This document shows positions 1 through 62,329 of a DNA stretch of 62,329 bases, one piece after another. Source of the DNA: Bacteroidota bacterium. Lineage in GTDB: Bacteria > Bacteroidota > Bacteroidia > Bacteroidales > B18-G4. Where the stretch lies: assembly GCA_018831055.1 (NCBI GenBank), contig JAHJRE010000193.1, forward strand, positions 1 through 62,329, read 5' to 3'. Each line of letters opens with the position of its first letter. The stretch's first letter is position 1. Under the pieces are notes generated by a model. It ran no database searches, was not told the origin of the DNA, and was given only the letters and a program-made list of their open reading frames with translations. A program made the translations under genes and the position numbers.

Positions 1-328
1 ATTCGATCAAACTGACCCGGGCAAGCTTTTCATCAGGAAGCCCTATAATTTCATGAACCAGAGGGAGGGCGGGTTTTCCTATTTCCTGTGTTGTTTGCCA
101 GGCATGGAACCTTAGTTCCTGGAAGGTCAATCCTTCTTTTTCTACATTATTGACAAACATTCCGGGAATTCGAACATCTACGACCATGTAGGCTTCATTC
201 TGTTCGATGACATTAATTTCCGGAATATCCGGGTTATCGGTTGTGAATCCTACCCAGGTTCCCTGGGAGTATCCCCATCCGGTTATAAGAAGAAGTAAAA
301 AAGTAGCGATGATGTTTAACTTTTTCAT
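1..328 (-). CDS. Gingipain-like secreted protein, 5' part only (runs off the window)
   Basis: Only the first 109 codons are inside the window; the gene continues past base 1. The start is the ATG whose first base is 328. Residues 1-21 form a clear signal peptide (MKKLN, then a leucine/isoleucine-rich core, then YSQ). The stretch that follows (VDVRIPGMFV, then GKPALPLVHEIIGLPDE) resembles the propeptide that precedes C25 peptidase domains, in which a GxPxLP motif is typical. It lies head-to-tail downstream of four complete C25 proteins, so a fifth C25 protease is the likeliest reading. The catalytic domain is outside the window, so the family call is inference; another T9SS cargo with a similar pro-region is possible. 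Confidence 0.6.
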   Translation of the reverse strand, partial: MKKLNIIATFLLLLITGWGYSQGTWVGFTTDNPDIPEINVIEQNEAYMVVDVRIPGMFVNNVEKEGLTFQELRFHAWQTTQEIGKPALPLVHEIIGLPDEKLARVSLIE

Positions 329-359
329 GGTAAAGGAATTTATTGTGCCGTTATGTATA

Positions 360-367
360 CAAAATTA
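360..367 (-). promoter_or_regulatory. Bacteroidota -7 promoter element (TAATTTTG)
   Basis: Read on the minus strand this matches TANNTTTG, the -7 element of Bacteroidota housekeeping promoters. It lies 31 bases before the ATG at 328. No good TTTG -33 element is visible at the expected distance, so this is a half-match. Confidence 0.4.
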
Positions 368-465
368 AGCTCACTTTTATCATTTGTCAGGCTTCCTGGC
401 AATAAAATAAGGTTCAAATACCAATTTATAATCTATCCAAATAAATTCTGGCAGGAATTTAAAAA

Positions 466-493
466 AAATGCCTGCCCAAAGGGGCAGGCATTT
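466..493 (-). terminator. Rho-independent terminator after the 1516-aa C25 protease gene
   Basis: A 12-bp perfect stem (466-477 with 482-493) closes on an AAAG loop. On the minus strand it is followed by a T-tract (the A-run at 461-468). It sits 20 bases after the stop codon of the gene ending at 514. Confidence 0.85.
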
Positions 494-513
494 AATATTC
501 GGATAATTTGAAT

Positions 514-3500
514 TTACTTTTGGATGATCAGTTTACGGAAATATGCACCTTTATCGTTTTCGATAACGATGAAGTACATTCCTTCCGGTTCTGCGGAGAG
601 ATCGATGGTACCGGTATATTGTCCGTCGAATGTCAGGTTTTCAGCATTGTACACGGCTACACCAAGGGCGTTCAGGACTTTAATGGTTACATCGCCTTTT
701 CGGGCAGCAGAAAGCTCTACTGTACACTGCCCGTTGGTTGGATTGGGATAAATGTTGATTCCCAGTCCGGTGCTGTTTTCATTAAGTCCGAATGTGTTTT
801 CCACGGCAATGTCAATGCTGGCATCCGGCCCTTCACCGCAATCGTTGGATCCCATTACACTAAGCTGGGCATTTCCGGTAAATGAATCTTCCCAGACAAC
901 CGAGCAGGAGGTGTTGTTTTGGATGAGTGTACCTGCATTGGATGGGTTAAGAGACCACACATGTGATACTGCATTGGCAGTATTTCCGGTTGTGTAGGTA
1001 GTAGTATCTACCAGGAAGTTGTCGAAGGAAGCAGTTCCGTTGGGATTATCGGGCGTACCCGGATATGGCAGCAGGCTTATAAGTGCATTTCCTGTTCCCG
1101 TATTGGTACAATTGTTGGCATCATTAACGGTTGTGATTGTATAATCCGTTGTTTCACCAGGTTTTACCCACATGCTATGGGGTGAAGCAGGAACATTCAT
1201 GCTCATAGTTCCTTCATTCATGATCACATACCAGGGTGCGACACCGGTAAGTGTCAGCGTTATCTGTGTACTATCGCCGGGGCATATATTTGCTGTCCCG
1301 CTGATCAGGGCTGAAGGCATTTCATGGATGGTAACATTCATAGGTTCTGATTGAGGACCGATTCCTGACTGATTCATAGCACAGACCGTGACGGAGGCTG
1401 TACCGTTAAATTCAGCATCCCATTCAACGTTGGCTATTGTATCGGATCCGGAAATAGTACCAGCATCCAAAGGATCAATGGCCCAGATGTAATTGGTTGC
1501 GCCTTCCACTTTATGCGTTGTATATTGTGAATTAGCGCTACCCTGGCATGCCTCAGCCGGACCTGCCGGACAGGGAGGAGCGATGGGAACTCCGTGGAAC
1601 CCGAAGAAAGTCAGGTATTCTTCCATAAGTTCCTCTTTAGTGGATTCATTATCGGCCAATCCACCGAATTCAAAGGATGAGCCAATGGTTTTATAAGCTC
1701 CTCCATCGTGGGCAACTGCAACACCATAGCTGGGGCTGCTGTTTTTAAAGATCAGGAATCCCGGGGATATGGCACCGATCTGGTCGATCCAGTTATTATC
1801 ACCACCAAAGGCAAAACTCATCCCTTCCGTGAAAGTACCTGCCTGTCCGTTTATGGTAGCCAGGTCGCTAGAACCGTCGCCAATACCGTTAATTTTAAAA
1901 TAAGGATGAACGGCGGTTGCGTCGTCGTAATACCAGGTATCTCCACCTTCCATATACAATCTTCCTCCATTCTGAACGAAATCGGCCAGGGCCTGGCCTT
2001 CGGTTGGGGATAGAATATGATTTGTGCTGTAAGTACCGAGGCAGACAAAGATGGAAGCATATAAGTCAAGGTCTTCCGGCATCGTGGTAGTATATTCAAC
2101 CGACAATCCGACATCCTGGATAGCCTGGTTGATATAGGGTCCGGAGTTCTGGTTTCCGTCAAGGTCAAGAACAAGCACAGGGATTTGTCCAATTGTGAGA
2201 CTGAACTGTCCACTACCCTGTAATCCTGCATAACCGGTGAGGTCAATTTCGAAAGTGGCATTATAACCTGCGGGTGCCATGCCAGTAGTGATGCTGAATG
2301 TTTGCTGGGCATCGCTTCCGCTCATGATATCCCCATATTCCAAAGGATCTGAATGGATGGTCACATAAGGATCGGAAGAGATCAGTTCACCCCAGACTTG
2401 CAGAGCATCAGCTGAGCCGGTGTTTTCAACCGAAACGATGAGGTTTGCATTTTCACCCGGATCAAGTTTACCATTACCATTACCCTGGGAATCATCTACA
2501 GTAACCGAAAGATATCCCAGCATAGGAGCATGTGCCATCATACTCATGGAACTGTTCCAGGTATTACCCAGGTTGTCTTCTGCAACGATATCGAATGTGA
2601 TCTGATGGTTGTCGGGAATGGCGCCTGAAACATCAAACGCGTAACCGTCAGTAACGGTTATCACTTCATTGGCCGGAATGGTCCCGAAATCGGCAGAAGC
2701 TGTGTTTAGCGTAACATAGGTATCCGATGTGCTAATGGCAACCTGAACGTCTTCACCGGCCTCGGATCCAACATTTTTCATGGTTAAGCTGAGCAGGATT
2801 GATTCACCATAATCAACCACACCATTATTATTTCCGGAAGCATCATTGATGGCAAAATCGTGTTTTACCACGTAAGGACCGGTGGGAGGAATAACCTGTA
2901 TCTGAGCCTCATAGCGGTAATAATTGGTTTTGGTGATAACAATATCCACCATTGTGGGGGGGTATTGCGGAAGTATTGTTATATCAACCGGACTGCCCGT
3001 ACCTAATGCAGTTCCGATAATTTCTCCGTCAACAGAGAGTGCGATCAGAGCGCCATCATTTGCAGTGACGGTAAACTGCTCAAGTCCGGCCAGCATCACA
3101 TTATCGTGAGATACTGTGAGATACTGGGGTACCTCTGAGTATAGTGTCATAAATGCATCACCATGATGGTGGAAGAGATGGTAGGTAACTTCCTTGTTTC
3201 CTGTATTGTAAGGCCAATTGGATTCTCTCAGGAAATATTTACCACCTGCATTACCGAAAGCCGGTAATAATCCACGGGGAGCAGGGGGAGTTTGTTCATC
3301 GGGCATGAAATCAGGCCACATATTATCGAAAAGCCCCCAGACATAAGTGTCATTTACAAATGAGTAAGATACTTCAGAGGCAGCAATAAGCCCCAGAGCT
3401 CCTGCATTATGTCCGTTTTTTGTATGACGGTGAAATTTCTCAGTAAAACACTCATTGTACCAGTTGTATTTCCCGGTTAAGCAGTTAATAGAGAAAATAA

Positions 3501-5064
3501 AGCAAAGGTCTTCATTTTCCAGGCTGTTGATATGAGTATTGCTGAAATCCGGTTCACCCCAGCCGGTTTCTCCACCATGGTCTCTGTGCTGTAGCATGAA
3601 AGCCCCGTCGTTGATGGCATCGATTACCATTTGGGCTGTTCCGCCTGACCATCCGCCAAGTTCTGCCGGTGTCTGTGGAATGTAACCCTGTCCAGAGGGT
3701 CCGAAATAACTAACTACCTGGTCGGTGTTCGTCGCTGTTGACCAGATTGTACCTGGAGTTCCCTGGTATATAGCATTGATACGAACCGGATCTTTGCCTT
3801 GTACATGTTTGAAATATCCTCCGACGGTTTCTGAACAGATCTGGAACCAGCGTTCGGTCTGCCAACCCAAAGCGGTAATGGGGTGGTTGTAAAAATCGGG
3901 ATCGGTAGGAGGATTTCTTTCATAATCAAGTACCTTAGTGACCATAGTGTGCAGATGTTCTTCGTTTTGTGCGGTCATACGGGCAAAAACGACATCAGGC
4001 ATATCGGTAAAACCAACTCCTGCAACATCGGCAAAGATATTGTCTGAAACACAGTATCCATCCCAGATAGGAGAAATAATGGTGCTTCCTGATGTTCCGT
4101 AATCACCCATTAGGAGGACGGCGGCCGGTGGATAGTCCCAGTTCAGGAAAGCGTCATCAACAAAGCTTTCGATTGCGGCCACTGTATTTCCACCAACATC
4201 GGTTGTGGTATAAACGCCTGTATGAATACCCTGCCGGTTTCTGAAGAGTTTAAGTGAATCTGCCCAGCTGATGAAGATGGGATCATCGGGTGTAATGATA
4301 ATATATTCATAATCAGGGGTACGGCTTCCTGCATTCGGACGGGTGTAATCAGGTTCGGGAAGTGAACGGTAATTGATCAGCATGTCGGCAAGGATGGGTT
4401 CCCAGTAAAGACTTCTGTAACGATTTTCACCGAATTGTCCGTTTCCACCTTCAAACTTAACATTTACCTTCAGGTCCCTATAAACAATGAGTTCACGGGT
4501 AACCGGATTGTACTGAAAAGGGGTAATACCCAGGATTACCGCATCAACCCCACGGATCTCAGCCGTTTCTGAAAGCATTACGGGATTCTGGGGATAGAAG
4601 CTATCGCGGGAATATATCTTTTCGTTCTTTCTGTAGTACAGGGGGCCGTCTTCGGTAATCTTAGGAATACGCGGTGCAGGTGCAATATTAATGTTTTTAA
4701 AGACTTCTGTACGACTGGCAGTAATCTCATAAGTCACCCTGGCGCCATTCGGAACTGCAATGAAACGGCTCATGGCAGGCAAATCAGGATATCCTTCGTC
4801 GTTGGGAAGGAAGTTTCCCGGAATTTCCACCTGTTTCATGGCTTCGCCATTGATGTCTATGTCGGAAACAGATAATTTGTCAATAGAAAATGTCAATTCT
4901 ATTCCACTGGTTGTTTCACTGGAAAGACGGATTCCGGGTTGTGACCAGGAATCGGAATAGGTAATATCCTGGGAAATCGCTGTTTGAAAAGCGAAGAGCA
5001 GAATAATGACCGGCACGATAGCTGCTATTTTGCCGGCTATCGAATTCAGTAGAGCATTTCTCAT
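514..5064 (-). CDS. Gingipain-like C25 cysteine protease with T9SS sorting domain (1516 aa)
   Basis: Predicted secreted endopeptidase of family C25. A signal peptide (about 1-31) is followed by a C25 propeptide to about 240 and the peptidase domain from about 250 to 620. The catalytic pair is visible: His496 in HRDHGGETGW and Cys528 in SINCLTGKY, 32 residues apart, close to the spacing in gingipains. Next come two CARDB-like repeats (about 775-955, each with an NxNGxxDxGE-type motif), a module at about 960-1155 shared with the neighbouring M14 proteins (LDLDGNxNSGP ... MEGGDTW ... GSSFEFGGL), Ig/PKD-like repeats, and a T9SS type A sorting domain at 1436-1516 (IYPNPTNG to KLIIQK). It is about twice the length of a minimal gingipain because of these added domains. 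Arg or Lys specificity cannot be inferred. It has its own promoter element upstream and its own terminator downstream. Confidence 0.93.
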   Translation of the reverse strand: MRNALLNSIAGKIAAIVPVIILLFAFQTAISQDITYSDSWSQPGIRLSSETTSGIELTFSIDKLSVSDIDINGEAMKQVEIPGNFLPNDEGYPDLPAMSRFIAVPNGARVTYEITASRTEVFKNINIAPAPRIPKITEDGPLYYRKNEKIYSRDSFYPQNPVMLSETAEIRGVDAVILGITPFQYNPVTRELIVYRDLKVNVKFEGGNGQFGENRYRSLYWEPILADMLINYRSLPEPDYTRPNAGSRTPDYEYIIITPDDPIFISWADSLKLFRNRQGIHTGVYTTTDVGGNTVAAIESFVDDAFLNWDYPPAAVLLMGDYGTSGSTIISPIWDGYCVSDNIFADVAGVGFTDMPDVVFARMTAQNEEHLHTMVTKVLDYERNPPTDPDFYNHPITALGWQTERWFQICSETVGGYFKHVQGKDPVRINAIYQGTPGTIWSTATNTDQVVSYFGPSGQGYIPQTPAELGGWSGGTAQMVIDAINDGAFMLQHRDHGGETGWGEPDFSNTHINSLENEDLCFIFSINCLTGKYNWYNECFTEKFHRHTKNGHNAGALGLIAASEVSYSFVNDTYVWGLFDNMWPDFMPDEQTPPAPRGLLPAFGNAGGKYFLRESNWPYNTGNKEVTYHLFHHHGDAFMTLYSEVPQYLTVSHDNVMLAGLEQFTVTANDGALIALSVDGEIIGTALGTGSPVDITILPQYPPTMVDIVITKTNYYRYEAQIQVIPPTGPYVVKHDFAINDASGNNNGVVDYGESILLSLTMKNVGSEAGEDVQVAISTSDTYVTLNTASADFGTIPANEVITVTDGYAFDVSGAIPDNHQITFDIVAEDNLGNTWNSSMSMMAHAPMLGYLSVTVDDSQGNGNGKLDPGENANLIVSVENTGSADALQVWGELISSDPYVTIHSDPLEYGDIMSGSDAQQTFSITTGMAPAGYNATFEIDLTGYAGLQGSGQFSLTIGQIPVLVLDLDGNQNSGPYINQAIQDVGLSVEYTTTMPEDLDLYASIFVCLGTYSTNHILSPTEGQALADFVQNGGRLYMEGGDTWYYDDATAVHPYFKINGIGDGSSDLATINGQAGTFTEGMSFAFGGDNNWIDQIGAISPGFLIFKNSSPSYGVAVAHDGGAYKTIGSSFEFGGLADNESTKEELMEEYLTFFGFHGVPIAPPCPAGPAEACQGSANSQYTTHKVEGATNYIWAIDPLDAGTISGSDTIANVEWDAEFNGTASVTVCAMNQSGIGPQSEPMNVTIHEMPSALISGTANICPGDSTQITLTLTGVAPWYVIMNEGTMSMNVPASPHSMWVKPGETTDYTITTVNDANNCTNTGTGNALISLLPYPGTPDNPNGTASFDNFLVDTTTYTTGNTANAVSHVWSLNPSNAGTLIQNNTSCSVVWEDSFTGNAQLSVMGSNDCGEGPDASIDIAVENTFGLNENSTGLGINIYPNPTNGQCTVELSAARKGDVTIKVLNALGVAVYNAENLTFDGQYTGTIDLSAEPEGMYFIVIENDKGAYFRKLIIQK

Positions 5065-5116
5065 GATAAAGGAGTTTAAATTAATATTCTGAACCGTAGT
5101 TTTATTTTGTAAATAA

Positions 5117-5124
5117 CAAATATA
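5117..5124 (-). promoter_or_regulatory. Bacteroidota -7 promoter element (TATATTTG)
   Basis: The minus-strand match to TANNTTTG lies 52 bases before the ATG at 5064, inside the 100-base gap after the upstream protease gene. A CTTG that could act as -33 is 22 bases away, a little far, so only the -7 half is convincing. Confidence 0.45.
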
Positions 5125-5164
5125 TAATAAAATACATGTTTAACCGCAAGGCTGTTTTAATTTT

Positions 5165-8100
5165 TTACTGGTTGTGAACGATCTTTTTCACGGAGACGGA
5201 TGTTCCTGAAATAACCTGAAGGTTGTATACTCCACCAGGAATACCGGATGTTCCCACTGTAAAAGACATGATACCTGCTGGGTTGACTTTACCTTCATAA
5301 ATGGCCATTACCTTTCTGCCGAAAATATCAAGCAGGTTGACCTGGATTGAGGAGCCCGGTGCGCATTTTACCGTCATCTTCAGATTTTCTTTGAAAGGAT
5401 TAGGCATAGCGTTGACATGAATTTCCTGTTCATAGGTTTCGTCAGAGATTCCCGTGGTTGGCGAAACCGGTGGAAAAACAATATAATCAACCCATGCGCA
5501 GTCATCACCGTTGCTTACGAAGATATCTTTAGCGTATTGCCAGTAAAACGTGTGGTTACCGCTACTGACAGGATAGGTGAACATTTCCCAGTCATGTTCT
5601 CCGGCCCATTCGCCCTTCACAACTCCGTCTATCAGGAAACGCAGGTAATCGTAATCTTCCTCCGATGAAACTTTTCGGTAGAAGGAAATATTTCCATCGG
5701 AAATAACGTCGAAATTAACGTAAATCAATGATATTTCACTGTCGTCAATGTCTCCTGAAACCATACAGAAATCTCCTTCCCAAGGATCTTCGGTGCTGAT
5801 CTCCCAGGGCACATGACCGCCCGGTTGCCAGTCAAAGGTGGAAAAATCTCCGGTTTCAAAATCTTCAACGATAAGACCAATTGTCATTTCAAAATCCTGG
5901 TTAACAGAATATGAACCTGTCTGACAAACGTAGCTGAAGCTCACCGGAGTACCTATCAGTACATCATCATCCACCACCACGGTAAAAGAAAGCAATGCTG
6001 TGGAATCAAAGGGGAAATGACCGATATTATAAACCGGGCTTGTAATAGTTACTTCATCGTCTTCGGTCGACAACTCGCCGAAAGCGTTTTCTCCCGGGCT
6101 ATGGCCGGTGTTGCTTGTAGCAATAATTATCTGTGCGGTTTCCCCGGGATCAAGGATGCCGTTTGCATTGCCGGTTGCATCATTCACGAGGATATCTCCC
6201 ATAGTAAGTTCAGGTGCGAGGAGTATCATTTCAAAAGAAGAATTCCAGATTTCTTTGCTCCCATCTCCGGCAATAACTTCAAGAGTCACGGCATACTGGT
6301 CTGGAACACTATCAGATACAGTAAAAGTAAATGCTTCCGGGATAACAAGGGAAGAGCCTGCCGGAATGGTTCCATAGGTTTCGGTACTGTCTTGCAGGAA
6401 GAGATGGTTATCCGTCGATCTAATTGTAATTTCAACATTTTCGGCATCTTCGCTACCTACATTTTCCATGCTTACTTCCAGAAATCCTGTATCGCCATAA
6501 TCAGGAAGGCCATTGAATATCCCGGTGATCTCGTCAATCTGGTGGTTCTGATAAACGATGTAAGGGCCGCCAGCAGGAATAAAAGTGGTTGGGAAAATAG
6601 TGGGGAGGCAATTATATCCTGAAATGATCAGTTCCGCATCGCCAACGGAAGTAATGGGTGGATCAAAGACTATGGTTGCATTACCGAGATTATCGGTAGT
6701 AGCCATCCCATGAAACTGATCGTCCTTGAAAAATGTGCAATTATAGTTTTCAAGGGGTATTCCTTCCGAAGAGACATTTATGGTAATGGAAGGAGTACCG
6801 ACGGTAATGGTTGTTGGGTAGGCTGCATAAACCGAAATGGGTTCTGCAGTCCAAACAGCCAAAGCAGGATCACCCAGGATATTACAATCGTAGAAGCACC
6901 AGCGCAGAGCCCCTTCTTCCCACTGACCCGGGGCAGTGACCCAGGGTGAGGTCTGTATTTTTGATTCCATATGGGTAGCTCCGATGCGGTCGATTTTCTC
7001 ATTGTATAAGGCATCTACGAATTCACGGTGAAGATGTGCCGAAGGGCCTTCAGTCTGACCTTCGTTAAACCAACCATATCTTGAGTTGAATGCTCCGGCA
7101 ACCACGAAATTGTCGATGTACAGCATTTTCTCAGCGATACAGTCGGATTCGTCGAATGCTCCGCAAATACAACCATGCGTATAAACCAAAGTGTAGTTAT
7201 GGTCGATACCGTTTACCATAGAGAAGTTTGCATTGGTGATATCCGACATATACAATCTCATGGTATAAGTGGCGTTGGAATGCCCCGAATGATGAATGAA
7301 AGAGCGACCTTCATTGATCCTGGAAATAAGTTCACCGGCTGACCAGGTAGCATTCCTGTCGTAAAGTTCAAGGAAATCGTCATCTTCCGGTATACCAACA
7401 GTAGTGTACCCATTATCCGAGTGTTCACCGATGAGTAGATCCAGGTAATCAGCACCCCAGGTCAGAGGATCGCTGTAAAGGTGCTCACCGGCAAGAAGAG
7501 GCCTGTCCATTTCACCAAGAACAGGGTTTTCCTGGTAGGAAATGGTCTTGTGCAGCATTTTGTCAAGATCTGTTGCATTGCTGAAAGGGAGCCTGGCAAC
7601 AGCAATATCCGGCAGGAGGTCATCTTCGCCGGGTTCGCCCCAAAGGTTGTCGCCATCATCATTCCAGGTTCCATCAAGGGCTGAATAATATAGATCGGAT
7701 GGGATGTTATCATCTTCGTAAATGGAACTTGACTGCACCTGGCAGTAAAAGCCCCGGTAAGGGACGAGTTCGGAATCCCCGCCAAGTAAAACGTACTCTA
7801 TACCATTGGCCTGGTATTCCTGGATAATATAATTTCTGATCTTTTCCTGTAGATCGGATCCACTTATGCTTGAATTGATATCTTCCAAAGCCTTAAACTC
7901 ACTATTAATTCCTCTGATCTGATAAATATCCCGAAGGGTTTCGAATTCGCTTTCGTATTGTTGCGGGGAGACTATCAGCAGTGAATAACCTTCTGTACGT
8001 TCTGTAAGCACAGGATATGTCTTCAGCATTTCAGGATTAGAGACCAACCTGTTGATCCTTGCTTCTGACCATCCTTTCCTGGGACTGTTTAATAAAGCTT

Positions 8101-8629
8101 GCCCTGCTTTATTACCTGGGGCCGTTTTAATTTTAACCGTTATTTCACGAAAATAGCTGATACTGCCTTTTGCAGGGTTATACCTGACCGGTGTGAAAGT
8201 ACACATTCCTATTCCAAGACCATTGAGAAAGGAAGTTGTAAGCTTACCCCGGCTTTCCTGGGGATACACTCCATCCATAGAATAAACATCCTCGTTTTTT
8301 GAGAACACTCCTGAATTTCCTTGAGATACAGGCCGGGAAGGCTGTTGAGGGAGTATCCGGTAAACTCCTTCCAGGAGGGTTTCTTCGCCCATTATCAATT
8401 CTATTGAAATGGCTTCTTCTCCGGGTGGAAGCATTAACATTACGGATTGGTAAGGTAGTGCCGGTTCACTGTTGATACCGGTTATTAAAGTGCCTTCAAA
8501 CCAAAGGGTTTGAAAATCTCCTGTAGTAGTAATCACAGGATCTTTAAAGTAGTAGGTTTTCGATATTTCACCGGAAAACAAGCTGCCTGCATAAAGGAGC
8601 AGAATCAAAAAGAACAAAGATGATTTCAT
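5165..8629 (-). CDS. Divergent C25 cysteine protease with T9SS sorting domain (1154 aa)
   Basis: Secreted C25 family endopeptidase, clearly different from its three neighbours. The signal peptide is about 1-20, followed by a propeptide with the LPYQSVMLMLPPGEE motif. The catalytic His is His450 in HHSGHSNAT and the nucleophile is most likely Cys487 in THGCICGAFD; Cys489 is an alternative, but alignment to the NCCITAQFD region of Kgp favours 487. The C25 hallmark ILGDPALAVW closes the catalytic domain. Two CARDB-like repeats follow. Next is an adhesin/MAM-like jelly-roll domain at about 915-1060 (EDFETGDFS ... WVDYIVFPP), of the type found in gingipain haemagglutinin regions. The protein ends in a T9SS domain (PNPFKENLKM ... 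KKIVHNQ). This GHS/ILGDPAL type is nearer to classical gingipains than the DHG/HHHGDAF paralogues on either side. No clear terminator follows it. Confidence 0.92.
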   Translation of the reverse strand: MKSSLFFLILLLYAGSLFSGEISKTYYFKDPVITTTGDFQTLWFEGTLITGINSEPALPYQSVMLMLPPGEEAISIELIMGEETLLEGVYRILPQQPSRPVSQGNSGVFSKNEDVYSMDGVYPQESRGKLTTSFLNGLGIGMCTFTPVRYNPAKGSISYFREITVKIKTAPGNKAGQALLNSPRKGWSEARINRLVSNPEMLKTYPVLTERTEGYSLLIVSPQQYESEFETLRDIYQIRGINSEFKALEDINSSISGSDLQEKIRNYIIQEYQANGIEYVLLGGDSELVPYRGFYCQVQSSSIYEDDNIPSDLYYSALDGTWNDDGDNLWGEPGEDDLLPDIAVARLPFSNATDLDKMLHKTISYQENPVLGEMDRPLLAGEHLYSDPLTWGADYLDLLIGEHSDNGYTTVGIPEDDDFLELYDRNATWSAGELISRINEGRSFIHHSGHSNATYTMRLYMSDITNANFSMVNGIDHNYTLVYTHGCICGAFDESDCIAEKMLYIDNFVVAGAFNSRYGWFNEGQTEGPSAHLHREFVDALYNEKIDRIGATHMESKIQTSPWVTAPGQWEEGALRWCFYDCNILGDPALAVWTAEPISVYAAYPTTITVGTPSITINVSSEGIPLENYNCTFFKDDQFHGMATTDNLGNATIVFDPPITSVGDAELIISGYNCLPTIFPTTFIPAGGPYIVYQNHQIDEITGIFNGLPDYGDTGFLEVSMENVGSEDAENVEITIRSTDNHLFLQDSTETYGTIPAGSSLVIPEAFTFTVSDSVPDQYAVTLEVIAGDGSKEIWNSSFEMILLAPELTMGDILVNDATGNANGILDPGETAQIIIATSNTGHSPGENAFGELSTEDDEVTITSPVYNIGHFPFDSTALLSFTVVVDDDVLIGTPVSFSYVCQTGSYSVNQDFEMTIGLIVEDFETGDFSTFDWQPGGHVPWEISTEDPWEGDFCMVSGDIDDSEISLIYVNFDVISDGNISFYRKVSSEEDYDYLRFLIDGVVKGEWAGEHDWEMFTYPVSSGNHTFYWQYAKDIFVSNGDDCAWVDYIVFPPVSPTTGISDETYEQEIHVNAMPNPFKENLKMTVKCAPGSSIQVNLLDIFGRKVMAIYEGKVNPAGIMSFTVGTSGIPGGVYNLQVISGTSVSVKKIVHNQ

Positions 8630-8754
8630 TGCTTAATAGTGCTTTAATAATTAAGTTGTGCAAGGTATGATTTTAGGCTTAATCATAGACACTTAGGTTT
8701 TGGAAAACGTTGTCCCTCAAACTATTTAGATTATTTATAAATAGTTATAAAAAA

Positions 8755-8774
8755 AGCGCCCGAAAGAGGGCGCT
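8755..8774 (-). terminator. Rho-independent terminator after the third C25 gene
   Basis: A 7-bp GC-rich perfect stem (agcgccc/gggcgct) with a 6-base loop is flanked by A's on the left and T's on the right, so it could work in both directions. It lies about 55 bases after the minus-strand stop at 8829. Confidence 0.85.
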
Positions 8775-8828
8775 TTTTCACCAATTAAAAGAAGGTCTAT
8801 TTTAATGACCACCTTTCAGAAGGTGTAA

Positions 8829-11800
8829 TTATTTCTGGATAATGATCGGCTTTTGAATTGCCTTTCCATTATTCTCAATCATGAGGAAATACATACCTTC
8901 AGCATAGTTGTCCAGATTCAGCCTTTCCTTGAATTCACCATTGACATTCACGTTGTTCTTTTCGAACATAGCTTCTCCAAGGGTATTAAGTACCCGGATA
9001 TTAATGGTAGCAGGACTGTTACTTGAGAGGTAAATATTAAAGTTTCCGTTATTCGGGTTTGGATAGATCTGAATACCGATATTATTCAGATTATCACTGA
9101 TTCCGAATGTGTTTTCAATGGTAACGTTCATGTTTTGGGAAACCGGTCCGTTTCCGCAATCGTTGGAGCAGTAAACATTGATATTTGCTGTTCCGGTGAA
9201 GGACTGATCCCAGGTGAGGGTTGCTTCTGTTCCGGCAATATCAATATTGGTAACGGCATTTGCAGGATCAACACTCCAGGTATATCCGGTAGCTCCACTG
9301 ACCTCTTCGGTAGCGTAAGTTGAAGCAGGTTCAAGGTATGCATCCACCTGAGCGGGTCCGGAAGGTTGTACCGGTTGAGCAGGCAAGCTGGTTACATTCA
9401 TGGTAATGTTATCTGAAACAGCCGGATAAGGCATTGTGCAATCAAGGCTGGAATACAATTCGCAAGTTACCTCATCGCCATTGGCAAGGGTTGTGGTTGT
9501 GAATGTACTGCTGTTGTCGCCGGCTTCAACGCCATTAACTTTCCACTGATATATAGGTTCTGTTCCCGGATTAACAGCGGTTGCGGTAAATTCAACCTCG
9601 TCACCTTCACAAATTTCGCTGTTTCCTGAGATGCTCACGGAAGCGACCTGGGAAGGATTAACTGTCATCACGATCTGGTTCGACATAGCCGGATTATTAT
9701 TGGTGCAGTATTCCGATGAACTTAGTTCACAGGTAACCACATCCTGATCGGCCAAATCGGTAGTTGTGAATTCCTGAGTGTTTTCTCCAACAACATAACC
9801 ATTGATATACCAGGTGTAAACAGGGGTTGTTCCCGGGTTAACCGGGATTGCAACGAAAGTTATTTCATGACCCTGGCATACTGTTGTAGTTTCTGTTTCA
9901 ACGCTGACATCAACATCAACGTATTCATGAACGGTGATCGTGATTTCGTCAGACATAACCGGATTAACGGTAGCGCAAGGTTCTGATGACAGCAGTTCAC
10001 AGGTCACGACATCATTGTTTGCCAATGTAGTCAGATATATTGTATCGTTGTCTTCGGCTATCTGATTTCCGTTGATAAACCAATGCAATACCGGGCTGCT
10101 GCCTTCGTTCACGCAGGTTGCTGTGAACATAACTTCTGATCCGGCACAGATCTCAGTGATGCTGGCTTCAATATCAACAGAAGGTTCAACGATTTCGAAA
10201 ACATTGATAAAGTCGGGGATGGTTTTCGTATCGGTTGAATATTGGTTGGATACTTCGAGGGTTACATCGAAAGCTCCGGGATTGCTGAACACGATACCGG
10301 TAGGATTCTGCTCGGTAGAAGTTGCCGGTTCGCCACCTTCAAAGGTCCACAACCATGAAGTTGCGTCTCCATTAGTGAGGTCGGTAAAATTAATAGCACC
10401 GCCCTGACATGTTTGGGTTGTATCTGCAGTGAAGTTGGCCATTAGAACGTCTTCAACCGGTACGAGAGCTTCATAGCGGAAATAGTTCTGTTTGGTAACC
10501 GTGATAAGCACTTCGTTACCAATTTGCAGGGTAACACTGAGAGGAATCACAACCTGTCCAAGAGCAGCGGTAGCAGTACCGATCAGTGCTCCGTTGCGGG
10601 TTACACCAATGAGAGAACCGGGAAGTGCAGACACTATAATGCTGGTGCTTCCGGGTGCAAATGAAGGATCATGCTGCACGACGTTATTCTGCGGCATATT
10701 GTAATAAACCTGTGTAAAGGCATCACCATGGTGGTGGAAGAGATGATATGTAACTTCCTTGTTTCCTGTGTTATAGGGCCAGGTTGATTGTTTCAGGAAG
10801 TATTTACCGGCTGCATTTCCGAATGCGGGGCGTACGTCCCTGGAAGCAGGAGTGGTGCCATAATCGGGCATGAAGTTTGTCCACATATTGTCGATCATTC
10901 CCCATACATAGGTGTCATTAACAAAGGAATAAGAAGTTTCCGATGCAGCGGTTACGCCCAGGGCTCCTGCGTTTTGGCCGTTCTTTGTATGACGGTGGAA
11001 TTTTTCGGCAAAACATTCATTAGACCAATTGTATTTACCGGTAAGACAGTTAATGGAAAATACCCAGATAAGGTCTTCGTTATCAAGGCTGTTGATGTTG
11101 GAGTTGGTATAGGAAGGCTCTCCCCATCCTGTTTCCATACCATGGTCACGGTGCATCATCATGAATGAACCTGCATTGATGGTGTTATTGATAGCAGTGG
11201 CATTACCGCCGCTCCATCCGCCAAGCATATTCGGGGTAGCAGGGATGTATCCGAGTCCGTTGGGTCCGAAATAGTCTACTACGGTTTGAGTATTCTGGGC
11301 TGTTGACCAGGTTGTTCCCGGGCTTCCGGAATAGATCTCATTGATCCTCTCAACATCTTTTCCAAGAACATTTTTCCAGAATCCGCCAACGGATTCGGCG
11401 CAGATCTGGAACCAACGCTCGGTCTGCCATCCGCAGGCAGTGATCGGTGTATCATAATAATGCTGGTTTACCGGTGGGTTTCTTTCATAATCCAGTGCTT
11501 TGGTAACCATAACCTCAAGCTGGTCATAGTTGTTTGCGGTAATACGGGCAAAAACGACATCGGGCATATGGTCCCCGTTTACGTCTGCATAAATGTTATC
11601 GGAAGCACAATAATTATCATAGATGGGAGCAATGATATTCACGCTGCCATTGGTTCCGTAGTCACCCAGCAACAAGCAGGCTGCCGGCGGAATGGACCAG
11701 TTGTTGTAAGCATTGTTAATGAAAGCTTCAATAGCAGTGGTAGTATTTCCTCCTACTTCAGAAATGGTAAAAACTTTGGTAAGGATACCCTGGTTTGTAC

Positions 11801-12611
11801 GGAAGGTTTTCAATGAGTCAGCCCATTGCTGGAAATCAGCTCCGTCGGGAGAAATGATGATATATTCACATTCATCGTCGTCACGGTTGCCATTCAGCAG
11901 TCTTTTTGAATAATCAATTTCAGGAAGAGCATCATGATTCAGTAAAGCATCTTCAAGAATTGGGTCCCAAAAACGGCTTCTGAGCCTTTCATCGCCAAAC
12001 TGCCCATTACCTCCCTCGAAAGAAATACTTACTTCAATATCCCTGTAAACAACAAGTTCTTTGGTTACCGGATTATATTGGTAGGGTGTGATACCCAGCA
12101 TGGTAACATCAACACCTCTTATGGAAGCCGGTTCCGAAAGCATAATAGGCTGAGCCGGATAGAAGGCGTTAGTACTATAAATAACGGGATCCTTTTCATA
12201 GACCAGATTATCCTCGGTCTCCAATGGGATTACCGGAGCCGGTGCGAGGTTGATGTTGCGGAAAGTCTCTGTTCTGACACTGACAATGTTCAGAACCGGC
12301 GTGGCTCCCTGTGGAATGGCAATATAACGGCCATTTCCCGGAAGATTGGGAGCTCCTGCTTCATTGGGAAGGTATACCTGTGGCATGTTGAGGACGTGCA
12401 TGCTTTCACCGTTAATTTCCATGATGTTCAGACTGAATTCCTGAACGGAAAAGATTACGGAAACATCTGTAGTCCTGGATTGTGCCAGGTTAAATCCCTG
12501 ATTTCCCCAGCTATCGTTGTATTTGTGGTTTTCTGCCTGAATACCGGCGGAAAACAGAATAGCAAGGAAGAGAGCAAGTGTAGTAAAAAATCTGTTTTTC
12601 ATAGGTTTCAT
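8829..12611 (-). CDS. Gingipain-like C25 protease with PKD and three Ig-like repeats, T9SS (about 1260 aa)
   Basis: Secreted C25 endopeptidase paralogous to the genes at 514 and 12704. The ATG at 12611 is chosen because it opens a good signal peptide (MKPMKNRFF ...), has an AGAGAAG purine tract just upstream, and lies downstream of a -7 element at 12667; an in-frame ATG at 12662 would sit at the transcription start. The next ATG (12602) is also possible. With this start, the catalytic His is 490 (HRDHGMETGW) and Cys 522 (SINCLTGKY). After the protease come a PKD domain (FTDLTNGDATSWLWTFEGG), three tandem repeats of about 85 residues, each with a Cys pair and a VTCEL(S/Y)SS motif, one more Ig-like unit, and a T9SS domain (IQIYPNPNNG ... 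KPIIIQK). It lacks the EGGDTW module of its paralogues. Confidence 0.93.
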   Translation of the reverse strand: MKPMKNRFFTTLALFLAILFSAGIQAENHKYNDSWGNQGFNLAQSRTTDVSVIFSVQEFSLNIMEINGESMHVLNMPQVYLPNEAGAPNLPGNGRYIAIPQGATPVLNIVSVRTETFRNINLAPAPVIPLETEDNLVYEKDPVIYSTNAFYPAQPIMLSEPASIRGVDVTMLGITPYQYNPVTKELVVYRDIEVSISFEGGNGQFGDERLRSRFWDPILEDALLNHDALPEIDYSKRLLNGNRDDDECEYIIISPDGADFQQWADSLKTFRTNQGILTKVFTISEVGGNTTTAIEAFINNAYNNWSIPPAACLLLGDYGTNGSVNIIAPIYDNYCASDNIYADVNGDHMPDVVFARITANNYDQLEVMVTKALDYERNPPVNQHYYDTPITACGWQTERWFQICAESVGGFWKNVLGKDVERINEIYSGSPGTTWSTAQNTQTVVDYFGPNGLGYIPATPNMLGGWSGGNATAINNTINAGSFMMMHRDHGMETGWGEPSYTNSNINSLDNEDLIWVFSINCLTGKYNWSNECFAEKFHRHTKNGQNAGALGVTAASETSYSFVNDTYVWGMIDNMWTNFMPDYGTTPASRDVRPAFGNAAGKYFLKQSTWPYNTGNKEVTYHLFHHHGDAFTQVYYNMPQNNVVQHDPSFAPGSTSIIVSALPGSLIGVTRNGALIGTATAALGQVVIPLSVTLQIGNEVLITVTKQNYFRYEALVPVEDVLMANFTADTTQTCQGGAINFTDLTNGDATSWLWTFEGGEPATSTEQNPTGIVFSNPGAFDVTLEVSNQYSTDTKTIPDFINVFEIVEPSVDIEASITEICAGSEVMFTATCVNEGSSPVLHWFINGNQIAEDNDTIYLTTLANNDVVTCELLSSEPCATVNPVMSDEITITVHEYVDVDVSVETETTTVCQGHEITFVAIPVNPGTTPVYTWYINGYVVGENTQEFTTTDLADQDVVTCELSSSEYCTNNNPAMSNQIVMTVNPSQVASVSISGNSEICEGDEVEFTATAVNPGTEPIYQWKVNGVEAGDNSSTFTTTTLANGDEVTCELYSSLDCTMPYPAVSDNITMNVTSLPAQPVQPSGPAQVDAYLEPASTYATEEVSGATGYTWSVDPANAVTNIDIAGTEATLTWDQSFTGTANINVYCSNDCGNGPVSQNMNVTIENTFGISDNLNNIGIQIYPNPNNGNFNIYLSSNSPATINIRVLNTLGEAMFEKNNVNVNGEFKERLNLDNYAEGMYFLMIENNGKAIQKPIIIQK

Positions 12612-12666
12612 AACTTCTCTTAAATTTGATGATAGGTGATCAATTATTAACATAAAATTCATGGTA

Positions 12667-12674
12667 CAAAAATA
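12667..12674 (-). promoter_or_regulatory. Bacteroidota -7 promoter element (TATTTTTG)
   Basis: Minus-strand match to TANNTTTG, 55 bases before the preferred start at 12611. Possible -33 elements are TTTG at 12691-12694 (16-base spacing) or CTTG at 12695-12698 (20-base spacing). It gives the 8829-12611 gene its own transcript despite the 41-base gap to the next protease gene, and argues against translation starting at 12662. Confidence 0.5.
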
Positions 12675-12703
12675 ATTAATTGTCGGATAACAAACAAGTT
12701 ATA

Positions 12704-15700
12704 TTATTGTAATACAATTATTTTCCGTGTTATCACTGAATTATCATTTCGTATTTTACACAGATACATACCTGCAGGAATATTTCCATTTTCAGAGAGA
12801 TTGAAAATAAAATTATGTGTTCCGGCAAGTACATTTTTCTCCATAAGAGTGAGGAGGTGCTGCCCATCCAATCCGTACAGGTCTATACTTAGCCTTGAGT
12901 CGGAATTAGTGAACACTTCGATACCCAGGACATCCTTAACCGGATTAGGGAATACCATTGCGTTTGCTCCATTATTTTGGATCGCCGGTAATTCGTTGTC
13001 ACCGGTAACAATATTTCCAAAAAAATCGAGGATTTGATAAACCAGTTCCTGTTTAGTGGATGGGAAATCGCTATCGACAAGCGAGCCCATTTCAAAGGAA
13101 GCTCCTACGGTCTTGTAAGTGCCTTCATCATAGGCAACAGCACAAGCGTATCCTGGGACAGGGCTTTCCATGATGGTAAAGGCATCACCGGTGGGTTCCA
13201 GGTAATAATCGTTATAGGTTGAGGAACCGTTCACATCAAAGACCATGTTTTCAGTGAATGTTCCCGGCATCCCAAAGATTGTATCAAATTCGAACCAGGT
13301 ATCATGTACTGAAGAAATGTTGAACATCGGATGCAGGCTGGTTTGGGGATCATCGTACCAGGTTCGGCGGCCTTCGAGATAAAGCCGTCCGCCATTATCC
13401 AGGTAATCAGCCAGGATTCCGGCTTCCGTTTCACTAAGCTGGTGACCGGTAAAGATTATTCCCAGGAAGGTGAATACCGATTTGTAGATTCCAAGGTCTT
13501 CCGGGAAAGTGGTTGAGTAATGTGCGATCAGGTCCATGTTACCAAAGACTTCAAGAATATCCGGACCGCTATTGTGGTTTGGATCCAGGTCGAGTAGAAG
13601 AGCTGCATATTGACCGATGATGATATCAAATGAATCCGTCATGGAAATATTATAATCGGCATTGGCAGAAAACTCAAACATTGCATTAAATCCCCCCGGT
13701 GTCGAGGCATCGGCAGAAACATTGAATTCTTCAGTCACGGTCTCTCCGGCCTGAATAATCCCGTAGTTCAGGTTGTTGGTGTTAATGGTCACGTAAGAGT
13801 CATTACATGAAAGGTCTCCGATAACATTGTAAGCTTCAGCGCCTCCATTGTTTATGATCGAAAGTGAAAAGTCGGCAGTTTCACCCGGATCGAGCCTGTT
13901 ATTGCCATTACCTTCAGCATCCTGGATAATATATTCTTCAAATACCAATACCGGGGCATGGGCTTTGATCAGAAAACTGCTGTACCAAACACTGTCGCCA
14001 TCGGTTGATTTCAAAGTGAAATATACCATATGTCCATCCGGTATTTCGGGATCAGTCGCAAATGAAAAGGCATCCTGAACAGTAGTCGATTCATGTGCAG
14101 CAATATTTCCGTATGATTCGGTGCTGTCGGTAATACTTATGTAAGCATCCTGCGACCGTAAAATGGCAGTCACATTCTCGGCATCAATATTTCCTACATT
14201 CTGAACGGTTATGGTAAGCAGGACAGAGTCAATATAATCCAGGACATTATTGTTGTTCCCATGAATATCATTGATCTGATAATCCTGGAAGATAACATAG
14301 GGAATATCCGGTGAAATGACGGGGACTTCACTGTGATAGCGAAGGTAATTGGTTTTTGTAATCACCACATCCAATATGGTTTCCGGCACCTGAGGTTCTA
14401 TGGGAATGATAACCGGTAGTCCTGTTGCAGTGGCAGTTGCCAGGAATTCTCCGTTTATGGAAAGACCGATAACTGCTCCTGAATCTGCCGTAACCTCAAA
14501 ATAATTGATACCTCCGACAAGAACGCTGTTGTGTAAAACTGTCAGGTTCTGAGGAACTTCCGAATACAAGGTCAGGAATGCATCGCCATGATGGTGGAAA
14601 AGATTGTACGTTACTTCCTTATTTCCTGTATTGTAAGGCCAACCCGATTGCATCAGGAAGTATTTTCCTGCAACGTTCCCGAAGGCAGGAAATAAGCCTC
14701 TGTGATCAGGAGTGGGGGTAAAGTCGGGCAAAAAGTCGGGCCACAAATGATCATATAGCCCCCAAACGTAAGTGTCGTTAACGAAAGAATAAGATACTTC
14801 TGAAGCCGCGATCAGTCCCAAAGCACCAAATTCGGAACGGTGGAACTTTTCAGTGAAGCATTCATTTCCCCAGTTGTATTTTCCTGTAAGGCAGTTAACA
14901 GAAAAAACGAAACAATATTCGGTATTGGTAAGTCCGTTTATGTCGCTGTTGTGGTATGAAGGCTCTCCCCAACCGGTTTCTCCACCATGGTCACGGTGTT
15001 GCAGTATGAATGCTCCATCATTAATGGCATTGTTAATCATAGTAGCATTACCACCCCACCAGTCGCCGAGGTCGGAAGGAGAAGCAGGGATGTATCCAAG
15101 TCCGTTAGGTCCGAAAACATTCATGATAGTTCCGGTATTGGTGGCAGTGGACCAAGGGTCTACCGACGGATTTCCGTCGTAAACCTCATTGATCCTGACG
15201 GGATTTTTTCCCTGTACATGCTTGAAATATCCTCCCACAGATTCGGAACAAATCTGGAACCAGCGTTCCGTTTGCCATCCAAGGGCAGTGATGGGATGAT
15301 CATAAAAGTCAGGATCCATGGGCGGAGTTCTCTCATGCGTGAGATTTTTTCCGATCATATGGCTCAAATGCGTGTCGTTTTGCGCAGTAATCCTGGCCAT
15401 AATGATATCGGCCATGCCATTTCCGTTTACATCACCGTAGATATGGTCAGATGCACAATAAGAATTCCAAATGGGAGACATGATGCCTGTAGAGGAAGTA
15501 CCATAGTCGGCAAGGATAAGGATGGCGACAGGCGGAATATCCCATGTATTGTATGCGTTGTTGATGTAAGCTTCAACAAGATTAGCGCTGTTACCTCCAA
15601 TTTCCGTGGTTGTTACTATGTTGGTGAAGATACCCTGCATATTCCTGAACCGGCGCAGAGAGTCAGCCCATGACAGGAAAACCGGGTCATCCGGGGAGAT

Positions 15701-16444
15701 AATCAGGTATTCGCACCCTGTATCACGGCCTTGCGGATTTGAGTTGGAGGAATAATCCATTTCAGGCAGTGCTTCATAATTTACCAGGACATCCTGCAAA
15801 ATGGGGTCGAACCATCGGCTGCGCAAACGTTCGTCACCATAAACACCGTTACCGCCATTGAAACTGATATCAATAATGAGGTCGCGGTAAACAATCAGCT
15901 CTTTGGTTACCGGGTTGTATTGAAAAGGCGTTATCCCAAGGGTGGCTGTTTCCACTCCCCTTATAATGGTTGGTTCACTGAGGACAAAAGGTTCTTCAGG
16001 ATAAAAAGCATTTTTTGTGTAGATTGCCTGATCCTTTGAATAATGCAGGGGATTTTTATCCGTATCCAGCGGAATACGGGGGGCCGGGGCAATATTAACT
16101 CCCTGGTATACTTCCTTTCTCATGCTTACTATGCGCAGAGAAGGGTTTGATCCATTGGGAATGGCAATGAAATGACCTGATCCTGGAAGATCAGGAGCCC
16201 CTTCGTTATTTGGAAGGAGGCTGCCCGGCATAGAAATGCTTTTCAACATTTCTTTCCCTACTTCAACATCATTCATCGAAAATTCCTGTAATGAAAAGGT
16301 AAGGGTAAGCAATTCAGGTGAAGTGTAAACGGCTTCCATCCCCTGTGCTGCCCAGGAGTCGGAATAAGAAATTTGCTGTGCTCTGCTACCTGACCATTGT
16401 ATCATAATCAGGAGGCCCAGGGCAAGATGTAAGTGTTTCGTCAT
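12704..16444 (-). CDS. Gingipain-like C25 protease with shared EGG module and T9SS domain (1246 aa)
   Basis: Secreted C25 endopeptidase. Signal peptide about 1-23 (ends SGSRAQ), then a propeptide to about 240. Catalytic His486 (HRDHGGETGW) and Cys518 (SVNCLTGKY) are both present. The loop after EKFHR is about six residues shorter than in the paralogues, which read HTKNG there. Two CARDB-like repeats (NxNNxLDYID, NxNNRLDPGE) precede the module shared with the M14 proteins at about 945-1145 (LDLDPNHNSGP ... YLEGRRTW ... GASFEMGSLVD), followed directly by a T9SS domain (VFPNPVKDVLG ... RKIIVLQ). It has no Ig repeats. It starts 28 bases after the upstream M14 gene stops, with no terminator between them, so it is probably the third gene of an M14-M14-C25 operon: endopeptidase and exopeptidases made together. 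Confidence 0.93.
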   Translation of the reverse strand: MTKHLHLALGLLIMIQWSGSRAQQISYSDSWAAQGMEAVYTSPELLTLTFSLQEFSMNDVEVGKEMLKSISMPGSLLPNNEGAPDLPGSGHFIAIPNGSNPSLRIVSMRKEVYQGVNIAPAPRIPLDTDKNPLHYSKDQAIYTKNAFYPEEPFVLSEPTIIRGVETATLGITPFQYNPVTKELIVYRDLIIDISFNGGNGVYGDERLRSRWFDPILQDVLVNYEALPEMDYSSNSNPQGRDTGCEYLIISPDDPVFLSWADSLRRFRNMQGIFTNIVTTTEIGGNSANLVEAYINNAYNTWDIPPVAILILADYGTSSTGIMSPIWNSYCASDHIYGDVNGNGMADIIMARITAQNDTHLSHMIGKNLTHERTPPMDPDFYDHPITALGWQTERWFQICSESVGGYFKHVQGKNPVRINEVYDGNPSVDPWSTATNTGTIMNVFGPNGLGYIPASPSDLGDWWGGNATMINNAINDGAFILQHRDHGGETGWGEPSYHNSDINGLTNTEYCFVFSVNCLTGKYNWGNECFTEKFHRSEFGALGLIAASEVSYSFVNDTYVWGLYDHLWPDFLPDFTPTPDHRGLFPAFGNVAGKYFLMQSGWPYNTGNKEVTYNLFHHHGDAFLTLYSEVPQNLTVLHNSVLVGGINYFEVTADSGAVIGLSINGEFLATATATGLPVIIPIEPQVPETILDVVITKTNYLRYHSEVPVISPDIPYVIFQDYQINDIHGNNNNVLDYIDSVLLTITVQNVGNIDAENVTAILRSQDAYISITDSTESYGNIAAHESTTVQDAFSFATDPEIPDGHMVYFTLKSTDGDSVWYSSFLIKAHAPVLVFEEYIIQDAEGNGNNRLDPGETADFSLSIINNGGAEAYNVIGDLSCNDSYVTINTNNLNYGIIQAGETVTEEFNVSADASTPGGFNAMFEFSANADYNISMTDSFDIIIGQYAALLLDLDPNHNSGPDILEVFGNMDLIAHYSTTFPEDLGIYKSVFTFLGIIFTGHQLSETEAGILADYLDNGGRLYLEGRRTWYDDPQTSLHPMFNISSVHDTWFEFDTIFGMPGTFTENMVFDVNGSSTYNDYYLEPTGDAFTIMESPVPGYACAVAYDEGTYKTVGASFEMGSLVDSDFPSTKQELVYQILDFFGNIVTGDNELPAIQNNGANAMVFPNPVKDVLGIEVFTNSDSRLSIDLYGLDGQHLLTLMEKNVLAGTHNFIFNLSENGNIPAGMYLCKIRNDNSVITRKIIVLQ

Positions 16445-16472
16445 TGGGTGAAGTTTGATTAATACTTTGTAT

Positions 16473-19400
16473 TTAGTTTACAATTAGTTTTCCGGATATT
16501 GACATATCTTTATTTATGAGTTTGTAAAGATAAATACCTGGATGTAAATAACCAGCATTATTTTTCAGTTCAATGGTGGTTTTTTGCGTTCCAAAACCTG
16601 GTAAAGTGATTTTTTCCTTCAATACACAGTTTCCTGAAATATTGTACAGGATGAAATCCAGGTTACAGGGATCATTATTTTTTGTTTCCAGGATAATTGA
16701 CTCATTTGCGGGATTGGGATAAATCAGGAAATTATCAGTAAGAGTTTTCTGGTCAGGGTTTCCGGTAAGTATCCCTCCAAAAAACTCCAGGATAGCTTCC
16801 ATCAGCAAGGTTTTAGTGGATTGTCCATCGATGAGTCCCCCAAATTCAAATGAAGACCCAACGGTTTTATAATATCCTTCGTCGTTGGCAATGCTGTTGC
16901 AATATAGTGGTACCTGGTTCCTGAAAAGTTCAAAGGCATTATCGCCGGATAAGGAAAGCCGGTCTACGCTGGTTTCATCCCCATTATATTGAAAGATCAT
17001 GTTGCTTGCAAACCCGCCTTCCTGGCCAATGATTAACCCGGGGTCGTTATATCCGTTGTGAATACCGGTAATCCCGAACATAGAGTGGACGGTGGTAGAT
17101 GGGTCGTTAAACCAGGTATCGCCACCCTCCAGGTAAAGTCTACCTCCTGCACTAAGATAATCTGATAAAAGGGTTCCTTCTGTGGTGGTGAGAACATGAT
17201 TATTTCCCATCATCCCAAGGCAAACGAAGATGCATTTATATAATCCGGGATTTTCAGGAAGAGTGGTAGCATAAACCGGGTTTATTCCAAGTTCTTCCAT
17301 ACTGGTGATCATCATTGGGCCGGAGTTTGTGTTTCCATCCAGATCAGCCACGAATACAGGTAACTGACCTATAAAATACTGCAGCGGAAAATCAAAGGTA
17401 TACAATCCATTGTTGGAGGAAAGGTTAAGGTTGAATTCTGCTGTTTCCCCGGCCGGTGAGGAAAAATCGGCATAAAGTTCAAAAGAACCTTCAGCAGATT
17501 CTCCCTGAAGTATATTCCCGAAATGATAAGTATTTTGAGTAATGGTAAGATATGGATTTGTTGTTGTCAGTGTTCCTGTTGTGGTCATGGCATCCATATT
17601 ACCAAAATTTTCGATGATGACTTTCAATAGAACATTTTCGCCAGGGTCAATGCGGCCGTTCCCATTGCCGGCACTATCATCAATCCATGAATCCGTCAGC
17701 AAAAGGTATACCCCCCAGTTTTGAAAAGGATTTTTAATAGCATCAAGATCAAATCCTGCATCCATACCGGAGGAGGGTCCATCGCCGTCATCTTTGATTT
17801 TAAAATATCTGGCCTGGTTTAGTCCGGTTACACTCAGGTCGAATTCCTGGGTACCTATTCCGGAGCCTATTTGAATCCAGGGTCCATCCATGGTATTTCC
17901 TGCGTAAATGTCATAGCCTTCCGGAGAGTTATCTCCCTCATACACGATAATATCATTCCCTGAAAGATCCAGGATGGCTTTGGACATTTCAATGACAATC
18001 CATCCGCTTTTCCCGAGGGAGTAAAACACCTGGTCGGGGCTTCCGATAACGGCCGGGGTGTTTCCTTCATCCAGGAAATTGTTACCTGGGATCTGGCAAC
18101 TGATTACCCTGTAAGCATACCGGTCAGGGGTATCTGCCGGGGTCATCAGGAAATTTATTTGGGTATAATCCTGGTCATTTACAACGATGTTTTCGATGGT
18201 CATTTTCTGGTAACCGTCAGCAACAGCAGTTGCAGAATAGGTTCCGCTCAGGACAAATTTCTGAAAATCGCCAACGAGAGAATCGGAGTATACCGGGAAA
18301 AAGTCGTCAATGAAAACAGCAGCCTGCAAAGGTTTTCCGTTGGTTGCATCTCTTACAAAGCCTCTGATACCGTATGCGGAGTATTCGGTCAGGGCAAGCA
18401 TAGAAGGTTCGTTGATGTTGTAATAATACATGATCTGGGAAACCGGAGGTTGTTTTATATAAGAAATCTCCATGGCAACCCCGTAATTGCCCATAACTCC
18501 ATAGCTGGTTTCTACTGAACCTCCGTTGGTCGGGTATAACTGGTATCCTGGGAAATACTCGAGATCATCATAACCTGAGCTGCTTGAGTAAAGGTTTCCC
18601 AGGAATTCGTTCTCATCATCTTCAGCACAGGGATTGGATCTGTAATACCAGGGATACAGATATGCTTCCGTACCACTGTGATAGCTTATGTGAATATTGA
18701 AGTGATTATCAAGCATGAATGAGCGCAGTGCTTTTGTCTCCTGCTGGGAGTAAGCAGAGGGACTATAACCCCAGGCATCCCACATATAGCCCCAGTCGCG
18801 GTTAAGATCGATACCGTTGGCATTGTATCTTGTCATGTTTTCCCTGCCGTCGGGATTGACAAGGCAATAGATCCAGATCTCCCGGTTGTCGACCATGTCA
18901 GTGATATAAGGATCATTTCCGTATTTCAGGCAAAGCATTCTGGCAAATCTTACCAGGTTTTCTGCTCCTCCGATTTCATCACCATGGATGCTACCATCAA
19001 AACCTATCTCTGGTTCAGCCTGGTCAAATTGTACACTATCGCTTATCTTCAGAGCAGATAATTCCCTGCCTTCTACGCTGATCCCGAAAACCTCCTTTTT
19101 GCATATGGAAGGAAAGTTCATAGCCAGGCTGTCCATCAGTGCGATAACTTCCTCATAGGAATGATATTCAGCCCTGGTCTCCCAGAATCCTCTGTAATGT
19201 TGATTCAGATCCGGAATAGTAATTTCAAAGGGGAGCCCTTTTTCCTGTAAAATGGCTAATTCTTCAGGGATCAGGTACAGGATAGCGTATTCCCGGTAAA
19301 TATCACCCTGAAAACGCATGGAAGCAAGGAAAGCAGCATCCTTAGGATCCTGCAACGGAACCTTTACCTCCATTTCTTTATCTCTCCAGCCCGTTTGAGC

Positions 19401-19481
19401 CTGTAACGGGTGGGGAATGATCATGGCTGAAAAAATCAGCAGGAATATGGTCAGATCAATGTATACAGATAATTTTACCAT
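16473..19481 (-). CDS. M14 zinc carboxypeptidase with T9SS sorting domain (about 1002 aa)
   Basis: Secreted metallocarboxypeptidase that would remove C-terminal residues from peptides. The start is put at 19481, where a signal peptide begins (MVKLSVYID ... HPLQAQ). A longer frame reaches 19574 but only overlaps the upstream gene. Zinc ligands are His166 and Glu169 in SIHGDEIGG and His268 in ISYHSGTEAY; Glu338 in AMEISY is the catalytic acid. NPDGRENMTRYNANGIDLNRDWG is recognisable as two family motifs. After the enzyme come a carboxypeptidase regulatory-like fold, a domain of about 130 residues with YxGDNSPEGYDIYAG, one CARDB-like repeat, the module shared with C25 proteins (about 708-902, LYLEGGDTW, GSSFEFGGL) and a T9SS domain (IYPNPANES). 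The gene overlaps the stop of its upstream paralogue by 26 bases, so translational coupling is likely. Confidence 0.92.
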   Translation of the reverse strand: MVKLSVYIDLTIFLLIFSAMIIPHPLQAQTGWRDKEMEVKVPLQDPKDAAFLASMRFQGDIYREYAILYLIPEELAILQEKGLPFEITIPDLNQHYRGFWETRAEYHSYEEVIALMDSLAMNFPSICKKEVFGISVEGRELSALKISDSVQFDQAEPEIGFDGSIHGDEIGGAENLVRFARMLCLKYGNDPYITDMVDNREIWIYCLVNPDGRENMTRYNANGIDLNRDWGYMWDAWGYSPSAYSQQETKALRSFMLDNHFNIHISYHSGTEAYLYPWYYRSNPCAEDDENEFLGNLYSSSSGYDDLEYFPGYQLYPTNGGSVETSYGVMGNYGVAMEISYIKQPPVSQIMYYYNINEPSMLALTEYSAYGIRGFVRDATNGKPLQAAVFIDDFFPVYSDSLVGDFQKFVLSGTYSATAVADGYQKMTIENIVVNDQDYTQINFLMTPADTPDRYAYRVISCQIPGNNFLDEGNTPAVIGSPDQVFYSLGKSGWIVIEMSKAILDLSGNDIIVYEGDNSPEGYDIYAGNTMDGPWIQIGSGIGTQEFDLSVTGLNQARYFKIKDDGDGPSSGMDAGFDLDAIKNPFQNWGVYLLLTDSWIDDSAGNGNGRIDPGENVLLKVIIENFGNMDAMTTTGTLTTTNPYLTITQNTYHFGNILQGESAEGSFELYADFSSPAGETAEFNLNLSSNNGLYTFDFPLQYFIGQLPVFVADLDGNTNSGPMMITSMEELGINPVYATTLPENPGLYKCIFVCLGMMGNNHVLTTTEGTLLSDYLSAGGRLYLEGGDTWFNDPSTTVHSMFGITGIHNGYNDPGLIIGQEGGFASNMIFQYNGDETSVDRLSLSGDNAFELFRNQVPLYCNSIANDEGYYKTVGSSFEFGGLIDGQSTKTLLMEAILEFFGGILTGNPDQKTLTDNFLIYPNPANESIILETKNNDPCNLDFILYNISGNCVLKEKITLPGFGTQKTTIELKNNAGYLHPGIYLYKLINKDMSISGKLIVN

Positions 19482-22449
19482 TTTCAACAGATGATCCGGC
19501 CGTAATGCGGTAGAAGTAAACACCCTCTCCCGTTCCGGTGCCGGCATGCCAGTTAATTCTATGATATCCTGCATCCATCATTTGGTTGCAGATTACCTCC
19601 ATTAACTGACCGTTAAGATTAAAGATTTCTGTTGTGACCTGGGTTTTTTCTTTCAGGAAAAAGCTAATGGTTGCGTTACCCTGAAAAGGATTTGGATATG
19701 TTATAATGGATGAAAGATATTCCTGTTTGTTATATTCTTCTGTACCTGTGAGTATACCTCCAAAAAATTCCAGGATTTCAATCATCAGTTCCTCCTTGGT
19801 TGACTGACCATCCTGCAATCCTCCGAATTCAAAGGAAGATCCCACTGTTTTATAACCTCCGGGATCATTGGCTATGCTGTTGCAGTAAGTCGGGACCTGG
19901 TTCCTGAACAACTGGAAAGCATCATTTGCACCGGAAGCTATCTCCAGCCTGTCGATGTAGAAATTATCACCTGTGTATGAAAAAACCATATCATCGGCGA
20001 AACTGCCATCCTGACCAAGGATCAATCCCAAATCATTATAGCCATCGTGAATGCCATTTATACCAAACATAGGATGAACAGCTGTTTGGTCATCATATGA
20101 CCAGGTATCACCACCCTCCATGTAAAGTCTGCCATTGTTATTCAGATAGTTAGCAAGGGCTTGTCCTTCGGATACAGTAAGTTCATGATTGTTTGAATAG
20201 GTTCCGAGTGAAATAAAAATGCATTTATACAAGCCTGGATCTGACGGGATGGAGGTTAGCAGATCCACGGGTATGCCCAGTCCTTGAATTATTGACGCCA
20301 TAACTGGGCCTGAATTATGGTTTTGGTCGAGATCGGCGACCAGTACAGGCAATTGTCCGATCACGAATTCCATATCGAAGGAAGTGGAATACATTCCGCT
20401 GTTTGCGACTACGGAAAGTGTGAATTCTGCGACGGTTCCGGCTGGAGTGGAAGCATCTGCAGTGACATTGAAGGGCTGGGTAGTAGATTGTCCCTGTTGA
20501 AGGGTGCCATAGGAGGCAGTTCCCTGGTTAATAGTGATGTATTGTGAGGTGGTTGAAAGAGTGGCACTTACATTGTTTGCGTTTACGTTACCTGTATTAC
20601 CTATAGTTATAAGCAAATCGACAGTTTCCTCCGGGTCGATGCGGCCGTTACTGTTGCCACCCGAGTCATCTACTTCCGCGGAAAACATAACAATGAAAAC
20701 ACCCCAAACATGATCCAAATCGCTTACAGCATCCAGATCAAATCCGGCATCGTTTCCTGTAGTGGCTCCGTTACCATCATCAACGATTTTAAAATATCTT
20801 GCCTGTGCCACACTTGCAGGAAAAAAATCGAATTCCGTGGTTCCCTCGCCGGTACCCAGAAGTGTCCAGGGGCCATCAAGGGTTTGTCCTGCAAAGAAGT
20901 CATAACCTTCCTGGGAAATATCCCCTTCAAATACTTTAATATCGTTTCCTGGTTTATCCTGTAAGGGTTTTTGCATATCAATGATGACGTGACCGTTGCG
21001 GCCGAGGGAGTAATAGATGTTGTCAGGTTCTCCGAAGATTGCAGGAATGTTCCCCTCATCGTCATAGTTGTTACCAGGGATGACGCAAACAGGAATGTTG
21101 TAGGCATATTGCCTGGGTGTATCGAGGGGTACAAGTTGGAAATTGACTATGGTTGAGGAAAGCTCCTGTATTACAATATCGCTTACTTCCTGTGTTTCAT
21201 AGCCACTTGCAATGACTTTTACGTTATAGGTTCCTGGTAAAATGTATTTATGATAATCCCCGGCAGTGGAATCTGTATACACAGGGTAAAGATCATCAAC
21301 AAATATGATAGCCTGAACAGGGTCACCGGTAATGGCATTGGTAACGATACCTTCAATTCCATATCCGGCATACTCAATCATAGCCAGCATGGAAGGCAGG
21401 TTGTAATTATAGTACATCATGATCTGTGAAGCGGGAGGCTGTTTGCTCATGGAAATCTCCATCGACCAGCTGACTGAGCCCATGGTTCCGTAATTGCCAT
21501 CCTTGGTTGCCCCATTGATGACATACATACCGCTGCTGCCTTGTCCGTATTCCAGATTGGCATATCCGGATTCTGACGAATAAATACCGGCTAAATGAAG
21601 AATATGGTCAGCGTCGGGTGGAGCCTCGTAACGGTAGCTCCATGGACAGGATATGTATTCAGTGCCGCTATGATATGTAGTGTGAACAACAAACTGGTTT
21701 TCGAAAACGCATGTTCTAAGGGCACGAGTTTCCACTTCTCCGAAAGGCATTGAGCTATAGCCTTCCTCATCCCACATAAAACCCCAGTCGCGGTTACAAT
21801 CTACACCGTTAGCATTATATCTCGACATATTTTCTCTTCCGTCGGGATTAACCATGTAATACAACCAGATCTCCCTGTTGTCGATCAGAAAAGTAATGTC
21901 GGGGTCTGAACCGTATTCAGTACATAACTGCCTGGCAAAACGGATCACATTTTCGGGGCCTCCGATTTCATCACCGTGGATCCCGCCATCGAACATTACT
22001 TCGGCTTCAGGTTCATCAGTCTCAACGTTGTCACTGATTTTAAGAGCACCCAGCTCTCTTCCTTCCAGACTGGTTCCATAAAGTATTTTCTTGCATATTG
22101 ATGGGAAATGTGTGGCCAGACTGTCAGCAAGGTCAACGATTTCCTGATAGGAATGATAGGCATCTCGATTTCGTGACCAAAAATCTTTGTAGTAAGCATT
22201 CAGGTCTTTTTTCAGGATGGAGTAGGGCAATCCCAGTTCTTCTATTCTATCCAGCTCTTTTGGGATAACATATAAAATGGCATGATCAGGATAAAAATCA
22301 CCATTTAAATTCAATTCGTCGATTTGATGGATAGTAGCGACATCTTTGTAATAAACCCGGATTTCCATTTCACCGGTTCTCCAACCGGTTTGGGCTATTA
22401 TTGCTGCAACCTGGAATACAGTAATCAGGAGGATAAACAAGCGCTTCAT
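19456..22449 (-). CDS. M14 zinc carboxypeptidase with T9SS sorting domain (997 aa)
   Basis: Paralogue of the next gene with the same architecture. Signal peptide about 1-19. Zinc ligands His158 and Glu161 (GIHGDEIGG) and His260 (TTYHSGTEY); catalytic Glu331 (SMEISM). NPDGRENMSRYNANG and CNRDWG match the M14 core. A regulatory-like domain, the domain containing YDFFAGQTLDGPW, a CARDB-like repeat (NSNGRIDPEE), the shared module at about 700-898 (LYMEGGDTW, GSSFEFGGLQDG) and a T9SS domain (ITYPNPFQGN ... GKIICIH) follow. The two M14 proteins differ around the S1' pocket, so different residue preferences are plausible, but this cannot be settled here. It is the first gene of the M14-M14-C25 run, with a promoter and a leader hairpin upstream. 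Confidence 0.92.
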   Translation of the reverse strand: MKRLFILLITVFQVAAIIAQTGWRTGEMEIRVYYKDVATIHQIDELNLNGDFYPDHAILYVIPKELDRIEELGLPYSILKKDLNAYYKDFWSRNRDAYHSYQEIVDLADSLATHFPSICKKILYGTSLEGRELGALKISDNVETDEPEAEVMFDGGIHGDEIGGPENVIRFARQLCTEYGSDPDITFLIDNREIWLYYMVNPDGRENMSRYNANGVDCNRDWGFMWDEEGYSSMPFGEVETRALRTCVFENQFVVHTTYHSGTEYISCPWSYRYEAPPDADHILHLAGIYSSESGYANLEYGQGSSGMYVINGATKDGNYGTMGSVSWSMEISMSKQPPASQIMMYYNYNLPSMLAMIEYAGYGIEGIVTNAITGDPVQAIIFVDDLYPVYTDSTAGDYHKYILPGTYNVKVIASGYETQEVSDIVIQELSSTIVNFQLVPLDTPRQYAYNIPVCVIPGNNYDDEGNIPAIFGEPDNIYYSLGRNGHVIIDMQKPLQDKPGNDIKVFEGDISQEGYDFFAGQTLDGPWTLLGTGEGTTEFDFFPASVAQARYFKIVDDGNGATTGNDAGFDLDAVSDLDHVWGVFIVMFSAEVDDSGGNSNGRIDPEETVDLLITIGNTGNVNANNVSATLSTTSQYITINQGTASYGTLQQGQSTTQPFNVTADASTPAGTVAEFTLSVVANSGMYSTSFDMEFVIGQLPVLVADLDQNHNSGPVMASIIQGLGIPVDLLTSIPSDPGLYKCIFISLGTYSNNHELTVSEGQALANYLNNNGRLYMEGGDTWSYDDQTAVHPMFGINGIHDGYNDLGLILGQDGSFADDMVFSYTGDNFYIDRLEIASGANDAFQLFRNQVPTYCNSIANDPGGYKTVGSSFEFGGLQDGQSTKEELMIEILEFFGGILTGTEEYNKQEYLSSIITYPNPFQGNATISFFLKEKTQVTTEIFNLNGQLMEVICNQMMDAGYHRINWHAGTGTGEGVYFYRITAGSSVENGKIICIH

Positions 22450-22485
22450 GGTGTATACAGTTTTTACTGTGTTATCTTAATGGCC

Positions 22486-22504
22486 ATTTAACCACAGGTT
22501 AAAT
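22486..22504. promoter_or_regulatory. Perfect inverted repeat in the leader of the M14 operon
   Basis: ATTTAACC-ACA-GGTTAAAT, 8-bp arms with a 3-base spacer. It lies between the predicted promoter (22527-22556) and the ATG at 22449, so it is either an mRNA hairpin in the leader or a site for a dimeric repressor. Confidence 0.4.
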
Positions 22505-22526
22505 AATGGTTATTTTTATGTGAAAG

Positions 22527-22556
22527 CAAAGCTATATAAAAAACCTTTCCAGCAAC
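22527..22556 (-). promoter_or_regulatory. Predicted promoter of the M14-M14-C25 operon
   Basis: On the minus strand, TAGCTTTG (22527-22534) fits TANNTTTG exactly. GTTG (22553-22556) is a 3-of-4 match to the -33 TTTG at 18-base spacing. The leader would be about 70 bases. The rest of the 22450-22680 gap holds nothing else I can name. Confidence 0.5.
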
Positions 22557-22680
22557 TTATATCAGATTTAAATAAGCTGCAGGTCATTTACGTTTATCAG
22601 ACCAGGTTTACCGGTAAAAGGTTGGATAGGATTTTAATCTGTGCCGGTATTTTTTAGAATGAATAGTGAAGTTCAATCTA

Positions 22681-23757
22681 TCAATATTCTTTGACGATAG
22701 AAGGATCGTTGATTGCCCGTAGTCCATTCATGGCCAGAGCTTCCATTTCATTTTCTCCGGGATAGATCGCGCAAGGGGCAAGTTTATGAACTCTTTCCCT
22801 GATTTTTTCCACGAACCACTTATCATAAGCGATTCCTCCGGTGATAAGGATGTTATCCACATCACCTTTAAGAACGGTATACATTTCTCCAATGATCTTA
22901 GCGACCTGGTAGGCCATGGCTTCATAGATAAGAGTAGCTTTTTTATCACCTTTTTTCACTCTGTCTTCTACCTCCATGGCATTGTTTGTATCGAGGTAAG
23001 CGGCCAGGCCTCCTTTGCCGATGAGCATTTTGGTCATTTCTTCTTCGGTATATTTCCCACTGAAACAGGCTTTAACCACATCAATTACGGGGAGTGTTCC
23101 TGCCCGCTCGGGAGAGAACGGGCCTTCCCCGCCAATTGCCTGGTTTACGTCAATCACCCGCCCCCTGCGATGAGCCCCAACGCTGATTCCTCCGCCAAGA
23201 TGGGCAACGATCAGGTTGATATCCTCATATTTTTTACCTATGGCCTTGGCATGCCTTCTGGCTGTGGCTTTCTGGTTCAATGCATGGAAAACGGATTTCC
23301 TGGGGAATAGAGGATGACCGCTGATCCTGGCTATCTCATCCAGTTCGTCAACTACTACGGGGTTGGCAATATATGCTTTGCTACCTGGACATTCTTTCAG
23401 GAGGGCATAAGCAATTAATCCTCCAAGGTTACTTGCATGTTCTCCACGGGCACTTTCCTTAAGATCATCGATCATGGACCGGTTAACCGCATAAACACCA
23501 GATTCAATAGGACGCACCAGGCCTCCTCTTCCGACAATGGCAACTACATTTTCGAAATTGATGCCGGCCTTTTTTAATTCCTTTGTAATAATATCTTTTC
23601 TGAAATCAAACTGATCTGTTATACGATGAAAGGATTCAAGTTCAGATGTGCTGTGTTTGATGTTTTTTTCAAAGATGGGTTTATCTTCTTCAAAGACTGC
23701 AATTTTGGTGGATGTTGATCCTGGATTGATAGTGATAATAAGTTGAGAATCCATCAT
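22681..23757 (-). CDS. buk: Butyrate kinase (358 aa)
   Basis: Acetokinase-family enzyme making butyrate and ATP from butyryl phosphate in the cytoplasm, the last step of the Ptb-Buk butyrate route. The N-terminal phosphate-binding strand ITINPGSTSTKIAVF, VGRGGLVRPIESGVY, the NLIVAHLGGGISVGAHRRGRV segment and ITGGIAYDKWFVE are hallmark butyrate kinase motifs. The length fits the family (about 355-360). Two ATGs open the frame (23757 and 23754). It follows ptb by 61 bases, the usual partner arrangement. Branched-chain acyl phosphates are a possible alternative substrate, since this family can act on isobutyryl and isovaleryl phosphate. Confidence 0.95.
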   Translation of the reverse strand: MMDSQLIITINPGSTSTKIAVFEEDKPIFEKNIKHSTSELESFHRITDQFDFRKDIITKELKKAGINFENVVAIVGRGGLVRPIESGVYAVNRSMIDDLKESARGEHASNLGGLIAYALLKECPGSKAYIANPVVVDELDEIARISGHPLFPRKSVFHALNQKATARRHAKAIGKKYEDINLIVAHLGGGISVGAHRRGRVIDVNQAIGGEGPFSPERAGTLPVIDVVKACFSGKYTEEEMTKMLIGKGGLAAYLDTNNAMEVEDRVKKGDKKATLIYEAMAYQVAKIIGEMYTVLKGDVDNILITGGIAYDKWFVEKIRERVHKLAPCAIYPGENEMEALAMNGLRAINDPSIVKEY

Positions 23758-23818
23758 GTGAATGAGTTTATAAGTCCATACATAATATTATCAAAAAAGG
23801 AGAAATCAGGACACTGAC

Positions 23819-24718
23819 TTATTGAGTAGCTGCAGCAAGGATGATGCTGTCAAGTTTGGATTCTTCAGAATCTGACCTTGAAGTTAAAACGATAGGTGCA
23901 GTGGCTCCAAGTACACACGCAGCGACCTTTGCATTGGCAAAGAAAACAAATGCTTTGTAAAGTACATTACCCGCCTCGATATCAGGCAAAAGCAACAGAT
24001 CAGCATCCCCTGCAACTGCGCTTCGGATTCCTTTATGCTTGGCGCTTTCGGCGGAGATAGCGTTATCAAAGGCAAGCGGGCCGTCGATCAGGCAATTCGG
24101 AATCTGACCACGGTCGGCCATTTTCGAAAGCAAAGCAGCATCCATAGTGGCAGGCATCATTTCGTTGACGAGTTCCACAGCACCCAATACAGCAATTTTT
24201 GGCTCTGCAATTCCAAGTTTGTTTAAAAACTCTATGGCGTTGTTGATAATCTGAACCTTTGCATTGAGGTCAGGAGCGATGTTCATGGCTACATCGGTAA
24301 GTGCGATAAGCTTGTGGTGATAGGCGGGTACTTCAAACAGGGCAATATGGGATAGAATATCACTTTTCCTCAGTCCCCATTCTTTATTTAAAACTCCTTT
24401 GAGCAAAGTAGCGGTTCCGACTTTTCCTTTCATCAGGATGTCAGCTTCACCGAAGTGAACCAGCTTTACCGCTTTTGCCACCGCCTGGTTAAGATTGGGC
24501 TCATCAATGATGGTGGCTTTCGAAAGGTTGACTTTCTTTTGTTTGGCAATGTCTTCAATAATTATTTTATCCCCTATTAGAATAGGATCTATAACTTTCA
24601 TTTCTGTGGCAGCCATTACGGCTTCCAAACAATGTTCATCCTGAGCGGCGGCAACCACCAGCTTTTTCTTTGGAGATTTCTTAACGATTTCCCGCAATTC
24701 CGATAATTTACTTAACAT
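23819..24718 (-). CDS. ptb: Phosphate butyryltransferase (299 aa)
   Basis: Converts butyryl-CoA and phosphate to butyryl phosphate and CoA, feeding butyrate kinase. VVAAAQDEHCLEAVMAA, MKGKVGTATLLKGVLNKEWGLR, ALTDVAMNIAPDL and the C-terminal LTSRSDSEESKLDSI are typical of the Ptb/Pta acyltransferase fold; 299 residues is the normal length. It is first in a two-gene ptb-buk operon. An unusually strong Shine-Dalgarno (AAAGGAGGAG, three bases before the ATG) stands out because Bacteroidota genes often lack one, which suggests high expression. No butyryl-CoA synthesis genes are in the window. Confidence 0.95.
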   Translation of the reverse strand: MLSKLSELREIVKKSPKKKLVVAAAQDEHCLEAVMAATEMKVIDPILIGDKIIIEDIAKQKKVNLSKATIIDEPNLNQAVAKAVKLVHFGEADILMKGKVGTATLLKGVLNKEWGLRKSDILSHIALFEVPAYHHKLIALTDVAMNIAPDLNAKVQIINNAIEFLNKLGIAEPKIAVLGAVELVNEMMPATMDAALLSKMADRGQIPNCLIDGPLAFDNAISAESAKHKGIRSAVAGDADLLLLPDIEAGNVLYKAFVFFANAKVAACVLGATAPIVLTSRSDSEESKLDSIILAAATQ

Positions 24719-24721
24719 GAC

Positions 24722-24731
24722 TCCTCCTTTG
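24722..24731 (-). promoter_or_regulatory. Strong Shine-Dalgarno sequence of ptb
   Basis: Minus strand AAAGGAGGAG directly precedes the ptb ATG at 24718. Few other genes in this window show such a match. Confidence 0.6.
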
Positions 24732-24780
24732 ATATATATTTGAAAATCAGTTACATAATACTGTTAATTCATTCACAGTG

Positions 24781-24788
24781 CAAAAATA
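24781..24788 (-). promoter_or_regulatory. Promoter -7 element of ptb-buk (TATTTTTG)
   Basis: Exact TANNTTTG on the minus strand, 62 bases before the ptb start. TTTG elements lie 15 and 21 bases further upstream; neither has the ideal spacing of about 19. Confidence 0.5.
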
Positions 24789-24893
24789 GGAAAAACTTAT
24801 CGACAAAAACAAATGATACAAATGATTTTAATGAATTGATAATAAAGAAATACCCCATTACTTATAATGATTGATGGAAACGTAGAGCAGGAA

Positions 24894-24960
24894 GTTTCAG
24901 GGTACAGGTTTCAGGGTACAGGTTTCAGAGTACAGGTTTCAGGGAGCAGGTTTCAGGAGG
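24894..24960 (-). repeat. Tandem repeat array 1: 14-bp unit built from degenerate heptamers
   Basis: On the plus strand, gtttcagggtacag repeats almost five times (24894, 24908, 24922, 24936, 24950) with a few changes. On the minus strand each unit is two heptamers, GAAACCT and GTACCCT, of the form GNAACCT/GNACCCT. It lies between the M64 gene end and the ptb promoter. Confidence 0.85.
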
Positions 24961-24989
24961 CAAGGGTAAGAGTGTAGTGTGTGGTTTGA

Positions 24990-25085
24990 TTCCTGCAACT
25001 TGTAACCTGCATCTTGCAACTTGTAACCTGCATCTTGCAACTTGTAACCTGCATCCTGCAACCTGTAACCTGTTTCCTGCATCAT
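24990..25085 (+). repeat. Tandem repeat array 2: 21-bp unit built from degenerate heptamers, inverted to array 1
   Basis: On the plus strand, heptamers GCAACTT, GTAACCT, GCATCTT recur in order for about four cycles and drift to GCAACCT, GTAACCT, GTTTCCT at the right end. The heptamer family is that of array 1 but on the opposite strand, separated by about 30 bases, so the whole 190-base region is an imperfect head-to-head palindrome. There are no unique spacers of CRISPR size. The rest of the 24719-25108 gap is the ptb promoter. Confidence 0.85.
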
Positions 25086-25108
25086 TTTTCCAACATTACA
25101 AATACTAT

Positions 25109-26383
25109 TTATTTATTATAAATATCTATCATATCTCGTATAGCCTTTTGGCATACGGGGCAGAATGCATCATAGAGTGTTGACTTCATGGTACAGTCAT
25201 GGTAAGGTCTGTAAACTCCTTTTGCCACATAGCCGCCACCTTCAAAAACACCTACCGTGTTGTAGTATAATTCCTTATCCGGAGTTGGAACTGGAATAGT
25301 ATCATTAATCATAGTTTTCCATTTACTTTCAAAATCAACCAGTGTAGTAATATTAGGTTCCCAGGGTTCTTTATCAAGAGGGTAAAAATCTTCTACCGCA
25401 ACATCTGATGTATAATATTCATCTCCAAGTCCGGCAAAAGCATGTCCGAATTCGTGCTGGAAAAGGAAATCCGATTTCTCGTTATCACTGGTGGCAATGC
25501 AATAGAAATTATAAATTCCGCCTCCTCCGTATTTTTCATGGTTAACCAGGATAAAGATTTGATCATAGGGAGCATTGGAAGCAACATCTTTAACAGATTT
25601 AAAATCATATGTTGTTAAGTAGCGTTCCGAACCGAAGGTATAGAAATTGGAATTGACCAGGGTATTTTTGTAAATTTCCTCTCCTGGGATATCGGTTCCG
25701 GATTCTTCAGACCATGCTAATATGCCTACGATGTTAATATCTTCTTTTCGGTCTAAATAGGGAGATGCATCCAGAATGAAATTTTCAAACCTTTTGCAGT
25801 CGTCTTTGAATTTCTTTTGTTCTTTACGGGTATAACCTTCAGGGATGATAACAATATCGAGCTTTTCGGATGGCTTACCTGATTTATGGATATTAAATTT
25901 ACGGTATTTATGATCTTTTCTGATGATGGTTTCGGTTTTATCGGGATTATAATGCAGGGAAAACATTTTATCCCACTCCAATCTTTCATTACGGCTGTAG
26001 AATTCGATCTTCACAGCATCTCTGGGCATTGGCATACAAACGGATTCGTAGAACGACTTTTTTAGTGATTTTGCTTCATCGGTTGATTGCCATTCCCTGA
26101 AAAGGGTAGAATAACCTCTTGAATATAATAATTCATTATTTGCAAGATTCCGCATTTCAACTTTGTAGTTACCATAGTCAAAAGGATCGATCAAAACAGT
26201 ATGGGAACCGCCCCAGAAAGGTTCTTCAATGAACTCTATGAGTTTATATTCTTCTTCTTCGTAATTTCCGGAGTGAAGGTAATCCACTCTCAGGGACTTA
26301 TCCCTGAAATTATATTTAAACGGCTGGGAATAGAGGAATGTGGGGATTACAAGAATAAGCACGAAAGTGAACAATCTATTCAT
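25109..26383 (-). CDS. Secreted M64 family (IgA-peptidase-like) metallopeptidase (424 aa)
   Basis: Predicted zinc endopeptidase of MEROPS family M64. The start at 26383 gives a signal peptide (MNRLFTFVLILVIPTFLYSQ); a longer frame to 26479 would run through the terminator of the upstream gene. The HExxH motif is HEFGH at residues 310-314 and is followed by AFAGLGDEY, the family signature. An N-terminal beta domain (about 21-150) and the IPEGYTRKE motif that begins the catalytic domain are present. There is no T9SS domain: the protein ends soon after CPVCQKAIRDMI, so it is probably periplasmic or released. Family members cleave IgA in Clostridium ramosum, but environmental members have other, mostly unknown, substrates, so an immunoglobulin target should not be assumed. 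Confidence 0.9.
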   Translation of the reverse strand: MNRLFTFVLILVIPTFLYSQPFKYNFRDKSLRVDYLHSGNYEEEEYKLIEFIEEPFWGGSHTVLIDPFDYGNYKVEMRNLANNELLYSRGYSTLFREWQSTDEAKSLKKSFYESVCMPMPRDAVKIEFYSRNERLEWDKMFSLHYNPDKTETIIRKDHKYRKFNIHKSGKPSEKLDIVIIPEGYTRKEQKKFKDDCKRFENFILDASPYLDRKEDINIVGILAWSEESGTDIPGEEIYKNTLVNSNFYTFGSERYLTTYDFKSVKDVASNAPYDQIFILVNHEKYGGGGIYNFYCIATSDNEKSDFLFQHEFGHAFAGLGDEYYTSDVAVEDFYPLDKEPWEPNITTLVDFESKWKTMINDTIPVPTPDKELYYNTVGVFEGGGYVAKGVYRPYHDCTMKSTLYDAFCPVCQKAIRDMIDIYNK

Positions 26384-26439
26384 AATAGTACCGGTTTCAT
26401 GTTTCGCAGTAAAAGTAATTAAAATAGGGATATAAAAAA

Positions 26440-26455
26440 GGGGGCCGCAGCCCCC
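26440..26455 (-). terminator. Rho-independent terminator closing the sigma/adhesin operon
   Basis: GGGGGC-CGCA-GCCCCC hairpin followed on the minus strand by six T's (26434-26439). It lies 39 bases after the stop at 26494, just before the M64 start. Confidence 0.9.
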
Positions 26456-26493
26456 TATACCAAAGCAGGTATTGAACACATTAGAGGAGTTAC

Positions 26494-27162
26494 TTAAAAC
26501 TTGCCGAATTTCAGGGAGAACTTTCCTGAAAATCCATGCATAAGATCTTTATCGTAGTGTTCTATTCCCACGTTGGACGTCCAGCGGTAAGAACCACCAA
26601 TGGAAACCCTCATAAATTTGACCAGGTTCAGTTCCAGTTCGATGCCGGGTTCCACGATAAAGAATGCATCACCGTCTTCATACCTGCTATCCCAGCAGTC
26701 GTAGCAGTAATCATCATCACCATCCCAATCATTATCGCAATAGCAATTACTGCGGTAAGAGGCAACTCCTCCAGCTCCGATAAGAACAGGGAAGGTCACA
26801 TGAACCGGATAATGCGGGGCAATAATAGGTTCGATAAGTAAACCTCCGTAGCCTCCGGCAAGGTTATATTCCTCACCGTTCAGATAGGGTTCATCGCTGT
26901 ATTCGAAGTCGTTTACAATACCATAACCGGCGAGGCCAATGGTTACGTGGTGATCGATAATCCATCCTCCCCGGATACCGGCCAGCATAGCATCTTTGTT
27001 ATCGAGCCGGGTATAACCGAAAGAGAGTGCTCCATAACCACCGTGGGACATTTTTCCGTTTTTGTTGCCGAAAAGGGTTTGTATTTCGTCCTTCTCTTTA
27101 TCCTGAGCCATTCCCATCAGGCTTATGGATAAAATAGCCAACATTAATGTGATTTTTTTCAT
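26494..27162 (-). CDS. Outer-membrane beta-barrel-type protein with acidic Cys-rich loop (222 aa)
   Basis: Signal peptide 1-19 (ends GMAQ), then alternating short amphipathic strands rich in Gly and aromatic residues (GGYGALSFGYTRL, MLAGIRGGWIIDHHVTIGLAGYG, VSIGGSYRW), ending FSLKFGKF, with the C-terminal Phe expected of outer-membrane barrels. A conserved family name is not clear to me. Between two strands lies an unusual loop (about 137-160) with CYCDN and CYDCW separated by Asp-rich sequence: four cysteines and many acids in about 20 residues, suggesting metal binding or disulfides. It is the last gene of the ECF sigma operon and is followed by a strong terminator. Function unknown. Confidence 0.75.
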   Translation of the reverse strand: MKKITLMLAILSISLMGMAQDKEKDEIQTLFGNKNGKMSHGGYGALSFGYTRLDNKDAMLAGIRGGWIIDHHVTIGLAGYGIVNDFEYSDEPYLNGEEYNLAGGYGGLLIEPIIAPHYPVHVTFPVLIGAGGVASYRSNCYCDNDWDGDDDYCYDCWDSRYEDGDAFFIVEPGIELELNLVKFMRVSIGGSYRWTSNVGIEHYDKDLMHGFSGKFSLKFGKF

Positions 27163-27174
27163 TTTTGTAATCTA

Positions 27175-27684
27175 TTATTTAAGTACATATTTTATTGAAA
27201 ATCCGAAATCCCAAAGATTTACCCTGAACATCCGTTGGCCGAACAATTCAAAGTAGGGTTTATAATCGATGCCAAAAGTCACAGGTACGCTGAGAAACCG
27301 ATACTCAATCCCGAATTTGCCATCGGCACCCAAAACCATATTATGTTTCCAGTATCAATCGTTCCCGGATCCGTAAGCAGGGTGGTAGGGCCCGATTCTT
27401 TGTTTCCAGCGGACATACCCAACATGCAATCCGGCTCCGTAATAAACCCAGAAGTTAAGTCTGTATTTATTTTCCAGAGGTTTTTGTGCCAGATAAATAC
27501 CGGTCAGTTGTAACCCTTTGTTTCTCCGGGTAAGCAATCCTTCAAATCCATGATATCCTTCGAAGTAGTTAAAACAAATCCCTGTGCTTACACCCAGCCT
27601 CATTCCAACCGACATATTATCTTCCTGGGAAAAACCTGTTAAACAAACCAATATGAATATCCATATAAAAAGTATACTCCTCAT
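27175..27684 (-). pseudogene. Small outer-membrane protein gene interrupted by an in-frame TGA
   Basis: The first 109 codons from the ATG at 27684 encode a signal peptide (MRSILFIWIFILVCLTGFSQ) and barrel-like strands (VGMRLGVSTGI, FWVYYGAGLHVGYV). A TGA at 27355-27357 follows SGND, but the same frame stays open for 59 more codons to the TAA at 27175: YWKHNMVLGADG, then FGIEYRFLSVPVTFGIDY, ending FGFSIKYVLK. That is exactly the end expected of a small Bacteroidota outer-membrane protein. A single TGG-to-TGA change would explain it. It could be a recent nonsense mutation, a population variant or a sequence error. The intact protein would have 169 residues. Gene order and spacing (12 bases after the upstream gene) place it in the sigma operon. 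Confidence 0.75.
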
Positions 27685-27695
27685 ATCTGCTATAT

Positions 27696-28412
27696 TTAAG
27701 GTACATGAATAATGGTTCCTGAACCCGTTATGCTCGAATCCAATAGAGGATTACCTTTGTAAAAAACGGATCCGCTTCCGGATATGGAAACATTAAGATA
27801 ATTCACAGCATATAAATATATGTTTCCTGAACCGGAAATTTTAGCGTGACAATTCTCAGCAAACATATTATATGCCTGAATGTGTCCTGATCCCGATGTT
27901 CTGTAATATGCTTCATCGGAATAACCAACAATATTTGCATAACCGGATCCGGAAATATTTACGCTTAACTTATCTGTATTACAATATGCTTCTATGGTTC
28001 CTGACCCCAGGATATCGATATCAAGCAGAGGTGTATTCAAATTTCCTGTTTCTATCATCCCGGAACCCAGCAGGTCGATGTATTCTACCTGCGTTGTATG
28101 AACTGTAATTACAACCGGAACATTATAATCAATTTTATAACTGTTCTTTTCGCGGATAACCAGATCCTTCCCCGATACATAAGTGTCAATGTACCTTATC
28201 AGGTTTGATTCTGCATAAACCTCAACCATTTCAAGTGAATCCTGAATTATGGTAACGTTATAATCCATCTTCAGGATCAGGGTGTTAAAGTTTTGAATGA
28301 TCCTTGTTTCTGTGGTTGGATTGCCATTGCCTTCGATCAGCTTTTCCTTGTCGCAGGATATAAGAGAACTAACAGAAAAAGCAGCAAATAATACCCAAAG
28401 TGAATTTTTCAT
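27696..28412 (-). CDS. DUF2807 (GIN-domain) adhesin-like lipoprotein (238 aa)
   Basis: The N-terminus has a lipobox (SSLISC, lipidated Cys20), so it is anchored in a membrane. The rest is a right-handed repeat of about 20-residue turns marked by GSG: LLGSGMIETGN, ILGSGTIEAYC, ISGSGYANIVG, TSGSGHIQAYN, ISGSGNIYLYA, ISGSGSVFYKG, ITGSGTI. This matches the GIN domain (putative autotransporter-adhesin head). Its exact role is unknown. It follows the DUF4097-type gene by 123 bases in the ECF sigma operon, a frequent pairing in Bacteroidota. Confidence 0.88.
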   Translation of the reverse strand: MKNSLWVLFAAFSVSSLISCDKEKLIEGNGNPTTETRIIQNFNTLILKMDYNVTIIQDSLEMVEVYAESNLIRYIDTYVSGKDLVIREKNSYKIDYNVPVVITVHTTQVEYIDLLGSGMIETGNLNTPLLDIDILGSGTIEAYCNTDKLSVNISGSGYANIVGYSDEAYYRTSGSGHIQAYNMFAENCHAKISGSGNIYLYAVNYLNVSISGSGSVFYKGNPLLDSSITGSGTIIHVP

Positions 28413-28535
28413 ACTTAATAAGATTTTAGTAAACCTACCTGGCTTTATGATGAATTCTCATCAAGCCTTTGGAATTTGTCTTCAGAAATTAGTGACAAAA
28501 GATTTTCAGGATGGTCGCATTTTTTCTAAAAAAAC

Positions 28536-29648
28536 TTATTTCAGAGAAAAGGAAAGGTGCCCCGACTGAGTTGTTATATTAATACGGGATGGATCTCGTT
28601 GAATTTCTCCTATTGATCCATAAGTGATTAAAGTGCCGGATCCGGGATCTTTACTTTCCGTTTTAATTTTATCAAATGTAGGAGGCATGCTTATATCTGT
28701 CCTGTCATCATGGCTGATTTCAAGATTTAATCCCATATTAGCAGGGAGAGTCATAAAAATGTCTGTATATGTTGAATTAATACCTGCAAATCTGAATCCT
28801 TCGGCAAGTGATTCTATTCTTATCTCCCCGTATTCAGTCTTGAGGGTAATATTTCTTTCAAGTTTATCAATTGTGGTATAGCTAAAGCTTGTTTCGCCGA
28901 AAATCTTTGATGCTTTACCAATATTTACCTTATCTCTGCGTGATTCAAGGTGTAATTCGTTGATACTTTCAATATTGATGGTTGCTGATTTCCCTGAAAC
29001 TTTAAGATTTTCCGATTGCTCAACATTGATTTCAGAGTAATTCACCTGCAAAGTGCCGGATTGGATACTGTGAATATTGCCTCGTCCAAATTCAAGGGTA
29101 ATGTTGGTTATTCCAGTAAAATCATGTGCTTTAATATCTCCGTTGGATATATTTATTTCAGCTTTGCCGTTATGATCGGTACAATATATGTTTCCGAATT
29201 TATTGCTGATCTTGATAGGATTTTTGTCGGGCAAATAAACAATATAATCGATTTCCGCCTTATTTCCTCCACTGAAGATCATGTTGGTGATATCGGATAA
29301 TTCGGTCCAGAAGCTGTTTCGCTTATTGGTAAAAACTGTTTGCGCAATTACATAATATGATGTGGAAGTAAATTCAAAATCAATATATTCATAGATCTTG
29401 TCCACTTTGGATTCTTTGTTTGCTTTTACTTTCAGGTCGATCTCGAATCGAACGGAATCTTTTTCCCAGGGAATCACATGGATGGTTCCATATTTATTGT
29501 TAATCTGTATTTCAGTCATACCTGTAACCTCAAACGAGCGTGAGATATGCTTGTTTTTTTCATAGGTCTGGCCAATGGTAAGAAATGTTGAAAAGATTCC
29601 AATGGCCATTATCCCCAATATCTTTCTATAATCTGATTTTCTTTTCAT
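28536..29648 (-). CDS. DUF4097-type adhesin-like exported protein (370 aa)
   Basis: A hydrophobic N-terminal export signal (about 10-27, ends TIGQ) is followed by a beta-helical repeat region of the DUF4097 kind: NKYGTIHVIPWEKDSV, SNKFGNIYCTDHNG, SNGDIKAHDFTG, LEFGRGNIHSIQ, TEYGEIRIESLAEG, GHLSFSL. It is probably periplasmic or surface-attached. It overlaps the anti-sigma gene by 23 bases, so it belongs to the same transcript and is a likely target or partner of the sigma system. Function is not established for the family. Confidence 0.82.
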   Translation of the reverse strand: MKRKSDYRKILGIMAIGIFSTFLTIGQTYEKNKHISRSFEVTGMTEIQINNKYGTIHVIPWEKDSVRFEIDLKVKANKESKVDKIYEYIDFEFTSTSYYVIAQTVFTNKRNSFWTELSDITNMIFSGGNKAEIDYIVYLPDKNPIKISNKFGNIYCTDHNGKAEINISNGDIKAHDFTGITNITLEFGRGNIHSIQSGTLQVNYSEINVEQSENLKVSGKSATINIESINELHLESRRDKVNIGKASKIFGETSFSYTTIDKLERNITLKTEYGEIRIESLAEGFRFAGINSTYTDIFMTLPANMGLNLEISHDDRTDISMPPTFDKIKTESKDPGSGTLITYGSIGEIQRDPSRINITTQSGHLSFSLK

Positions 29649-30171
29649 CGCTGTAGGTATTGGATTTTTTCAATTGTTGAAGCACTTCCTCGAGTATCAT
29701 GAGTTTCATCCTGTAATTCTGGATCATAGCTTCAATCACTTCTTCTGCGGATACATTATCGTTAAGGTCTTCTTTTAATTGCTTGTAAATGCTATCAAGA
29801 TTTTCCATTTCTTCTTTAATATCTTTCTGTAATTCGGGATTATTTCCGGCAAGCAGGAAAATCTGTGATTCGGTTGCCTGGATTTGAGCAGTATAATAAG
29901 CTTCAGCTTCAGTAAGTATCTCTAGTTCTTCCGATTGCTCTGAAATAGCATAATTACTATTGTTTTGTCGGTAGCTCATATAATCGTGGAAAAAATAGCT
30001 GCCAATAAATATCACTATTGCGGCAGCAACTTTCAAGGCCACGCTCAACCACCGGATATTGTTTTGGGTTTCATCCCGAAGGGTAACACCCTTCCATATC
30101 CGTGGATCCGGATCAAGATCATTGAATTGATCTCTGTTTTGTCTGATGAAATTTTCCAGTTGGTCGCTCAT
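29626..30171 (-). CDS. Probable anti-sigma factor, single transmembrane segment (181 aa)
   Basis: A short cytoplasmic N-terminus (1-40) carries PDPRIW (Pro21 to Trp26), then one transmembrane helix (about 45-64, LKVAAAIVIFIGSYFFHDYM) and a periplasmic coiled-coil-like region rich in Glu, Gln and Leu (about 75-175). It starts one base after the ECF sigma gene stops. Position, size and topology fit an anti-sigma factor. The P-x-x-x-[VI]-W motif also occurs before the transmembrane segments of the proteins at 37212 and 40825, next to two other sigma genes. No zinc-binding HxxxCxxC motif is present, so it is not of the classical ZAS type. Confidence 0.75.
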   Translation of the reverse strand: MSDQLENFIRQNRDQFNDLDPDPRIWKGVTLRDETQNNIRWLSVALKVAAAIVIFIGSYFFHDYMSYRQNNSNYAISEQSEELEILTEAEAYYTAQIQATESQIFLLAGNNPELQKDIKEEMENLDSIYKQLKEDLNDNVSAEEVIEAMIQNYRMKLMILEEVLQQLKKSNTYSDEKKIRL

Positions 30172-30172
30172 G

Positions 30173-30739
30173 TTACTGATTATTAAGAATTTCTTTAATT
30201 CTGCGTTTAGCTCTCATATATTGTGATTTGGAATTGGATACGCTGATATTCAGGATTTCGGATATTTCCTGATGATCATATCCTTCCAGAAGATAAAGGG
30301 AGAAAATCATTTTAGCCCCGTCGGGAAGTTCTTCCATGGCTTTTTTAATATTTTCAACCGTCAGTTTGGTTTGATAATCATCGGGTTGTTCTTCTTCTTC
30401 CTGATCGAAATAACTCATATCTTCAAAAAAGCTCAGGTTGGCTTTACGCCGGTTTATTTCATTCAGGCATTTATTGATAACGATCCTTTTCAACCAGCTT
30501 CCGAAGCTGGATTCATAGCGGAAACTGTCAAGGTTGCGGAAAGCATCGGAAAAAGATTCCTGAAGCATATCCTCTGCCTCCTCGCGGTTGTTCATCATCC
30601 TGACGCACAAATTGTACATGGCTTTGGAATAAAGCTGGTACAACTGGTACTGGGCTCCAGGATTTCCCTTTCTGCTCTTATCAATTAATTCCCGATGAAG
30701 TTCCACCCTTCGATCCGCTGTGTTTAATGATTCATTCAA
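30173..30739 (-). CDS. ECF-type RNA polymerase sigma factor (188 aa)
   Basis: Sigma-70 region 2 is at about 25-95 (LYSKAMYNLCVRMMNNREEAEDMLQ, then SFSDAFRNLDSF) and region 4 at about 125-180 (LPDGAKMIFSLYLLEGYDHQEI, then SEILNISVSNSKSQYMRAKR). The length is normal for ECF factors. It is first in a run with an anti-sigma gene, two adhesin-like proteins and two outer-membrane proteins down to the terminator at 26440. This suggests a cell-envelope response regulon, probably autoregulated. It diverges from tryptophanase across a 295-base gap. Confidence 0.93.
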   Translation of the reverse strand: MNESLNTADRRVELHRELIDKSRKGNPGAQYQLYQLYSKAMYNLCVRMMNNREEAEDMLQESFSDAFRNLDSFRYESSFGSWLKRIVINKCLNEINRRKANLSFFEDMSYFDQEEEEQPDDYQTKLTVENIKKAMEELPDGAKMIFSLYLLEGYDHQEISEILNISVSNSKSQYMRAKRRIKEILNNQ

Positions 30740-30786
30740 TTACAGTGTCAAAAAAAAATCACATTGGTTGCAAATTAAGTAATTTA

Positions 30787-30815
30787 TAGGAATCATTTAT
30801 TTGTAGGAATTATTT
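30787..30815. repeat. Direct repeat in the sigma-tnaA divergent gap
   Basis: TAGGAATCATTT (30787-30798) and TAGGAATTATTT (30804-30815) differ at one base and are 17 bases apart. Between divergent genes, such a pair may be a regulator site; no regulator is identified. Confidence 0.35.
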
Positions 30816-30847
30816 CCTGATTATCCTTGCAGTATTTAATGATTTTT

Positions 30848-30877
30848 TTTGGTAATGTTGTTTTTTTTATAAATTTG
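30848..30877 (+). promoter_or_regulatory. Predicted promoter of the tryptophanase operon
   Basis: TTTG at 30848-30851 and TAAATTTG at 30870-30877 with 18 bases between them: both Bacteroidota elements match at close to the normal spacing. Transcription would start near 30884 and leave a leader of about 150 bases before tnaA. Confidence 0.65.
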
Positions 30878-30896
30878 ACGCATTACGGACAGGGTT

Positions 30897-30980
30897 ATGA
30901 ATAATTCGATTTCTTGCAGTATATCCAGGAAGATGTTGTTCCTCAATATTAAGAACCGCGACGAGTATCTTCATTTTTGA
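30897..30980 (+). CDS. Possible 27-residue leader peptide upstream of tnaA
   Basis: Short frame in the tnaA leader, from ATG 30897 to TGA 30980, preceded by a weak CAGGG. In E. coli the tnaA leader peptide TnaC senses tryptophan through a key Trp and terminal Pro. This peptide (starts MNNSISCSIS, ends EYLHF) has neither, so it is not a TnaC homologue. It may be a chance frame; position inside the leader is the only support. Confidence 0.25.
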   Translation: MNNSISCSISRKMLFLNIKNRDEYLHF

Positions 30981-31034
30981 TTCTAAGTAACCTGGTCATT
31001 TAACCTGATTTAATTACATTTATTTTTTGTTTTT

Positions 31035-32414
31035 ATGGAATTACCATTTGCAGAATCATACAAGATGAAGATGGTGGAAGCGATCCGGAAAAGCACTCCT
31101 GAAGAGCGCCGTACATGGATACAGTCTGCCAAATATAATTTGTTCAATTTAAAGAGCGAACAGGTTTTCATTGATTTACTTACCGATTCAGGCACCGGTG
31201 CCATGAGCGACAGGCAGTGGTCGGAAATGATGCTCGGGGATGAAAGTTATGCCGGGGCTTCTTCCTTTTATAAGATGAAGAATGCGATTTCAGATATTTT
31301 CGGATTTGAATACTTTTTGCCAACCCATCAGGGAAGGGCTGCCGAAAATGTATTGTTCTCAGTCATGATCCACGAAGGCGACCTGGTTCCTGGAAATGCT
31401 CATTTTGACACAACCAAAGGGCATATTGAATTCAGAAAAGCCAGTGCCCTTGACTGTACCATAAAAGAAGCATACGACACAACTCTTGATCATCCTTTTA
31501 AAGGCAATGTTGACCTGGATAAGCTTGAGAGTGTTCTGAAGAGCAACCCTCGTGAACGGATCCCGATGGTCATAGTTACCATTACCTGTAATTCAGCCGG
31601 GGGGCAACCTGTTTCTATGGAAAACCTGAGGGCCGTAAAATCCCTTGCCGATCGCTATGGCGTTCCGGTGTTTTTCGACTCGGCCCGTTTTGCAGAAAAT
31701 GCCTACTTCATAAAAATGAGGGAGAAGGCATACTGCGATATGTCAATTCGTGAAATCGTAAGAGAAATGTTTTCCTATGCCGACGGTATGACCATGTCGA
31801 GTAAGAAAGATGCCATTGTAAACATGGGTGGGTTTATCGGATTCCGCGATGAAGAGCTATACAGGAAATCATCTGTGTTTAATATTATGTTTGAAGGCTT
31901 TGTCACTTATGGGGGTATGTCGGGAAGGGATATGAATGCGCTTGCCCAGGGATTGTATGAAGGTACGGAATTTGAATATCTGGATACCCGGGTCCGTCAG
32001 GTAGGGTTTTTAGGTCAGAAGCTACAGGAGTATGGCATACCTACACAGTATCCATTTGGAGGTCACGCAATCTTTGTGGATGCCAAAAGGTTCCTTCCTC
32101 ATGTTCCCAAAGAAGAATTTATTGCCCAAACGCTTGCCATTGAACTGTACCTGGAAGGAGGGGTCCGTGGTGTTGAAATCGGTGCATTGCTGGCTGATCG
32201 TGACCCTATTACCAGGGAAAACCGTTTTCCGGCTCTTGAACTCATGAGGCTTACAATACCCAGAAGGGTTTATACCAACAATCATATGGACTATGTTGCT
32301 GTTGCCCTTAAAAATGTTTTTGACCGGAGGGATAGTATTAAACACGGATTACGCATTGTCAGAGAGGCACCCATCATGAGACATTTTACGGTGGAACTTG
32401 AGCGGATCAAATGA
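31035..32414 (+). CDS. tnaA: Tryptophanase (459 aa)
   Basis: PLP enzyme splitting L-tryptophan into indole, pyruvate and ammonia. The sequence is very close to Bacteroidales tryptophanases (MELPFAESYK, LTDSGTGAMSDRQW, LGDESYAGASSF, PTHQGRAAENVLFS). The PLP lysine is Lys258 in SSKKDAIVNMGG. Tyrosine phenol-lyase is the main alternative, but the residues that separate the two favour tryptophanase: VEIGALL where tyrosine phenol-lyase has its substrate-binding Arg (ERG), and RHFTVEL where it has RFFTA. It heads a plus-strand operon (tnaA, MFS, GAF/Msr, MntP-like, queD) with gaps of 17 bases or fewer. Supplying pyruvate and ammonia fits an amino-acid-fermenting lifestyle. Confidence 0.96.
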   Translation: MELPFAESYKMKMVEAIRKSTPEERRTWIQSAKYNLFNLKSEQVFIDLLTDSGTGAMSDRQWSEMMLGDESYAGASSFYKMKNAISDIFGFEYFLPTHQGRAAENVLFSVMIHEGDLVPGNAHFDTTKGHIEFRKASALDCTIKEAYDTTLDHPFKGNVDLDKLESVLKSNPRERIPMVIVTITCNSAGGQPVSMENLRAVKSLADRYGVPVFFDSARFAENAYFIKMREKAYCDMSIREIVREMFSYADGMTMSSKKDAIVNMGGFIGFRDEELYRKSSVFNIMFEGFVTYGGMSGRDMNALAQGLYEGTEFEYLDTRVRQVGFLGQKLQEYGIPTQYPFGGHAIFVDAKRFLPHVPKEEFIAQTLAIELYLEGGVRGVEIGALLADRDPITRENRFPALELMRLTIPRRVYTNNHMDYVAVALKNVFDRRDSIKHGLRIVREAPIMRHFTVELERIK

Positions 32415-32431
32415 TTCGTATTTTTGCATAA

Positions 32432-33679
32432 ATGCAAACGATATTCAGAAAGGATATCCAGTATTATAAGTTTTGTCTTTATGGATTCTTTAAAAACCTA
32501 AGGTTTTTTGAAGCGTTTCTTGTTTTATTCTTCCTGGAAAAAGGATTGAGTTTTTTTGAGATAGGCCTTTTATATTCCCTCAGGGAGATCACTATATATA
32601 TTTTTGAAATTCCTACCGGCATCATTGCCGATTCATTCGGACGCAGGAAAACCATGCTGCTTGCATTTGTTTTTTATATACTGTCCTTTTTCGTTTTTTT
32701 CCTGTCCGGTTTTTTTGAGGCTTTTGTTGTTGCTATTGTTTTTTATTCGCTGGGAGATGCTTTCAGGACAGGCAATCATAAGGCAATGGTCATAGAATAC
32801 CTTTCATTTAAAGGCTGGTTGCAGGATAAGGTACATTATTATGGGAATACCAGATCTTGGTCACAAATGGGTTCGGCACTTTCTGCCATTACAGGTGGCT
32901 TTATCGTATTCTATACAGGCAGCTTCAGGTATATTTTTCTTTTTTCGATAATACCTTATATTTTGGATCTCATTCTGGTAATAACATACCCCAGGATTTT
33001 AGATGGTGATATTCAAAAGTTTAATAAGCGATTAGTAAAGAAAGAATTCCAAAAATTATTCAGGCATTATAGAAACTCCCTGGTTAAAGCGACAGTGCTA
33101 AAAGCTGTTTTTAACCTTTCTGTTTTTAGTGGGTATTATAAAGCTGTTAAGGACTACCTGCAACCCCTTGTGAAAACATATGCTATCTCCGTTCCTTTGT
33201 TGCTTACACTGACGATTGAACAACGCTCATCCCTTTTGGTGGGATTCGTATTTTTTATAATTTTCCTTTTAAGTTCATTTGCATCAAGGATCTCTGGCCG
33301 GGTTTCAACATGGTTCGATAACCTGGCCATACCTTTGAATTTGACCCTGATTATTGGGTTCTTTGCCGGTATATTGAGTGGGATATTTTTTAATATGGGT
33401 TTTTTTCTGGTTTCAATTGTGTTATTTGTGGTGATTTATATGATTGAAAATCTGAGAAAACCCATTGGAGTCGCCTTTATCAGTGAAGCTGTTGATAAGC
33501 GTATTATGGCCTCTGCCATTTCTACCGATAGCCTTTTGCAATCTATCCTGGCTGCTATTATTGCTCCGGTAATAGGTCTCCTGGCAGATCATCTTGGTGT
33601 TGGTTATGGTATTGTTATAATAACGGTGATTTTGGCAATTAGCTTACCTTTGTATTTTGCAATACATACTCGAAAATGA
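32432..33679 (+). CDS. MFS transporter (415 aa)
   Basis: Major facilitator with about 12 hydrophobic segments. The loop 2-3 signature is present as GIIADSFGRRK, and a charged central loop (about 185-215) separates the halves. Substrate is not readable from sequence. Its position 17 bases after tnaA makes tryptophan or indole transport possible, but the close Bacteroidales partner of tnaA is often an unrelated carrier, so this is only a guess. It overlaps the next gene by four bases (ATGA). Confidence 0.85.
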   Translation: MQTIFRKDIQYYKFCLYGFFKNLRFFEAFLVLFFLEKGLSFFEIGLLYSLREITIYIFEIPTGIIADSFGRRKTMLLAFVFYILSFFVFFLSGFFEAFVVAIVFYSLGDAFRTGNHKAMVIEYLSFKGWLQDKVHYYGNTRSWSQMGSALSAITGGFIVFYTGSFRYIFLFSIIPYILDLILVITYPRILDGDIQKFNKRLVKKEFQKLFRHYRNSLVKATVLKAVFNLSVFSGYYKAVKDYLQPLVKTYAISVPLLLTLTIEQRSSLLVGFVFFIIFLLSSFASRISGRVSTWFDNLAIPLNLTLIIGFFAGILSGIFFNMGFFLVSIVLFVVIYMIENLRKPIGVAFISEAVDKRIMASAISTDSLLQSILAAIIAPVIGLLADHLGVGYGIVIITVILAISLPLYFAIHTRK

Positions 33680-34146
33680 CATTAGACAGCAATAAGAGAA
33701 ATAGCCGTTATGAAAGGATTTTTCAACAGATAAATGCATTGATCAAGGATCAATCATGGCCGGTAGCCATTATGGCCACCATAGCGGCGGTGCTTCATCA
33801 TAAGTTCGATTATTATTTCTGGACGGGATTCTATCTGCTTACAGAAGGGGAACTTATAGTAGGTCCCTATCAGGGGCCCGTCGCATGCATTAAACTTAAA
33901 AAACATAGTGGTGTATGCTGGGCTGGAATAAATCGAGGTGAAACCATTATTGTACCGGATGTTCATCAATTTCCAGGACATATTGCCTGCGACTCAAGGT
34001 CGAATTCGGAAATTGTGGTTCCTTTGAGAAATAAATCCGGAGTTATAAGCGGAGTCCTGGATGTCGACAGCAAGAGCCTTGATGCATTCAATGAAATCGA
34101 TGCCTTTTGGCTGGAAAAGATTACCGGTTTGATTAACACTCAATAA
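33676..34146 (+). CDS. msrC: GAF-domain free methionine-(R)-sulfoxide reductase (156 aa)
   Basis: Reduces free methionine-R-sulfoxide in the cytoplasm. GPYQGPVACIKL, SGVCW, VVP-like TIIVPDVHQFPGHIACDSRSNSEIVVPL (read as two motifs) and GVLDVDS are family hallmarks. All three redox cysteines are kept: VACIKL, GVCW and HIACDS. The usual GVCG is GVCW here, one change next to a catalytic Cys. The length is normal. It is translationally coupled to the MFS gene. Confidence 0.88.
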   Translation: MTLDSNKRNSRYERIFQQINALIKDQSWPVAIMATIAAVLHHKFDYYFWTGFYLLTEGELIVGPYQGPVACIKLKKHSGVCWAGINRGETIIVPDVHQFPGHIACDSRSNSEIVVPLRNKSGVISGVLDVDSKSLDAFNEIDAFWLEKITGLINTQ

Positions 34147-34155
34147 GAAATTACC

Positions 34156-34719
34156 ATGCTTGCCCTCAGGATTATTCTTATTACTGCTTCCTTGACGTTA
34201 TTATGCTTTTCGGTAGCGATGAAAATGGGCTTTTTCAGGTGTCAGTCTTATAAGGAGGCCATCAGATCATCTTTGTCATTAACGGTTTTCATGACAGGTT
34301 TGTTTACACTTGGATGGCTGATCAGTTACTCTATGCATTCATGGCTGGAAGGGTTTAAACAGGTTCCAGGCCTGGTGATCTTGTTTTTGCTAGGATTAAA
34401 AACCATTTACTTTTCCAGGATAAGAAAGGAAGATCCCACATTATTTGACACCGGTATGAGGGGGGTGTTACTGGCTGTTTCATTTGCTGCCGGATTAAAC
34501 GGACTAATCGCCGGACTTGCTTTACCTATAATAGGAGTTGGGTTATTTCCCCTTGTTGCTTTGATCCCGGGTACCGTTTTCTTATTATCGATTTCAGGGG
34601 TGTACTTTGGTAAAATGAGAGGCAATTTGAAATTGGCTCAATGGATGGAGTTTTCAGGAGGTTTTCTTCTTATCGTTTTAGTAGCGCTTGAAATATTTTA
34701 TACAATTAAAGCTGTTTAA
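34156..34719 (+). CDS. Divergent MntP/DUF204-like membrane protein (187 aa)
   Basis: Six predicted transmembrane helices in two similar halves, with GFLLIVLVALEIFY at the end, as in the MntP manganese efflux family. The two signature Asp residues of MntP (in SMDAFA and SIDALA type motifs) are absent: the matching positions read CFSVAMKMG and AGLNGLIAG. Manganese transport is therefore doubtful, and the protein may have another substrate or function. It lies nine bases after the Msr gene. Confidence 0.6.
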   Translation: MLALRIILITASLTLLCFSVAMKMGFFRCQSYKEAIRSSLSLTVFMTGLFTLGWLISYSMHSWLEGFKQVPGLVILFLLGLKTIYFSRIRKEDPTLFDTGMRGVLLAVSFAAGLNGLIAGLALPIIGVGLFPLVALIPGTVFLLSISGVYFGKMRGNLKLAQWMEFSGGFLLIVLVALEIFYTIKAV

Positions 34720-34721
34720 AT

Positions 34722-35174
34722 ATGGCAAAAATCAGGATTACCAAACAGTTTAATTTTGAAATGGCTCATGTTCTGAAGGATTACGATGGACCCTGCCGCA
34801 ATATCCATGGCCATTCTTATGAGCTTTTTGTTACATTGGCTGGGGAACCAAACAGTGATCCGGCTTCTCCGAAGTTTGGCATGATCATGGATTACAAGGA
34901 TCTCAAAGATCTTGTGAAAAGGAATATTACAGATGAACTTGATCATGCCCTGCTTATAAGTGATAAGTATGAACCTGAGAAAATTGATTTCCTGAGAGCT
35001 TCTTTTGAAAAAGTTATCGTGCTGCCTTATCAACCTACCAGTGAGAATATCATTCTGGATATAGCAAACAGAATCAAGCTATTACTCCCTCCCAGGATAA
35101 TACTTCATAGCCTGAAATTGCGGGAAACGGCAACTGCTTACGCAGAATGGTTTGCAGACGACAATCCATTATAA
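34722..35174 (+). CDS. queD: 6-carboxytetrahydropterin synthase / 6-pyruvoyl-tetrahydropterin synthase family (150 aa)
   Basis: Small zinc enzyme of the queuosine (or pterin) pathway. Zinc ligands are in FEMAHVL and NIHGHSY; the catalytic Cys sits in GPCRNIHGH; MIMDYKDLKDL and ELDHALL, then PTSENII are typical. The presence of the Cys and the length fit QueD. It ends the plus-strand operon; no other queuosine gene is in the window. Confidence 0.85.
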   Translation: MAKIRITKQFNFEMAHVLKDYDGPCRNIHGHSYELFVTLAGEPNSDPASPKFGMIMDYKDLKDLVKRNITDELDHALLISDKYEPEKIDFLRASFEKVIVLPYQPTSENIILDIANRIKLLLPPRIILHSLKLRETATAYAEWFADDNPL

Positions 35175-35178
35175 TAAA

Positions 35179-35208
35179 AACGGGGCCCTCAAATTGAGAA
35201 GCCCCGTT
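35179..35208 (-). terminator. Hairpin terminator oriented for minus-strand transcription
   Basis: AACGGGGC / GCCCCGTT stem with a small inner CTCAA/TTGAG stem. The T-tract is on the minus strand (A's at 35176-35180), so it serves the remnant at 35238-35578, not queD. Confidence 0.7.
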
Positions 35209-35237
35209 ACTCTGATTATCAGGTTGAGTCGTAACGA

Positions 35238-35578
35238 TTACCTTACTAATAGTTTTTTGCTTAGTATGTTCTTGTTATTTCCCAGGATAAGCACATTGTA
35301 GATGCCTGCACCAAAGGATGAAACAGGAACTGTGATAGTGTTGGCTCCGTAGTTCATGTAGTGTGTCCTTTCAAAGACTCTCTGACCCAGTAGATTGTTT
35401 ATGACCATATTATACCTTGGGTTTGAAGACTGTCAATAAGGATGTTTACTGTATGTTGTGGAACAATTATTTTGGTTTGAATATCCGTAACCGTTCCATA
35501 TACCCTTAAAGAGTTTTGAAAAAATCCTGTTAGTATCAGAAATAATCCGGAATCCAGAAATATTGCTGATTTTTTCAT
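35238..35578 (-). pseudogene. Frameshifted small protein: signal peptide directly followed by a T9SS sorting domain
   Basis: From ATG 35578 a 59-codon frame gives a signal peptide-like start (MKKSAIFLDSGLFLILTGFF) and then VPQHTVNILIDSLQ before stopping at 35399. Shifting frame near 35425 restores SSNPRYNMVINNLLGQRVFE, and on to GAGIYNVLILGNN and KKLLVR with a stop at 35238, a clear T9SS type A domain. VNILIDS...YNMVINNLLGQRV aligns with LNIMIDK...YISLTDVLGRNV in the neighbour at 35667, so the sorting domain looks continuous apart from a one-base slip. There is no passenger domain. It is either the remnant of a larger cargo after internal deletion or a tiny CTD-only protein with a frameshift (or sequencing error). 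It keeps its own terminator. Confidence 0.7.
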
Positions 35579-35666
35579 CTTAAATGGTTTTTGTTCGGTT
35601 AATTTTTTTACAGTTGGTGTCCTATTTTATCAGACAGAAGATTTTTTATTGGTTGCCTGAAATATT

Positions 35667-37208
35667 TCATTTAAGTAATTTCCCTGTGTAAACGGTTTCT
35701 CCATTGCTATTTTTAAGATGCAGAAAATACATACCATTTTTTAAATGATCTGTTTTTACGATTATGTTTACATTGTCTTCGATACAATTGAATTTTTGAT
35801 TTAAAACGTTCCTTCCCAGAACGTCTGTAAGTGAAATGTAGATATAGCCTTTGTTTACCTTATCAATCATAATATTCAGGTAATCCAGGAAAGGGTTTGG
35901 AAAGACTGTCACACTAAGCCGGTAAGGGGATAGGTCCTCGGTGCCAAAGACATTTTCATCGTATATTTTAAGGACCACGGTTCCTGCAATAGGTTGTGTA
36001 TCTGACAGGGTTATATCGGTCCACTGATTGTATTTTCCCGCGAGATCAGCTTTCAGCCTGTATGAACCCAGGGAAAGGTTTCTGAAACTGAAATAGCCGG
36101 ATGCATCGGTTTGGATATAATCGATAGGCTCATTGGCTGAATTAAACAGGATGACTGTAACACTCTTGAATTCCATATTATTATCCGGTGGAGGTCCTGT
36201 AATATGTTGAACGGTTCCGCTGATTGCTCCGGGGCCTGCAAAGTTTGGATCCGGAGTTACCAGATAGGTATCCAGACTGTATGAATGTGTGTCATTCATA
36301 GTTATAAGTCCGGCGGATTCCCATAATATGCTGTTAGGAAAGTATGTAGGCAGGAAATCAAAGTAATGCGTGGAGTTCCTGGTTAATGACACTTGAATAG
36401 CGTAGGTTCCTGGTGAAACGTTTGTAAACCAATAATATCCCCAATCGGAAAAATAATTAGTATCAACAGGAATCAGTGATTGGTTTATCTTTCTGTATAG
36501 TACAGCTATACCCGTATCACCTTCCGGTACCGGATTATTTATCGGCTGAATTCCTGAATAGGCAAACCCTCCCAAGAGAAGATACACAGGCGTAGTAACT
36601 GTCTGGCAAAAAATATCAGTACAGTTTACAATGCTGTTGTGGATAGTAAGACATGTTTCATAACTTCCCGGCTGCTGGTAAACGTGAACAGGGTTTTGCA
36701 GCACCGATGTTTGTCCGTCACCGAAATCCCATGACCAATGATCGGGATTGCCCTGTGAGATATCCTGAAAGTGAATTTTATTACTGATCCCTGAAGTCGT
36801 GTCGGGGTAATAAGTAAAACCTGCATGGCAGTCTTCAAGGGAGTCACAAAGGATAAAATCAAACTGGTAAAGTTGGATATCAGGTTTATACAATGCTGAT
36901 TTATTTACAATCGTGTTAAGACAAGGATCTAATGTAAAAACCCGGATGGTTCCCTGAAGATTGCTTCCAGGAAAGAACAATGTATCACAGAAAAACCCAT
37001 TACTGTCAGTATAAACAATTAGTTCATAAATATGAGTATCATTAAGCATACTGTCGACTGAAATGGTCATAGCCTGGTTTTGCATGGGAGAACTTGTTTC
37101 TCCGTTCAAAACCTGACCCTGTAAAACTGCAAAGTTGCTGTTGCCCAAAAGGACCTGTATGCCTAGTAAAAAAAAGATCAATATCAGTTTTATTTGTAGT
37201 GTGTTCAT
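35667..37208 (-). CDS. PKD-domain surface protein with T9SS sorting domain, cassette A (513 aa)
   Basis: Secreted, non-enzymatic by appearance. Signal peptide about 1-22; Ig-like/CnaB-like domain (about 28-125, LQGQVLNGETSSPMQN); PKD domain (about 140-205, WSWDFGDGQTSVLQNP); two SdrD/regulatory-like beta repeats (LLLGGFAYSG ... PGTYAIQV; GAISGTVQHI ... LGSYRLKA); T9SS domain at about 433-513 (VFPNPFLDYL ... GKLLK). It is the last gene of a sigma / barrel / PKD cassette, starting four bases after the barrel gene. Its paralogue at 39176 has the same position in cassette B. It may be the ligand or output of the cassette's sensing system, which is inference from gene order. Confidence 0.85.
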   Translation of the reverse strand: MNTLQIKLILIFFLLGIQVLLGNSNFAVLQGQVLNGETSSPMQNQAMTISVDSMLNDTHIYELIVYTDSNGFFCDTLFFPGSNLQGTIRVFTLDPCLNTIVNKSALYKPDIQLYQFDFILCDSLEDCHAGFTYYPDTTSGISNKIHFQDISQGNPDHWSWDFGDGQTSVLQNPVHVYQQPGSYETCLTIHNSIVNCTDIFCQTVTTPVYLLLGGFAYSGIQPINNPVPEGDTGIAVLYRKINQSLIPVDTNYFSDWGYYWFTNVSPGTYAIQVSLTRNSTHYFDFLPTYFPNSILWESAGLITMNDTHSYSLDTYLVTPDPNFAGPGAISGTVQHITGPPPDNNMEFKSVTVILFNSANEPIDYIQTDASGYFSFRNLSLGSYRLKADLAGKYNQWTDITLSDTQPIAGTVVLKIYDENVFGTEDLSPYRLSVTVFPNPFLDYLNIMIDKVNKGYIYISLTDVLGRNVLNQKFNCIEDNVNIIVKTDHLKNGMYFLHLKNSNGETVYTGKLLK

Positions 37209-37211
37209 AGT

Positions 37212-38501
37212 CTAGTAATTAAGGTATATTCCTGTTCGTAATCCTATGGAATAGGGCATTTTAGTATTATAACCTTTACCTGTTTTATAGAAGCTTCCGA
37301 AATATTGGCTAAAAACAGGTTCAATGGAAAACTGAAGATTGTTGTTAATCTCGTATCGCATTCCTAATCCTGCAGTCCATTGCCAGTTTGTAATATTTCT
37401 TCCCGGGTACAGCAAATTACTTTTAATGAGTGTTGCGTCATCCGGTATAAACTTTACTGTGGGTTCGTTTTTATAGACCAACCAGGAAAAGATGACTCCT
37501 CCGCGGACAGAAAACGAAACCCGGTTTCTTTCCCAAATTTTTAAACCTATGCTTAGTGGAATTTGCAGATACAGGTATTGGTTACGTGTTTGCTTGATTA
37601 CCGTATGCTCTATTGAGTCATAGATCCCGGTCATTTTAAGGTTGAATATTATCGAATCAGGATATTCAGGATGAATCTGAAAAGAACTCACATCATAAAA
37701 ATAACCGACACTATCGTAACTGCGGTAATCGATGCTTGTATTTCCGTATTCGGAATAGTATCCCAATCCGGCACCACTTTGAATGAACCAGGAATTGCGG
37801 GAATAACCGGCATTTAGTTCCAGCAGGTATTGATTGCGGTTACCATTGTTTTCAGGATAAAAGGTAATCCCGGGAGTTATATTAACACCTGTAAACCATT
37901 GGGATATACGGTAATAATCCGGTACTTGGGGTATAGGAGCCGGTCGGTTGGTAAATGATGCAGGAGGCAGGTTTATATTCTTAAAATCTGTTAATAGATA
38001 GGTTAAACCATAGGGTTGCATTGTAAAGGGAAAAACTCTTTGAATAGTATTGTTTTCAGAAAGCCTTGCAGGTTGTGATCCAAATTCATCGGAAATCATA
38101 ATTGTATTGTCAGCATTTACTTTTGCTGAGGCAGCAACTGTATTCTGCATTTCCGCATTAGCAGGGTTTACAGTTGCTTGTCTTTCCTGAATAGTCAAAT
38201 CCGGGTTTCGTTCAATGTGAGATCCGGCAGATGCTTGATTGATCTGCTCAACATCCTGAGAGGCAATTGCCGGGATATTTTCAGAAGGTGTGTGAAAAGT
38301 AAGAACCGCAGTAAGGGAAATCAGGGTGACTCCCATGAAAATGAGAAGAATCCTGTTTTTTGACCAAAATCCTCCTTTCCGGAACCAGTTATTGAGGAAA
38401 TTTTCCTCCAGACCGGCCCAGACTTTTTCGGAAGGCTCAATCGAATGATCTTCCATGTTTTTCAGGATGATTTTATCAATATTGTGCAATTGATTTTTCA
38501 T
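37212..38501 (-). CDS. Inner-membrane-anchored protein with C-terminal beta-barrel, probable anti-sigma, cassette A (429 aa)
   Basis: The cytoplasmic N-terminus (1-48) carries PSEKVW (Pro23, Trp28); a transmembrane helix spans about 51-69; then comes a low-complexity Asn/Ala/Ser linker (about 70-185); the C-terminal half (about 190-429) has alternating strands of an outer-membrane barrel (LELNAGYSRNSWFIQSGAGL, YLQIPLSIGLKIW, WTAGLGMRYEI, GLRTGIYLNY). It overlaps the ECF sigma gene by four bases. Position and the P-x-x-x-V-W motif shared with the simple anti-sigma at 29626 suggest the N-terminus binds the sigma factor. Such a chain could reach from cytoplasm to outer membrane. If the barrel is not inserted in the outer membrane, it would be a periplasmic beta domain. 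Confidence 0.75.
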   Translation of the reverse strand: MKNQLHNIDKIILKNMEDHSIEPSEKVWAGLEENFLNNWFRKGGFWSKNRILLIFMGVTLISLTAVLTFHTPSENIPAIASQDVEQINQASAGSHIERNPDLTIQERQATVNPANAEMQNTVAASAKVNADNTIMISDEFGSQPARLSENNTIQRVFPFTMQPYGLTYLLTDFKNINLPPASFTNRPAPIPQVPDYYRISQWFTGVNITPGITFYPENNGNRNQYLLELNAGYSRNSWFIQSGAGLGYYSEYGNTSIDYRSYDSVGYFYDVSSFQIHPEYPDSIIFNLKMTGIYDSIEHTVIKQTRNQYLYLQIPLSIGLKIWERNRVSFSVRGGVIFSWLVYKNEPTVKFIPDDATLIKSNLLYPGRNITNWQWTAGLGMRYEINNNLQFSIEPVFSQYFGSFYKTGKGYNTKMPYSIGLRTGIYLNY

Positions 38502-39097
38502 GGTCTTATTTCATTTTGCTGCAAATAAGGTTTCAGTTTTTTTTGCAGGAAAAGCCTTGCTTTAAACAGCTGTGTTTTTGACGTGTTAACGGATATCCCT
38601 AGATTTTTCGCAATATCCGCATGCGAGAATCCTTCGAAAACGAACATATTAAAAACAAAGCGGTATCCTTCCGGCATTTCCTGGATGTGTTTCATGATGA
38701 CATCCTTCGGGATTGGTGTTTCGGTGCTTATTTGTTCATTATCAGACGGAACATCTTCATACAGGTCATCAATGTTCAAATGGTAATGATGTTTCAGGTT
38801 AGAGTGATAATGATTAATAGCAGTATTGATCATGATTCGTTTCATCCATCCTTCAAAAGAACCTTTACCACGAAAGGTTCCGATTTTTTTAAAAACCTTG
38901 ATAAATCCCTCTTGCAGGATGTCTTCAGCATCGGCAAGGTTATCCGAGTAGCGGGCACAAACGCCAAGCATTACAGATGAATGCCTCCGGTATAGTTCCC
39001 GGAATGCTTCCCTGTTACCTTTCCTGCATTCATCCAGTATATTCTGCTCGGACTCCATCTGCCTGTAACTTTGTTCAAGACAATTAATTCGTTTCAC
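38498..39097 (-). CDS. ECF-type sigma factor, cassette A (199 aa)
   Basis: Region 2 (about 40-105: LYRRHSSVMLGVCARYSDNL, AEDILQEGFIKVFKKIGTFR, GSFEGWMKRIMINTAIN) and region 4 (about 140-195: MPEGYRFVFNMFVFEGFSHA, IAKNLGISVNTSKTQLFKAR) are intact. The true start may be the ATG encoding MESEQN (residue 14), since family members usually begin a few residues before region 2. Its stop overlaps the start of the barrel gene (ATGA). It is closely related to the sigma of cassette B, sharing GFIKVF and RMVFN/RFVFN blocks. Confidence 0.93.
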   Translation of the reverse strand: MKRINCLEQSYRQMESEQNILDECRKGNREAFRELYRRHSSVMLGVCARYSDNLADAEDILQEGFIKVFKKIGTFRGKGSFEGWMKRIMINTAINHYHSNLKHHYHLNIDDLYEDVPSDNEQISTETPIPKDVIMKHIQEMPEGYRFVFNMFVFEGFSHADIAKNLGISVNTSKTQLFKARLFLQKKLKPYLQQNEIRP

Positions 39098-39122
39098 GGT
39101 TGCCTGTAAAGCAAAACGAAAA

Positions 39123-39152
39123 AAGCATCCCTCTAAAGGTTGGGATGCTTTG
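39123..39152 (-). terminator. Rho-independent terminator separating cassettes B and A
   Basis: aaagcatccc / gggatgcttt stem with a 10-base loop and a minus-strand T-tract, 24 bases after the stop at 39176. It shows that cassette B ends here and cassette A is transcribed separately. Confidence 0.85.
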
Positions 39153-39175
39153 TAATATTGTAAATTGATTAGTTA

Positions 39176-40813
39176 TCAATAGTTTGTTTTAATAAGCTTT
39201 TGTGTGATGATAGCATTATCTTCCGATATCAGCACAACCTGATACAAACCCACCGGCAACCCGGTAGTATTAAATAAAATCTGGTTGCTGCCTGCAGACA
39301 GATGGATATTTTCACTAAACACCTGTTGCCCTGTTTGATTCAGGATCATTGCCTGGCAGGAAGAGTTTGCTGTTCCTTCCAGATAGATTCTCGCATGAGA
39401 AGTGCAGGGATTTGGGAAAATATCGCCTGCTTCTTTTATAAATAACGAACCTGTTTCGTTTATATCAAAAGTAATTTGATTTGATAAAATGATTAGAATC
39501 AGTTCATTGAAGTTCGTATTGTTGGCATCCAGAGTTACGATGGCCGGTATGGTGTGTTTTCCGGGGATTTCTGCATGAACTTTATAAGTTCCCATAGGCA
39601 GGGCATTAAAGGCAAAAGATCCATTCAGGTCGGACTGTATATAATGGGTACAAATATCATCCGGGTCAAGCAACATGATAGAAATCCCTTCGGCTGGGGT
39701 AAACTCAGGATTTTCACCACTACCATAAGCAATATTCCCTTGGATTAACCCATCTCCGTTATTCAGATCCGTTCTGCGAATGAGGTTGATATCACATTCC
39801 CAGTTAGTACTGAAAAGGTTGATCACCTCTGCAGATTCCCAGTTAAGCTTATCCCCGTAATAAGTGGGCAGATAATTGTCATAATAAACCGATTGACCTT
39901 GAATCTGAACCCGTGTAATATATTTCCCCTCAAGAATCTGGGCAAAGAAATAATAACCTAAAGTATCGATAATAGCTGTATCGAGGGGTATTAGATTATC
40001 TGCGCTATCAAATTTATAAAGGTATGCCGAACCAATGTCGATGGGGAATCCTCCTATTTTGGCATGCCCACCAAGATGATAATAATCCCGCTCAACCACA
40101 AGAACATCTTTGGTTATGGTGCTGACATCGTAAAAGTCGTCGTGTGTAATTTTGTTGCTGATGGTAAGTGATACATTGTAAACACCGGGTTCGGCATAGG
40201 AATGTTGAGGATTTTGTTCATGTGATACAGGGCTGTTATCACCGAAATCCCATTCCCAGGTGCGAATGTTTTCGCCAACAGAATTATCGGTAAAAATATA
40301 CAAAAGGGTACCGGCAGAATCCTTAACTGCGACAAAATTTGCCTGAAAATCATTATTGGTAGCAGGATCGTAAATCTTTAGGTCTTCAGCGACGATATGT
40401 GCTGTTGCTTCCCAGTAGAATCTGAAGTATGCCTGGTTCTTATATTGAACGCTATCGATGTCGTAGGTAATGAATACAAGAGATCCCTGATCGCAAGTAG
40501 TTTGAATGGTATCGTAATAGAACCCGTATTCGTTGGTGACAAGAGATTTGGAATAAGAAAATGACGGGTTATAGCTGAGGTCGGATTCAATCCAGAGGGT
40601 ATGGTTGGAAACGGGGGCTCCACTGGTTTCATTGGTCACCTGGCCGGAGATATACAAATAACCATATTCTGAGCCGTTAATCTGGGGGAATGCTATTAAT
40701 GGCAAAAGAACCAACATTCCCAGCAGCAGGAAGTTTCCGGCCAGCTTCCTCAATCCGGGGCATTGTCCCGGATCGCTGCTATGAATTATTTTATTAAGGT
40801 AAAAACTAAGCAT
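39176..40813 (-). CDS. PKD-domain surface protein with T9SS sorting domain, cassette B (545 aa)
   Basis: Paralogue of the 35667 protein with the same order: long signal peptide (hydrophobic core about 27-42), Ig-like/CnaB-like domain (YISGQVTNETSGAPVSN), PKD domain (WEWDFGDNSPVSHEQNP), two beta repeats (YHLGGHAKIGG, IQGNIAYGSGE) and a T9SS domain (DIFPNPCTSHARI ... TQKLIKTNY). The signal peptide has an unusually long n-region; an internal start is possible but none gives a better one. It begins 11 bases after the barrel gene ends. Confidence 0.85.
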   Translation of the reverse strand: MLSFYLNKIIHSSDPGQCPGLRKLAGNFLLLGMLVLLPLIAFPQINGSEYGYLYISGQVTNETSGAPVSNHTLWIESDLSYNPSFSYSKSLVTNEYGFYYDTIQTTCDQGSLVFITYDIDSVQYKNQAYFRFYWEATAHIVAEDLKIYDPATNNDFQANFVAVKDSAGTLLYIFTDNSVGENIRTWEWDFGDNSPVSHEQNPQHSYAEPGVYNVSLTISNKITHDDFYDVSTITKDVLVVERDYYHLGGHAKIGGFPIDIGSAYLYKFDSADNLIPLDTAIIDTLGYYFFAQILEGKYITRVQIQGQSVYYDNYLPTYYGDKLNWESAEVINLFSTNWECDINLIRRTDLNNGDGLIQGNIAYGSGENPEFTPAEGISIMLLDPDDICTHYIQSDLNGSFAFNALPMGTYKVHAEIPGKHTIPAIVTLDANNTNFNELILIILSNQITFDINETGSLFIKEAGDIFPNPCTSHARIYLEGTANSSCQAMILNQTGQQVFSENIHLSAGSNQILFNTTGLPVGLYQVVLISEDNAIITQKLIKTNY

Positions 40814-40824
40814 ACCCCTGAAAA

Positions 40825-42081
40825 TTAAAAGTTATACAACAAGCCTACCCGTAATCCGGCAGTATATGTATGTTTTGATTTTATATAATCGCTTTTATAG
40901 GCAGATGTAATGTAATATCGGAACATAGGTTCGCATGATAAACTAAAGTTTTCGTGGAATCTGTAATTAATTCCAGCACTTAAGAGCAACTGGACATTAC
41001 TGTTGACTCTTTCCGGTTGCTTATTTTCGCTGATACCCAGCATAAGATCTCTTTCCCTGAATGCAGCTTCTGGCATGTTCTTATGGACAAGGAAAGAAAA
41101 TGCCGGACCTGCTTTAACAAACCAGGAAAGTTTTCCGATATTTTTCCTGAATCCGAACAGAACAGGAATTTCCAGGTATGTATACCGGTTTTTGGATGAA
41201 TGATAAGATTCTTTGACCGAATCGTATACGTCAACCGGGCTGGTGTGATAAACAGGAACAACGCCGTTTTCAGTGGTATCAAAAGTAACCTCATAAACAT
41301 CATCATAGGTTCCTAAATACTCCTGATAATTATACGTATATCCTCCTTCATCCCGTGAAAGATTAAGTCCAACACCCGATTCGATGAAGAAGTCTGTATA
41401 TTGCAGAGTGGCGGTCAGATCGAAATGATAAGCGCTTTGGTTGGGGATATTATCGTCCGGGTAAAACATAACTTCGGGATTAAAATAAATTCCCAGCAGT
41501 AATTCCGGTTTAAACTTATAGGTTATTTTCTCGTTGAGCGATGTATACTTTACTTTATATACAAAACTGTTGTTGTTATCCAATATGGGTTGAGAGGATG
41601 AATGTGGAATATTTAGGGATGATCCGTCAATGACATTGAGGGTAAGAGGATTGATGGTTTCCCGATAATTTTGTTCAGGTTCATCCTGAAATGTTTTACC
41701 GAATGATGTAGTCGGACCGGTGTTATCGATTTCCTGAGGGATTATAGTTGTAATGTTCACATCCAGTCCGGCGGAAGAATTTGTAACGCTTTCAGGTGTA
41801 TTGCTTTGGGTATCAGGTTTGGCTTTGGTAAAGCTGGAAGCGCTGGATTTGTTGTAAGTAATCCCATTGTCTTGTTTAATGACATACAGACCGACAATTA
41901 GTGCGATCAGGAAGAGGGCGGCCAGGGTAGCCAGTGAGACCGGGTTGCTGAATAACGTGCCGGAAGAGTTATTGGGGATATTAGCTTTAATCCTTTCCCA
42001 AACCTGTTCCGGCGGTTGTGCTTCAAACGACCTGAATCTTTCACGGAAGACCTCATCCATATGTCTGGAATCTCTACTCAC
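40825..42081 (-). CDS. Inner-membrane-anchored protein with C-terminal beta-barrel, probable anti-sigma, cassette B (418 aa)
   Basis: Same plan as the 37212 protein: a cytoplasmic tail with PPEQVW (Pro23 and Trp28 at identical positions), a transmembrane helix at about 48-68 (SLATLAALFLIALIVGLYVI), a Ser/Thr/Asn-rich linker (about 69-190) and a C-terminal barrel-like half (FDLTATLQYTDFFIESGVGL, YLEIPVLFGFRKNI, LLLSAGINYRFHEN, AGLRVGLLYNF). The ends of both proteins (G-L-R-x-G-[IL]-x-x-N-[YF]) look like outer-membrane barrel C-terminal strands. It overlaps its sigma gene by four bases. Proposed role: trans-envelope anti-sigma, from context and motif only. Confidence 0.75.
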   Translation of the reverse strand: MSRDSRHMDEVFRERFRSFEAQPPEQVWERIKANIPNNSSGTLFSNPVSLATLAALFLIALIVGLYVIKQDNGITYNKSSASSFTKAKPDTQSNTPESVTNSSAGLDVNITTIIPQEIDNTGPTTSFGKTFQDEPEQNYRETINPLTLNVIDGSSLNIPHSSSQPILDNNNSFVYKVKYTSLNEKITYKFKPELLLGIYFNPEVMFYPDDNIPNQSAYHFDLTATLQYTDFFIESGVGLNLSRDEGGYTYNYQEYLGTYDDVYEVTFDTTENGVVPVYHTSPVDVYDSVKESYHSSKNRYTYLEIPVLFGFRKNIGKLSWFVKAGPAFSFLVHKNMPEAAFRERDLMLGISENKQPERVNSNVQLLLSAGINYRFHENFSLSCEPMFRYYITSAYKSDYIKSKHTYTAGLRVGLLYNF

Positions 42082-42614
42082 GGGTTTTTGGTTTTTTTAA
42101 TCTTCATTTGCAATGCATTCCGTGCTCTTGAAAGTTGTGATTTGGAGGTATTTTCCGAGATGTTAAGCATATCGCCGATCTCTTTGTGGGAATAACCCTC
42201 AATAATGGCCAGGTTGAACACCATTCGATATCCATCCGGCAATTCCTGGATCAACTGTAGCAATTCAATGTTAGAAAGCCGGTCAATAGCCGTTTCATCT
42301 TCCATTAATACATAATCAGCTTGTTCAATGTCGGTTTCATTGAATTTTCTAACCATCTTTTTGTAATAATTAATGGCGGTATTGATCATCGTCCTCCTTA
42401 TCCAACCTTCCAAAGAACCTTCGTTTTTAAAATCCTTCAGGTAAGTAAAAACTTTAATGAAGCCATCCTGAAGAACATCTTCCGCCTCCATTTTATTTCT
42501 TGTAAAACGAAGGCATATTCCAAACATCTTAGGCGCAAAACGCCTGTAAAGTGTCTCCTGTGCATGGGAGTCATTTTGCAAGCAGCCTTCTATGATTTGT
42601 TCCTCGTTCAGCAT
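42078..42614 (-). CDS. ECF-type sigma factor, cassette B (178 aa)
   Basis: Region 2 (LYRRFAPKMFGICLRFTRNK, AEDVLQDGFIKVFTYLKDFK, GSLEGWIRRTMINTAINYYK) and region 4 (LPDGYRMVFNLAIIEGYSHK, IGDMLNISENTSKSQLSRAR) are complete. First gene of cassette B. It probably drives its own cassette and perhaps other surface-protein genes; the promoter it recognises cannot be read from one copy. Confidence 0.93.
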   Translation of the reverse strand: MLNEEQIIEGCLQNDSHAQETLYRRFAPKMFGICLRFTRNKMEAEDVLQDGFIKVFTYLKDFKNEGSLEGWIRRTMINTAINYYKKMVRKFNETDIEQADYVLMEDETAIDRLSNIELLQLIQELPDGYRMVFNLAIIEGYSHKEIGDMLNISENTSKSQLSRARNALQMKIKKTKNP

Positions 42615-42948
42615 TCAGTTATGGCTTCCTATGTTATATACAAAATGCCAGCCCTATACCCGAAGTATCTTTGGCTGGATATCCGTTTACCTTTAAAAAG
42701 TTAACCAGTAAAGGTAAGAAAAAAACCATAACTACGTCAATAGCTAATTTTTTCTGGGAATAAAGCCAGATTTAAGCTGTAACGAATTGTGCTTCAAACC
42801 ATTGATAGAAAGGCAACTTCAGCACAATCCATAGACAACAATTTTTCCGGAATGGTTGCACATCAAACAATTGATCATCAAATTCCTTTTGCAGGATATC
42901 AACCCCTTTAGATCGGGGGATTCAGGAATCAGAAAAAGATTCTACATA
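42615..42948. other. 334-base intergenic region between cassette B and the RND gene
   Basis: Holds the promoter region of cassette B and the 3' end of the RND operon. I see only a weak CCCC/GGGG hairpin near 42900-42916 without a T-tract, and no convincing promoter element, repeat or RNA gene. Confidence 0.4.
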
Positions 42949-45900
42949 TCAGGGTTTCCTTTTTTTAGTAAGAGTCCTGTTAATTTTCACTTTTCCCAGA
43001 TAAACAATATGATACATGGACGGTACTATGATCAGTGTCAGGAAGGTCGCAAAAGAAAGTCCAAAAATAATTGTCCAGGAAATTGGTCCCCAGTAGGCTG
43101 CATTATCGCCTCCAAAATAAATATTCGGGTCAAAACTTTTCAGGAAGCCAATGATGTCAATATTTAATCCCATAGCCAGGGGTAATAGTCCAAGAATAGT
43201 AGTAATAGCTGTCAACAAAACAGGTCTCAGACGGGTCCTTCCTGCTTCTATCACACAGGCAGTGGAATCTTTAATTGATAATATGGCATTATCTTCCAGA
43301 CCAAGTTCTTTCCTTTTCCTTTTCTTTAGAAGATCTATATAATCAATCAGTACAATGGCATTGTTCACTACCACACCAGCCAGGGAAACAATTCCGATAC
43401 CTGTCATGATTACAATAAAATCCATTCTGAATGTTCCTAATCCACCGAAAACGCCAATAGTACTGAAAAGCACACTGGCAAGAATAATGATTGGTTTCAC
43501 AATTGAATTGAATTGTGTGACCAGGATCATCAGGATCAGTGATAAGGCAATAAGCAGAGCTCTTTCAAGGAAGGCGAGAGACTCAGCCATTTCTTCCTGT
43601 TCGCCGGTAAATTTATACTGATAACCATAAGGCATAGGGAAGTCCATAAGAATGGCTTTTATCTGGTTATTTATTTCCGTAGCATTATAACCTTCAATCA
43701 CATTGGAGTAAATAGTAACCACTCTTTCCATATCTTTCCTTTTCACTTCTCCATAAGTAGTACTGTATGAAATATCGGCTACTGCAGAAACAGGGACCTG
43801 GACGATCTTCCCGTTTGCCTGATCTCGGAAAGTAATTTTTTGATTCAGAAGGGCAGGAATATCGTAACGGAAATTATCTTGTAAACGAAGTTGAATTGGG
43901 TATTCATCTTCGCCAATTTTATAGTCTGATATTTCCTTTCCGAATAATGCAGTACGGATGGTTGAAGCAATTTGCCCGGTAGAAAGTCCGAATCTCCTCG
44001 CTTTGTCACGGTCTATACTAAGTTGGATTTCAGGTTTTCCGACATCAAGATCAATTTTGAGGCCTTCAATACCTTCTATTTTTGCTGTTTCTATGATAGA
44101 TTGCAGTGTGTCTGTCAGATACAGTAATTTCTGAAAATCCCTTCCGCTTACTTCAATGTTCACTGCTTTACCGGCAGGTGGTCCTTCAGATTGTTTGGCA
44201 ATGGATATCTGGATACCCGGGTATTTACCAACCAAAGCATCTGAAAGATCAATTAATGCATCGTTGCTGTTCAGGTTTCCCCTTTTATCAAAATCAACGA
44301 AATTAATGGTAACCAGCCCCCTGTTTAGTTTTTCAGACATATCAAAGACTTCATCTTCCGAACGGGCCCCACTTCCTACTGTAACAAGAACATCTTTAAC
44401 AATGGGCTTATAAGGTTCCAACACATTGAAAACCTTATTTTCGATATCTTTCATAAATTCATTGGAGGCTTCGATATCCATCCCGATAGGGCCTTCTGCG
44501 AGGATATTAATATATGAAGGATCGCTATCAGGGAAGAAGGTCATTCGGGGATTGGTGCCGAAATAGAATCCAACGGTAACTATTAAAAGCAATATTATTC
44601 CTGCAAGGAAATAAAAGGCATTGTTTTTCCGTATGGCAAATCGCAATAACCTATCGTACCAGTTCTCTAACTTAACCAGGAAAACACTTTGGAACCATTG
44701 AGAAGAGGGATAAAACAGAAAAATATTTAAGATACCAATAATGCCAAAAATCAGGAATAATGCACCTCCAACATTCATCTTTCCCAGGTAAAGCAGTGCA
44801 GAAATTACCAGCATAACCAATGCAAACAGGAGGGATCTTTTTTTATTCATGGGCGATTCCTGCTCGCTGCGTTTTATAAATGTGGACGAAATGACAGGAA
44901 TTATCACAAGGGCAACAAAAAGCGAGGATGTTAAGACGATGATCAGGGTTGTAGGCAGGTACTTCATGAATTCACCCACCATGCTGTCCCAGAATAATAG
45001 CGGGAAAAATGCGGCGAGAGTGGTTGCAGTTGATGATATTATAGGCATTGCGATTTCTCCCACAGCTTGTCTGGCGGCCTGCATCTTTGAATATCCCCGG
45101 TCAATGAAGCGGTATATATTTTCAACAACAACAATGGCATTATCTACCAGCATTCCAAGAGCAAGGATAAGCGAGAAGAGAACGATCATATTAATACGGG
45201 TTTGCATAAAGCCCAACACCATGAAAGACAAGAACATAGACGTTGGGATTGCAAACCCTACAAAAAGTGCGTTCCGTGTTCCCAGGAAGTAATACAAAAC
45301 AAGGATAACAAAGATTACCCCCATAACCATGCTATTCTCAAGATTACTTAGCTGCTTCCTTACTATATCTGATTGATCCTGAGTTATGGAAATATTAAGG
45401 TCTTCGGGAATCGCTCTTACTGACCTGGCATCAGCCAGAACCTGGAACACTTGGTCGGTGGCTGCCAAAAGATTTTCCCCTCCTTTTTTAATTACCTGCA
45501 AGGTAACCACCGGATTTCTGTCAAGGCGCGTATAGCTTTTGGTTTCTTCAAATCCAAATGTAATCTCAGCCACATCCTTGAGATATACAATGCGATTGTT
45601 TTCGTTTTTAACAATGATATTCGAAATCTCATTTGGGCTGGTAAATTCTCCAATAATCCTGATTGAACGCCGATTGTCGCCAAGTAATAATTCACCACCG
45701 GACATTGAGATATTTTCAGCGGCAATAGCGTTTTCGATATCATTAAAGCTAAGTTCAACGGCGGCAAGTTTATAGGGATCAACTTTGATCTGCATTTCGC
45801 GTTCGTTCAGACCGATAATTTCCACTTTGCTGATCTCATAAATCCTTTCTATCTCATCTTCCAGATATTCTGCATATTTTTTAAGTTCGTTTAAACTAAA

Positions 45901-46377
45901 ATCTCCTGAAAGATTAACATTTATGATAGGGAACTCAGAAAAATCGATATCCATTACCATTGGATCGTCGAGAAGGTCGTTGGGTAATTCACTTTTAGCT
46001 TTATCAACGGCATCTTTAACATCCTGCAGAGCCTGATCGACGTCCACATCGGTGTTAAATTCGACAAAAATGGCAGAAATATCCTGGGAGGAAGTAGAAC
46101 GAAGTTCATTAATACCTTTAATGGATTCAATCTCCTTTTCCAGGGGGCGGGTAATGAGGTTTTCAATATCTATGGGTGGATTTCCCGGATAAATAGTCTG
46201 CACCATGATGGTTGGCAGTACTATATCGGGAAACAATTCCTTTGGAAGAGACCTGTAAGAATACAGGCCAAATACCAGTAGAATAACTATCAGCAGGTAA
46301 ACCGTATTTTTATTATTTAGTGCCCACGTTGTGAGCCCAAATTCCCGGATTACTTTTTTTGTCTCGTTCTTTTCCAT
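42949..46377 (-). CDS. RND efflux pump, HAE1-like inner-membrane permease (1142 aa)
   Basis: AcrB-type proton-driven exporter subunit with 12 transmembrane segments and two large periplasmic loops. LPKELFPDIVLPTIMVQT at the N-terminus, the porter-domain VEIIGLNEREMQI, and repeated GIGIVSLAGVVVNNAIVLIDY in the second half are family motifs. In TM4 the proton-relay motif reads LVDNAIVVVEN, with one Asp where AcrB has two, as in many Bacteroidota pumps. The length is about 100 residues above AcrB, with extra sequence around 520-560. The ATG overlaps the adaptor stop (TAATG), so the two are coupled. Substrates unknown. Confidence 0.93.
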   Translation of the reverse strand: MEKNETKKVIREFGLTTWALNNKNTVYLLIVILLVFGLYSYRSLPKELFPDIVLPTIMVQTIYPGNPPIDIENLITRPLEKEIESIKGINELRSTSSQDISAIFVEFNTDVDVDQALQDVKDAVDKAKSELPNDLLDDPMVMDIDFSEFPIINVNLSGDFSLNELKKYAEYLEDEIERIYEISKVEIIGLNEREMQIKVDPYKLAAVELSFNDIENAIAAENISMSGGELLLGDNRRSIRIIGEFTSPNEISNIIVKNENNRIVYLKDVAEITFGFEETKSYTRLDRNPVVTLQVIKKGGENLLAATDQVFQVLADARSVRAIPEDLNISITQDQSDIVRKQLSNLENSMVMGVIFVILVLYYFLGTRNALFVGFAIPTSMFLSFMVLGFMQTRINMIVLFSLILALGMLVDNAIVVVENIYRFIDRGYSKMQAARQAVGEIAMPIISSTATTLAAFFPLLFWDSMVGEFMKYLPTTLIIVLTSSLFVALVIIPVISSTFIKRSEQESPMNKKRSLLFALVMLVISALLYLGKMNVGGALFLIFGIIGILNIFLFYPSSQWFQSVFLVKLENWYDRLLRFAIRKNNAFYFLAGIILLLIVTVGFYFGTNPRMTFFPDSDPSYINILAEGPIGMDIEASNEFMKDIENKVFNVLEPYKPIVKDVLVTVGSGARSEDEVFDMSEKLNRGLVTINFVDFDKRGNLNSNDALIDLSDALVGKYPGIQISIAKQSEGPPAGKAVNIEVSGRDFQKLLYLTDTLQSIIETAKIEGIEGLKIDLDVGKPEIQLSIDRDKARRFGLSTGQIASTIRTALFGKEISDYKIGEDEYPIQLRLQDNFRYDIPALLNQKITFRDQANGKIVQVPVSAVADISYSTTYGEVKRKDMERVVTIYSNVIEGYNATEINNQIKAILMDFPMPYGYQYKFTGEQEEMAESLAFLERALLIALSLILMILVTQFNSIVKPIIILASVLFSTIGVFGGLGTFRMDFIVIMTGIGIVSLAGVVVNNAIVLIDYIDLLKKRKRKELGLEDNAILSIKDSTACVIEAGRTRLRPVLLTAITTILGLLPLAMGLNIDIIGFLKSFDPNIYFGGDNAAYWGPISWTIIFGLSFATFLTLIIVPSMYHIVYLGKVKINRTLTKKRKP

Positions 46378-47501
46378 TATTTAATTCTGATTTCGGATCC
46401 GTCAGAAACTAAATTATATCCTTCAGTGATAATGATATCACCGGTATTAAGTCCATTATTAACTTCAGTTTGATCCTGATAAGAAACGCCGGGCTCAACA
46501 TATACTTTTTTTGCAATCAGCTTATCAGAACCGGAAGTTACCTTGTAAATGTAGGAGCCTTTTCTGTCCTGTTTCATCAGGATAGAAGGGATAAGCATGG
46601 CTTGTTCCGTTGAATAATCGTTAATTTTAATTATAGAAAGTATGTTTGGTTTAAGCTGACTGTCAATATTGCTAATTTTTAATTGTATGTTGAAGGTCCG
46701 GTTTGTGGGATTGATTACATTACCGATTCGGTGAATAGGCACTTTGAGTTGAATATCTGGATAGGATGGGAAGCTAACAGACACAGTGTCCCCTTTCCGG
46801 ATGACGGGAAGGTAATTCTCGGCAATATCAGCATTGATGTAAAGCTCAGAGAGGTTTACCAGTTGCATAATCTGTACACCGGGGATAGCCAGTTCTCCTT
46901 CTTTCTGGAAGATTTCATCAACGATACCATCAATGGGAGATTTAATACTGGCCATTTCCAATTGGGCTTCCAGGGTTTTGAGTCTGGTTTCCAATGATTC
47001 TTTCTGGTTTTTTGCCTCAAGGTACTGTATTTCTGAGCCAATTTGTTTTTCCCAAAGTTGCTTTTGTTTTTCAAAAACTGTTTCGGCAAGCTCCAGGGAT
47101 GTTTTAAATTCTTCAATGGTATTATCCGTAACACTGGTATTCAGCTTCACCAAATACTGCCCTTTGCTTACCCTGTCACCTTCCTTAACAAAGATTTCCC
47201 TAATTTGCCCGCTGATTTCCGGACTTATAAAAGCTTCATTGATGGATTCAACACTACCTGAAGCTTCAAAGAAATGTTTAAATTCCCGTGGTTTTAGCGT
47301 ATCAGTTCTCACAAGAATATTCTGGGTGGTATCAGAACCGGTTAATTCGATCAGTTCTTTTTCCAGAAGCGCGATTTCATGATTAATTTGGCTAACCTGG
47401 TTCTTTTTTTCTTTTATTTTTCCACGGATTTTTTCGGTCTGGTCCCCAGATTGACATGAAGCAAGGATTGCGACAACCAGTATAAAAATCAATTTTTTCA
47501 T
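46377..47501 (-). CDS. RND efflux periplasmic adaptor lipoprotein (374 aa)
   Basis: Membrane-fusion protein joining the RND permease to its outer-membrane channel. A lipobox (VAILASC, Cys16) anchors it. Coiled-coil hairpin parts (KIRGKIKEKKNQVSQINHEI early; FKTSLELAETVFEKQKQLWE later), the lipoyl-like half-motifs (GQIREIFVKEGDRVSKGQYL and SPIDGIVDEIFQKEGELA) and a C-terminal beta-barrel/membrane-proximal part ending DGSEIRIK are visible. It is the third gene of the TetR-TolC-adaptor-RND operon. Confidence 0.92.
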   Translation of the reverse strand: MKKLIFILVVAILASCQSGDQTEKIRGKIKEKKNQVSQINHEIALLEKELIELTGSDTTQNILVRTDTLKPREFKHFFEASGSVESINEAFISPEISGQIREIFVKEGDRVSKGQYLVKLNTSVTDNTIEEFKTSLELAETVFEKQKQLWEKQIGSEIQYLEAKNQKESLETRLKTLEAQLEMASIKSPIDGIVDEIFQKEGELAIPGVQIMQLVNLSELYINADIAENYLPVIRKGDTVSVSFPSYPDIQLKVPIHRIGNVINPTNRTFNIQLKISNIDSQLKPNILSIIKINDYSTEQAMLIPSILMKQDRKGSYIYKVTSGSDKLIAKKVYVEPGVSYQDQTEVNNGLNTGDIIITEGYNLVSDGSEIRIK

Positions 47502-47545
47502 TTACAGTATTGTTAAATATTTCAGGTACTCTATGTTGAATTATA

Positions 47546-48892
47546 TTAATTTCTGGTAAGTAACTTCTCAAGATCCAGTTTGGTTTCTGATAGATCAAGA
47601 ATACTGATCATAAGCTCTGATTCTGAAGTAAGGAACTGATTATGGGTTTGTAACAGATCCAGACTTGTTGCCAGTCCTTCCTTATATTTCAGCACGGTCT
47701 TTTTATAGATCTTTTCTGCAATAGATAAGCTTTTGGATTTATTTTGAAAAACCAGGTACGCATTGTTAAAATCGGATTTTGCTTGTCTGGCTTTAATGGT
47801 AAGACCTGTTTTCAATTGATCATCCAAAGTCTGTACTTTTTCGAGATTCAGTTTTTCCTGCTGAACTCTTGATGACCGGTATCCTGAGCTCCAAATAGGG
47901 ATATTAAGTTCAACGCCAAGGATTGAAGTCGGAAACCATATGCCTTCGCTATCGAAAAAATCCCATTTGTTACGCTGTGCCTGTGATTGATATGTTAAAA
48001 ATGCATTCATAGTCGGTAAATATTCTGACCGGACTGCTTTTAATCTCATAATGGCAAGTTCCTGCTGGGTTTTTAGAATCCGGTAGTCAATATTTTCATT
48101 ATAATTGAAAGCTTCATTAATCAGAGCAGTATAATTAGTTTCACTGAGAATGTCATCAAGGCTGTTGGTCAAAACTAACGAATCGCTGAGCTTAAGGCCC
48201 AAAATAAATTTCAGATAACTGTATGCTAATTCGGTTTGGGTTTCAGAAGTGATTACAGCAGCTTCCAAATCAGCTACAATTAGTTCAAGCTGTTCAACAT
48301 CAATATCTTCCAGGAAGCCCACTTTATAAGTTTCGTTGGTTTCGTAGAGCATTTTTCTCATTTCTACCAGGGTTGTATCCAGGATTTCGTTGTTAGCTTC
48401 AGAAACCAAAACGGTTATGTAAGCCATACTTACTTCTTTATGAATGTCAATTTCTTTTTTCCTGTATTCTTCCTGTGATTTTTCCACCAGTTTTTTCGAT
48501 GCCTGGACTCCCAGGATGTAACGGCCATCGAAAATAAGCTGGTTCAGGATGACTTCACCATAGGCTGTGTATTTTGTGCCAAACTGGATCTTTTGTTCCG
48601 GTGAATCCGGCCCGAATGAACCTTCAGGGATAATGAAAGTAGGACGAGCCAGGAAATGATTGTATGCAATATTGGCATTCAATTGGGGGAATCCTGCGGA
48701 AAGATATTCATTAACAGTTTGCCTGGCCACTTCGATATCTTTACCGGCGTTGATCAGGTCATAATTATTTTCGAAAGTATATTGCCTTGCTTCCTGGATA
48801 CTGAAGCGGAATACTTCCTGTGAGAATGTTATTTTGATGGCGAGGGAGCATAAAATTGTCATTATCCCTGCTATCAGCATTTGTTTTGTCAT
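47546..48892 (-). CDS. TolC-like outer-membrane efflux protein (448 aa)
   Basis: Outer-membrane channel for the RND pump. Signal peptide about 1-25, then two TolC repeats of long helices, each beginning with a motif like EARQYTFENNYDLINAGKDI and ending in heptad-rich alpha-helical barrel segments (VEQLELIVADLEAAVITSET; YKKTVLKYKEGLATSLDLLQ). The YKEG-TSLDLLQTHNQFL motif is characteristic. It lies 44 bases before the adaptor gene. Confidence 0.92.
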   Translation of the reverse strand: MTKQMLIAGIMTILCSLAIKITFSQEVFRFSIQEARQYTFENNYDLINAGKDIEVARQTVNEYLSAGFPQLNANIAYNHFLARPTFIIPEGSFGPDSPEQKIQFGTKYTAYGEVILNQLIFDGRYILGVQASKKLVEKSQEEYRKKEIDIHKEVSMAYITVLVSEANNEILDTTLVEMRKMLYETNETYKVGFLEDIDVEQLELIVADLEAAVITSETQTELAYSYLKFILGLKLSDSLVLTNSLDDILSETNYTALINEAFNYNENIDYRILKTQQELAIMRLKAVRSEYLPTMNAFLTYQSQAQRNKWDFFDSEGIWFPTSILGVELNIPIWSSGYRSSRVQQEKLNLEKVQTLDDQLKTGLTIKARQAKSDFNNAYLVFQNKSKSLSIAEKIYKKTVLKYKEGLATSLDLLQTHNQFLTSESELMISILDLSETKLDLEKLLTRN

Positions 48893-48930
48893 AAACTACC
48901 AAAATATAAAAGTTTACAGTTAAGGATATT

Positions 48931-49545
48931 TTATAGTTTAAATTCCTTACGTTTCATTTCAAAGTACGCCAGTCCTTCGGGTTTAGCTATGCTTCTGATT
49001 AATGATTCAAACATAACATTAAACAACACTTCGAACGAAAACTTCTCTGGTGGGAAGAAATTCGGATTGTGCAAATCGATTAACCTTGCCAGATAGAGCC
49101 TTGAAATAAGCTCAATGCTTAGGTCGTCCCTGTACATTCCCTGTCGGATTCCCTTTTCCAGGTTAATCCGTATTTTATTGAATATGAAGTCTTGTCTTTG
49201 TTTAAAATGCTCCAAATAAATATCCGGATAATATGTCTTAAGGTCGAAAGTTAACGCCGGGCTGATATTTAAAAATTTAAGTGCAATTTCCTTACTTACT
49301 GTCAACAGGATATCAATGGCATTGACGCCTTCAAAATTATGAACTTCAAAAATCACTTTAAAGGAATCCCGTTCAAATTCAAGCACCTTTTCTACAAGTT
49401 CGGATTCAGTGTTGACAAATTTCCGGATTTCCACTTCCGGCACGTTTATTTCCTTTGCTAGTTCCGTGATTGTCAAATGCCCTATTCCCCCTTTAAAAGG
49501 GTGTGCCCTGATTTTCTCGATAATTTTGGCAAATTCAGGATTCAT
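48931..49545 (-). CDS. TetR family regulator of the efflux operon (204 aa)
   Basis: N-terminal helix-turn-helix (about 20-50: HLTITELAKEINVPEVEIRKF) and a helical ligand-binding domain. First gene of the TetR-TolC-adaptor-RND operon, so it probably represses its own promoter and the pump. A perfect palindrome at 49614-49631 upstream is a good operator candidate. The inducer is unknown. Confidence 0.88.
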   Translation of the reverse strand: MNPEFAKIIEKIRAHPFKGGIGHLTITELAKEINVPEVEIRKFVNTESELVEKVLEFERDSFKVIFEVHNFEGVNAIDILLTVSKEIALKFLNISPALTFDLKTYYPDIYLEHFKQRQDFIFNKIRINLEKGIRQGMYRDDLSIELISRLYLARLIDLHNPNFFPPEKFSFEVLFNVMFESLIRSIAKPEGLAYFEMKRKEFKL

Positions 49546-49569
49546 GTTTGAAGGCGATTAAGCCGGTGA

Positions 49570-49599
49570 CAAAAGTAGAAAAAAATGGATAGGTATAAA
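49570..49599 (-). promoter_or_regulatory. Predicted promoter of the TetR-RND operon
   Basis: TACTTTTG (49570-49577) fits TANNTTTG on the minus strand; TTTA (49596-49599) is a near match to the -33 element at 18-base spacing. Confidence 0.5.
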
Positions 49600-49613
49600 A
49601 ATAATTTCTTATA

Positions 49614-49631
49614 CTTACATATAAATGTAAG
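49614..49631. promoter_or_regulatory. Palindrome CTTACAT-ATAA-ATGTAAG, candidate TetR operator
   Basis: Perfect 7-bp arms around a 4-base spacer, just upstream of the predicted -33 element of the tetR-led operon. The size and symmetry fit a TetR-dimer site. Confidence 0.5.
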
Positions 49632-49648
49632 CGATTAATATCGGGTAA

Positions 49649-51214
49649 TTATTCCACAAGGATCATTTTTCTTTGGATGCTTCGTTCATTACCGGATAAT
49701 TCGAAATAATACACACCTGGGCTTAGATTGAAATCGCTGGGATTGAATGATTTGATATATTTACCGGCAGGTATGACTTCTCTGTCAACGAGCCGGGTAA
49801 TCGTTCTTCCGAATATATCAATAACACTAAGGCTAACTTCCGTCCTGTATTTAATTTTATAAGAGATAAAAGTGGATTCCCGGAATGGATTGGGATAATT
49901 CTGATCCAGGTGAAGATCAACCGAAGCGGATTGTTCCTTTACGGAAACAATGTGAGGATCAACAAGGGCTGTCCACACACTGAGCTGACCATTTTGCAGC
50001 CTGGCCCAGATCGGACGGATCACATTATCATATGCGGAAACGTTCGTATAATCACCGAAGAATATTGAGCTGAAAGGGAGAAAGGGTGATTCGCTCACTT
50101 TGAAATTAATGAATGATTCCCCTCCATCGCGTGAAACAGCCATGTAAACGTCGGTATTTGCATCATCATAATTTCTTCTGTCATAGAATACAAACCAAAG
50201 ATTTCCATTGGTCTGGTCCACATCCATCCAGGTAAAGAATTGATGTTTACCTGGCGGGTCGTCATTGACACGTATTGGTTCTGACCATGTATTTCCACCA
50301 TCGTTTGATTTAACGAGCCAAACATCGGTATCATCATTCCCATTGCGTTGATCTGACCAGTTAATATATATGGTTCCATGGTGTTCTCCACCGCTAAGGT
50401 CACATTTGGTAACAGGAAGACCGTTAGCCCTGTATATTCCCGGAATGCTGTAATCCCATCCACCGGGAAAATCACTGACAAAGATGTCATCATCAAGCCA
50501 GGTTTCACCCTGATCCTGGGAACGGTCGAAAACCAATCCTTCAGGGCCTGCCCAGGAAACGTATATTTCACCATTCGGGCCAACTACCGGAACGGCTCCT
50601 TCAACAGTATTGTCACTATCAATACAATCACCCGAAACTTGGTTTATCCTTTTGGCATCAGACCAGGAAAGGCCACCGTCAATCGACTTTGAGAAGTGAA
50701 TATCACTTTTATCATCCGGATTACTACTTCCATAGTCATCGAATTGGGTCCATGTGACATAGATGTTATTGTTGGTTACATCCACAACTGCCCATTCTTT
50801 GTCCTGGGCCTTAGTTCCGTTCAATCCCATATAGCTGCCATTATTCCATGATCCTCCTAAAGAGTCTGCTTTCTGGCATACTATTCTGTCTATCCAGCTC
50901 CCTCCAGAACCGGGATTTGAGAGATGCAGAAAATAATAGCTGCCAGCAGTATCAACAATAAGGCAAGGGTCTCCCCATACACCGTAGGAAGAAACAGGAT
51001 TTGTCTTGTTCCATGTTATACCTCCGTCAACCGAGTGATATACATTGTCAATATTTGCTCCTGCATATATGTGGTTTGTGTTGGCAGGGTTGATTATTAT
51101 AGAAGGCTCTTCAGGAGGCATGAAACTACCCTCATCATCAATAAGAATATTTGTATGTTGTGCATTTAGGGTGTATGCAAAAAGGGCCAGAAGGAGAATT
51201 GTCAGTTTTTTCAT
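49649..51214 (-). CDS. BNR-repeat (sialidase-fold-like) surface protein with T9SS domain (521 aa)
   Basis: The start at 51214 (MKKLTILLLALFAYTLNAQ) is the signal peptide; the frame extends to 51319 but that part is uncharged by family evidence and lies beyond the -7 element at 51246. The body has BNR/Asp-box motifs of a beta-propeller: SVDGGITWNKTN, SIDGGLSWSDAK, SQDQGETWLDDD, SNDGGNTWSEPI, SRDGGESFINFK. A T9SS domain closes it (DQNYPNPFREST ... QRKMILVE). The sialidase FRIP motif and Arg triad are not evident, so a sialidase function is unlikely; a binding or unknown glycan role is more plausible. Confidence 0.85.
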   Translation of the reverse strand: MKKLTILLLALFAYTLNAQHTNILIDDEGSFMPPEEPSIIINPANTNHIYAGANIDNVYHSVDGGITWNKTNPVSSYGVWGDPCLIVDTAGSYYFLHLSNPGSGGSWIDRIVCQKADSLGGSWNNGSYMGLNGTKAQDKEWAVVDVTNNNIYVTWTQFDDYGSSNPDDKSDIHFSKSIDGGLSWSDAKRINQVSGDCIDSDNTVEGAVPVVGPNGEIYVSWAGPEGLVFDRSQDQGETWLDDDIFVSDFPGGWDYSIPGIYRANGLPVTKCDLSGGEHHGTIYINWSDQRNGNDDTDVWLVKSNDGGNTWSEPIRVNDDPPGKHQFFTWMDVDQTNGNLWFVFYDRRNYDDANTDVYMAVSRDGGESFINFKVSESPFLPFSSIFFGDYTNVSAYDNVIRPIWARLQNGQLSVWTALVDPHIVSVKEQSASVDLHLDQNYPNPFRESTFISYKIKYRTEVSLSVIDIFGRTITRLVDREVIPAGKYIKSFNPSDFNLSPGVYYFELSGNERSIQRKMILVE

Positions 51215-51245
51215 TTCACGGATTGTATTTACAATTAGATTATTA

Positions 51246-51253
51246 CAAAGGTA
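51246..51253 (-). promoter_or_regulatory. Bacteroidota -7 element (TACCTTTG) of the BNR-protein gene
   Basis: Exact TANNTTTG on the minus strand, 31 bases before the ATG at 51214. It supports that start over the frame's upstream ATG at 51319. No clear -33 element. Confidence 0.45.
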
Positions 51254-51329
51254 CGAAAATCCTCGGCCTAATAAATAATGAATCCGACCCGGTCTGCCTT
51301 TTTTTGTAATTTTAGCCAAACTTAAGGAT

Positions 51330-52541
51330 ATGCGAAAATTTCCACTTCACTGGCAGATACTCCTTGCACTCCTATTGGGAATCATTCTGGGTTTGTTTTT
51401 ACCAGGATGGGTTATATGGGTCGAATGGATGGGTGATATTTTCCTCAGGGCTTTAAAAATGATCATTATTCCACTTATCCTGAGTTCAATAATCTCCGGG
51501 GTTACCAATATAGGCAGCGCGGAAAACCTGGGAAGGTTGGGATTTAAAACCATAGGTTATTATCTTCTGACAAGCACGGTGGCTATATTGACAGGATTGA
51601 TTCTGGTAAATCTCATTCAGCCAGGAATCGGTGCTGATCTGGGATTTAGTAAGCAGGTTGATGGTCTTGATGTACTTAAAGAATCGTTTGGTGATACGTT
51701 GATTAATATTATTCCAAGTAATATTTTTCAGGCTTTCGTAGAGAACAGGATGTTATCTGTTATTTTTTTCGCGGTAATTTTCGGGTTTTTCATTACTAAA
51801 ACCGCTGAAAAGTCGAGGGTGTTTCTTACCGATTTATTTAACAGTCTTTTTGAAGTGATGATGAAAATTACAATGTTCATCATTCGATTTGCTCCCTTGG
51901 GTGTATTGGGCATTGTTGCCAAACAGGTAGCTGAGACCGAAGATATCCTTTCGCTTGCTCAAACAATGGGAATATACATGATTACCGTGCTTGCCGGATT
52001 ACTAATTCATTCCGGAATCACTTTACCTCTTATCTGCCGGTTGATAGGCAGGATAAACCCCGCCCGGCATTTCCGGGCCGTAACTACGCCCTTATTAACT
52101 GCCTTTTCGACTTCCTCGTCCAGTGCAACGCTACCTCTGACTATGCAGGCTGTAGAAGACAACGACGGAGTTTCAAATAAGATATCTTCATTCACACTTC
52201 CGTTGGGCGCCACGATTAACATGGACGGCACTGCATTGTATGAATGCGTTGCAGCGATGTTTATAGCCCAGGCATACGGGATAGAATTGAGTTTTGGGGA
52301 ACAGATGATTGTGGTCATCACAGCCTTGTTAGCGTCTATTGGGGCTGCCGGCATTCCCATGGCAGGGCTGGTTATGATCACCGTTATTCTCACTGCTGTT
52401 GGCCTGCCTCTTGAAGGTGTGGGTTTGATTCTTTCTGTCGACCGCATTCTGGACATGTTCAGAACCACTACTAATGTTTGGAGCGACACCTGTGGTGCAG
52501 TCGTGATTGCCAGATCCGAAGGTGAGATCCTTAAAGTATAA
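51330..52541 (+). CDS. Dicarboxylate/amino acid:cation symporter, DAACS family (403 aa)
   Basis: Glutamate/aspartate or C4-dicarboxylate uptake carrier of the GltP/DctA type. Eight transmembrane helices plus two re-entrant loops are implied: the serine-rich loop reads AFSTSSSSATLPLTM, followed by TLPLGATINMDGTALYECVA, a core signature of the family, and later GIPMAGLVMITVIL and DRILDMFRTTTNVWSDTCGA. Exact substrate (glutamate, aspartate or fumarate) is uncertain. It is divergent from the BNR-protein gene and monocistronic. Confidence 0.92.
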   Translation: MRKFPLHWQILLALLLGIILGLFLPGWVIWVEWMGDIFLRALKMIIIPLILSSIISGVTNIGSAENLGRLGFKTIGYYLLTSTVAILTGLILVNLIQPGIGADLGFSKQVDGLDVLKESFGDTLINIIPSNIFQAFVENRMLSVIFFAVIFGFFITKTAEKSRVFLTDLFNSLFEVMMKITMFIIRFAPLGVLGIVAKQVAETEDILSLAQTMGIYMITVLAGLLIHSGITLPLICRLIGRINPARHFRAVTTPLLTAFSTSSSSATLPLTMQAVEDNDGVSNKISSFTLPLGATINMDGTALYECVAAMFIAQAYGIELSFGEQMIVVITALLASIGAAGIPMAGLVMITVILTAVGLPLEGVGLILSVDRILDMFRTTTNVWSDTCGAVVIARSEGEILKV

Positions 52542-52635
52542 GAATGTTCATATACCTGTTGAAAAGTGATAAGATTTTAACTATCACTTCCTTACGTTTT
52601 GTCGTTATTTTGTATTAAACAATCAGAAAAATCCA

Positions 52636-53685
52636 ATGGCAAAAAAAACACAAGGTATGCGTATAGGCATACTTACCGCTGGCGGTGATTGTCCTGGCAT
52701 TAATGCATCCATCCGGGGTGTCGGGAAAACAGCCATTGTCGAATATGGGATGAAGGTAATTGGAATCTCTTCAGGTTTTCTTGGTTTAATCAATCAGGAA
52801 TATCGGGAGCTAAACGAATCAGAACTTTCCGGAATACTCACTTTAGGAGGGACCATACTGGGTACATCCAGGGAAAAGCCTTTTAAATCGGGCCAGAATG
52901 GCCATCAAAAGGTGGATAAGCCTAAATTGATTAAAAAGCATTACCAGGAAATGAAGCTGGATGCGCTTGTTTGCATCGGGGGTAATGGTACGATGCGGAC
53001 AGCATCTTATCTTGCAGAAGAGGGTTTGAATATTATAGGTATCCCTAAAACCATCGATAATGATGTTTGGGGGACGGATGTAACCTTCGGTTTTGACAGT
53101 GCCCTACTCATTGCGACAGATGCGATCGACCGTTTGCATACCACGGCCAACTCCCACAAACGCACTATGGTTATAGAGGTAATGGGGCATAATGCCGGGT
53201 GGCTTGCTTTATATTCCGGAGTAGCGGGTGGGGGAGATGTGATTCTTATCCCGGAGATTGAATATGAGGAAGATATTATATCGTCTTATTTGAAACGAAG
53301 AGTAAGAAATAAGAAACCATATTCAATTGTTGTTGTAGCCGAGGGTATTAAAACCAAAAAGGGTGAATCGGCAGCTTCCTATATTTCCGGGATGATCAAA
53401 GAGAAGACAGGTTTAGAAACCAGGCAGACCATTCTGGGTTACATACAGCGAGGTGGAAGCCCATCACCCATGGACAGGGTGCTGGCCACCCGCTATGGAG
53501 CCAAAGCTGTGGAATTGATTGCCAATGGGCAGTTTGGGGTAATGGTGGCAAAAAGGTATAATTCCATTGAGCCTGTCCCATTGTCAGAAGTTCGCGATCG
53601 TTTAAGTTTAGTTCCACAGGATCATCCTCTGGTAAAGAAAGCCCGCTTCATGGATGTCTGTTTTGGAGATAGGCAAAAATTGTGA
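52636..53685 (+). CDS. pfkA: 6-phosphofructokinase, group III-like (349 aa)
   Basis: Phosphorylates fructose 6-phosphate. GILTAGGDCPGINASIRG, GIPKTIDNDV (catalytic Asp in TIDND), IEVMGHNAGWLAL and GYIQRGGSPSPMDR are family motifs. The donor-specificity positions are mixed: GGNGT has Gly where ATP enzymes do, while PKTIDND has Lys where PPi enzymes do. Family members with this Gly/Lys pair belong to the mixed-substrate group and include ATP users, so ATP is favoured but PPi cannot be excluded. It stands alone. Confidence 0.93.
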   Translation: MAKKTQGMRIGILTAGGDCPGINASIRGVGKTAIVEYGMKVIGISSGFLGLINQEYRELNESELSGILTLGGTILGTSREKPFKSGQNGHQKVDKPKLIKKHYQEMKLDALVCIGGNGTMRTASYLAEEGLNIIGIPKTIDNDVWGTDVTFGFDSALLIATDAIDRLHTTANSHKRTMVIEVMGHNAGWLALYSGVAGGGDVILIPEIEYEEDIISSYLKRRVRNKKPYSIVVVAEGIKTKKGESAASYISGMIKEKTGLETRQTILGYIQRGGSPSPMDRVLATRYGAKAVELIANGQFGVMVAKRYNSIEPVPLSEVRDRLSLVPQDHPLVKKARFMDVCFGDRQKL

Positions 53686-53703
53686 TTTTGCTAACCCGGA
53701 TAT

Positions 53704-55296
53704 TTAAAATCCATTTAAGTTCATTAATACTGTTGGGAGTAACAGTATGAATCCCAATAGAATTAATACGATTATCAGAGGAGTAATCCATTTTACCCAC
53801 TTCTCATAGGGTATCTTTGCAACTCCGAGTACCCCCATCAATACACCGGAGGTTGGTGTAATGAGATTTGTAAAACCATCACCGAACTGGAAGGCCATTA
53901 CGGTGGCCTGTCTTGATATTCCGATCAGGTCGGAAAACGGTGCCATGATTGGCATGGTAAGTGCGGCCTTAGCTGAGCCTGATGGAATGATGATGTTTAT
54001 CAGGGTTTGAATCACATACATGATTCCAACCGAAGCTACACTCCCCAGATTGTTCATTGATTTCGACAAGCCATAAAGAATCGTGTCAATAACCTGGCCA
54101 TCTTCCAGGATGACGATAATACCACCCGCCAGTCCAACGATAACAGCCGCTGAAAGAATATCCTTTACACCTTCCATAAATAAGACTGTAATCTTATCGG
54201 GATTATAGTTCATTGCAATTCCCGATAATATTCCCATCGCAAAAAATAAGGTGGCGATTTCCATAATGTACCAACCATATCCCATTACCCCTACAATCAG
54301 GAAGTATATTGTATACAACAGCAATGAAAGGACAAAAAAATGGACAGATTTCCTGAGAGTTAAAAATCCGGTAATTGCGAAAAGCACAGCTGACAATGGG
54401 ATCATAGGGAAATGTGCAGAAGAATTACCCACCTTCATTTCCGTTATTGGGTATATAATGGAGAATATGATCAGTACAATTTCGATCAGGATAAAAATTA
54501 TCCATCCGGAAAGAGGTGTATGGTATTTAATTTCAGAATTGCCTTCATTGTCCTTATGTCTCCAGTAGCTGTCTTCTTCATAAACAGGAGAAGATTCCGG
54601 GTGTTTTTTCACTTTCGCTGCATACCGCAGGATAAAGGTTATCCCTATGATGTTGATAACGACCCAACAAACAAAGCGATATTCAATTCCTGAAAACAAA
54701 GGCAGTTCAGCAATACCCTGGGCGATTCCAATGGTAAAGGGATTCAGTATGGCTCCGGCAAAACCCAGGCCGGCCGCAACGAACACTAATCCTACACCGG
54801 TTATAGAATCATATCCCATGGAAATAGCCAAAGGCACCAATATGATGATAAAGGCTATGGTTTCCTCACTCATGCCGAATATAGCTCCAAAAGCACTGAA
54901 CATGAGCATAATCAGGGTCATTACAATATTGTTAACACCGATCTTTTTCAGGAAACGATTTTTTTCGAGTTTACCTGTAAACTTGAGAAATGAAAAAATA
55001 CCAACGTCGATGGCTTTGCTTGCATTCATTATCCAAAAAGCACCTCCGATCATCAGGATAAAAACAATTATGCCCGATTGTCTCACAAAACCTTTAAACA
55101 GAGCCGCAAAGATTTCCCAGGTTTGCGGATGATTATCAGTGTAATGGAAAACCATTTCTTTTTGTTCCACTCCACCCCTGAGGGTGGTTTCTTCAACGTA
55201 TTTCCCGCCCGGTATAAACCAGGTCATAATAGCAGCAACAATAATGATATAGAATATTATCACATATGTATGCGGGATTTTCTTAGTTTTCAGCAT
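53704..55296 (-). CDS. YfcC family membrane carrier (530 aa)
   Basis: About 12 transmembrane helices, with the N-terminal IPHTYVIIFYIIIVAAIMTW and FIPGGKYVE and the paired motifs GMSEETIAFIIILVPLAISM and NIIIPSGSAKAALTMPIMAP, then TSGVLMGVLGVAKIPYEKWV. These identify the YfcC/DcuC-like superfamily, which includes C4-dicarboxylate and arginine/ornithine carriers. The substrate is unclear; next to a dipeptidase, an amino acid or peptide is plausible. It follows the C69 gene by 26 bases. Confidence 0.88.
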   Translation of the reverse strand: MLKTKKIPHTYVIIFYIIIVAAIMTWFIPGGKYVEETTLRGGVEQKEMVFHYTDNHPQTWEIFAALFKGFVRQSGIIVFILMIGGAFWIMNASKAIDVGIFSFLKFTGKLEKNRFLKKIGVNNIVMTLIMLMFSAFGAIFGMSEETIAFIIILVPLAISMGYDSITGVGLVFVAAGLGFAGAILNPFTIGIAQGIAELPLFSGIEYRFVCWVVINIIGITFILRYAAKVKKHPESSPVYEEDSYWRHKDNEGNSEIKYHTPLSGWIIFILIEIVLIIFSIIYPITEMKVGNSSAHFPMIPLSAVLFAITGFLTLRKSVHFFVLSLLLYTIYFLIVGVMGYGWYIMEIATLFFAMGILSGIAMNYNPDKITVLFMEGVKDILSAAVIVGLAGGIIVILEDGQVIDTILYGLSKSMNNLGSVASVGIMYVIQTLINIIIPSGSAKAALTMPIMAPFSDLIGISRQATVMAFQFGDGFTNLITPTSGVLMGVLGVAKIPYEKWVKWITPLIIVLILLGFILLLPTVLMNLNGF

Positions 55297-55322
55297 ATTG
55301 GTTAAAATTTCAGGATAAATTA

Positions 55323-56903
55323 TCAGAAAAGTTCATCGTATTTTGTCCACAGGAGATCTCCCAGATCCCAGGCTTTACCTACGGCCTTGTTTCCCCAGAA
55401 AGAAGTGTATTCTGTAAGAATGGCCCTGGCTTTAGCAGGGTCATCCCGATAGGTTTTCAAAACAAAGTTTTCAAATCCTTCCTGGTTTTCAAATAGTTCC
55501 TGTTGAAAAGCGTTCCAGACAGGTTCAACATCCTTTCGCATATCTCCCCATCGTTGAGCTGTGAGGGTTCCAAGACGGTTAAAAGCCCACCATGCAGATT
55601 CCTTGTTGAAACCGTGGGTACGTCCAGGTGTTTTGTATGGTTTAGGAAGGTCGGTCACACCACAATATACAGGGATATAAACAGAAGTTGCCACATTGTC
55701 CATAGCCAGCCAGACTACACCTCCAATGGGATCCGGCAACCAATTGCGACACTGGATGATTGTTGCATACATGGTATACCAGCGGGCGATGGTTCTTTCT
55801 CCTCGCCAGCCCCATCCGCCATTAATCCTGAAAACCTTATTCATATCATAGGGCATGAAGGGATTTGCCAAAGGACTAATAATGGTTTTACCTTCATTAT
55901 CGGTAACAGATATGTCTTTAACAAAATTAAAGGGTGTGCCTTCATAGTAGTCTTTAAACACTCTGACAAGATCGTCTAAAGAGACCGGTTTATCGGGTTT
56001 AACGCTAAATGGGTAGTTTTCAGCGTTAGGGTCCAGTTTCATTGAAGGGGCCAGGAGATCGAAAACCCTCCATTCACGGCGTCTGGCAGCCAGGGAAGTG
56101 CGGCTTTCGGGTGCATATGCGTAGCAAAACTGAAAATCTTCTTTTGATTCACACCATCCAGAATCCAGTGCCATCCTGAAAATATTGTCCGATGCAAGAA
56201 AGTTATCGGAATCTTTAATATCAATATGTTTAATGGTGGAAGCGTTTGCATTTACAGAAATATGTTCATCGGGTACTCTTTGAGCAACCCAGATTGATCC
56301 AGTTTTCCCTTTTCCGGGACCAACGATTTCAAAGTGCCAGACTTCTTCTTTGTCGGCAATGGTGAGGCATTCACCGGCATCGTTCCAACCATATCGACGG
56401 GTAAGTTCACCTGCAAGGGTTATTGCCTCCCGGGCGGTTTTGCATCTTTCCAGCATAAGCTGGCAAAGTCGCTGGCAATCGATCAATCCCTGATTTGATT
56501 GAAGACATTCCCTGCCTCCGAAGGTCGATTCGCCTATGGCAAGTTGATATTCATTCATACAGGGATAAGCTGTATTGATATACCCATAAGTTTGCAACGG
56601 CTGTGGTATTTCCCCTATGGGGACATGTGAATAGGAAGGCATAGCTGTGGTATCGCAATTGGTTCTTTTGTACATGGTTTGCATGGCGCCTTCCGGGTGG
56701 ATAGCTGGACCGACGATATTCATCCAGGAACGAGTCCGGTGGCTGTCGTCGGTGTGGGAGGTAATAACAGATCCATCGATGGTAGCTTTTTTCCCTGCCG
56801 TGATCGTGGTACATTCATCGATCCATTCATCCTGGGATAAAGCAGGAATGACCATAAGTGCCTGAAAACAAACAAGCAAAACTATAACCAGGTGTGATTT
56901 CAT
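55323..56903 (-). CDS. C69 family dipeptidase (526 aa)
   Basis: Ntn-hydrolase-type dipeptidase of the PepD family. After the signal peptide (about 1-24, ends ALSQ) comes DECTTITAGKKATIDGSVIT, where Cys31 is the likely nucleophile exposed by autoprocessing. YQLAIGESTFGGRE, RYGWNDAGECLTIADKEEVW and GGWGWRGERTIARWYTMYAT support the family. It is predicted to be periplasmic and probably cuts dipeptides left by the secreted proteases. It is upstream of the YfcC gene in the same transcript. Confidence 0.92.
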   Translation of the reverse strand: MKSHLVIVLLVCFQALMVIPALSQDEWIDECTTITAGKKATIDGSVITSHTDDSHRTRSWMNIVGPAIHPEGAMQTMYKRTNCDTTAMPSYSHVPIGEIPQPLQTYGYINTAYPCMNEYQLAIGESTFGGRECLQSNQGLIDCQRLCQLMLERCKTAREAITLAGELTRRYGWNDAGECLTIADKEEVWHFEIVGPGKGKTGSIWVAQRVPDEHISVNANASTIKHIDIKDSDNFLASDNIFRMALDSGWCESKEDFQFCYAYAPESRTSLAARRREWRVFDLLAPSMKLDPNAENYPFSVKPDKPVSLDDLVRVFKDYYEGTPFNFVKDISVTDNEGKTIISPLANPFMPYDMNKVFRINGGWGWRGERTIARWYTMYATIIQCRNWLPDPIGGVVWLAMDNVATSVYIPVYCGVTDLPKPYKTPGRTHGFNKESAWWAFNRLGTLTAQRWGDMRKDVEPVWNAFQQELFENQEGFENFVLKTYRDDPAKARAILTEYTSFWGNKAVGKAWDLGDLLWTKYDELF

Positions 56904-57007
56904 AGAGTAATATTTTGATATGATTTAGAATTTCTAAAATACTCATTTTTGCCAAACAGGCCATCTCTGCAACAGATTGTTTTTGATTACGAAATGGAAT
57001 TAATGCT

Positions 57008-57015
57008 TATTTTTG
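57008..57015 (+). promoter_or_regulatory. Bacteroidota -7 element (TATTTTTG) of purF
   Basis: Exact TANNTTTG, 28 bases before the ATG at 57044. The nearest TTTG (56982-56985) is 22 bases upstream, slightly long. Confidence 0.4.
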
Positions 57016-57043
57016 CCAACCTGTATCATCATCATATACATAA

Positions 57044-58945
57044 ATGAGCGAACCCATCAAGCACGAGTGCGGAATTGCCCTGATCCGATTGTTGAAGCCA
57101 CTTGAGTTCTATGTTGCCAAATACGGAACTGCGTTTTACGGTCTGAACAAGCTGCACCTGATGTTGCAGAAGCAACATAACCGTGGTCAGGACGGTGCGG
57201 GCATAGCTTGTATCAAGTTGGATCTTGAACCGGGACATAAATATATCGACAGGGAAAGATCAAATGCCCCGGCGCCATTGAGAGAGGTTTTTACCGCGGT
57301 ATATGATAAGATATCTGATCTGGCCGACCGTAATACTAAATTATTACAGGATGTTAACTGGTTGAAATATAACATGGAATTTACAGGGGAATTGTTGCTG
57401 GGGCACCTGCGCTATGGAACCTTTGGCAAGAATAATCCTGAGAACCTTCATCCTTTTATCCGTTTCAACAATTGGATGACAAAAACACTTGTCCTGGCCG
57501 GTAATTTTAATCTTACCAATGTTGATGAGTTGTTTGACAAGTTAATTGATCTCGGGCAATATCCGGTTGATACATCGGATACCATTACCATGCTTGAAAA
57601 GATTGGTCATTTCCTGGATCAGGAAAATGAATTGCTTTATCAGACATACAAAAACATGGGAATGGAGAAGCGTTCCATAACCATACAGATTGCAGAAAAT
57701 CTGGATATCAAAAAGATACTAAGTCGTTCAGCAAAGTCCTGGGATGGTGGTTATGCTGTAGCCGGATTGATTGGACATGGTGATGCATTTGTTTTAAGGG
57801 ACCCATCGGGGATACGTCCTGCGTATTATTATGCTAACGATGAAATTGTTGTGGCTGCATCGGAGCGACCTGTAATACAGACTACCTTCAGTACAGCTTT
57901 CGAGGAAATAATGGAAATACAGCCGGGTCATGCCCTGATCATTAAGAAAAATGGTAAAGTAAGTGAAGAGGAATGCATCCCACCGTTGGAGCGTAAAGCC
58001 TGTTCCTTTGAAAGGATTTATTTTTCAAGGGGTACCGATGTAGAGATTTACAAAGAAAGGAAGAAACTAGGACGTCTGCTGGCTCCTACGGTGCTTAAGG
58101 CAGTTGATTATGATTTGTCAAACACGGTTTTCTCGTATATTCCCAATACGGCATCGGTTGCATTCAGAGGCTTAATGGAAGCGGTTGACGATTTTTGCAA
58201 TAAGGTAAAGCGTGATAAGCTTTTTCAGGCAGGAGGGAATATGAGTGCAAAACAACTGGAAGAGATTTTGTCTATCCACCCTCGTATTGAAATTGTTGCT
58301 GTAAAAGATATAAAACTCCGGACCTTTATCACTCAGGAAAGCCAACGGGATGATCTTGCCGGACACGTTTACGATATTACTTATGGTTCTATTCGTCCGG
58401 GTTTGGATAACCTGGTTGTTATTGACGATTCCATTGTGAGGGGAACTACTCTGAAACAGAGTATCATACGTATCCTGGACCGTTTGGGCCCCAGGAAGAT
58501 AATTATAGCATCATCTGCACCGCAAATTAGATACCCCGACTGTTATGGTATCGATATGGCGAAGCTTACCGATTTCATTGCATTCAAAGCTGCAATAGAG
58601 CTTTTAAAAGAAACAAGGCAGCAGAGCATCATTAATGATGTATATAATAAGTCAAAGGCACAGGAAAAATATCCGAAGGAAAAGATAATAAACTTTGTTA
58701 AGCAGATATATAAACCATTTACTGCCGAACAGATATCGGAGAAGATCACAGCCATGCTAACCCCAAATGAAATAAAGGCAGAGGTACAGATTATTTTTCA
58801 GAAGATTGAAGATTTGCACGAAGCATGTCCTAAAAATTTGGGAGACTGGTACTTTACGGGTGATTATCCTACACCCGGCGGCAATAAAGTTGTAAACAAA
58901 GCCTTCATCAATTATATTGAAGGAAGGAATATCAGGCCTTATTAG
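57044..58945 (+). CDS. purF: Amidophosphoribosyltransferase-like protein, long form (633 aa)
   Basis: First committed step of purine synthesis: PRPP plus glutamine to phosphoribosylamine. Class II glutaminase motifs: ECGIALI with nucleophile Cys9 (needs removal of eight residues or an unusual pro-form), QKQHNRGQDGAG and GHLRYGTFG. Phosphoribosyltransferase motif: VVIDDSIVRGTTL. It is about 130 residues longer than usual PurF, with an insert near 70-105 in the glutaminase, a segment after PPLERKACSFERIYFSRGTD in the transferase, and a C-terminal extension. Such long forms are known in Bacteroidota, sometimes beside a shorter PurF. If another purF exists in the genome, this one may be specialised. 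Confidence 0.85.
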   Translation: MSEPIKHECGIALIRLLKPLEFYVAKYGTAFYGLNKLHLMLQKQHNRGQDGAGIACIKLDLEPGHKYIDRERSNAPAPLREVFTAVYDKISDLADRNTKLLQDVNWLKYNMEFTGELLLGHLRYGTFGKNNPENLHPFIRFNNWMTKTLVLAGNFNLTNVDELFDKLIDLGQYPVDTSDTITMLEKIGHFLDQENELLYQTYKNMGMEKRSITIQIAENLDIKKILSRSAKSWDGGYAVAGLIGHGDAFVLRDPSGIRPAYYYANDEIVVAASERPVIQTTFSTAFEEIMEIQPGHALIIKKNGKVSEEECIPPLERKACSFERIYFSRGTDVEIYKERKKLGRLLAPTVLKAVDYDLSNTVFSYIPNTASVAFRGLMEAVDDFCNKVKRDKLFQAGGNMSAKQLEEILSIHPRIEIVAVKDIKLRTFITQESQRDDLAGHVYDITYGSIRPGLDNLVVIDDSIVRGTTLKQSIIRILDRLGPRKIIIASSAPQIRYPDCYGIDMAKLTDFIAFKAAIELLKETRQQSIINDVYNKSKAQEKYPKEKIINFVKQIYKPFTAEQISEKITAMLTPNEIKAEVQIIFQKIEDLHEACPKNLGDWYFTGDYPTPGGNKVVNKAFINYIEGRNIRPY

Positions 58946-58948
58946 GGA

Positions 58949-59341
58949 TTAAAAGTTGGATCGGATTTTTGCAGCCAGATCTTCAAACTCATTGGGTGCA
59001 AGCTTTAATTTCGGTTTCTTAAAGTCAATATCATAAACAGTATTTATCGGGACTATATGAATGTGGGCATGTGCGACTTCCAGTCCGAGTACAGCAATAC
59101 CTATCCTTTTACAATCAACAGTAGCTTCGACGGCCCTGGCAACTCTTTTGGCAAACAGGAACAAACCTTTATATAATTCGTCTTCGATATCGAAAATGTA
59201 GTCAGTTTCTTGTTTGGGGATTACGAGGGTATGGCCCATAGCTATGGGATTTATATCAAGAAATGCGTAATACAGATCGTCTTCTGCAATTTTATAAGAA
59301 GGGATCTGTCCGGAAATGATTTTTGAGAATATGCTTGCCAT
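58949..59341 (-). CDS. HIT family protein (130 aa)
   Basis: Histidine-triad nucleotide hydrolase/transferase. HAHIHIVP carries the HxHxH motif; the N-terminal FSKIISGQIPSYKIAEDDLYY and LVIPKQETDYIFD are typical of the Hint branch. Its physiological substrate in bacteria is not known. Its stop lies four bases from that of purF (convergent genes) and it follows greA by 11 bases. Confidence 0.93.
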   Translation of the reverse strand: MASIFSKIISGQIPSYKIAEDDLYYAFLDINPIAMGHTLVIPKQETDYIFDIEDELYKGLFLFAKRVARAVEATVDCKRIGIAVLGLEVAHAHIHIVPINTVYDIDFKKPKLKLAPNEFEDLAAKIRSNF

Positions 59342-59352
59342 AATTTAACGAT

Positions 59353-59826
59353 TTATCGTGATATTTCAATAACTTCGAACGATATTTTCCCGGCAGGGAC
59401 TTCAATTTCAACAGATTCCCCTACGGTTTTACCGAGAAGCCCCTGAGCGATAGGAGATGAAACGGAAAGTTTTCCGGTTTTAAGATTTGCTTCATTTTCA
59501 GGGACGATGGTGTAACTCATAATGGCCCCATTTTTAAGATTTTTAATTTTTATCTGGGATAAAAGGAGTACTTTACTGTTATCCATTTTCGATTCATCCA
59601 GGATACGAGCCATGCTTATTTCCTCCTGAAGTTTAGCAATTTTGGCTTCCAGGAGTCCTTGAGCTTCTTTAGCAGCAGCATATTCAGCGTTTTCCGACAG
59701 ATCTCCTTTCTCTCGGGCTTCAGCGATTTGCTGGGAGATAGCGGGGCGTTCTTCCCTAACAAGCTGTTCCAGCTCATTTTTCAATTTTTCCAGGCCTTCC
59801 TGGGTGAAATATTTAGTTTTTGCCAT
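59353..59826 (-). CDS. greA: Transcription elongation factor GreA (157 aa)
   Basis: Rescues backtracked RNA polymerase by stimulating transcript cleavage. Starts at 59826 (MAKTKYFTQEGLEKL), because family members begin there; the frame's upstream ATG at 59856 adds ten residues not seen in the family. The coiled-coil (about 12-75: ENAEYAAAKEAQGLLEAKIA with the acidic tip GDLSENAEYAAA) and the globular C-terminal domain (ISPIAQGLLGKTVGESVEIE) are complete. It probably forms an operon with the HIT gene. Confidence 0.95.
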   Translation of the reverse strand: MAKTKYFTQEGLEKLKNELEQLVREERPAISQQIAEAREKGDLSENAEYAAAKEAQGLLEAKIAKLQEEISMARILDESKMDNSKVLLLSQIKIKNLKNGAIMSYTIVPENEANLKTGKLSVSSPIAQGLLGKTVGESVEIEVPAGKISFEVIEISR

Positions 59827-59860
59827 GATGAATTCGAATTTTAACAGTGATATCACAATA

Positions 59861-59892
59861 AATAAAGACCCTTTTTACAAAGGGCCTTTATT
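59861..59892 (-). terminator. Hairpin terminator after the PorV-like gene
   Basis: Stem of 14 pairs with one mismatch (59861-59874 with 59879-59892) and a 4-base loop. On the minus strand the U-rich side reads TTTATTTATTG. It separates the PorV-like gene (stop 59937) from greA. Confidence 0.65.
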
Positions 59893-59936
59893 AAATATGT
59901 TGGCAATAATTTCTTTAACTGCGCAAATCGACCGGT

Positions 59937-60995
59937 TTACAAGTTAAACCGGATACCGATTGAGTGTGTCCCGTCGAAGGGATCGGTAGCTCTGTAAGAA
60001 TAGTCAACAGAGAATGTAGTTCCTTTATCCTTACTGAGTGGAACCTGAACGGTAGCACCGAAGCTTGGACCGGTAAACACATTGGTTCTGTCAGCTTTTT
60101 CCGTAATACCGTCTTCATAGGTATATCCGCCTCTGAGCATGAGATAATCCTTCAGGCTGTATTCCAAACCTCCAATGAACTGGTCTTTTCCAAACGAGTT
60201 GGAGCGGAAATTACCGGCAATGGTAATGCGGTGAATTTCCGCAAAATTGATATCATAGGAGGCTCCTATATCAAGTGCAGCCGGCAGCTCGAACTGTGAA
60301 GAAGGCATGTACATGGAGGAGGAAAATTCTTCCTGAGGAAGGAAAGTCTTTTCCAAAAGACCATCGCCAGAGAATTTCATCCTGGGACCAATGTTTTTCA
60401 GGGCAATCCCGAATTTGATCTGGTCCTGTTCTCCTGTAACATACTGAATACCAGCATCGATCGCAATACCTTGAGCACTGGCGTCGGAGATGGATTCGGA
60501 GATAATCTTAAAGTTAATACCTGCATAAATACTGTTGGAAAACGCTTTTGCATAGGTAATACCAACATTAAGGAGGTTAGGTTTAAAAGTACCGATACCT
60601 CCATCCGGATTGTCAGGTGTTGTTACTTCAATTTCCCCGAAGTTCATCGACATAACATTCATACCCAGAACTCCGGATTCTCCAACTCTTTGAGAGAATC
60701 CGAATGCAAAAATATTGATATCGGATCCCTTCAGGTATGTTGTATGAGCAAAGATGAACTCTGTTTTGGGTGTAAAAGCAACCCCGGCAACATTGATGAA
60801 CATCCCTTCAAGTCCTCTTACGCTGGAAGTATTAACATTACCCCATCCGGAACTTCTGGCCCAGGGATTGATCAGCAATTCAGATGCGCCTGCCTGTCCT
60901 GACCTGTCTTTATTTCCAGCGAATCCATCCAGCGAGGAAACTGACAGGAATCCTAAGATTATCAGCGGAATCAGGTATTTATAAAATTTCTTCAT
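59937..60995 (-). CDS. PorV/PorQ-like T9SS outer-membrane protein (352 aa)
   Basis: Beta-barrel of the PorV family (UPF0164/DUF3308-like), which shuttles T9SS cargo to the attachment complex. Signal peptide from the ATG at 60995 (MKKFYKYLIPLIILGFLSVS ...); the frame extends to 61049 but lacks family support there. The conserved start of the mature protein, GQAGASELLINPWARSSGWG, and FINVAGVAFT, FNLGIAFKN-like IALKNIGPRMKFSG, GGLEYSLKDYLMLRGGYTYE and a C-terminal GTHSIGIRFNL are visible. It lies 43 bases after a large T9SS cargo gene, a frequent pairing in Bacteroidota; a cargo-linked PorV paralogue is as likely as the main PorV. Confidence 0.85.
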   Translation of the reverse strand: MKKFYKYLIPLIILGFLSVSSLDGFAGNKDRSGQAGASELLINPWARSSGWGNVNTSSVRGLEGMFINVAGVAFTPKTEFIFAHTTYLKGSDINIFAFGFSQRVGESGVLGMNVMSMNFGEIEVTTPDNPDGGIGTFKPNLLNVGITYAKAFSNSIYAGINFKIISESISDASAQGIAIDAGIQYVTGEQDQIKFGIALKNIGPRMKFSGDGLLEKTFLPQEEFSSSMYMPSSQFELPAALDIGASYDINFAEIHRITIAGNFRSNSFGKDQFIGGLEYSLKDYLMLRGGYTYEDGITEKADRTNVFTGPSFGATVQVPLSKDKGTTFSVDYSYRATDPFDGTHSIGIRFNL

Positions 60996-61038
60996 GCTTG
61001 TATTTTTTAATGTTATTAAACTCATATTCATTAGTAGT

Positions 61039-62329
61039 TTAGAATACATTCAGATCCGGAGGTCTGACGACGCCAAACCATTTCAATACTCTTTCACCGT
61101 TATCGGTCTTGACATGGATAATATAAATACCGCTGGATATAGGAATACCGGCGAAATTCTTCAGATCCCAGTCGAGATAGGTAGCGGATTCATCTTTGGT
61201 ATACTGGCGGACCAAAGTGCCGCTGACATTGTAAATAGTGATGGTACATTTCCTCGGAAGATTAGTGAACTTCACCCTGTTATCCAGAGCGTTATTCTCA
61301 TATCCTGAATAAGCGTAATAAGGATTAGGAACAACATTGATCAGATCAAGGTCAGATTCCGCTTTGGAAGCACTGTACTCAATCGAAGAAATATTATTGG
61401 TATTGAAAGTATAAACCGGATAATTGTGGTTCAGGGTATCGGTATCCGAATTAAACGGAGTACTGAAATAACGTTGATACGGTTTAATAACCCTGACGCT
61501 GAGTTTAACATCGTTCGACAACCATTCGAAAAGCGGAGTACTCATGGGCATACCCACGTACATAGTGCTGGAATAAATAGCTGTCAGATATAGAATTGCC
61601 GGGAAACCAGGTTCATTGGCATAGACATCGAAGATCTTCTTACATCCGTCATAAGCTGGGAAATCGAAGACATTTCCCTGATAGTCGAATATCTTATGGT
61701 TCATAACCCAGACATAGTGTTTTCCTCCAAACAGGGGTTTAGACGGGTCTGGTACTCCCCCGATATTCTCATATAGGTTCGATGTGGGATTAAATTTCAT
61801 ATCGCGTCCGTTTTCTCCCACGAGGTATGAGTCTTCACCGAACATGATATTAAGTCTTTCTCCCGTTTCGAGGTTGATGGCATATCCAGGGAACCATCCC
61901 ATACCCCAGGTGCTGAGATAATCAGGATCATTGGGGTCGTTACTGGGAATGGTATCATTCGGATCAGCATAGTTTCCGTCTTTATCAACAGAAGGAGATT
62001 TCCTGATCTGGAAGCGTTCTACACCTCCCTGGGAAAGGATTTTGTCAGGGCACATTTCAATGACAAGGCTTCGGGTCCATTTGGTCTTGTCTGGAGTCAA
62101 CACGATATCAACACTGGCAAGATTTGACAGTGGATTCTGTGATTTCGACAAGTTATTATAAGCAGGGCCCACAGTTTTATTTTGTTCAACCGACGACATA
62201 CACAATGCGTATGGAGCCCATGTGTTTCCTGCGATTTTTTCGAAATCTTCGTTGGGGTCCCATGCACGGGAAGGCATATCCCAGTCATTATACTTGGGAT
62301 CGTTTTGATCCTGATATGAGCCTGAACGG
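61039..62329 (-). CDS. Large T9SS cargo protein, 3' part only (429 aa in the window)
   Basis: The frame is open to the right edge, so the N-terminus is missing; the ATG at 62277 is internal, with in-frame codons (KYNDWD) before it. The visible part has no recognised enzyme motif and several Gly/Asp-rich surface-like loops. It closes with a T9SS-like domain: INVVPNPYYAYSGYENN, TITIYNVSGTLVRQYTKDE, then SSGIYIIHVKTDNGERVLKW. The ending continues about ten residues (FGVVRPPDLNVF) past the usual last strand. It is upstream of the PorV-like gene on the same strand, so cargo and PorV are probably co-transcribed. Confidence 0.75.
   Translation of the reverse strand, partial: RSGSYQDQNDPKYNDWDMPSRAWDPNEDFEKIAGNTWAPYALCMSSVEQNKTVGPAYNNLSKSQNPLSNLASVDIVLTPDKTKWTRSLVIEMCPDKILSQGGVERFQIRKSPSVDKDGNYADPNDTIPSNDPNDPDYLSTWGMGWFPGYAINLETGERLNIMFGEDSYLVGENGRDMKFNPTSNLYENIGGVPDPSKPLFGGKHYVWVMNHKIFDYQGNVFDFPAYDGCKKIFDVYANEPGFPAILYLTAIYSSTMYVGMPMSTPLFEWLSNDVKLSVRVIKPYQRYFSTPFNSDTDTLNHNYPVYTFNTNNISSIEYSASKAESDLDLINVVPNPYYAYSGYENNALDNRVKFTNLPRKCTITIYNVSGTLVRQYTKDESATYLDWDLKNFAGIPISSGIYIIHVKTDNGERVLKWFGVVRPPDLNVF

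Follow-up and report, generated by a model that had tools for sequence, protein, structure and literature searches.

Signals from the outer membrane reach ECF sigma factors by more than one route. In FecR/FecA-type signalling, the signal passes through a separate TonB-dependent receptor and a FecR-type anti-sigma factor. The Dma/Das arrangement, for which sigma-dependent phenotypes have been described, has a four-part domain order within one protein (PMC13088901). Deletion of dma2 in Bacteroides thetaiotaomicron strongly induces the sigma gene and its neighbours in the dma2 operon, and the authors propose an unknown glycan as the signal (PMC13088901). Here we analyse two cassettes with the same domain order in a window of 62,329 nucleotides from a Bacteroidota bacterium of the order Bacteroidales (contig JAHJRE010000193.1); an earlier note on this DNA knew of no described mechanism for such gene pairs, a view that the Dma/Das work makes out of date (PMC13088901).

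The window carries two tandem three-gene units on the minus strand in the order sigma factor, middle protein, surface protein, with all six genes where the earlier note had placed them. Cassette A encodes an ECF sigma factor of 178 amino acids (42078..42614), a Dma-type anti-sigma factor of 418 amino acids (40825..42081) and a type IX secretion system (T9SS) cargo of 545 amino acids (39176..40813). Cassette B encodes an ECF sigma factor of 186 amino acids (38498..39058), a Dma-type anti-sigma factor of 429 amino acids (37212..38501) and a T9SS cargo of 513 amino acids (35667..37208). Pfam places sigma regions r2 and r4 above cut-off in both sigma factors, and no ECF21 assignment was found for either among the Pfam matches and the best 25 of 109 NCBIfam matches. 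The sigma B frame is open from a GTG at 39097, but a conserved promoter pattern (39104–39078) has its −35-like box immediately before this GTG, so the ATG at 39058 is the probable start of translation. The earlier note had both sigma genes overlapping the middle gene by ATGA, which holds for cassette B (38501–38498), whereas cassette A has GTGA (42081–42078). The terminator that it had proposed between the cassettes was recovered as a minus-strand hairpin (39122..39151) followed by a T run (−14.6 kcal/mol, z −3.6); with a loop of 10, the hairpin goes unlisted by a simple terminator scanner with a loop limit of 8. Downstream of cassette B, one more cargo gene survives as a decayed remnant (35238..35578, minus strand), its N-terminal and sorting-tail pieces in different frames and its middle missing, preceded by its own copy of the promoter pattern (35632..35657, minus strand). 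The tandem A/B pair also occurs in related genomes. In 12 genomes with both cassettes, the split between A and B has support 1.0 in the sigma, the Dma and the cargo tree; on phylogenetic grounds the cassette therefore seems to have been duplicated as a whole unit before these genomes diverged. The wider neighbourhood was considered as a functional clue and set aside: an RND efflux operon and MntP/QueD occur in only 13 and 12 of 37 loci (>12.5 kb), so no function was inferred from it.

AlphaFold2 predicted for protein A the chain that the earlier note had read in both middle proteins: a cytoplasmic part, one transmembrane helix, a linker and a C-terminal barrel in a single polypeptide. The transmembrane helix spans residues 47–69 and the barrel residues 193–417, with pLDDT mostly 85–98 in the barrel and a pTM of 0.55. 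Two N-terminal helices (6–17 and 25–33) have only moderate confidence (62–79), and residues 70–181 have low confidence, which we take as disorder (tether about 70–190). Eight strands were counted manually in an OmpA/NspA-type barrel that, as anticipated in the earlier note, begins after about residue 185, and extracellular loop 2 was assigned by hand to about 244–297. Consistent with this fold, the top structural matches, spanning 189–418, include NspA (Z 17.9), an OmpA model (17.8) and OprF (16.9); Pfam matches to outer-membrane barrels stay below threshold (best 25.7 bits against 27 for A, 16.9 against 28.7 for B). Protein B aligns to A over the whole length at 22–26% identity, and its predicted architecture is taken from this alignment. 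No FecR domain match was listed by Pfam in the window proteins or 64 relatives, in line with the suggestion that no FecR/TonB relay takes part. Across 64 aligned Dma proteins (62 of the 75 relatives introduced below plus the two from the window), the tether is 112–197 amino acids long and unconserved in sequence (0.84 bits). Loop 2 is 54–57 amino acids long in all 64 and carries 2.35 bits, inside the range of the strands (1.69–2.84), with loops 1, 3 and 4 at 1.55–1.77 bits. In two natural splits the barrel is encoded on its own and begins with a signal-peptide-like N-terminus; in L095, where the barrel is split off, sigma and anti-sigma factor are fused. Reading the N-terminal domain as a wider anti-sigma class was dropped, as support was weak: among the sigma loci of the same genome, only L014 (E 0.005) was listed besides the three Dma proteins.

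Both surface proteins carry PKD, CarboxypepD_reg and Por_Secre_tail domains, which bears out the description of each unit as ending in a PKD protein with a T9SS signal. Por_Secre_tail (PF18962), the C-terminal sorting domain of type A T9SS cargo, scores 36.0 and 42.9 bits against a cut-off of 27. In the cargo alignment, made from 43 of the 68 third genes and the two from the window, Pfam confirms the sorting tail in 43 of 45 at E 0.001. SprA_N, the only T9SS component searched for, is present in the genome (E 8e-178). Between these domains lies a region, here called the M domain (39764..40096 in cargo A and 36249..36584 in cargo B, both on the minus strand), that has no Pfam match above cut-off; a Foldseek search with cargo A returned only broad matches to multidomain surface or complement-type proteins, with TM-scores below 0.3 among the 50 listed. 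Models for M, sigma and T9SS tail were built from the related loci themselves. The genome of the window has three Dma genes and three M domains, with one M domain following each Dma gene. Across 99 genomes of the order, 32 have both Dma and M, 11 Dma only, 12 M only and 44 neither (Fisher p 1.8e-7). Of 61 M places (E 2e-15 or better), there are 16 for which none of the listed Dma matches falls in the 8 kb upstream; three of these lie beside Dma genes missed by the search, six at most 2.2 kb from a contig start, and seven are without Dma. In five loci, M forms the periplasmic part of a short anti-sigma factor (HMM E 1e-12 to 2e-18; profile–profile E 8e-18 over 105 columns).

The pairing of sigma and barrel genes is kept in related genomes. 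Related loci were searched for with an alignment of ten A-type proteins. The 75 relatives counted are Dma proteins of at least 395 amino acids without X in L102–L165 (the L123 protein runs into a contig end). The sigma gene lies directly upstream of Dma in 74 of the 75, and in 75/75 under a wider overlap rule that adds L125. A T9SS-tail gene follows directly in 68/75; the seven relatives lacking one by rule are cut short or fall outside the distance rule, with an M-domain gene running off the locus end (L118, L126, L127), an M/T9SS gene slightly too distant (L148, L151) or a locus that ends too early (L123, L137). In a second set, partly from the same genomes (the window, L031 and L062–L101), 38 of 43 have the T9SS gene downstream. 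L083 and L090 end early (L090 842 bases after the Dma gene), L094 has a T9SS gene without M from 309 bases on, and in L096 it is the second gene, again without M; in L093 a T9SS gene sits directly behind Dma but lacks M. The one clear exception is L092, with no T9SS gene within 4.7 kb of Dma. Outside the order, a T9SS gene adjoins none of 20 Dma loci by a T9SS-tail model that was able to find three tails in them, so cargo is unnecessary for Dma function in general. Two per-genome searches give minimum counts, because scoring was limited to 5 candidates per genome in the first and 15 in the second; many matches of the first cover the N-terminus only. A mirror-tree comparison of barrel and cargo did not single out partners from the same cassette: partial correlations were 0.49 for DmaA–cargoA, 0.41 for the mismatched DmaB–cargoA and 0.04 for DmaB–cargoB.

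A candidate regulatory signal precedes many of these operons. The ECF-type pattern, seen before cassette B as GGCAACC ... TGTCT (39078..39104, minus strand) and supported there by pattern conservation, precedes 44 of 70 sigma genes against a shuffle rate of 0.3%. The set, on which the pattern was itself found, combines 68 of the 74 upstream regions with the two of the window. Because the genomes are related, these 44 hits do not count as independent, and the hit in L117, at −214, is far upstream. The pattern is missing before the other 26 sigma genes, including that of cassette A. Upstream of cassette A we found by eye a candidate housekeeping-type promoter, TTGAC ... TTACCTTTAC (42708..42740, minus strand), which we take to resemble Bacteroidota promoters. 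A separate pattern for A-type promoters was dropped because most of its sites fell where the coding region begins. Among genes not used to find the pattern, it precedes 10 of 17 M genes that are not directly behind Dma (one of which, L151, 3819, is probably the own third gene of L151) against 1 of 31 T9SS-tail genes without M. The background rate was 6/327; of these hits, the two in L065 and L071 are M genes that fall into both groups, another two resemble disrupted or truncated cargo genes, and the last two are unrelated. A genome-wide scan found no enrichment (9 matches against 18 in the reversed control).

We propose a three-step reading of the cassettes as a Dma variant in which the M protein is output and possible ligand, which as a whole we hold tentatively, at slightly under even confidence. 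An anti-sigma role is supported for relatives of the two middle proteins and putative for these two, and the first step is very probably right: the N-terminus of Dma would hold the sigma factor and connect through the predicted transmembrane helix and disordered tether to an outer-membrane barrel. In the second step, freed sigma factor would read GGCAAC-N(15–17)-GTCT and drive the whole operon in cassette B and many related cassettes, a positive autoregulation, together with other genes of the same T9SS surface-protein family; cassette A would instead be under a housekeeping-type promoter. Judged by pattern conservation, this step as a whole is likely. In the third step, which we consider possible and lean slightly against, the co-made M-domain protein would leave by the T9SS and act at the surface as a putative ligand or co-receptor of conserved loop 2. 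The earlier note had raised the surface protein as a possible ligand, and three observations lend this idea indirect support: the near-regular presence of the protein, its pairing with the Dma genes of the same genome, and M in five short anti-sigma factors. The cell would then read whether, or in which state, its secreted product is displayed, with a feedback sign that sequence does not predict. The sharpest version, in which the M-domain protein is the ligand of a one-polypeptide anti-sigma factor that tests surface arrival and sets transcription of the product, with short M anti-sigma factors as a reduced circuit, is doubtful.

The strongest rival, a serious one that we nonetheless judge rather less than evenly probable, is that the M protein is a regulated adhesin or coat protein without a part in sensing, and that Dma senses something else, such as a glycan or envelope damage. 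A glycan is what the Dma2 authors propose (PMC13088901), the pattern before other M genes points to M proteins as part of the regulon in either case, and Dma exists without T9SS cargo outside the order and in L092. Set against this are the five short anti-sigma factors, which place M in the signalling chain, at least there, and the length and sequence of loop 2, which are kept where M cargo adjoins, though shared descent confounds this point, since the loop 2 differences seen where M cargo is not adjacent follow ancestry.

Partner barrels hold or help to assemble some T9SS cargos. The Dma barrel might likewise anchor the M protein at the surface, with the sigma factor tuning supply of the complex and no ligand-type signal crossing the envelope; barrel and cargo genes adjoin and are usually paired, and the natural splits leave the barrel as a separate protein beside two T9SS genes. 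Such an anchor would make the covalent sigma-binding part superfluous, yet it is present in 64/64 aligned proteins with a tether of at least 112 amino acids, and we regard this explanation as improbable. Mere co-location is very improbable: T9SS-tail genes are common (at least 150 Por_Secre_tail places in the 4.19-Mb genome, from 150 of 227 candidates scored), yet the downstream counts by rule in the two sets, which overlap in genomes, the specificity for one M-bearing family rather than any T9SS protein, and 0/20 outside the order argue against it.

The regular pairing of sigma factor, Dma and M protein suggests what the Dma switch may sense, and most operons of this kind offer a candidate partner for it in the M domain, which also occurs inside anti-sigma factors. 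The promoter pattern provides a basis for a reporter, and with the split forms the two ends of Dma could be examined separately. Should the secreted protein be the signal, a single molecule would let the cell monitor its own type IX secretion output; otherwise, the pattern still indicates a regulon of M-domain surface proteins.

Among known systems, FecR/FecA-type signalling shares the direction from outer membrane to ECF sigma factor, by way of a FecR-type protein for which no match was listed among the window proteins. In the PorA–PorXY–SigP pathway of Porphyromonas gingivalis, which resembles the cassettes in this respect, an ECF sigma factor and its self-activation lie downstream of a surface protein that has a T9SS-type tail. 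This pathway, however, acts through a two-component system, and the portions of its account drawn on here describe no envelope-spanning anti-sigma factor (PMC7712824). Closest is the Dma family of Bacteroides, which like the cassettes combines an N-terminal sigma-binding part, a transmembrane helix, a long disordered tether, a C-terminal barrel and a neighbouring ECF sigma factor, with sigma and operon genes induced on loss of the anti-sigma factor (PMC13088901). In Dma3, the Dma protein itself carries a fused sigma domain (PMC13088901), whereas the fusion in L095 joins sigma and anti-sigma factor and leaves the barrel separate. The third gene encodes a T9SS M-domain protein here, whereas DUF4943 and DUF4858 are among the dma2 neighbours; tandem cassettes, M in short anti-sigma factors and separate-barrel forms are found here without mention in the portions of that report used for comparison (PMC13088901). 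The envelope-spanning type of switch has been described since 2024; what appears new is that it regularly occurs together with one family of T9SS surface proteins.

The duplicated cassette described in the earlier note was confirmed as two head-to-tail units on the minus strand (cassettes A and B), each encoding an ECF sigma factor, a middle protein and a PKD/T9SS protein, and the terminator placed between them was found as a hairpin plus a T run. The ATGA overlap reported for both sigma/middle gene pairs held for cassette B; cassette A has GTGA instead. A third sigma/middle/T9SS set lies on a separate contig of the same genome (C137). Across 12 genomes with both cassettes, the trees of the sigma factor, the middle protein (a dual membrane-spanning anti-sigma, or Dma, protein) and the T9SS cargo each split A from B with support of 1.0. 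These trees indicate that the unit was duplicated as a whole and give no hint that parts were exchanged.

The cassettes are flanked by an RND/HlyD/TolC efflux operon (42949-48892) on one side and by MntP and PTPS (QueD-like) genes (34156-35174) on the other, a neighbourhood that recurs in only part of the related loci. Elsewhere in the window, six consecutive large genes (514-22449; 997-1516 aa) each end in a T9SS sorting domain (PF18962 at 523, 5177, 8838, 12713, 16479 and 19468). In the 29626-30739 region a further ECF sigma gene, the third of the window, is directly followed by a gene for a 181 aa protein with one transmembrane (TM) helix and no Pfam family at E 0.001, and the two are likely to form a sigma/anti-sigma pair of the conventional type; next come a gene for a 370-aa protein that matches no Pfam family, and a DUF2807 gene.

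Structure prediction for the middle protein of cassette A (protein A), from an alignment of 64 proteins, bore out the proposed barrel in the C-terminal half. The model (overall pLDDT 74, pTM 0.55) has helices at residues 6-17 and 25-33, a TM helix at 47-69, a low-confidence stretch at 70-181 and strands at 193-417 with pLDDT mostly 85-98, eight by hand count. OmpA, NspA and Ail took the top Foldseek ranks (best E 6e-8), and VIA-align gave Z 17.9 for NspA and 17.8 for an OmpA model. Throughout the 64 proteins the tether is unconserved in sequence and varies from 112 to 197 aa, and extracellular loop 2 (the long region 244-297 in protein A, assigned by hand) measures 54-57 aa in every one. Lys and Arg are commoner in the 12 residues preceding the TM helix than in the 12 following it (1.69 versus 0.95), so the composition is in line with an N-in orientation.

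Two related loci encode Dma in split form, at 3690-6001 in L098 and at 2357-4784 in L095. The gene order in L098 is sigma, an anti-sigma of 239 aa with TM helix and linker, the barrel as a protein of its own (316 aa) and two T9SS genes; L095 has a sigma-anti-sigma/TM/linker fusion (415 aa), a separate barrel (387 aa) and two T9SS genes. In both loci, DT-rich repeats occur close to the break in each half, and the barrel has a signal-peptide-like N-terminus, judged by eye and hydrophobicity only. Neither barrel protein had a barrel Pfam match above cut-off; they were tied to Dma through our own Dma model. These split forms lend support to an outer-membrane location of the barrel and to the idea that the halves can function separately.

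The pairing of sigma and barrel genes is kept in relatives: in a main set of 75 Dma proteins (≥395 aa) from 64 named loci, in Bacteroidales and other Bacteroidota MAGs and a few labelled Chlorobiota, a sigma gene lies directly upstream in 74. A gene with a T9SS tail lies directly downstream in 68, the other seven having either a truncated downstream region or a T9SS gene that misses the distance rule. It is also the next gene in 38 of 43 members of a second, partly overlapping set, with locus L092 as the sole clear exception. Of 45 third genes searched with Pfam, all had PKD, 44 had CarboxypepD_reg and 43 had the sorting tail. No T9SS-tail gene adjoined Dma in any of 20 loci from other orders of the class, which were picked for long open frames.

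Between PKD and CarboxypepD_reg, the cargo proteins carry a domain of about 110 residues, here called M; four M domains scanned alone had no Pfam match above cut-off. Although the source genome of the window encodes at least 150 T9SS tails, it has three copies of M, and every one of them belongs to the cargo gene of a Dma cassette. Dma and M go together across the order: of 99 genomes, 32 have both, 11 Dma only, 12 M only and 44 neither, by a single-sequence Dma query that missed some genes. Sigma/Dma/M-cargo cassettes that it overlooked, at L239 (5507-9324), L242 (429-6032) and L245 (2577-12045; all reverse-strand coordinates), show its Dma count to be too low. Phylum-wide, M was found in at least 17 of 296 genomes, this one included, with weak matches in the others, and Dma-like matches in at least 80, many covering the N-terminus only.

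M also occurs in regulators. In five loci (L147, L156, L159, L160 and L161), the first cassette is followed by a second sigma gene and a gene for a 190-191 aa anti-sigma factor whose N-terminus is Dma-like and whose periplasmic part, beyond a TM helix, is M. The cargo and anti-sigma M groups align at E 8e-18, and in single pairs anti-sigma M aligns at E 2e-7 with cargo A and E 0.002 with cargo B. By these alignments, the domain serves both secreted proteins and regulators at the same kind of locus. The most interesting reading, that the M protein would be the ligand of Dma, we regard as possible but less likely than not.

A shared promoter pattern points to the likely regulon. The dyad CAAC-N17-GTCT lies upstream of 31 of 70 sigma genes (at most 14 for any dyad in shuffles), and the broader GCAAC-N(15-18)-GTC[TA] upstream of 44 of the same 70 (shuffle rate 0.3%). 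The pattern precedes cassette B and is absent from cassette A; in its place, the A-type genes of the window lineage have T-rich elements that by eye look housekeeping. Among 17 M-protein genes that do not immediately follow a Dma gene, 10 carry it, as against 1 of 31 T9SS-tail genes without M; genome-wide it was not enriched. A second, seemingly intact copy in the window precedes a decayed cargo gene downstream of cassette B (35238-35657 with the pattern). The candidate regulon is therefore likely to comprise the operon itself and further M-protein genes.

The earlier note's statement that no mechanism had been described does not stand. PMC13088901 describes Dma proteins whose order of parts matches that of the window's middle proteins, names ECF21 sigma factors as their partners and reports sigma-dependent effects; a founding Dma paper of 2024 is cited there and in PMC12596196. 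No title or abstract joining Dma-type regulators to T9SS cargo was found in a search confined to openly licensed literature, a weak negative for that reason. A precedent for a T9SS-tail protein acting upstream of an ECF sigma factor is PorA (PMC7712824). In architecture and partnership, the cassettes represent a variant of the Dma system that is coupled to T9SS.
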